Part shown: positions 1 through 20,081 of the stretch, piece by piece
Numbering within the stretch: the stretch's first letter is position 1
How the letters are laid out: the number at the start of each line of letters is the position of its first letter
DNA from: a virus
Virus record (IMG/VR): IMGVR_UViG_3300025168_000915
Span: 1 to 20,081 of that record
Direction: 5' to 3' (one strand)
Length of the DNA: 20,081 nucleotides
Notes under the pieces: model-generated
Told to the model about the DNA's origin: nothing
The model's input: the letters and a program-made list of their open reading frames with translations, nothing else
Database searches by the model: none
Program-made: the position numbers and the translations under genes

Positions 1-11
1 TTTTAGGTTAA

Positions 12-39
12 GGGAGGAGAGGTTTTACCCCCTCCTTCC
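12..39 (-). terminator. Strong GC-rich hairpin after the capsid gene
   Basis: Positions 12-22 pair with 29-39 around a 6-base loop, giving an 11-position stem with nine Watson-Crick pairs. In minus-strand RNA the other two positions are one G-U wobble and one mismatch. It starts 15 bases after the major capsid protein stop codon and stands out in very AT-rich DNA. The downstream flank on the coding strand is TTAACCTAAAA, which is not a clean U-run. It could therefore be an imperfect intrinsic terminator or a 3' mRNA-stabilising hairpin for a highly expressed gene. The stem is seen; the function is inferred. Confidence 0.55.
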
Positions 40-53
40 GTATTATTTATTTA

Positions 54-959
54 TTAAGACTGTCTTACGATATCAGCTCCAACTCCTGACTGAACTCCTG
101 CACTGTAACGAGCAACCATTCTCAAATTGTCAGAACCGTCTAACGTGCTCATATCCAATAGGTTAATACGTGTAGCATCACTTAAAAGGTCAGTTCCAAA
201 GAATAAGTTTGACTTCTCAGCAATGTTTACTTGGTTATCAATCATTCCAGGACAAACAGCAATTTTATAACCGTTATACATTGGAACGTAATCTCCATTC
301 ATGTTGTAAGCATTAACATATCCTAAAGCAGAAATTGCTTGGATATATAAAGCATAAGTCGTTGGACTCATGTAGATATGTAAATCTTCTTTTCTCATTA
401 CTGCTACTGGAATAGCTGCTACTGCAGTTCCTAAGTTAGCTATAATATTTGCTGCACTATAAGCTGCTGTTGCTGCTGATTGCACTACTGTTGCATCTTG
501 ACCTGGTAATAAAAGTCCTGCTGCTGAATTGAATCCTTCAAATTCTCCATTAGTAGCTGCTGTTCCAGTCCATATAGAAGTTTCAGTTGCGTTAGCTATG
601 ATTTCTCCCATGTAAGAGATAACGTAGTCCTCAAAAGATGCTGGAGGTGGTGCTCCTGCTCCTGCTCTCATTTGTAAAGCCTCCCAAGAAGAAAGTAAAG
701 TTTTCTTACACAAATCTAAGTTGATTTGTAGGTTTTTAGGCTCTAAGACCTTTTCAGTAAGGGCTAACGTACCGTGGTCTGTATAGTCGCATGTAGCGTT
801 TCTAACGACGTCTGAGCCTGCCATACGTTGTATGTTACTTTTAAATTTGATGTTTTCAATCATTGTTAAGTATTCCAATGAAGTTGCTTGCTTGAGTGCT
901 GCCGATATGTAGAATCCAGCTGCTTTGCCCGCGAACGAGCTAGTTACATTAAATGCCAT
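54..959 (-). CDS. Major capsid protein (probable)
   Basis: A 301-residue protein with no membrane segment or signal peptide, rich in Ala, Asn and Thr, as expected for a shell protein. The call rests mainly on position: it directly follows an acidic scaffold-like gene and a prohead protease, the usual protease-scaffold-capsid order. Its overall character also resembles short major capsid proteins of Bacteroidota phages. The N-terminal ~50 residues are mixed hydrophobic and polar, followed by a helical stretch that ends in an Ala/Gly/Pro-rich loop near residues 98-107. A 6-bp hairpin lies just upstream of the start and a strong hairpin follows the stop, fitting high expression. I see no diagnostic single motif, so HK97 fold membership is inferred. 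Confidence 0.75.
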   Translation of the reverse strand: MAFNVTSSFAGKAAGFYISAALKQATSLEYLTMIENIKFKSNIQRMAGSDVVRNATCDYTDHGTLALTEKVLEPKNLQINLDLCKKTLLSSWEALQMRAGAGAPPPASFEDYVISYMGEIIANATETSIWTGTAATNGEFEGFNSAAGLLLPGQDATVVQSAATAAYSAANIIANLGTAVAAIPVAVMRKEDLHIYMSPTTYALYIQAISALGYVNAYNMNGDYVPMYNGYKIAVCPGMIDNQVNIAEKSNLFFGTDLLSDATRINLLDMSTLDGSDNLRMVARYSAGVQSGVGADIVRQS

Positions 960-984
960 AATTTGTTGATTTTTAGTTAGTTAT

Positions 985-1000
985 GTAGAGTTATCTCTAC
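985..1000 (-). promoter_or_regulatory. Perfect 6-bp hairpin upstream of the capsid gene
   Basis: GTAGAG at 985-990 is the exact inverted complement of CTCTAC at 995-1000, with a 4-base loop. It sits in the 52-base gap between the scaffold-like gene and the capsid start at 959. The element CTAAAAATCAA follows it (about 965-976), close to the ATG. The hairpin may protect or define the 5' end of a capsid mRNA, or separate the two messages. There is no U-run, so it is not a normal terminator. Confidence 0.35.
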
Positions 1001-1011
1001 TTATTATTTAT

Positions 1012-1686
1012 TTATTTGTTTAAGTCGTGTAAGAATTTATCTCTGCTAGACATTTTTCTATAATCTGTTTTACTTACAGTTGGTCTATCTGAACTAAATT
1101 TATTTGTATCTAAAGGAGCTGATGAAGGTAATTCTCCTAGCTCAGTTTTCAGCTTTTCGTTTTCAGCTTTTAACTTTTTTAATTCATCTTCTGCTGAAAA
1201 TTCAATTACTTCTTTTGTAGTAATAGTTTTAGGATTTGTAGAAGGCTCTTCAGTTTCTACAGACATTTCTTCTACCTCGTCATCTCCACCCACTTTAGCT
1301 TCTTTAAGTTTAGCTACAGCATCTTCTAAGTTTTGGATTCTTTTCTCCATACCTTCCCAGTCTGCTACATCAGCATACTTTTTTTCTTCTTCTTCTTCAG
1401 CTAATTCTTCTTCTACTACTTCTTCAGTTTCAGTTTCCATAACCTCAGCTACGATACCTTCTTCTTCAACTCTAAAAGTAACTCCTGTATCAGTCTTGTA
1501 AGTTCCAACAGGTAATAAGATAGTAGTGCCATCTTCTGTAAGAACACTTATATCGACACCCTCAGCTAATTCGTCTGCTGTTGAAACGAAAATAGTTCCG
1601 TCCTCTGATTTAGCTTGATAAGCTAATTTAACATCTTCGCCTTTATCAAGACCAAGTGCTACTAATATTTGCTTTTTTAAATCCAT
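1012..1686 (-). CDS. Acidic coiled-coil protein, probable capsid scaffold
   Basis: A 224-residue, highly acidic protein. Residues ~45-85 look beta-rich (a small Gly-containing domain). A Glu-dominated stretch follows at ~85-103, then predicted coiled-coil segments near 110-130 and 165-187, and a charged C-terminus. Its place between the XkdF-like protease and the capsid gene, its acidity and its coiled coils are what is expected of a scaffolding protein that the protease removes during head maturation. No catalytic motif is seen. A copy of the 12-base late box lies 20 bases upstream of the ATG (1707-1718), suggesting its own promoter. It could instead be a head decoration or minor structural protein. 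Confidence 0.55.
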   Translation of the reverse strand: MDLKKQILVALGLDKGEDVKLAYQAKSEDGTIFVSTADELAEGVDISVLTEDGTTILLPVGTYKTDTGVTFRVEEEGIVAEVMETETEEVVEEELAEEEEEKKYADVADWEGMEKRIQNLEDAVAKLKEAKVGGDDEVEEMSVETEEPSTNPKTITTKEVIEFSAEDELKKLKAENEKLKTELGELPSSAPLDTNKFSSDRPTVSKTDYRKMSSRDKFLHDLNK

Positions 1687-1706
1687 AGTTTTGTTTTAAG
1701 TTCTGT

Positions 1707-1718
1707 TATATAATAGAA
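1707..1718 (-). promoter_or_regulatory. Late box copy 1 (TTCTATTATATA), before scaffold
   Basis: Exact 12-base word found four times in the window, here 20 bases upstream of the scaffold start. The partner word CTAAAATCAA lies at 1734-1743, exactly 15 bases upstream of the box on the coding strand. If TATTAT inside the box is a -10 element, the partner ends 18 bases before it, like a -35 element. A leader of about 15-18 bases would result. The repeat is seen; the promoter role is inferred. Confidence 0.5.
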
Positions 1719-1739
1719 TAGTTATTGTTCTGTTTGATT

Positions 1740-2981
1740 TTAGTAGTCAAAATTTACATTAGGGAATGCATCTCTTGGAATGTTTTGGAATGCTTTTAGA
1801 GTTGTTTCATACTTGCCTAAAGGTATATCTACGTCTAAAGCCTTTGCCGCTTGTTGAACTGCTTTAAGAGCATTTTCTAATTTATCAGAAATACTTTCGC
1901 CTTTACCATAAACTGACATAAATTTATCTTCTTGTTTAAATACTGCTTCTGCTGATTTTTCTCTTGAGTTGTAAGTTTTAGTTTGTGCAGCAGCAAGTTT
2001 TTCATAAACTTTTTCCACTTGAACTAATTCCATTTTTGCATCTCTTATTTTACCTTCTTCAGCAACAACTTTATCTAAAGCTTTATCCAATTTTTCTTCT
2101 GCGTCTTTATTTTTTACATCTTTTTCATCATACGCTCCAACTGCTTTTCTAACTGCTTCTTCAGACTTACTCAAATCAGATAAAATCTTTTCCATTTGAG
2201 CTTCTAAAGATTTTACAGTTTTCATATCTTTAAAATCCATTCTTTTAGCTTTACTCATTGTAGTAATTTTTCCTTCCCTTACTAATTCATTAAAAGCACT
2301 TAGTATTTCTGCTGTTGTTGGTTCTTTTGTTTTATTCATTTGTTCAAATTTATTAGTAAAGTAGCCTTCTATTGAAAGACCTTTAAGTTCTCCTGCTTTT
2401 ATCTTTTGCCAAAGCTCATCATTCTCAATCTTCATTTTAACGAACCAAGTGCCGTTAGGTAAGTCGTAGCCGTATAACTTTGACTTATCACTATCTCCTT
2501 CCTTAATCCAAGATTCAACTGTTAAAACGCCTGATACTCTGTCTTGGTGTTGATACGTTGCCTTGTGATGATTGTTATGTTTTAGGTAAAGTTCAGCAGC
2601 CTTTCTTACTGTTTCTTTAGAAAAGTAAACATAGTAATCAGAGTCAGTATTAGCGTCGTGTCTAAAGATTTGCTTGTTAGGAATTAAAGCAGGACTTATA
2701 AGCATTCTCTTTTCTTCATCTACTTTAGCAAAGGTTAAGTTGTTCTTTTCTTTTTTGAAAAAAACGAACTCAGATTCTATCGCAGGTGAGGTAACGAGCG
2801 ATATAGCGTCAATTGCCAACTCTTGATTATCGTCTTGTATTATTAGTTCTACTATTTTAGTTTCTTTCATATCTTCATAATAGTCTTTGTTATCTTCTTC
2901 ACATTCAGCTTTTGTATCGTATTTACAAGAGCCAGTCTTTCCCCATTTATATTTTCCGTTTTCACATTTTTCGCAAGGCAT
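1740..2981 (-). CDS. XkdF-like prohead protease with C-terminal coiled coil
   Basis: A 413-residue, three-part protein. Residues 1-38 form a Cys-rich tip (C3, C6, C19, C27), perhaps metal-binding. Residues ~42-215 match the XkdF-like phage protease pattern: an acidic strand ending in SLVTSPAIE (61-69), RMLISPALIP (92-101), YYVYFSKETV (116-125), a His at 145, a Gly/Trp strand near 177-179, and GLSIEGYF (201-208) with Ser203. H145 and S203 are the likely catalytic His and Ser by analogy with prohead proteases. Residues ~215-400 are Lys/Glu-rich coiled coil, suggesting a fused scaffold part. The late box ends 2 bases before the ATG. Probable role: cleaving scaffold and capsid during head maturation. 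Confidence 0.75.
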   Translation of the reverse strand: MPCEKCENGKYKWGKTGSCKYDTKAECEEDNKDYYEDMKETKIVELIIQDDNQELAIDAISLVTSPAIESEFVFFKKEKNNLTFAKVDEEKRMLISPALIPNKQIFRHDANTDSDYYVYFSKETVRKAAELYLKHNNHHKATYQHQDRVSGVLTVESWIKEGDSDKSKLYGYDLPNGTWFVKMKIENDELWQKIKAGELKGLSIEGYFTNKFEQMNKTKEPTTAEILSAFNELVREGKITTMSKAKRMDFKDMKTVKSLEAQMEKILSDLSKSEEAVRKAVGAYDEKDVKNKDAEEKLDKALDKVVAEEGKIRDAKMELVQVEKVYEKLAAAQTKTYNSREKSAEAVFKQEDKFMSVYGKGESISDKLENALKAVQQAAKALDVDIPLGKYETTLKAFQNIPRDAFPNVNFDY

Positions 2982-2983
2982 AG

Positions 2984-2995
2984 TATATAATAGAA
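2984..2995 (-). promoter_or_regulatory. Late box copy 2 (TTCTATTATATA), before protease
   Basis: Exact copy, 2 bases upstream of the protease ATG. CTAAAATCAA lies at 3011-3020, again exactly 15 bases upstream of the box, as for copy 1. The distance from TATTAT to the A of ATG is 5 bases, so a transcript started at normal -10 spacing would be leaderless. Alternatively the box could be a translation-initiation element. Confidence 0.5.
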
Positions 2996-3016
2996 TTTAA
3001 GTTAGTTTATTTGATT

Positions 3017-4804
3017 TTAGATTGTAGCTCTACGTCTTATATTTGCTAATTGATTTTGACTGTTAGACATTTCATCCGTTAAGACAAACGCTTTAATAGG
3101 CTCAGGTGCTACTCCGCCTGATATATCAAAGTTTCCTGACATCATTTGGGGTGCAGGGGTACTCGGTACTGCTCCTCCGCCACCTCCTCCTTCACTTCCT
3201 CCAGCTGGACTTCCACTTAATATCTTTTGAATTTGTACTGCTGAAAAAGCCCCAGCTAGACCTGCTTGTATAAATGGATAAGCAGGCATTAGTGCAGTTA
3301 AAGGTGACTCCTGAGCTGTTGTAAATGCGTTTTGAACTCCCTGTACTCCTGATATAGTAGCCTGTGCTACTGCTGCTGTTTTTGCTAATGCTGTTCCCTC
3401 TCCTGCTATTGCTGATATTAATTGTAATCCTGATTGAGCCATTCCTACTTTAGCGTCTCTAACTGCTTTATCTAGTTCTTTTTCTTTGTCTGCTGCTTCT
3501 TTTTTTATTCTTAATTTTTCAGCTTCAAAATTAGCTGTAATACCTGTTATATCTTCTTCAGCTTTCCTAGCCATATCTACTTTAATATCATAAGCATTTT
3601 GTAGTTCTTCTAACTCTCTTTCAGTACCTGAAAGACTTTCTGCTCTTAAAGTTCTTTGTGTTTCTAATAGCTCTTTTTCTAGTCCTACTGCGTTTGTCTT
3701 TTGCTCTGATAACTGACCTGTTATAGTTTCTTCAAGTTCAAGCTGTAAATTTTGAGCTTCCATTAAAGCTAACCTATTTTCATCATTATCTATACTGGCT
3801 ACTGCTAATTGAGCTGCTCTAATTTGTTTATCTATTTGTGCAGACTGAAGTTTCTGCTGTTCTTCTAATGATATTTTTAACTCTTTATTAGCTTTTATCC
3901 TTGCTGCAAATGTTTCATTTTCATCATCTCTTATTTGCCTAAGTAATTCTGCTTCTTTTAATTTTTCTGCATTTAATTTTTTAAATGTAACATCAGCAAA
4001 CAACGCATCTTTAACTGCTTTTGTGGTTGCTTTGGCTTGTTCAAAATTAGCTGATACAGATATTTCAGATAACTGTCCTGATGCTCTAGTATAAACTTCT
4101 GTAACTTCATCTATAGCAGCTCCGAAATTATCTACAATCGCTAGTCCAGCATCCTTAACTCCATTAAGAGTGTCTGCCATTTCAGATTTAGTTTCTTTCA
4201 TATCCTCCTTTATTCTTTCAACTTCTTTGGCAGCTTTAGATGTCTCATTCAAGTCTACTAACTCCCCATCTTTACCTATTGTAAAGGCTAAAGGATTCTT
4301 TCCTATTGCATCCTTAACTTCATAATAAGCTAATATTATAGCCTGCATACTTAACTTTAAAGCATCAAAAGCTAGAGAAAGTGGAGCAAGTGCTATAGTC
4401 TTTAAATTATCTAAAACTGTACCAAAAGCACTAAAATTCTTAGAGCCTTGCGTAACATAATAAAAAGTATCTATAAGAATATTTACTAACTGATTAAATG
4501 TAGTAGAAATAGTAGTAGTAACATTAGAGATAGTGTCCATAACTTTCTGATTTTTAGACATTGCTTCTTTAAGTGCTGTAAATGCTCCTGCTACAATAGT
4601 AATAATACCTAAACCACCTAATACTGTACCAACTCCTTTTAATGCTCTTCCAAAAATCCCTACACCTTTTGAGGCTGATTTTCCTGATTCACCAATAGAC
4701 ATATTTGCTTTAGATAGTTTCTCTGTAGCCGTAGTAGCCTTATTCACGTCTTTAGTTACTGCTCCAATATTAGACTTAACTTCTATTTCTAAAATCTCTG
4801 CCAT
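3017..4804 (-). CDS. Tail tape measure protein
   Basis: A 595-residue protein with long heptad-like helices over most of its length. A hydrophobic, Gly-rich segment lies at about residues 55-82, and long charged helices fill ~255-450. The C-terminal region (~455-535) is Ala/Gly-rich, with an alternating hydrophobic pattern ending in GAFSAVQIQKIL, followed by a poly-Gly/Pro linker. This alternating C-terminal segment is typical of siphovirus tape measures. At roughly 0.15 nm per residue (established rule of thumb), it would set a tail near 90 nm, at the short end. It is transcribed after the tail-tip and fibre genes and just before the head genes, an uncommon position. No peptidase domain is seen. 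Confidence 0.75.
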   Translation of the reverse strand: MAEILEIEVKSNIGAVTKDVNKATTATEKLSKANMSIGESGKSASKGVGIFGRALKGVGTVLGGLGIITIVAGAFTALKEAMSKNQKVMDTISNVTTTISTTFNQLVNILIDTFYYVTQGSKNFSAFGTVLDNLKTIALAPLSLAFDALKLSMQAIILAYYEVKDAIGKNPLAFTIGKDGELVDLNETSKAAKEVERIKEDMKETKSEMADTLNGVKDAGLAIVDNFGAAIDEVTEVYTRASGQLSEISVSANFEQAKATTKAVKDALFADVTFKKLNAEKLKEAELLRQIRDDENETFAARIKANKELKISLEEQQKLQSAQIDKQIRAAQLAVASIDNDENRLALMEAQNLQLELEETITGQLSEQKTNAVGLEKELLETQRTLRAESLSGTERELEELQNAYDIKVDMARKAEEDITGITANFEAEKLRIKKEAADKEKELDKAVRDAKVGMAQSGLQLISAIAGEGTALAKTAAVAQATISGVQGVQNAFTTAQESPLTALMPAYPFIQAGLAGAFSAVQIQKILSGSPAGGSEGGGGGGAVPSTPAPQMMSGNFDISGGVAPEPIKAFVLTDEMSNSQNQLANIRRRATI

Positions 4805-4814
4805 AGTTTTATTT

Positions 4815-5669
4815 TTATAATGATACTCCTGTTTTAATTTGTGTAAATGATACTGTTAAAGCCCATTCTATCGTCATATTAGCAGCTCCTTTTACTTTAA
4901 CATAAAAGTCAGTTCCTAATACAGCAGCGGTAGGCTGCCATCCTGTAACTGTTCCTGAGCTTTTAATAGCATCTCTTTCTCTCTGTATGCTTAATGTTCC
5001 TGATTTATTAATTATCACACCTCTCTCTACCCAACTTCCGTAATCTCCAACAGAACCACCAGCAGAACCTCCTACCCTTACAGCTACTACATAAACATGA
5101 AAGAATAAAATAGCATTTTCAGGGACTGGAAAATAGCTGTCAGTTTTATTATTCATGTATGAAGCTTTGTTTCCTGAGGTGCTAGTTTGCCTTCCAAATA
5201 AAACAGTTATATTTTGTCTTTCACCTAAAGAATCTCCATCAGTATTACCCCCTATTACTATAGAGTTATCAGCTGTAGCTTCTCCTAATGTACCTGATAC
5301 GTTAGCATTATTTATTCCATTTGCTATTTCATTTTGGTTACCTGTTATAATACTATTTCTAGATAATCCTTTAACAGTATTATTCTCTCCCATTACTAAA
5401 GTATTGTTAGTGCCTGTTTCAGTTGAGTTTCCTGTACCGTATGTTCTGTTATTCTCATTAGCTACTACTTCATTTAAATTTGTATTGAATCTAAAGGTTG
5501 AACAAGTACCCGAAGCTTTGTTATAAGTGTACCCATAAGCTTCACATTGTAACTGATTAGGAGTTAATTCATTTGTTCCGTCTGTAAATGTTACATCTCC
5601 AAGAATTGAAACTGAAGAAGGCTTTACTGTGAATCCTGTTAAGTATGGTATAGGTTCTCTTGAAGGCAT
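4815..5669 (-). CDS. Tail fibre / receptor-binding protein with YadA-like beta-roll
   Basis: A 284-residue protein. Residues ~75-160 contain short repeats of the type N-x-hydrophobic-x-x-G: NTLVMGENN, NSIITGNQN, NANVSG, NSIVIGGN and NITVLFG, at roughly 14-18 residue spacing. This is the pattern of YadA-like left-handed beta-rolls in trimeric adhesins. A Cys pair (C42, C56) lies ahead of it. The C-terminal ~110 residues are beta-rich with Gly-rich loops and may be the receptor-binding or trimerisation domain. Its last base overlaps the first base of the tail-tip gene product's stop/start junction (shared position 5669). Inferred role: trimeric adhesin on the tail tip. Confidence 0.6.
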   Translation of the reverse strand: MPSREPIPYLTGFTVKPSSVSILGDVTFTDGTNELTPNQLQCEAYGYTYNKASGTCSTFRFNTNLNEVVANENNRTYGTGNSTETGTNNTLVMGENNTVKGLSRNSIITGNQNEIANGINNANVSGTLGEATADNSIVIGGNTDGDSLGERQNITVLFGRQTSTSGNKASYMNNKTDSYFPVPENAILFFHVYVVAVRVGGSAGGSVGDYGSWVERGVIINKSGTLSIQRERDAIKSSGTVTGWQPTAAVLGTDFYVKVKGAANMTIEWALTVSFTQIKTGVSL

Positions 5670-8401
5670 TATGGTATAAGTATAAATTCTACTGTTGCTA
5701 AATTATTAGGCTTGTAATCAATCTTATTAACTCTAAATACTCTATTCTTCATATAAACTCTGTCATTGAACTTAAATGTATTAATATCAGCAGGACTCAA
5801 ATTAACTTTAATTGTCATTATCCTAGTATTTGGATTATAAAGTTCTGCATAGTATGGAAGCCAATACATATTGAATAAATTATTTACAGTTGAAGTTCCT
5901 ACTCCTGTCATTAATTGACATTCTCCGAAATGAAAATCTAATGCTGCTGAATTTGATGGTACTGTAGATAAATGACTGAATTGTAAAAAGTCAGATTGGT
6001 TATCATAAGTAACGCCATTTTGAGCAGGTATATAATAAGATGCTCCTGTAGATTTAATTCCATTGTTATACATAATTCTCGGACTGTTTTCAAATCCTTC
6101 TTCAACATCATCATTCATAGCATATATTGAAGGAGTAATAAATTGAGAAAAATTATCATCCAAAGGTTTGACTACTGTAGCTGCAAAAGGTTCTGCTACT
6201 ATTTCATCTTCACCATCTAAAATATTAAATTCGTTCCCTGCATTATACTTCTTACTTCCGTACAAGTGTCCTCCTACTTGATTCTTATACTGATTAAAAG
6301 CAAAATCATCATCATCTTCAACAAACTTAAAAATTGTCTTTCTATTTAAGTCAGTTAAAGGTCTTAATTTCATTTCTGAAACATCTATCTTATCAGTCCA
6401 ATCGTGCTGAATACCTCTATTAGCTAAAGTATTACCTGCTGTTGCTGTAGGTATAAATACATCTGAGTAAGGTTCTATTATAATATTGTTAGGATTATCT
6501 TCATCTACTAAAGTTACTAAGTTAAACATTGTCATCAAACCTTTCATAAATTCCCATTGACCTAGTTCTCCTCTTAGTGTTTGTAGGATAGCGTCTGTTG
6601 TAATGTTAGTAACTCCTAAAATAAAGATAACTACAACATCAAAACTTCCTCCAGATATTCCTGCTGACTGTTGAACAACTCCTGCTGAACTTGCTTTAAA
6701 TTGAGCTTGTAAAGTATCTCCTGTATCTAAAGAAATATTAAGATTTCCTTGATAAATATACGAAGCTCCTGCTGCTAATGTAATAACACCTGAGTAATTA
6801 AATTCTAAACTGTTCTTCAAATATCTTGCTTCTACAGTTCTAGCAACTGTATCTGTATTTGTAATTTTATAACTATAATTTATATTATAAGTTTCGTTTA
6901 TAGCTGTTGCTGTAATAATATTAGTAGTACTATCGTAATTTGGAGGAAAGATAAAGAAAGCTATTCCGAGTTGGTCAAGAACAAAGTTCGTGTAACTTGT
7001 ACCTGCAAAATGAGTTCCTTGCCCTCCATTACAATTAAAAGTATTTGTAGAGTCAGTTACTGAAAGAGTAGGAATATTATCAGCACCCCAATTAAAATCC
7101 ATATAAAGCTTCTTAAAGTCAGCTTCATTAAAAAAATCTGATTCATAAGTAAAGTCTGTAGCTTCAAATATTCTGTCTATTAAATACTTGATATTTATAA
7201 AAGGACGAAATATTTGTTCTAAAGATGTATACTCAGGATTTCCAGATGTAGCCGATGTTCCTGAAGTTCCTCCTACTAATATTTGGTGATTCCAATCTAC
7301 GAATGGATATTTAACTGTACTATAAGCATCTCTAAATCCTGATGTACTTGAATTTGTATAAGTTATTCCTGTTCCTGAGTCATTCCAACTATATACAATT
7401 TGTGTCCTATTATATTCATGAGCTAATTCTTTAAAGTCTAAATCTCTAAACGCTCTATCTTTTAAGACATCTGCAAAAGCTATTACTTCTGAATATAGAT
7501 TTACGTTGTAGCTTATCTCCCCTTCTTTATCTGTAACATCTAATAGCCTTAAATAACCTTCAAATAAAATAAATCCATCTTGCTTTAAAACGCATTGAGT
7601 TCTTCTATAAGGATTAAATATAACTCCATCATAAGACCTAGTTATCTCAAATATAGCATTAAATATTGTATTATTTCTTTTGGTTGAAGGTAGATTAAAT
7701 GCCTTAGAATAGGATTGTACTTTTTCTGCTACATTTTTAAAGTCATCTACACTTAAAGTTAATGGTAAATCTTCATCTTCATAAAGGTCGCAAATTGCTT
7801 GTCCATCTCCTAATATTTGAACTGCCCCTGAAGGTACTGCTCCTACTACAGGTTGTATTGAAATATCTGTTACTGTAGCTGTAGCGACAATAGTATTAAT
7901 ATACACTATCATAACTGTACTATCAGTAGATTGAGCTGTAAAATTATCAGTTATTTGCGTAACGTTTGCAGCACCACCTCCTCCTGAATATATATTAGTT
8001 CCGTTTGCTATTTGGGTAACAATAGTACCTGTAGTAGCTGCACTAAGATTAATCGTAATTGTATATTGCTGACCAATCACTAAGTTAGTTAGCTTTTGAT
8101 AAACTCCTGCTGTACTTCCTGTTCCTACTATAGATTTTAAAGTTAAACTGTTTAAAACTACTGAAGGGTAATCTGGTGTTCCACCGTTATTATTTCTAAA
8201 TCTATACCATGTATTAGCAATCAAAGGAGGTGCGTTAGTAAGAGTATCTACATAAGGTGGAGATACTGTACTTGTATAAACCCCTGTACTTCCTAAACCA
8301 TTAAAATTTATACCATTAACAAGAAACTCAGTAGTAGATGTAGACATTACATTATATTGACCTTCATAGTTCTGAGGATATACTATTAATTGAACGCTCA
8401 T
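5669..8401 (-). CDS. Large tail-tip / baseplate hub-like protein
   Basis: A 910-residue protein, the largest in the window. Residues ~60-190 look like a beta-sandwich of the carbohydrate-binding type (WYRFRNNNG, GVYQKLTNLVIGQQYTI, then alternating strands). From ~195 the protein changes character, beginning with an acidic segment (DLYEDEDLPLTLSVDDF) and a hub-like body. Around 615-650 there is a helical stretch (WEFMKGLMTMFNLV) followed by IIIEPYSDVF, a pattern I associate with tail proteins of Bacteroidota phages. It ends with VEFILIP. It lies between two other large tail genes with 1-base overlaps, indicating one translationally coupled tail-tip operon. The exact role (hub or receptor-binding) is inferred. 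Confidence 0.55.
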   Translation of the reverse strand: MSVQLIVYPQNYEGQYNVMSTSTTEFLVNGINFNGLGSTGVYTSTVSPPYVDTLTNAPPLIANTWYRFRNNNGGTPDYPSVVLNSLTLKSIVGTGSTAGVYQKLTNLVIGQQYTITINLSAATTGTIVTQIANGTNIYSGGGGAANVTQITDNFTAQSTDSTVMIVYINTIVATATVTDISIQPVVGAVPSGAVQILGDGQAICDLYEDEDLPLTLSVDDFKNVAEKVQSYSKAFNLPSTKRNNTIFNAIFEITRSYDGVIFNPYRRTQCVLKQDGFILFEGYLRLLDVTDKEGEISYNVNLYSEVIAFADVLKDRAFRDLDFKELAHEYNRTQIVYSWNDSGTGITYTNSSTSGFRDAYSTVKYPFVDWNHQILVGGTSGTSATSGNPEYTSLEQIFRPFINIKYLIDRIFEATDFTYESDFFNEADFKKLYMDFNWGADNIPTLSVTDSTNTFNCNGGQGTHFAGTSYTNFVLDQLGIAFFIFPPNYDSTTNIITATAINETYNINYSYKITNTDTVARTVEARYLKNSLEFNYSGVITLAAGASYIYQGNLNISLDTGDTLQAQFKASSAGVVQQSAGISGGSFDVVVIFILGVTNITTDAILQTLRGELGQWEFMKGLMTMFNLVTLVDEDNPNNIIIEPYSDVFIPTATAGNTLANRGIQHDWTDKIDVSEMKLRPLTDLNRKTIFKFVEDDDDFAFNQYKNQVGGHLYGSKKYNAGNEFNILDGEDEIVAEPFAATVVKPLDDNFSQFITPSIYAMNDDVEEGFENSPRIMYNNGIKSTGASYYIPAQNGVTYDNQSDFLQFSHLSTVPSNSAALDFHFGECQLMTGVGTSTVNNLFNMYWLPYYAELYNPNTRIMTIKVNLSPADINTFKFNDRVYMKNRVFRVNKIDYKPNNLATVEFILIP

Positions 8402-9828
8402 TATATTGCTTGTGTTCTAAGTGTCTTAGTTTTTTCAACTTCAAAAGTGTACTGCATTAGCTTATCATTAGCTACAGTCTTTTTAGTATAACTAGAAGTA
8501 GTAAGTCTTACTGGTGTAACATATTTATTTAATGATGAGTTTGTAGTATCTGTTTTAAATCCTTCTAATATATATACTTCAGGACTATTTATAAGGTCTT
8601 GAAACCATTCTGAATCTGCTTCACTTACAAAGTCTGTATTCATTTGTATTTTTTCTGTAGCGTTTACTCTAAATGCTTTTTTACCACCTTTAAAGCTATC
8701 TATTCTATATGCGCTTTCATTCCAAGAACCTTCTAGCTGTTGGTATGTACTTCCTTTTGTTGAAATAGTATTAATAGATTTCATGGTGAAAGTGTAGTAA
8801 TCCCAAGCTCCCCATTGATTTAGCCAAGTAAGTCTAATAGGCTCAAAACCTTTAAGAGTAGGACAGTTTAAATTTACTGTATATTTTGAGGACATTATTT
8901 GTCCTGAATCATTCATAACAACTAATTCATAATATCCTCCTTGTATAGTTCCTGCACTAACAAGACCTTGAAACATTGTACTACTTCCTTGTAAATTACC
9001 TGGAAACATTCCAAAGAATAAAATAGATGCTTGTATATCTGATTGAGGATAATCAAATCCACCATTTGCAGGAATATGATATATTTCTTCATAACTTAAT
9101 AATGCACCAGCAGAGTTATAATATTTAATCTCTACGCTTACTGTACCATCTAAATTTTGTAGACTGTAAGCGTTATACATTAATAAAGCGACAGTTCCAT
9201 AATCATCTAAATTAGCATATTGAGTAGTAGGTGCATTAGTTAAGAATTTCTTAGTTACTCCATCTAGTAAAAAATTAGAGTATAAGTCATATCCAAAATT
9301 TACACCTGATAATATTAATTCATCAGAGTATTTTAAATAGCCATTAAAAATTACAGTAAGACCAGATATTTTTTCATTGTCAGTAACAAAATCACCTAAA
9401 GCATCTATGTATTCAACTTTAAATTTTACGACTAAATATCTTGATGTATTTATGTTTCCTGAGTACCTATCTATTAAGTGAATGGGTACATTAGTATCTG
9501 AAGTATTTACTGCTAATTTATAAGCACTTCCAACTCTTGCTAAGTTATCAGCATTTACAAAGCTTTCAATAATAGGTCTAAAGTTAAACATACCTACTCC
9601 AGCATTATTAGGAGTAGTTTTAAATGTACCTACTAAGTCATTAGTCATACTTACGTTAGGCGGTGTTCCATTACTTATATAAACTTCAGCTATAAATTTA
9701 ACTCTTGTAAAACTTGAAACTACCTGAGAATTAGATACTGTATAAATAATTTCTTGACCTACAGGAATTACTGTATCAAAAGTACCTGGATTTGATAGCG
9801 GATGCTGTTCTATTATTGTTTGACTCAT
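8401..9828 (-). CDS. Tail structural protein, possible distal tail protein
   Basis: A 475-residue, beta-rich protein without membrane segments. The N-terminal ~160 residues have a sandwich-like pattern. The segment LTWLNQWGAWDYYTFTMKS (about residues 332-350) resembles the conserved N/W-G-x-D-x-y-x-F motif seen in Dit-like tail proteins of Bacteroidota phages, and the C-terminal ~120 residues follow it as a compact beta-domain. It sits between the gp10-like protein and the 910-residue tail-tip protein, sharing one base with each neighbour at the stop/start junctions. I infer a role at the tail end or baseplate. It could instead be a minor tail fibre. Confidence 0.45.
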   Translation of the reverse strand: MSQTIIEQHPLSNPGTFDTVIPVGQEIIYTVSNSQVVSSFTRVKFIAEVYISNGTPPNVSMTNDLVGTFKTTPNNAGVGMFNFRPIIESFVNADNLARVGSAYKLAVNTSDTNVPIHLIDRYSGNINTSRYLVVKFKVEYIDALGDFVTDNEKISGLTVIFNGYLKYSDELILSGVNFGYDLYSNFLLDGVTKKFLTNAPTTQYANLDDYGTVALLMYNAYSLQNLDGTVSVEIKYYNSAGALLSYEEIYHIPANGGFDYPQSDIQASILFFGMFPGNLQGSSTMFQGLVSAGTIQGGYYELVVMNDSGQIMSSKYTVNLNCPTLKGFEPIRLTWLNQWGAWDYYTFTMKSINTISTKGSTYQQLEGSWNESAYRIDSFKGGKKAFRVNATEKIQMNTDFVSEADSEWFQDLINSPEVYILEGFKTDTTNSSLNKYVTPVRLTTSSYTKKTVANDKLMQYTFEVEKTKTLRTQAI

Positions 9829-10373
9829 TATTTTACTATTGTTAAACTGTTAATTATATCTTCCTTTACCTCTCCTAAAAATTCTTTTGGCAATCTATTT
9901 AAGGCAAGTCCTAGAGGTCTTTGAAAAAAGCTCAGACTTTTGATTCCATCTCTTTTTATAGACGCACTTATAAAATATGCTAGTCCTGATATATACTGTC
10001 CACTTTTTTTAGACCTTCCTCTCCCTGTTCCTTTAGGTTTTATTCCCCTTCGTTTTATCCATTTAGAAATAATATCTATAGGCGGCCCATGCTTTGTATA
10101 TCCTTTACCTGGACTTTTTTTTATATTTCCTTCATAATCTGTATAGCTTTGTTTTTTCTTGTTTCCTGAAACTCCTTTATCTACAAATTTTCCATAATCT
10201 AACATATAAAATTCTACTATAAAGCTTTTACCATCTGGAACTACTTTAAATTTAATAGAATTATATAAATCTTTATTTACATTTTTTTTAGCTTTAGTCA
10301 AATTAGTTCTAGCCTGTTTAACTACATATTTTCCAAAACTATCTAAATAATTTTCTATGTTAGTAGTTTTCAC
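9828..10373 (-). CDS. HK97 gp10-like neck / head-tail joining protein
   Basis: A 181-residue basic protein. The N-terminal helix (FGKYVVKQARTNLTKA) is followed by LYNSIKFKV, an Asp-containing strand, and YMLDYGKFVDKGVSG (about 57-71). This resembles the 'Y-x-x-F-V-E-x-G' core of HK97 gp10-like neck proteins. A Lys/Gly-rich loop (~72-95 and 113-125) and a helix ending in FFQRPLGLALNRL follow; a late 'ff.p' motif is also common in this family. It shares single-base stop/start junctions with both neighbours. Inferred role: joining or completing the tail at the connector. Family assignment is by eye. Confidence 0.55.
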   Translation of the reverse strand: MKTTNIENYLDSFGKYVVKQARTNLTKAKKNVNKDLYNSIKFKVVPDGKSFIVEFYMLDYGKFVDKGVSGNKKKQSYTDYEGNIKKSPGKGYTKHGPPIDIISKWIKRRGIKPKGTGRGRSKKSGQYISGLAYFISASIKRDGIKSLSFFQRPLGLALNRLPKEFLGEVKEDIINSLTIVK

Positions 10374-10825
10374 TATTCTAAGCCTACAAATATTTCTACT
10401 CTAGGATTATAAGAAGCACCTACAGGCTTAACTTGTAAAGATGCTATGTTTTCCATAGTTCCAAAACTAGGACTTGTATCTTCTTCAGCTAAAGCTATTG
10501 CAGCACCTTGACTAAGTATATGCGAATTACCTGCTGTAATAGTTACTTGATAGTTAGAAGCAGTAGTTACTATTGCTAATTCTATTTCAGCATTTGCATC
10601 AAGATTTGTTACCCTGATATATTTCGTTCTATCTAAATCAATAGCTCCTGCTGAAGTGTGAGGAGTTGTTGCAAATACTGCTACTGTAGTAGTCTGAGAA
10701 TGTGCACAAGTTACTATCCTTTCAAATACATCATTGATACCTGCTGTTGTTACTGAGTTTACTGAGCCTCTAAGACTTCCGTTAAGTGTTACTGTTTCGC
10801 TAATTGTTGTTACTAAATCTGGCAT
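10373..10825 (-). CDS. Beta-rich virion protein, possible tail tube protein
   Basis: A 150-residue protein, nearly all beta-strand by composition (Thr, Val, Ala, Ile), with no catalytic motif, membrane segment or signal peptide. It contains KYIRVTNLDANAEIELAIV (about 68-86) and then YQVTITAGNSHIL, the look of a small beta-sandwich. It follows the probable tail-terminator gene and precedes the gp10-like gene. Of the genes present, it is the best candidate for a major tail tube or a head-surface protein, but this rests on size, composition and position only. Confidence 0.4.
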   Translation of the reverse strand: MPDLVTTISETVTLNGSLRGSVNSVTTAGINDVFERIVTCAHSQTTTVAVFATTPHTSAGAIDLDRTKYIRVTNLDANAEIELAIVTTASNYQVTITAGNSHILSQGAAIALAEEDTSPSFGTMENIASLQVKPVGASYNPRVEIFVGLE

Positions 10826-10829
10826 ATTT

Positions 10830-10901
10830 TTATAAATTAATTGTTATTTTAAATTTTTTCCAACCTATTTCTACTGTTACCCATCTTAACCTCCATTTCA
10901 T
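10830..10901 (-). CDS. Tiny 23-residue ORF between two structural genes
   Basis: Unrecognised. The ORF fills the whole gap between two structural genes. Its ATG shares one base with the TAA of the upstream gene (TAATG at 10899-10903), and its TAA ends 4 bases before the next ATG. The product starts MKWRLRWVTVEIGWKK and is basic, with three Trp. The re-initiation geometry makes translation plausible. Chance cannot be excluded for so short a frame. Confidence 0.35.
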   Translation of the reverse strand: MKWRLRWVTVEIGWKKFKITINL

Positions 10902-11467
10902 TAATAACCAGCACCCTTAGTAGATACAGGAATATCACACGTCTGAAAGTCATTCTGTACTAGAACTCCTATATTAAAAACCCATCCAGTTAATAAGTTA
11001 TCGAACCTCTCAGAAAATGGCTCTATATTAAATTGGTCTTGCGTAAAGTATATCGGTTCGTTAATATCATTAACACCTAGTAAAGATTGTCTTGAACTGT
11101 GCCTCAACATTCCTATAAAATCTGTAACTATTTGTAAGCTTTCATTAAGTACATCTTGCTCATTACTAAGTGTTTTGTATAACTTAGTAAACTCATCCGT
11201 AAGAGTATTTAATATTTCACTTCTATTTGTAGTCCAGTTTTCTCTCTCTGTTACTTGACTCATTATAAAGATTTGGAAATTGTAGGTTAATTGACTATCT
11301 CCAGTACTTACGCTTGTAGGGTTAATATGCAGTAAAGGAAACTTAGTTACTTTAGATAAATCAATATCAAATATATCTCCTACAGAAGTTGTATGTATTT
11401 GCCTATGATGCTCAGCTAATCTAAGCAAAGTATTTACAACATTATTGTACGTCTTATTATTAACCAT
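10901..11467 (-). CDS. Probable tail terminator / completion protein
   Basis: A 188-residue protein without membrane segments. A helical N-terminus (residues 5-20) is followed by FPLLHINPTSV (about 43-53), a beta segment LTYNFQIFIMSQ, and then a long helix bearing ILNTLTDEFTKLYKTL. Near the C-terminus, GWVFNIGVLVQNDFQTCDIP resembles the end of tail-terminator-type proteins in Bacteroidota phages. The strand-helix-strand layout and size fit gpU-like terminators. It starts inside the end of the frameshift chaperone ORF (8-base overlap). The assignment is an inference from pattern and neighbours. Confidence 0.4.
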   Translation of the reverse strand: MVNNKTYNNVVNTLLRLAEHHRQIHTTSVGDIFDIDLSKVTKFPLLHINPTSVSTGDSQLTYNFQIFIMSQVTERENWTTNRSEILNTLTDEFTKLYKTLSNEQDVLNESLQIVTDFIGMLRHSSRQSLLGVNDINEPIYFTQDQFNIEPFSERFDNLLTGWVFNIGVLVQNDFQTCDIPVSTKGAGY

Positions 11468-11690
11468 TTCTTTTTACTTTATTTTGTGAGCTTAAATCTG
11501 TTTCATAACTTAGCCAAGTCAGACATTCTAATAGGCTCAGTTTTGTTATTCGCTCTAAGTTTACTATTTTTTCATTACATAGACGGTGCATAACTCCAAA
11601 CCATCCCCATTTATTTGCCATATTTTCAGTAGCTACTGCATCTTCATTACCTTCTGCTTGTCTATCAAAAATGATTGCAAAATTCTCCAC
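11460..11690 (-). CDS. Tail assembly chaperone, -1 frame extension (GT-like)
   Basis: A 76-codon frame with only a GTG as a possible start at 11690. It overlaps the end of the upstream chaperone gene by 58 bases in the -1 frame and stays open upstream through the T9 tract. The region WGWFGVMHRLCNEKIV...LLECLTWLSYETD looks like the C-terminal 'T' part of gpGT-type chaperones, with a Trp near the start and an L-x-x-L-x-Y end. Independent translation is unlikely. If made by -1 slippage at 11711-11717, the product is a 257-residue fusion: 174 residues of the first frame plus 83 of this one. Its probable role is to link the chaperone to the tape measure during tail assembly. Confidence 0.65.
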   Translation of the reverse strand: MENFAIIFDRQAEGNEDAVATENMANKWGWFGVMHRLCNEKIVNLERITKLSLLECLTWLSYETDLSSQNKVKRNG

Positions 11691-12232
11691 AATTCCTTTC
11701 CGAAAGTGTAAAAAAAAACTAATGCACTTTGCACTTGTACTGTAGACATCTTTTTCATTTCTTCAGTCCGCATTGTTATATCACCATCATAAGAATCAAT
11801 AATATAAATATCATTCTTTTTTTCTTTTATCGGTCGATAGAGTACTGCCATTAATTCTGGAAGATTTGTATATATACCGTCTTTAATAAACTGCTCTATG
11901 TCTGCATACTCACCAAGAGTAATTTTTTCTAAATCAGGATGAAAACCATACTTTACTCCATTAATCTCTATCAGTCTTTTAAGCTTTGTATCACTATCAG
12001 CTTGCATTTGGCTAATCTTACTCATAATACTAACTACATCTGATAAAGCTAATTCTTTTATTAAGGTCTTAGGAATGTTTGTAAGCTCTGCTATTGTTTC
12101 AGTAGCATTTTCAGTCTTAGTACCTTTTTCAAATTCAATAAGTTTAATATAAGATTCTAATGTAACATCTGCCCAACTATTGATTAGCTTAAACTCTTTT
12201 ACTTTGCCTTCTTTTTTAATTTTAACTTTCAT
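11633..12232 (-). CDS. Tail assembly chaperone (G-like), first frame
   Basis: A 199-residue protein without signal or membrane segments. The N-terminal ~35 residues form strands plus SWADVTLESYIKLIEF. The centre carries YGFHPDLEKITLGEYADIEQFI, and later NLPELMAVLYRPI. This pattern is common in small pre-tape-measure proteins of Bacteroidota phages, some of which are annotated as T4-type base plate proteins. The frame ends shortly after a T9 tract. Its overlap with a -1 frame ORF matches the classic G/GT chaperone arrangement. It follows TerL with a 32-base gap containing the late box 4 bases before its ATG. Role: tail assembly, inferred. Confidence 0.6.
   Translation of the reverse strand: MKVKIKKEGKVKEFKLINSWADVTLESYIKLIEFEKGTKTENATETIAELTNIPKTLIKELALSDVVSIMSKISQMQADSDTKLKRLIEINGVKYGFHPDLEKITLGEYADIEQFIKDGIYTNLPELMAVLYRPIKEKKNDIYIIDSYDGDITMRTEEMKKMSTVQVQSALVFFYTFGKELWRILQSFLIDKQKVMKMQ
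11710..11718 (-). promoter_or_regulatory. T9 slippery tract, candidate programmed -1 frameshift site
   Basis: On the coding strand the chaperone frame reads GTT TTT TTT TAC here, so T TTT TTT (11711-11717) is a valid X XXY YYZ heptamer. A -1 slip gives L-H-F-R-K-G-I, leading directly into the second ORF without a stop. That frame is open from about 11764 down to 11460. A stimulatory downstream RNA structure was not identified. Transcriptional slippage on the nine-base run is an alternative. Confidence 0.6.
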
Positions 12233-12236
12233 ACAC

Positions 12237-12248
12237 TATATAATAGAA
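12237..12248 (-). promoter_or_regulatory. Late box copy 3 (TTCTATTATATA), before tail chaperone
   Basis: Exact copy, 4 bases upstream of the tail chaperone ATG and in the short gap after TerL. CTAAAATCAA lies at 12254-12263, only 5 bases upstream of the box, 10 bases (about one helical turn) closer than in copies 1 and 2. TATTAT is 7 bases from the ATG. This is where a separate tail operon would begin. Confidence 0.5.
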
Positions 12249-12264
12249 ATTAGTTGATTTTAGT

Positions 12265-13596
12265 TTACTGCACAAAATACCTTCCAAAGTTACTATCTAT
12301 CTCATAAAACATTCTCATAGCTAAAGCATCAGCATAATCAGGAGAACGTCCTAAAATAGCTTTAACTGTATCTTTTGGTATTATCTGTAGTTTATTATCT
12401 TTGTCTGCGTCCTTAGTCCTGACTTGCTCTAACTCCTCAGTTATGTAATTCTTAACATTAACATCTGAACAACTTACTCCAATTTGTCCTTTGTTTATTT
12501 GGTCTGCTAATTTGTAATAGCATTGTGTTTTAAGATTCTGATAGTTTTCTCCTTTTATAGGTCTAGCATTATTTGTAAATCCTTGACAACGTAAGTAATC
12601 TTTAACACCACCACCTACTCCATCTTCATCTACTATAATATTCCTAAGATTAACTCCATTCTCCTGTTGTAGTTTCTTAATCTCGTCCACAACCTCATTT
12701 ACAGCCGATTTAAGGATAGTTCTTATGTATCTAATGTGTAACCCTTGCCAAAGCATTATAACCGTCTTATCGCTTCCGAATCGTGCTACATCACAAGTTA
12801 TATATTTATCACCTTCTATTCCTTTTTGACTGAACATACTCATTATAGAATTGTAGTCTATCAAACTATCTGCTGTTGCATCATATTCCCAATTACCAAA
12901 TAGAAGTCTTTGTTTACTTAATTCATCTAATTGAGATAGCTGTGTTTCATAGTGCTTAGAGATATAGTTATTATCTATAACTAAAGACTGTATAAACTTT
13001 CTGTAATGTTTTATTGTATTATCTTGTGCAGGTCTGTAGTATTCTGAGTACACCCAATTCTTAGCTGGATTACAAGTCATAAGTAGCTTAGGAATTAAAT
13101 CATTCTCATCAAGTTTATATCTTATCCTAGATGCTACAACGTTCTTAGCCTTCTCAGTTATTTGGTTAGCCTCATCTATGAAGGCAGAAGTAATCTCAAG
13201 GGACCCAAGTGAGTCGAAATTTCTATCTGATGGATATAAGAACAAGTCCTTAAGTATTATCTCAGAACCATTGTAAAAGGTTATAACATTACTAGAGCCG
13301 TTATAAGTATAATCCTTAATAGCTTTTAAGTTCCACTCAGTACACACTTCAAAAAATGTGTTCAATGTGGTTTTTTTCAAAGAATCGAGCTTGCTTCTTC
13401 CCATTAAATATCTAGTCTTAGGATATTGAAGGCACATAGTAATTAAGTAGCTACAACCTACCCAAGACTTTCCACCACCTGCTGCTCCTCCAAATAAAAC
13501 CTCTTTAGTCTTATCGTCAAATAAATACTTTAAGCATTCCTTTTGTTTAGGCGTAAATTGAGGATTGATTTCTAATAAGTCAGGTTTAATCTCCAA
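12265..13596 (-). CDS. terL: Terminase large subunit (TerL)
   Basis: A 443-residue packaging motor with an N-terminal ATPase and a C-terminal nuclease. Walker A is GGAAGGGKS (36-44). Walker B is AFIDEA (138-143), and LMTCNPA (172-178) is the coupling motif. RNase H-like nuclease acidics are D269 in TCDVARFG, the D323/D325 region in VDEDGVGGG, and D420/D423 in PDYADA. The length is at the short end for the family but all motifs are present. The start chosen is TTG at 13594-13596: no ATG or GTG occurs in frame upstream before a stop at 13600, and the next ATG would remove Walker A. It overlaps the end of TerS by 11 bases. Role: pumping DNA into proheads at the portal and cutting it. Confidence 0.93.
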   Translation of the reverse strand: MEIKPDLLEINPQFTPKQKECLKYLFDDKTKEVLFGGAAGGGKSWVGCSYLITMCLQYPKTRYLMGRSKLDSLKKTTLNTFFEVCTEWNLKAIKDYTYNGSSNVITFYNGSEIILKDLFLYPSDRNFDSLGSLEITSAFIDEANQITEKAKNVVASRIRYKLDENDLIPKLLMTCNPAKNWVYSEYYRPAQDNTIKHYRKFIQSLVIDNNYISKHYETQLSQLDELSKQRLLFGNWEYDATADSLIDYNSIMSMFSQKGIEGDKYITCDVARFGSDKTVIMLWQGLHIRYIRTILKSAVNEVVDEIKKLQQENGVNLRNIIVDEDGVGGGVKDYLRCQGFTNNARPIKGENYQNLKTQCYYKLADQINKGQIGVSCSDVNVKNYITEELEQVRTKDADKDNKLQIIPKDTVKAILGRSPDYADALAMRMFYEIDSNFGRYFVQ

Positions 13597-13939
13597 GATT
13601 TATATTGATTTTGATTCTTTCATTTCCTGAAGTTAAGTCTATTTCTTGCTTCTCATTATACCCTCGCTTACGTCCTCTTGTTCTTAGGAAGAAAGTAGTC
13701 GCAGTTGTATTACCTTCCTTTATTTGTTTCTTTAGACTTGTTTCTGCAAAGTCAATAAACTTACTATCTATATCATCTACTGCTTTCTTGTATTCTTCAT
13801 CACTCTGCATCCAAGCATAGTGTCGGCTTCTTGTTATCTCTGCTTTTTCACAAGCCTCTGTTACTATACCTAATGACATCTCTAGTGCAGCTAGTAGCTT
13901 CTTTTTGCCCTCCTGTGTCCTCTTTTGTTCTGTTTCCAT
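13586..13939 (-). CDS. terS: Terminase small subunit (TerS)
   Basis: A 117-residue protein directly ahead of TerL. Residues ~12-47 form an N-terminal helix-turn-helix (ALEMSLGIVTEACEKAEI, then SRHYAWMQSDEEY), followed by a helical oligomerisation region with FIDFAETSL (~61-69). ATTFFLRTRGRKRGY (79-93) is a basic, aromatic motif typical of small terminase subunits. The C-terminal tail is polar. Expected role: recognising packaging sites on phage DNA and recruiting TerL. The late box sits 2 bases upstream of the ATG, making this the head of the packaging unit. Confidence 0.8.
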   Translation of the reverse strand: METEQKRTQEGKKKLLAALEMSLGIVTEACEKAEITRSRHYAWMQSDEEYKKAVDDIDSKFIDFAETSLKKQIKEGNTTATTFFLRTRGRKRGYNEKQEIDLTSGNERIKININLGD

Positions 13940-13941
13940 AT

Positions 13942-13953
13942 TATATAATAGAA
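13942..13953 (-). promoter_or_regulatory. Late box copy 4 (TTCTATTATATA), before TerS
   Basis: Exact copy, 2 bases upstream of the TerS ATG. It shares the longer word TAATTTCTATTATATA with copy 3. TATTAT to ATG spacing is 5 bases. No CTAAAATCAA partner lies upstream, because the preceding DNA is the end of the NinB-like gene. Confidence 0.5.
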
Positions 13954-13954
13954 A

Positions 13955-14338
13955 TTACTCGTATTCATTTGGTAGCATTAGTCTGATACCTAGTTCAGTC
14001 ATTGCCCATATTCTTATTTGGTCTGCATATATCTCAAAGGCTTTGCTATCCATTCTAGCTGTAGACTTGACTACTTGGATTCCTACATTCCTATCGTTTA
14101 TTTCAATACTATTCCATTCACTTGAGAACTTGACTTTTAATAGGTCGTGTATCTCATCAGGGAAGTAGCCTAGCTCATTAGACAAGACCTGTACTATACA
14201 ACTCCAATAATAGTTATTCTGCATATTGCTTCTTGTGTTTCTTTGTTTCTTAACGTCTACTAAATAGTCATTCCCTAATTCCTTTAAATAGTTTATTAAA
14301 GTTTGCTTATCTTTATCACAATTTATCACGAACTTCAT
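13955..14338 (-). CDS. ninB: NinB-like recombination protein
   Basis: A 127-residue protein matching the NinB pattern (lambda Orf/NinB family, which binds ssDNA and SSB and assists recombination). The key pieces are TRSNMQNNYYWSCI (about 35-48), GYFPDEIHDLLKVKF, STARMDSKAFEIYADQIRIW, and a C-terminal GIRLMLPNEYE. In the family, the 'R-S-x-x-Q-N-x-x-Y-W' segment and the 'P-x-E-Y' end are conserved. The length is close to the lambda protein. Its ATG overlaps the stop of the zinc-ribbon gene (TAATG), so it is the last member of a coupled cluster. Confidence 0.75.
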   Translation of the reverse strand: MKFVINCDKDKQTLINYLKELGNDYLVDVKKQRNTRSNMQNNYYWSCIVQVLSNELGYFPDEIHDLLKVKFSSEWNSIEINDRNVGIQVVKSTARMDSKAFEIYADQIRIWAMTELGIRLMLPNEYE

Positions 14339-14589
14339 TAATCAAAGGATTCATTGATTCCCCTTTCTCCTACTAGCTTTTCTTTAGCACCTTTCCATAA
14401 GTTATCTCTGTTCTTGCTTAGGCTAGGCTCTGTTCTTTGAAGTGTAGGTATTCCTTCTGTTGGTATACTATCCATATAAAGACCACACTCGCACTCTGCT
14501 TCTTTTGCTACCCAAGCACCATCTCTATAGACTATTGTAGCTTTAGATAGTTCTTTAGTCTTTCCACATTGGCAAGTGTATAGTGTCAT
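14338..14589 (-). CDS. Small CxC/CxC zinc-ribbon protein
   Basis: An 83-residue protein with CQC at 6-8 and CEC at 33-35, two CxC knuckles about 25 residues apart, which is a likely zinc ribbon. The rest is polar and basic (KNRDNLWKGAKEKLVGERG). It overlaps its upstream neighbour by ATGA and shares one base with the NinB-like gene downstream (TAATG). A nucleic-acid-binding accessory role with NinB is plausible but unproven; I do not recognise a named family. Confidence 0.65.
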   Translation of the reverse strand: MTLYTCQCGKTKELSKATIVYRDGAWVAKEAECECGLYMDSIPTEGIPTLQRTEPSLSKNRDNLWKGAKEKLVGERGINESFD

Positions 14590-14795
14590 CTCTTTAGTTT
14601 ATCAAGTTCAAACTCTAAATGATTAATAGCTTTCTGTATGCACTCAATCGGACTAGCATGTTTCCTTTCAGCTCTTAGTAGATAAGTAACAGCTGTACCT
14701 ACATTGTAAGACAATTCAAAATCCTCTATGACTTTACGAGCCTCTATCTTATAACGCTTTCCAATATAGTAACTTGGGATTCTATTGTTTTTCAT
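14586..14795 (-). CDS. DUF3310-like small phage protein
   Basis: A 69-residue protein resembling DUF3310 (annotated in some phages as a nucleotide-kinase-like protein). Recognisable parts are IPSYYIGKRYKIEARKVIED (5-24), NVGTAVTYLLRAERK (31-45, the family's 'G-x-A-x-K-Y-x-x-R' region with Thr replacing Lys), and IQKAINHLEFEL (53-64). The function of the family is not established. It starts inside the end of the membrane protein gene (14-base overlap) and ends in an ATGA overlap with the next gene. Confidence 0.6.
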   Translation of the reverse strand: MKNNRIPSYYIGKRYKIEARKVIEDFELSYNVGTAVTYLLRAERKHASPIECIQKAINHLEFELDKLKR

Positions 14796-14961
14796 TTATT
14801 CTATCATGTGCTAGTCCTCCAGTTCTTGTTTCTACCTTATCCATTTTATAAAATAGTTTTTCTGTTTTTCTTTTTTTTATTCTTACTTCTATTACGCTCA
14901 TTATAATAACGAGTAGAAAGAAAACTGCTGCAATTATTCCTATTATTGTAAATATTATCAT
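14782..14961 (-). CDS. Single-pass membrane protein, 59 residues
   Basis: Unrecognised and very small. Residues 1-24 form one hydrophobic segment (MIIFTIIGIIAAVFFLLVII, then MSVI). A basic run follows (RIKKRKTEK, ~27-35), then a polar C-terminus. By the positive-inside rule the tail would be cytoplasmic. Its ATG overlaps the stop of the upstream ORF by ATGA, and its own end overlaps the next start by 14 bases, which supports translation. Small single-pass phage proteins include holins, spanin parts and superinfection-exclusion proteins. None is favoured here because no lysis genes are adjacent. Confidence 0.6.
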   Translation of the reverse strand: MIIFTIIGIIAAVFFLLVIIMSVIEVRIKKRKTEKLFYKMDKVETRTGGLAHDRINEKQ

Positions 14962-15137
14962 TTTGTTAAAAGTTTTAAAAGTTGCGAGCTTGTATAAATT
15001 CTATCTTCTCCATCATAGTTTTCATATATGCAAGTAAAGTTATCATCCTTCCACGTCCACAAAGCTCTTACGTTCTTTTTAATATTGTCTTTCAATATCC
15101 ATTTAATTGTTCTGTATGTTCTTTCTTGTTCGGCCAT
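14958..15137 (-). CDS. Small hypothetical protein, 59 residues
   Basis: Unrecognised. A polar, mixed-charge protein starting MAEQERTYRTIKWILKDNIK, with an aromatic patch ALWTWKDDNFTCIYENYDGE at 25-44 and a Leu-rich end. No membrane segment or Cys motif. It is the first gene after the 116-base spacer and ends in an ATGA overlap with the membrane protein. That coupling and the full use of the gap are the evidence that it is real. Confidence 0.55.
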   Translation of the reverse strand: MAEQERTYRTIKWILKDNIKKNVRALWTWKDDNFTCIYENYDGEDRIYTSSQLLKLLTK

Positions 15138-15253
15138 ATTACTATTATTTTCATTATTAATATTTTATTTAATTGTATTGGGGAGGCAACCACACCCCCC
15201 CTCTACTACTCAGGTCTAAAATTTAAAAGCTTTTAGGTCTTACCCTTTATTAA
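15138..15253 (-). promoter_or_regulatory. Intergenic spacer with hairpin and palindrome, likely control region
   Basis: The longest truly non-coding stretch in the window (116 bases). It holds a 7-position hairpin in minus-strand RNA: a run of seven G (15195-15201) facing CCTCCCC (15180-15186), with one G-U pair and an 8-base loop. It also holds the perfect 12-bp palindrome TAAAAGCTTTTA (15224-15235) and two direct AGGTCT copies (15212-15217, 15235-15240). No U-run follows the hairpin. I infer an operator, attenuator or processing site between the sigma-like unit and the next cluster. Confidence 0.4.
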
Positions 15254-15661
15254 TTAATTGTTTCCTGAATATTCTTTATATATCTTTTTTATTCCATCAA
15301 AGCAAGTTGCTATACAAGAGCCGCAATTAGTTCCTGTTCCATAGTTAGTATTATTTAATGTATTGTAAATCTCTATCATTTTCTTTTTTGCCGTTTGGTC
15401 TTTTGCTCTACCTGTTTTCAAGTCAGGCCATAAGTCTAATATTTCTGCTATTATTTCTTCAGGTATATCTGTTCTAACTTCTACTTCTGATGTCTTTTGC
15501 CAATACTTTTGAGGGCATTCCTGACTGCTTATCCTAGCTTTAATTTTCATGAAACACAAGCACCTCTTACATTGACCTGAAGGCTTAAAGTAATAAACAC
15601 AAGACTTACAAATACTTATTCTATCTTCATATATATCTTTAGGTACAAAAAACTTATTCAC
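15254..15661 (-). CDS. Cys-rich zinc-binding-type protein
   Basis: A 135-residue protein. C18-x2-C21, C31-x2-C34-x-C36, M38 and C49-P50 with W54 give the layout of small phage zinc-ribbon proteins that end in a Cys-Pro...Trp motif (DUF6171-like). The middle is helical and acidic. A second Cys group (NCGSCIATC) lies near residues 112-120. It starts inside the last 8 bases of the sigma-like gene. Function unknown; metal binding is inferred from Cys spacing, and regulation or nucleic-acid contact is possible. Confidence 0.6.
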   Translation of the reverse strand: MNKFFVPKDIYEDRISICKSCVYYFKPSGQCKRCLCFMKIKARISSQECPQKYWQKTSEVEVRTDIPEEIIAEILDLWPDLKTGRAKDQTAKKKMIEIYNTLNNTNYGTGTNCGSCIATCFDGIKKIYKEYSGNN

Positions 15662-16220
15662 TTAGCTTGTATTTTAATTCTACTCTTACTTTGTCTATTG
15701 TAGTAAATAAGCTATTTCTACTTATTCCTGTTTTCTTTGCTAGGCTGTCTAGTGTATTACCTTCATAATAATAAAGCTCAAATACTTTCTTATCATACCA
15801 AGTAAAGCTGTCTAAGGCTTTGTCTATTTTTTCTAGGCTAGTCCATTGGTAACTGCTAGTTATTTCGTTAGGCAGGTTGTAAAGGTGCTTAGATGGTATT
15901 GTTTCTCCTGATTCCATTTCATCATAAGTAACTGCACTTGTTAAACTGTCAATATGTGTGTAATACTTTTTGTACTTGTAATAGTAATTACTTCTAGGAC
16001 TTGTTAAGGCACGTCTTAAAGCTACTGCTCCATAACGTGTAATTCCTAGTACTCCATCTTTATCGTAAATTTTTTTTAAAGTTGTTTTATTCATTTGAAG
16101 CAGATATAATAAAAGCTCTTGTACTGCCTCATTCACTTCATTTTCATCAGAAGTAAGTCCGTAAGCCATAGTCCTAAACTTATCCGTTAGCTTTGATATT
16201 TCTAAATAAATCTCAGTCAT
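15654..16220 (-). CDS. Sigma-factor-like protein (ECF type)
   Basis: A 188-residue protein with two recognisable parts. Residues ~8-70 look like sigma region 2: an acidic helix with DENEVNEAVQELLLYLLQ, then a basic/aromatic segment with ARG-containing helices (VALRRAL, SPRSNYYYKYKK). Residues ~139-187 look like region 4: FELYYYEGNTLDSLAKKTGI, then SRNSLFTTIDKVRVELK, a typical helix-turn-helix. Size and two-part layout fit ECF-type factors, though region 2 is weak and the aromatic linker is unusual. It overlaps both neighbours by 8 bases. The preceding TAnnTTTG box fits host-driven early expression. It could direct host polymerase to the late boxes, which is an inference. Confidence 0.65.
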   Translation of the reverse strand: MTEIYLEISKLTDKFRTMAYGLTSDENEVNEAVQELLLYLLQMNKTTLKKIYDKDGVLGITRYGAVALRRALTSPRSNYYYKYKKYYTHIDSLTSAVTYDEMESGETIPSKHLYNLPNEITSSYQWTSLEKIDKALDSFTWYDKKVFELYYYEGNTLDSLAKKTGISRNSLFTTIDKVRVELKYKLSE

Positions 16221-16569
16221 TAATTGTTTCTATCTTATCAATTTTATCTACTGTACTCTGTACTAGTTCATCTAGAACTATTCTATAAGCTCTTACTACT
16301 GCTGAATTACCTTTAGTTTCTACTCCAGCAAAGAAACCATTAGTAGCTACTGCTAAGTTTATAGGTATAATCATTAACCAGTCCCAAAAATTTTCTTCCT
16401 TTGTTCCTGTTCCATAATTATTATGATATTCTATTATAATATCTACAACTTCTAAATAATTATTGTATCTATTTTTAGTGCTTACTTCTTTTGCAAATTC
16501 TTTACACATTGTAATGTATGTTTCTATTATTACTCTATGTTCATTATTTGCATAAATCGGTTCTGTCAT
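16213..16569 (-). CDS. Hypothetical protein
   Basis: Unrecognised. A 118-residue, mostly helical and acidic protein. It contains WDWLMIIPINLAVA (about 63-76), a mildly hydrophobic stretch too short and polar-flanked for a confident membrane segment. It is the first gene of the unit that encodes the sigma-like factor, which starts within its last 8 bases. Co-transcription suggests a role linked to regulation, but nothing in the sequence shows one. Confidence 0.6.
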   Translation of the reverse strand: MTEPIYANNEHRVIIETYITMCKEFAKEVSTKNRYNNYLEVVDIIIEYHNNYGTGTKEENFWDWLMIIPINLAVATNGFFAGVETKGNSAVVRAYRIVLDELVQSTVDKIDKIETIND

Positions 16570-16573
16570 ACGC

Positions 16574-16581
16574 CAAAGATA
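16574..16581 (-). promoter_or_regulatory. TATCTTTG, candidate Bacteroidota -7 box
   Basis: TATCTTTG on the coding strand is a full match to the TAnnTTTG -7 consensus of Bacteroidota housekeeping promoters (established). It lies in the 21-base gap upstream of the sigma-like unit, 4 bases before the ATG at 16569. No convincing TTTG -33 element was found at normal spacing; the nearest is an imperfect ATTTCG further up. If used, transcription would start near the ATG. Confidence 0.4.
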
Positions 16582-16590
16582 CTTAAATAG

Positions 16591-16998
16591 TTACGAAATC
16601 CCTTTTTCTTCTTTTAAGTTTTCAACAAGGTTTTTGTAATAACTTATCTGTTCTTCATATTCTACTCTTGATACTTTATATATTTGTCTTGATTTAAACT
16701 GTAACTCTTCAGCTGTACCTTCCCCATATTTACCATCTAAATGTAGAGCAAACTTATACTGTTCTCCTTGACCAAATAAATTATCTGCTGCTGATTGTGG
16801 TTGAACATTTGTATCACACCAACGAGTTGATAGGTGTTTTCTCGACATAAAATGACCTGCGTGAATATTCTTGTAATGGTAAACCCTTCCTGAAGTAAAA
16901 CATTGAACCATTCCGAACTCATTAGCATCTCTAAGCCTTATGTAAAGACTAAACCACTTGTCTAACTCTTTTTTTAGTTTACTGATTGTTTTTTTCAT
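16591..16998 (-). CDS. ninG: NinG/Rap-like recombination nuclease
   Basis: A 135-residue protein. A helical start (KLKKELDKWFSLYIRLRD) is followed by C33 and the conserved HAGHFMSRKH (46-55), then W60-C61 and NVQPQSAADN (64-73) with a downstream G-Q-x-x-x-F-x-x-x-L. This is the NinG/Rap pattern, an HNH-like endonuclease for recombination intermediates, here in the compact form usual in Bacteroidota phages. The usual N-terminal Cys-rich zinc part of lambda NinG is shortened. Its ATG overlaps the stop of the winged-helix gene (ATGA). Likely role: resolving branched DNA during replication. Confidence 0.8.
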   Translation of the reverse strand: MKKTISKLKKELDKWFSLYIRLRDANEFGMVQCFTSGRVYHYKNIHAGHFMSRKHLSTRWCDTNVQPQSAADNLFGQGEQYKFALHLDGKYGEGTAEELQFKSRQIYKVSRVEYEEQISYYKNLVENLKEEKGIS

Positions 16999-17414
16999 AT
17001 ACTCTTAATCAAATCAGCAACTATTTTCCAATCCTCATTTGTACTATCTTTATTTTTATATAATAAACGCAAAGAATCTAAAGCATCATTTATTCTATGT
17101 TTCTTTGTTTTTTTAGTATTCTTTACAGATATAGGTAGTCTATCAGTTAAATCCCACTCTATTGAAGTTCTACCTGTAATAGTACATTGTCTATTCTGAA
17201 CTTCATAAATTACTCCTAATTCTCTTAATTCTGTAAACCTTGCTCTTGATGATGTTATTGCACTATTTTTACTTAACATAGTAGATAAGACTTCTGCACT
17301 TGTACAGGGTGCTTTCTTTAAAATAGCTTCATAAACTTTAAATCTCATTTTAGATAAAAGCCCTTCTGTCTTAATTTGATTGTAGCAGTCTATTGATGTT
17401 TGTCTTGTTATCAT
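16995..17414 (-). CDS. Winged-helix DNA-binding protein
   Basis: A 139-residue protein. Residues ~20-85 resemble a winged helix: MRFKVYEAILKKAPCTSAEV (23-42), then a recognition-helix region SAITSSRARFTELRELGVI (51-69), then the wing with QCTITGRTSIEWDL (76-89). The C-terminal ~45 residues are basic and helical. The layout fits a small phage regulator or replication accessory protein. It begins by overlapping the stop of the 48-residue ORF and ends in an ATGA overlap with the NinG-like gene. Target DNA is unknown. Confidence 0.6.
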   Translation of the reverse strand: MITRQTSIDCYNQIKTEGLLSKMRFKVYEAILKKAPCTSAEVLSTMLSKNSAITSSRARFTELRELGVIYEVQNRQCTITGRTSIEWDLTDRLPISVKNTKKTKKHRINDALDSLRLLYKNKDSTNEDWKIVADLIKSI

Positions 17415-17557
17415 ATTTTTCCTTTATAATTTTTTAAATTAACACAATATTCTTTACTATAAGATATTTTTCTAACTATTCTTGTAGGCTGTGGAAAGCC
17501 AAACATCATCTTAAAAGTTCCTGTTTTTTCAGGACTGTATAATTTTTCTTTTTTCAT
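17411..17557 (-). CDS. Small ORF, 48 residues, coupled at both ends
   Basis: Unrecognised. A 48-residue basic protein starting MKKEKLYSPEKTGTFKMMFG, with a FPQPTR turn and a Lys/Tyr-rich end. Its ATG overlaps the TGA of the upstream gene (ATGA, 17554-17557), and its TGA overlaps the ATG of the downstream gene (17411-17414). The whole gap is therefore one frame, coupled on both sides, which strongly suggests it is translated. No known domain is visible. Confidence 0.6.
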   Translation of the reverse strand: MKKEKLYSPEKTGTFKMMFGFPQPTRIVRKISYSKEYCVNLKNYKGKI

Positions 17558-17946
17558 TTTAATAATTTAATTGGTTCTTGATAATAAGGAGTCTTTTCTT
17601 TTGGCTGTCCTAAAGTCCTTACTTGATAAGTTGCATCATCAATTTTTAATTTATGAGCATAAACCCATTTATAAAAGGTTCTAATATTTAAGAATGGTTC
17701 ATCTTTACCAAACCTAACTCCTATATGGAAGGCATCTAATATTTGATTCCACGTCATATTGCCAAATCGTTTTTCTTGTATTAAATCCTGAGCAAATATC
17801 TTACTTAGACTTGCTAGAGTTTTAGCATCTGACCTGTGTCCTATCTCTACTGATGTCTTGCCTAATAAGTCTAAAACCTTTTCAGTAAGTAATTTTAGTT
17901 CTTCTTTTTTTAGTGGTATCATAATAATTCTTTTGCTTTTTGCCAT
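17554..17946 (-). CDS. Hypothetical replication-region protein
   Basis: Unrecognised. A 130-residue basic protein. Residues ~12-70 are helical. KRFGNMTWNQILDAFHIGVRFG (59-80) and FLNIRTFYKWVYAHK (85-99) are aromatic, basic segments that look suited to nucleic-acid or protein contact. It overlaps the replication initiator by 28 bases and is coupled to the 48-residue ORF downstream. Position suggests a helper in replication, such as a loader or accessory factor. No Walker motif is present, so a DnaC-type loader is not supported. Confidence 0.55.
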   Translation of the reverse strand: MAKSKRIIMIPLKKEELKLLTEKVLDLLGKTSVEIGHRSDAKTLASLSKIFAQDLIQEKRFGNMTWNQILDAFHIGVRFGKDEPFLNIRTFYKWVYAHKLKIDDATYQVRTLGQPKEKTPYYQEPIKLLK

Positions 17947-18569
17947 TCATTAATTTGAGCGTCTAACTTACTCATTCCTTTTGAATTTGATTTTGGTTTA
18001 TCCCATTTTTTTTGATTTGCTGCCCAAGTCTTTAATCTTAACGCTGTTTTCCAAGTTTTATTTAATTCAAATTTCATCTTAGTATTTGACTTATTTGGCT
18101 CAGTCCAATAATCTATAAATCCATTTAAAATACTTTCATCGTATTCAAAAGTCAAAACCTCAAAAACAAAATCATCACGTCTATTAGATATATTATTAGT
18201 TATTATTATTTCTTTATTCTTATTAATAGTTGTTAAATTTTTATCGGACAAGTTGTTTAAAATTTGAAGGACTTGTAATTCATTTATTTTAAAATATTGT
18301 TTTGCAGGTATTCCCATACGCTTAGTTTCTATTATTTTAAACTTTCTAAGCGTTTTAAGACACTTTCTTTGGTGATATGAGTTTAGCGTAGTATCAGCTT
18401 CTATATTAGCTTCAGTATTAAAAAACCAGCCATCAGTCATACCTTTAGAAATAAAGTATTCTTCTTTTGAGATTAGGTCAGCAAGTAGGACTGCTTCTTT
18501 TAATCCTACCTGCTTTGCTAATTGTTTGTTTAACACTATAAATGCTGAACTGCTTAGTAAGTGTTTCAT
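17919..18569 (-). CDS. Winged-helix replication initiator-like protein
   Basis: A 216-residue protein. Residues ~6-100 resemble the winged-helix domain of phage replication organisers (DnaD/RepA-like): NKQLAKQVGLKEAVLLADLI (14-33), GWFFNTEANIEADTTLN, then YHQRKCLKTLRKFKIIETKR. A variable Asn-rich linker follows. The C-terminal part, FIDYWTEPNKSNTKMKFEL (about 151-169) and TWKTALRLKTWAAN, is a motif common in replication proteins of Bacteroidota phages. It overlaps the DnaA-IV-like gene by ATGA. Inferred role: binding the phage origin and loading the host helicase. Confidence 0.65.
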   Translation of the reverse strand: MKHLLSSSAFIVLNKQLAKQVGLKEAVLLADLISKEEYFISKGMTDGWFFNTEANIEADTTLNSYHQRKCLKTLRKFKIIETKRMGIPAKQYFKINELQVLQILNNLSDKNLTTINKNKEIIITNNISNRRDDFVFEVLTFEYDESILNGFIDYWTEPNKSNTKMKFELNKTWKTALRLKTWAANQKKWDKPKSNSKGMSKLDAQINEWQKAKELL

Positions 18570-19075
18570 ATAATTTTTACAGAATAATGATAATTTTTGA
18601 GGGCTAATTTAATATTTTCTAATTGATTAGAGAAGTCAAAATAAGAAGTTTTTATTGTACAAGTAACTCTACCGCTTTTAATTTTTAGTTTTACATCACA
18701 ATTTAGTTTTTCAGAAACTCCATTTTTAAGTAAATAGCTTTTCATAAAGTCTTTGTCAGTAAATATTTCTTTTGTACCATCTATATCTAAATAGGCTTTA
18801 TAAACTTTCTCAAAAGTATTCCTGTAAACTAAACAAGTAGAAAAATATTTTTTATGAGTTCGTTCATAGTGATAAATATTACTCCTATTTCTATTAAGAA
18901 CTTTACCAATTATTGACCTGTGTATATCTTCTTCAGTCCTCGCTATGTAACTAGCTACTGCTCTAGCTGCCTGTAGTGGTCGCTTCCTATTTTTTGTAGA
19001 AAGCGAACCATCAGGAAACCCTAGAACTCTAGTAGTAAGACTGCATATGCATTTAAAGTTATATTCTTCAGTCAT
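18566..19075 (-). CDS. DnaA domain IV-like DNA-binding protein
   Basis: A 169-residue protein. Residues ~28-78 resemble the C-terminal DNA-binding domain of DnaA: KRPLQAARAVASYIART (31-47), then IHRSIIGKVLNRNRSNIYHY (51-70), mirroring 'aRqiAmYL...IG..fg.RdHstV.hA'. No AAA+ ATPase part precedes it. The rest is beta-rich and unrecognised. I chose the ATG at 19073-19075, one base after the SSB stop. An in-frame ATG at 19093 adds six residues, but those bases encode the functional SSB tail. Likely role: binding DnaA-box-like sites at a phage origin or as a regulator. Confidence 0.6.
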   Translation of the reverse strand: MTEEYNFKCICSLTTRVLGFPDGSLSTKNRKRPLQAARAVASYIARTEEDIHRSIIGKVLNRNRSNIYHYERTHKKYFSTCLVYRNTFEKVYKAYLDIDGTKEIFTDKDFMKSYLLKNGVSEKLNCDVKLKIKSGRVTCTIKTSYFDFSNQLENIKLALKNYHYSVKII

Positions 19076-19076
19076 C

Positions 19077-19397
19077 TTAAAACGGTAAATCATCAGATTC
19101 AGATACTACAGGTGCTTCTTCTTTAGTATTTTTAGTAAACCACCATCCATCTATATTGTGGAAATACTTTCCATTGTACTCTCTTGATGATACATTACAC
19201 TTAATTAAAACTGAATCTCCTACTGCTAACTTATTTAAGTCTTTAATCTTATCATCTCCAAAAGCTTGAATTGCAATATCAGGGTTATAGTCTGCTCCTG
19301 TATCTACTACGATAACTTGTTTTTTCCACGCTTTCCCTGATTTACTTACTCCTGTTTCGGCAGGTGCTATTAATTTTACTGTTCCTTTTACTTCCAT
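19077..19397 (-). CDS. ssb: Single-stranded DNA-binding protein, DUF3127 type
   Basis: A 106-residue OB-fold protein of the DUF3127 type, found mainly in Bacteroidota. Family features are the GTVKLIAPAETGVSKSGKAW start (5-24), KKQVIVVDTG, a GD-S-V strand, the conserved SREYNGKYFHNIDGWW (71-86), and a C-terminal acidic tip DDLPF (102-106). That tip is the same type of peptide that bacterial SSBs use to recruit partner proteins. It coats ssDNA during phage replication and recombination. It sits between a recombination-type gene and the DnaA-IV-like gene. Confidence 0.85.
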   Translation of the reverse strand: MEVKGTVKLIAPAETGVSKSGKAWKKQVIVVDTGADYNPDIAIQAFGDDKIKDLNKLAVGDSVLIKCNVSSREYNGKYFHNIDGWWFTKNTKEEAPVVSESDDLPF

Positions 19398-19435
19398 TTT
19401 TATTGTGCCTGTTTTTGCAGGACTTTATTAATTAA

Positions 19436-19822
19436 TTATTGTTTTTTAAAACTTTCTGATTCATCTTCTCCAAATACTCCAAGCTCATAGAACCCTGTTA
19501 ATTTCAGTACTGCTCTTGACATAGCTCTTTTTTCTGCCATCTCCATTACATAAAATGTATTACAGTTACCATCTTTAAATCCTGAGCCTTTAAGTGCAGA
19601 GCCGAATGTTTGAATAAACGCCTCACCTTTTGTTGCATTAGCCTTAACTACACAAAAATCCTTTTCGCAATTAATAACGTCATAGTCAATAGTAATGCCT
19701 TCTAACGCCTGTATTTTATCTATCCCTGAGCGAGTAATGATTAAAAAATGCTGATGCTTAAATATATCATCTTTTGTAAGTCCATACTTTATATACTTCT
19801 CTTTTAAAATTTCTGTTTTCAT
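19436..19822 (-). CDS. Phage protein, possible recombination accessory
   Basis: A 128-residue protein. The block FLIITRSGIDKIQALEGI (26-43) and the segment EMAEKRAMSRAVLKLTGFYE (93-112), ending GVFGEDESE, are characteristic of a phage family common next to SSB genes in Bacteroidota phages. The 'AEKRA.SRA' helix recalls the helices of ssDNA-annealing proteins, but the family has no function that I can establish from the sequence. Immediate proximity to SSB makes a DNA-annealing or SSB-partner role plausible. The start is the first ATG after a 42-base gap. Confidence 0.5.
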   Translation of the reverse strand: MKTEILKEKYIKYGLTKDDIFKHQHFLIITRSGIDKIQALEGITIDYDVINCEKDFCVVKANATKGEAFIQTFGSALKGSGFKDGNCNTFYVMEMAEKRAMSRAVLKLTGFYELGVFGEDESESFKKQ

Positions 19823-19864
19823 ATCTATTTTATTTGTTTATAATTCTGTGTAAAGGTATTAAAT

Positions 19865-20080
19865 TTATTTACTTTTAATATATTTAACTAATTGTGTTTT
19901 AATGTAATCTACTTGTTCTGAGTCAATCCACTCTAAAAAGTCATAAGAATCAAAACATATTTGAAAGTCTTTTCCATATTCATCTGTACCTCTTAAATAT
20001 ACTTCATTTTCATGAGCTTGGAATGTATTAATATCATTCATTCTTTTGTGTATCAGTTCTTCTTTTATTTCTATTGGCAT
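19865..20080 (-). CDS. Small acidic hypothetical protein
   Basis: Unrecognised. A 71-residue protein with strands and a short acidic loop in the centre (YLRGTDEYGKDFQICFDSYD, about 28-47) and helices at both ends. The ATG used is the last codon before the window edge, so the true start may lie further upstream. It is followed by a 42-base gap that contains TACCTTTA, a near match to the Bacteroidota -7 box, before the next gene. Confidence 0.5.
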   Translation of the reverse strand: MPIEIKEELIHKRMNDINTFQAHENEVYLRGTDEYGKDFQICFDSYDFLEWIDSEQVDYIKTQLVKYIKSK

Positions 20081-20081
20081 T

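Follow-up and report, generated by a model that had tools for sequence, protein, structure and literature searches.

A two-box element before late genes of uncultured phages, predicted to be a late promoter for a phage-encoded ECF-like sigma factor

The virus record analyzed here (20,081 nucleotides; hereafter, the window) has its main genes all on the minus strand, and one 12-base word is repeated exactly in front of four of them. What does this word mark, and what would read it? The original prediction regarded it as a shared control element in the gaps before late genes; it gave no mechanism and missed a second box 10 bases upstream of the word. We suggest that word and box together are, very probably, a directional late promoter, which a phage ECF-like sigma factor would read on host RNA polymerase, in a cascade opened by a host-type sigma and with leaderless starts. 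What the compared genomes show directly is a bipartite element that has one orientation and is specific to certain genes, a conserved host-type promoter, and co-variation between element and sigma factor.

The repeated word and its upstream box

The four copies of TTCTATTATATA (cores in Table 1) all lie on the minus strand, which is the coding strand, at 20, 2, 4, and 2 bases from the respective ATG, as had been described, and the plus strand of the window holds 0 copies, in agreement with the claim that there are none elsewhere. Nor can they be put down to chance: dinucleotide-preserving shuffles contained 0.04 copies on average and 1 at most, and 0 of 100 reached four. A scan for the word with two mismatches detected no enrichment in the window (19 matches versus 14.1 expected), which places the signal in the exact word together with the second box. 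When up to one mismatch was allowed, the two-box pattern matched the window at the same four places only. An Rfam search of the window gave no match. The names originally given to the genes behind the copies stand in part: those of TerS and the protease are backed by family matches, as is that of TerL, whereas scaffold and tail chaperone rest on gene position, the latter also on an overlapping ORF in the -1 frame.

Alignment of 83 non-redundant sites places the start of the upstream box, [CA]AA[AC][TC]AAA, 18 bases before the word, with its AA present in every site. The full element thus reads [CA]AA[AC][TC]AAA-N10-TTCTATTATATA-N2-R, and each predicted promoter covers ~34 bp, with the box at about -32 to -25 and the core TTCTATTATATA at about -14 to -3. 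The spacing between box and word is kept in 87 of 96 distinct sites, while the distance to the ATG ranges from 0 to 43 nt; fixed spacing between the boxes combined with a variable distance to the gene points to a promoter. At position 14, counted from the start of the word, a purine occurs in 36 of 36 distinct sites whose leaders measure at least 10 nt and in 95% of the sites whose ATG lies elsewhere than at 2 nt. The base before it is usually a pyrimidine or A, and this arrangement fits a transcription start site. By its fixed spacing, single orientation, and position at the heads of transcription units, the element qualifies as a two-box directional promoter. It does not qualify as a Bacteroidota primary-sigma promoter, because it contains no TAnnTTTG.

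Table 1. Predicted promoters and associated genes in the window
Feature	Position	Strand	Details
Predicted promoter P(scaffold)	1704..1737	-	box CAAACAGA 1729-1736; core TTCTATTATATA 1707-1718; predicted start A 1704; 17-nt leader between start base and ATG; element in 80/81 relatives; probably also serves capsid gene 54-959
Predicted promoter P(protease)	2981..3014	-	box CAAATAAA 3006-3013; core 2984-2995; predicted start A 2981 = A of ATG; element in 85/86 relatives
Predicted promoter P(tail chaperone/tail operon)	12234..12267	-	box AAACTAAA 12259-12266; core 12237-12248; predicted start G 12234, 2 nt before ATG; element in 124/124 relatives
Predicted promoter P(TerS-TerL)	13939..13972	-	box CAAATGAA 13964-13971; core 13942-13953; predicted start A 13939 = A of ATG; element in 74/87 relatives
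Putative scaffold gene	1012..1686	-	position between protease and capsid; no family match; under P(scaffold)
Head maturation protease (Peptidase_S78_2)	1740..2981	-	E 5e-19; under P(protease)
Tail assembly chaperone-like gene, first of tail operon	11633..12232	-	phrog_32199 (no function); overlapping -1 frame ORF
Terminase small subunit TerS	13586..13939	-	family matches; followed by TerL 12265-13596
ECF-like sigma factor gene, proposed cognate factor	15654..16220	-	188 aa; TIGR02937 E 3e-7, residues 19-183
Host-type -7 element TATCTTTG	16574..16581	-	4 nt before ATG of 16213-16569; predicted leaderless primary-sigma promoter of sigma operon
Small gene, first of sigma operon	16213..16569	-	directly upstream of sigma; function not assigned

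Two of the boxes reach into neighboring genes: AAACTAAA overlaps the TerL stop, and CAAATGAA sits inside the end of a NinB-like gene.

Related phages and gene specificity

We collected related loci among public virus contigs by way of TerL, the protease, and the sigma gene. The expectation that related phages would share the word was borne out: across the 160 loci obtained by way of TerL and protease it is the most frequent 12-mer, with 287 occurrences on the coding strand versus 8 on the opposite one. The reversed word does not occur in them (0 copies), and scrambled words have 1.5 copies on average. A 36-position model found 484 coding-strand sites and 0 on the opposite strand in 231 sequences (the window plus 230 relatives; 2.18 Mb), with almost nothing between signal and background at the working threshold. 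Since this model was built from the same loci, the figure of 484 is a description of the family and cannot count as independent evidence; the internal control is the lack of sites on the reverse strand. The upstream box accompanies 361 of 361 exact coding-strand words and 0 of 10 reverse-strand words. Many copies inside coding regions would have refuted the idea of a control element; instead, every exact coding-strand word of the family carries the full element.

The sites stand before the same few late units throughout, as proposed for the window, at frequencies given in Table 1; none of the other 26 genes of the window is preceded by the element. Longer records have four or five full elements each, all in the same direction. 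At the TerS position the element persists even where an unrelated gene, ParB-like or for a different type of TerS, has taken the place of the usual one. In a virus collection, at least 116 contigs contain TTCTATTATATANNATG; among the matches listed, 89 have the full element, and 87 of these 89 carry a protein of the window's family, while all 27 listed contigs without the element carry none. As for the contigs with the element and no such protein, L203 is a fifth-unit gene of the family (this late unit lies outside the window), and L194 looks like a chance match. Among 79 loci with a divergent sigma, 16 lack the element; all of these except L389 break off on the downstream side of the sigma gene, no more than about 3 kb from it, so most are merely truncated. 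Hundreds of relatives, all uncultured and most of them marine, carry the element. The two metagenome-assembled genomes in which relatives occur bear the labels Pseudooceanicola and Euryarchaeota and have probably been mis-binned.

The phage sigma factor and its co-variation with the core

The protein that we propose as cognate factor matches the ECF sigma profile and fold at the family level, and its function on the late promoters is inferred from co-occurrence and co-variation. The match of the window protein to TIGR02937 spans both domains, though its score of 30.2 bits is below the curated cut-off of 42.9. A homolog from a metagenome-assembled contig (L525), 61-62% identical, passes this cut-off with 50.7 bits. 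The AF2 model (mean pLDDT 74.9) has two helical domains and a disordered linker, and its best structural matches are SigL, RpoE, SigH, SigW, and SigE. Domain 4 is matched with Z 9.7 and rmsd 1.1-2.4, and domain 2 is matched to SigR with Z 9.1 and rmsd 2.0; the whole-chain rmsd is high, owing to the linker. Judged by this model, the protein has the sigma 2 plus sigma 4 fold without sigma 1.1 and sigma 3. In hhalign comparisons with five cellular ECF factors only region 4 aligned (probability 14.9), and searching the sequences of solved structures with a profile of the sigma brought up nothing useful.

The operon of this gene has a promoter-like sequence of another type. In 8 of 9 non-redundant lineages, TAnnTTTG lies 3-4 nt before the ATG of the gene upstream of sigma, with variation at its two middle positions, as expected from the consensus. 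TAnnTTTG is the -7 element of the flavobacterial primary sigma (PMC6847099, PMC9723704). Its presence before the sigma operon leads to the prediction that the host polymerase makes the phage sigma first.

One lineage of relatives departs from the common core. In five records (behind L416, L420, L421, L424, and L434), 19 of 19 full elements have the core [AT]TACATTATATA instead of [AT]TCTATTATATA, so that TTCTAT becomes TTACAT (TCTAT to TACAT) in all copies; the upstream box is unchanged. The sigma of these phages has the changes S74C, R76N, S77N, 78A, and Y87N at otherwise near-invariant positions, all falling in region 2, with the region 4 helix unchanged. Across 146 loci with both sigma and element, the four to five with the C/N/N residues have AC cores, and 0 of the 141 others do. 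A Fisher value for this association ignores shared ancestry and is not a probability, as only one clade is concerned: the switch counts as one event in evolution, and further residues of the sigma differ as well. The residues typical of this lineage also occur in L430 and L407, whose contigs stop short of the late genes. An apparent CT core in the switched L434 sits inside a coding region; we considered it as a real exception and rejected it as a chance copy. On known ECF structures, residues 74-78 can be placed only to within about one helical turn. The corresponding helix of Mycobacterium tuberculosis SigH makes contact with bases -11 and -10 (PMC6411747), and RpoE has been re-targeted by swapping its specificity loop (PMC8103513).

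That CT gave way to AC at every core together with changes in near-invariant residues of the phage sigma is difficult to reconcile with a late promoter that has some other reader, be it a phage RNA polymerase, an activator, or an alternative sigma factor of the host. Only genome fragments are available, and the long invariant core is like that of single-subunit polymerase promoters; a search of 22 records for PF00940 (T7-like polymerase) found no match, and the control was also without one, so absence is not shown. We nevertheless regard another reader as improbable. The sigma is present in all 22 related records tested, and the conserved -31/-30 bases, together with a box at constant spacing, fit binding by sigma domain 4 plus domain 2. 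A second phage factor acting besides the sigma cannot be excluded.

Sister phages provide natural controls. None of 80 loci with a related, phi10:1-type TerL and no close sigma holds the element, and 12 of them have a weak, distant sigma-like match. In the 68 without any sigma match, TAHHTTTG precedes 61 of 620 non-redundant gene starts versus 17.6 expected. In the window's family this signal is nearly absent (12 versus 8.5), and gene starts that have the late core all lack TAHHTTTG within 50 nt. A host-type TTG...TAnnTTTG was also tested as the late promoter and rejected. Phages 11b, phi10:1, and P12002L have neither the element nor a close sigma; the TerL proteins of the window and of Flavobacterium phage 11b share 53% identity. 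The only pointers to the host, both toward Flavobacteriia, are the host-type -7 elements and the relatives of TerL. A search for a separate late motif in the distal sigma group (L463-L509) gave no more than a weak hint, in L498.

Transcription starts, known systems, and significance

For the cascade that we favor, binding, start-site position, timing, and leaderless translation are all inferred, without transcript, binding, or infection data. The host sigma would make the phage sigma first via TAnnTTTG. Host RNA polymerase with the phage sigma would then read the -35-like box and the -10-like core, thereby activating the late units, four or five in all: packaging, tail, protease, scaffold-capsid, and the fifth one outside the window. 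Transcription is predicted to start at the purine 14 bases after the first core base, and the commonest spacing would put this start on the A of the ATG, producing a leaderless mRNA, in the window for TerS and protease. Leaderless mRNAs are a minority in flavobacteria, 5.5% (PMC9723704), and against a share of about 5% leaderless late genes would be unusual here. Whether a private sigma-promoter pair in widespread uncultured phages gives leaderless or near-leaderless late mRNAs, with one lineage having recoded the pair, every promoter along with the sigma contact residues, so that mutually separate dialects arose, is a proposal for and against which we find the case evenly balanced.

The element might alternatively act at the RNA level, either signaling the start of translation or marking where read-through late mRNAs are processed. 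Its strand specificity and its frequent location only 2-4 nt from the ATG would suit this reading, as would the A at -3, which fits a Kozak-like preference of flavobacteria (PMC6847099). We consider it very improbable, given that the distance to the ATG varies so widely while the box spacing is constant, and that 26 other genes, which also need translation, lack the element. Moreover, an intrinsic terminator lies directly upstream of the fifth-unit element in 30 of 33 distinct sites, compared with 1 of 183 elsewhere and 0 in shuffles. It would end the upstream RNA just before this element, so that a new transcript must begin there. The sole terminator match among the other 183 sites is itself at a fifth-unit-type gene. 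Hardest to credit is a different kind of DNA site at module borders (repressor operator, packaging, replication, or recombination site): copies do stand on both sides of the protease gene and of the TerS-TerL pair, and the site at 1701-1718 is a near-palindrome, but this symmetry is confined to the surroundings of the scaffold site, and the element is never inverted (484 versus 0), always precedes a gene start, is retained where an unrelated gene has replaced the one downstream, and at 2 nt from the ATG leaves no room for a separate promoter.

A late promoter read by a phage sigma has counterparts in well-studied phages. SPO1 gp28 and gp33/34 and T4 gp55 are phage late sigma factors that redirect host RNA polymerase to phage late promoters, as the sigma described here is predicted to do for a phage-specific late promoter class. 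Those factors belong to unrelated phages of Bacillus and E. coli and use other promoter words, whereas here an ECF-like factor and a two-box promoter are involved. T4 gp55 has no genuine domain 4 and depends on the sliding clamp. The late regulators of Gram-positive phages, Ltr/RinA/ArpU and PBSX Xpf, possess helices resembling those of sigma region 4 and switch on terS and the late operons. Ltr/RinA/ArpU activate host-type promoters; here, in contrast, the prediction includes an entire sigma-like domain 2, with which the -10 core co-varies. The closest likeness in architecture is to ECF sigma factors (TIGR02937; SigH), which have about 190 aa, domains 2 and 4 only, and stringent two-box promoters of fixed spacing, as here. 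SigH contacts -31/-30 in the -35 element and -11 to -9 in the -10 element (PMC6411747), close to the conserved positions of the late element. Cellular ECF factors, however, serve the stress response, whereas here late viral genes are concerned, 12 core bases are invariant, and sequence similarity is weak. The Bacteroidota primary-sigma promoter TTTG/TAnnTTTG (PMC6847099, PMC9723704), which is enriched before genes in the sister phages without the sigma, is the proposed driver of the sigma operon; the late element differs from it in having no TAnnTTTG.

We found no description of this promoter or sigma, nor of any late promoter of Bacteroidota phages, in the literature searched, most subscription journals being outside its scope, and a search for the word itself returned only an unrelated paper. 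Although late sigma factors are known in phages, an ECF-like version with mostly near-leaderless late genes appears to be undescribed. The timing of gene expression in Bacteroidota phages is little understood, and a circuit can be proposed here from sequence, consisting of a host-type promoter, a sigma factor, and four or five late promoters. Across hundreds of contigs from uncultured phages, the element can serve to annotate late transcription units. The natural TTCTAT-to-TTACAT switch and the sigma changes that accompany it offer material on how an ECF-type sigma and its promoters change jointly. Finally, a start on the A of the ATG, if true, would turn these late genes into a test case for the translation of leaderless mRNAs in a host that works without Shine-Dalgarno sequences.

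Genes and leaders behind the proposed late promoter

Different genes were found behind the proposed late promoter, the two-box motif [CA]AA[AC][TC]AAA-N10-core, at the terminase position of related loci. In five of these (L286, L287, L289, L300 and L356) the same promoter precedes an alternative TerS gene, whose product starts with GGKR.GAGRK, and the leaders of 28-32 nt contain the palindrome TTGATTAATCAA or TTGAATAATCAA, possibly an operator or an mRNA structure. A ParB-like gene (MKQQVK...NPR) is inserted between promoter and terminase genes in L023, L071, L083 and L403. Within the window, the scaffold-site core extends into a near-palindrome that was not seen at the other three sites (protease, tail chaperone and TerS). 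A distal group of loci (L495, L497, L498 and L499) has a weak sigma homologue; words resembling AATAGTTATTAGGTTATG precede their late genes, three of them in L498, and may represent a late promoter that is analogous but differs in sequence.

Gene order and features of the window

Across the spans 54-12232 and 12265-13939 of the window, the terminase genes are separated from the head genes (protease, scaffold and capsid) by the tail genes. No gene of the window was recognised as a portal; in this it differs from phage 11b and phi10:1, in which the portal comes after TerL. The overlap at the chaperone gene, with a run of nine T close by, fits the programmed frameshift known from tail assembly chaperones. 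The hairpin of the sigma operon is strong, and its pattern was counted in 49 copies among the related loci examined; it has no match in Rfam and may be a terminator or another RNA structure.

Coordinates of the features in the window
Feature	Position	Strand	Context
18-bp near-palindrome TTCTRTTATATAAYAGAA	1701-1718		extension of scaffold-site core
Chaperone gene (11633-12232) / -1 frame ORF (11460-11690) overlap	11460-11720	-	
G-run hairpin AGAGGGGGGGTGTGGTTGCCTCCCC	15138-15253	-	sigma operon, downstream of gene 15254-15661

Host of the phage contigs

Two contigs of G021, a 3 Mb metagenome-assembled genome called Pseudooceanicola, are phage contigs of the window's family and carry seven (C4) and three (C49) elements; all its other contigs have none. 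Pseudooceanicola is probably not the true host of these two phage contigs.

Follow-up and report, generated by a model that had tools for sequence, protein, structure and literature searches.

A run of nine to ten T at the frame junction of a probable phage tail assembly chaperone gene: a candidate case of transcriptional slippage

Introduction

How are two overlapping reading frames, the second of them almost devoid of start codons near the junction, turned into protein in a phage genome? The question is raised by a locus in the 20,081-base stretch of DNA analysed here (the window), which represents the entire IMG/VR record and probably comes from a longer phage genome. In phages lambda and P2, the G/GT type of frameshift in tail assembly chaperone genes has been described as ribosomal (PMC5009743). 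An earlier note, made from the letters of the window, had proposed the same for this locus, namely a programmed -1 slip of the ribosome on a T heptamer joining two frames of a tail chaperone. The T9 tract (GTT TTT TTT TAC), the heptamer and the length of the fusion had been placed correctly, and the features of the locus are as follows:

11633..12232, minus strand: frame-0 ORF of 199 aa, probable short form (gpG-like) of a tail assembly chaperone (confident AlphaFold model, fold matches)
11710..11718, minus strand: T9 run, candidate slippage site, reading GTT TTT TTT TAC (sequence; run length 9 or 10 for 333 of 334 unique relatives)
11711..11717, minus strand: in-phase heptamer T_TTT_TTT within the T9 run, the slip site of the rival ribosomal reading (sequence)
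11460..11711, minus strand: -1 frame, 83 codons plus stop, putative C-terminal fusion domain with a conserved Trp and a helical model
11460..12232, minus strand: coding region of the predicted 257-residue frameshift fusion (gpGT-like)
11633..11709, minus strand: stretch coding in both frames, between the run and the frame-0 stop (constraint on each frame in the diversity by codon position)

The -1 frame is open through the T9 run and stops at 11460, so that 174 codons of frame 0 and 83 codons of frame -1 add up to the 257 residues of the fusion. The run is the only one of nine T on either strand of the window.

Materials and methods

Loci were gathered by protein-based searches of viral contigs and genome contigs, which yielded more than 440 loci plus isolates, the latter being the cultured Nonlabens phages P12024S and P12024L; tblastn returned no further isolates. 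Frame statistics were computed on 324 complete loci, with relatives reaching down to ~23% identity, and run lengths were counted in 334 unique sequences. A diverse subset of 108 loci was chosen at <80% identity, gaps not being counted. Some of the patterns used for gathering the loci contained the F-F motif; amino-acid patterns of this kind are blind to synonymous codons. An additional codon-neutral scan of the whole of IMG/VR for F-F-Y-H-L-G-N-D allowed TTC at either Phe. The tree used for changes at codon 4 of the site was computed with the slippage site itself left out.

Results

Conservation of the two-frame design

The alignment of homologues suggested by the earlier note revealed that the overlap is conserved in the 324 complete loci and the slip site in the 334 unique sequences. 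Beyond the run, the -1 frame stays open for 80-92 codons in the complete loci, and the frame-0 stop is found anywhere from 19 to 254 nt past the run. No ATG occurs within the first 25 codons of the -1 frame in 322 of these 324 loci; in the first loci collected (80 relatives and this record), ATG, GTG and TTG are all absent between the run and WFGV in 79 of 81. An in-frame fusion of both frames was found in none of the relatives. Within the own clade of the record, third-position diversity reaches its highest value (0.35) both in frame 0 before the run and in the -1 frame past the frame-0 stop, and within the overlap, diversity by codon position indicates constraint on each frame, stronger on the -1 frame.

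The -1 frame also shows a codon periodicity of its own, and purifying selection acts on it, as the aligned sequences demonstrate. Its conservation begins at the run, with FR directly following, so that slip sites located further on, ahead of the frame-0 stop, were rejected. Since the -1 frame is open and periodic, is almost startless near the run and was nowhere seen fused in frame, it is close to certain, as judged from sequence, that the locus encodes a recoded fusion made from two frames and one start. Conservation strongly supports the claim of a programmed frameshift by which both frames of this probable tail chaperone are joined.

Length of the run and choice of codons

Counting of the run in the 334 unique sequences gave T9 in 278, T10 in 55 and T12 in one, with no run of eight or fewer. 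In the remaining coding sequence of the same contigs (1.15 Mb), 10 T runs of at least nine were counted, whereas 334 of 334 sequences have one here. The sole T12 relative (L339, CTT TTT TTT TTT TAC) is in phase with frame 0. The four codons of the site read V-F-F-Y, V-F-F-W, L-F-F-Y, I-F-F-Y or L-F-F-L (TTA/TTG) and, in further versions, L-F-F-F (TTC), F-F-F-V, F-F-F-L (CTN), F-F-F-A or S-F-F-F.

These versions obey a trade-off between the first and the fourth codon. In the 49 sequences whose codon 4 begins with a base other than T, codon 1 is invariably TTT; where codon 1 is GTT, CTT or ATT, codon 4 begins with T in 277 sequences and with another base in none (Fisher 1e-51, relatedness of the sequences ignored). 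Among the 108 diverse loci, 0 runs shorter than nine were observed versus 17.3 expected under codon independence, and 1 run longer than ten versus 7.5 expected. Synonymous codons change with the upstream codon as well: Leu at codon 4 is written TTA/TTG after CTT TTT TTT (30/30) and CTN after TTT TTT TTT (6/6), and for Phe at codon 4, TTC is used in 17 of 19 cases, the background being 33%. On the tree, the class of codon 4 changed at least 10 times, always along with codon 1 and with zero counterexamples. Well-supported branches provide 4 independent pairs for the rule and 0 against it (sign test, p = 0.125), so that the phylogeny-corrected test taken alone is not significant because just four pairs fall on supported branches.

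The IMG/VR-wide motif scan recovered 63 genuine family members, all with TTT TTT within T9 or T10, and TTC at either Phe occurred in 0 of the 63. The other matches of the scan, L446 and L447 (with TTC) and L477 (with a short run), were discarded as chance peptides in unrelated ORFs. Overall, the sequences indicate that the conserved feature of the site is the run length of 9-10 rather than a 7-nt heptamer.

Which machine slips at the run

Stretches of nine A or T are known to make bacterial RNA polymerase slip, and many genomes show selection against A/T runs from nine upward (PMC5009743, PMC1088944). At the frame change of the present gene there is such a homopolymer, apparently selected for a length of at least about nine. 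We therefore prefer transcriptional slippage: the run is as long as those on which the bacterial enzyme slips, and T runs of this length are rare elsewhere in these contigs. Slippage of the polymerase on the T9 run is, in our judgement, probably what makes the fusion, though well short of assured; it would explain why the run is kept at 9-10. According to this mechanism, the RNA-DNA hybrid of the polymerase would be filled by rU:dA across the run, the polymerase would slip and add one U in a share of the transcripts, and the ribosome would decode the U-inserted transcript normally, continuing in the -1 frame. One start would in this manner give two proteins, the 199-aa short form together with a minor product of 257 aa that carries the 83-residue -1 domain in place of the final 25 residues of the short form.

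A programmed -1 ribosomal frameshift at T_TTT_TTT, with tRNA-Phe re-pairing one base back in both the P and the A site, appears less probable, though it is the main rival. It is compatible with the sequence because any T9 run includes an in-phase T_TTT_TTT, here the X_XXY_YYZ heptamer at 11711-11717, and the -1 direction and the type of gene agree with known ribosomal cases (PMC5009743), the P2 site being T_TTT_TTG. Insertion of one U and a -1 slip of the ribosome yield the identical protein (V-F-F-L-H-F), and part of the run length is explained by the conserved hydrophobic V/L/I-F-F-Y/W together with the heptamer. The heptamer needs just seven in-phase T's, however, and runs of 7 or 8 were never seen, nor did T_TTT_TTC or any alternative heptamer occur in the 334 unique sequences. 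A ribosomal shift also leaves unexplained the trade-off between codons 1 and 4 and the change of Leu and Phe synonyms with the upstream codon; codons 1 and 4 could be linked through amino-acid packing. A downstream stimulatory structure, which is common in ribosomal frameshifting but not obligatory, was not found. The folding of RNA downstream of the run, another check named in the earlier note, gave no excess of structure over shuffles in the 108 diverse loci (mean z -0.04, pseudoknot-free folding), and no excess was seen for an upstream hairpin either. The missing structure agrees with polymerase slippage but weighs little, as ribosomal shifting dispenses with a stimulator in some phages (PMC5009743). 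The ribosomal slip advanced in the earlier note is possible but fits less well to a conserved run length of 9-10, and no sign of a stimulator was seen. Polymerase slippage and a ribosomal shift may both operate at the run.

Two separate genes or an artefact of the run

It is very improbable that no frameshift takes place and the second frame is a separate gene, translated from GTG 11690, from an ATG further in or by ribosomes that reinitiate where frame 0 stops. The record does contain the GTG at 11690 and an in-frame ATG ~29 codons past the run, the latter correcting the earlier claim that the GTG was the only possible start, and the counterpart in P12024S is annotated as two genes, P12024S_38 and P12024S_39. 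Neither start codon is conserved among the relatives, however; the -1 frame is conserved right from the run, and its part keeps a constant 80-92 aa when the frame-0 stop moves between 19 and 254 nt past the run. An assembly indel, a decayed gene or DNA-level phase variation is the least probable explanation, for although homopolymers are mutable and error-prone, the phase is equal in the 334 unique sequences and in the cultured phage genomes, no in-frame fusion was found, both frames are under strong coding constraint, and the agreement of hundreds of independent contigs with P12024S and P12024L rules out the sequencing indel considered in the earlier note.

The layout of P12024S is identical to that of the record, with ATA CTT TTT TTT TAT at the site. 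In this phage (L082:12001-12674, JQ823122.1 23157-23830), P12024S_38 and P12024S_39 are a single gene in two frames that meet at a T9 run; the annotation lists both as hypothetical proteins and gives P12024S_39 an ATG absent from other loci. A flavobacterial host of the phage group is probable and is deduced solely from the Nonlabens phages. Two further loci (L159 and L160) lie on phage contigs in metagenome bins labelled Euryarchaeota and Pseudooceanicola; these labels provide no host evidence because the contigs are probably mis-binned.

Identity of the gene pair

The gene pair probably encodes a tail assembly chaperone, as suggested by weak profile matches and the two-frame arrangement. Like genes of the G/GT type, it possesses overlapping frames, a second frame that lacks a conserved start and a predicted fusion product. 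Matches to Phage_TAC_7 were obtained in 11 of 47 members (best 4e-4, under the gathering score in both members checked), to phrog_3140 (tail assembly chaperone) in 4 of 47 and to phrog_166 (tail protein) in 19 of 47, all three with modest E-values. The AlphaFold model of the frame-0 protein is confident (pLDDT 90). Its strong matches in the fold search were confined to unnamed phage proteins and P12024S, with one weak match to a named tail assembly chaperone (E 0.013), and no solved structure in the PDB resembled it by sequence or fold. A small module of helices is predicted for the -1 domain, in which Phe and Trp residues are conserved. The predicted chaperone encoded at 11633-12232 appears to be built of two similar units, each a beta hairpin followed by helices, and an internal duplication is possible.

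A weak structural match to gp10 of Flavobacterium phage 6H was followed up as a potential relative and set aside as uninformative, with T6 and broken frames; we infer from its length of 191 aa that gp10 is the structural match R9VW65. In 6H (L444:10040-10927, NC_021867), the C-terminal half of gp10 is apparently scattered over several frames, a 300-nt unannotated gap lies behind the gene, and sequencing indels are possible.

Terminase genes are located immediately upstream of the pair, which comes after terL. The tape-measure gene, just upstream of which a G/GT-type pair would be expected, lies at 3017-4804, ~6.6 kb downstream with six genes in between; the genes of the prohead protease and the head protein are also far downstream. 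The earlier placement ahead of the tail genes was right in that the pair lies between terL and those genes, and the pair does not adjoin the tape-measure gene. Given this position and family matches below threshold, the G/GT analogy is plausible but weaker than had been claimed. In the region 54-4804 the tape-measure gene precedes the protease and head protein genes, which is an unusual gene order. A portal gene was not identified anywhere in the 20,081-base record.

Discussion

Comparison with known systems

Lambda G/GT is among the closest known systems: a short form is accompanied by a -1 frame form whose extension is a small domain of its own, and a role in tail morphogenesis is likely here too. 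The -1 extension would probably act like the T of lambda GT, bringing the tube protein of the tail to a tape measure coated with the chaperone. The ribosome of lambda shifts at a site that is not a homopolymer (GGGAAAG), whereas the present gene carries a T9-T10 run and is distant from the tape-measure gene; in sequence, the frame-0 protein showed no recognisable resemblance to lambda gpG. P2 E/E+E' of the Phage_TAC_7 group is similar in reaching the -1 frame via a T-rich site, and weak Phage_TAC_7 matches were obtained here. P2 differs in having six T's (GGT TTT TTG) and a chaperone gene adjoining the tape-measure gene, and a direct link to P2 E was dropped after a profile comparison gave nothing. 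The run itself resembles those of Thermus dnaX, Shigella mxiE/spa13 and IS elements, in which A/T homopolymers, typically of nine or more, give access to another frame through slipped transcripts; those are cellular or IS genes, here a phage gene is concerned. The literature searched contained no phage tail case of transcriptional slippage.

Significance

We infer from sequence the chaperone role, the product ratio and the use of the polymerase instead of the ribosome. As a whole, we lean towards the view that polymerase slippage on a length-tuned T9-T10 run, in place of the ribosomal shift, gives rise to the tail chaperone extension in a large and widespread group of phages that are aquatic and probably flavobacterial. 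For frameshifts on which virus assembly depends, the G/GT ratio serves as the textbook example. If polymerase slippage is true, the trait under selection would be the ratio of the two products and not the ribosomal mechanism, and these phages would reach the same regulatory outcome as lambda-like and P2-like phages via a different machine. A conserved phage use would then join the short list of transcriptional slippage cases. For a widespread family currently annotated as two hypothetical proteins, the two-frame reading also provides the correct gene calls.
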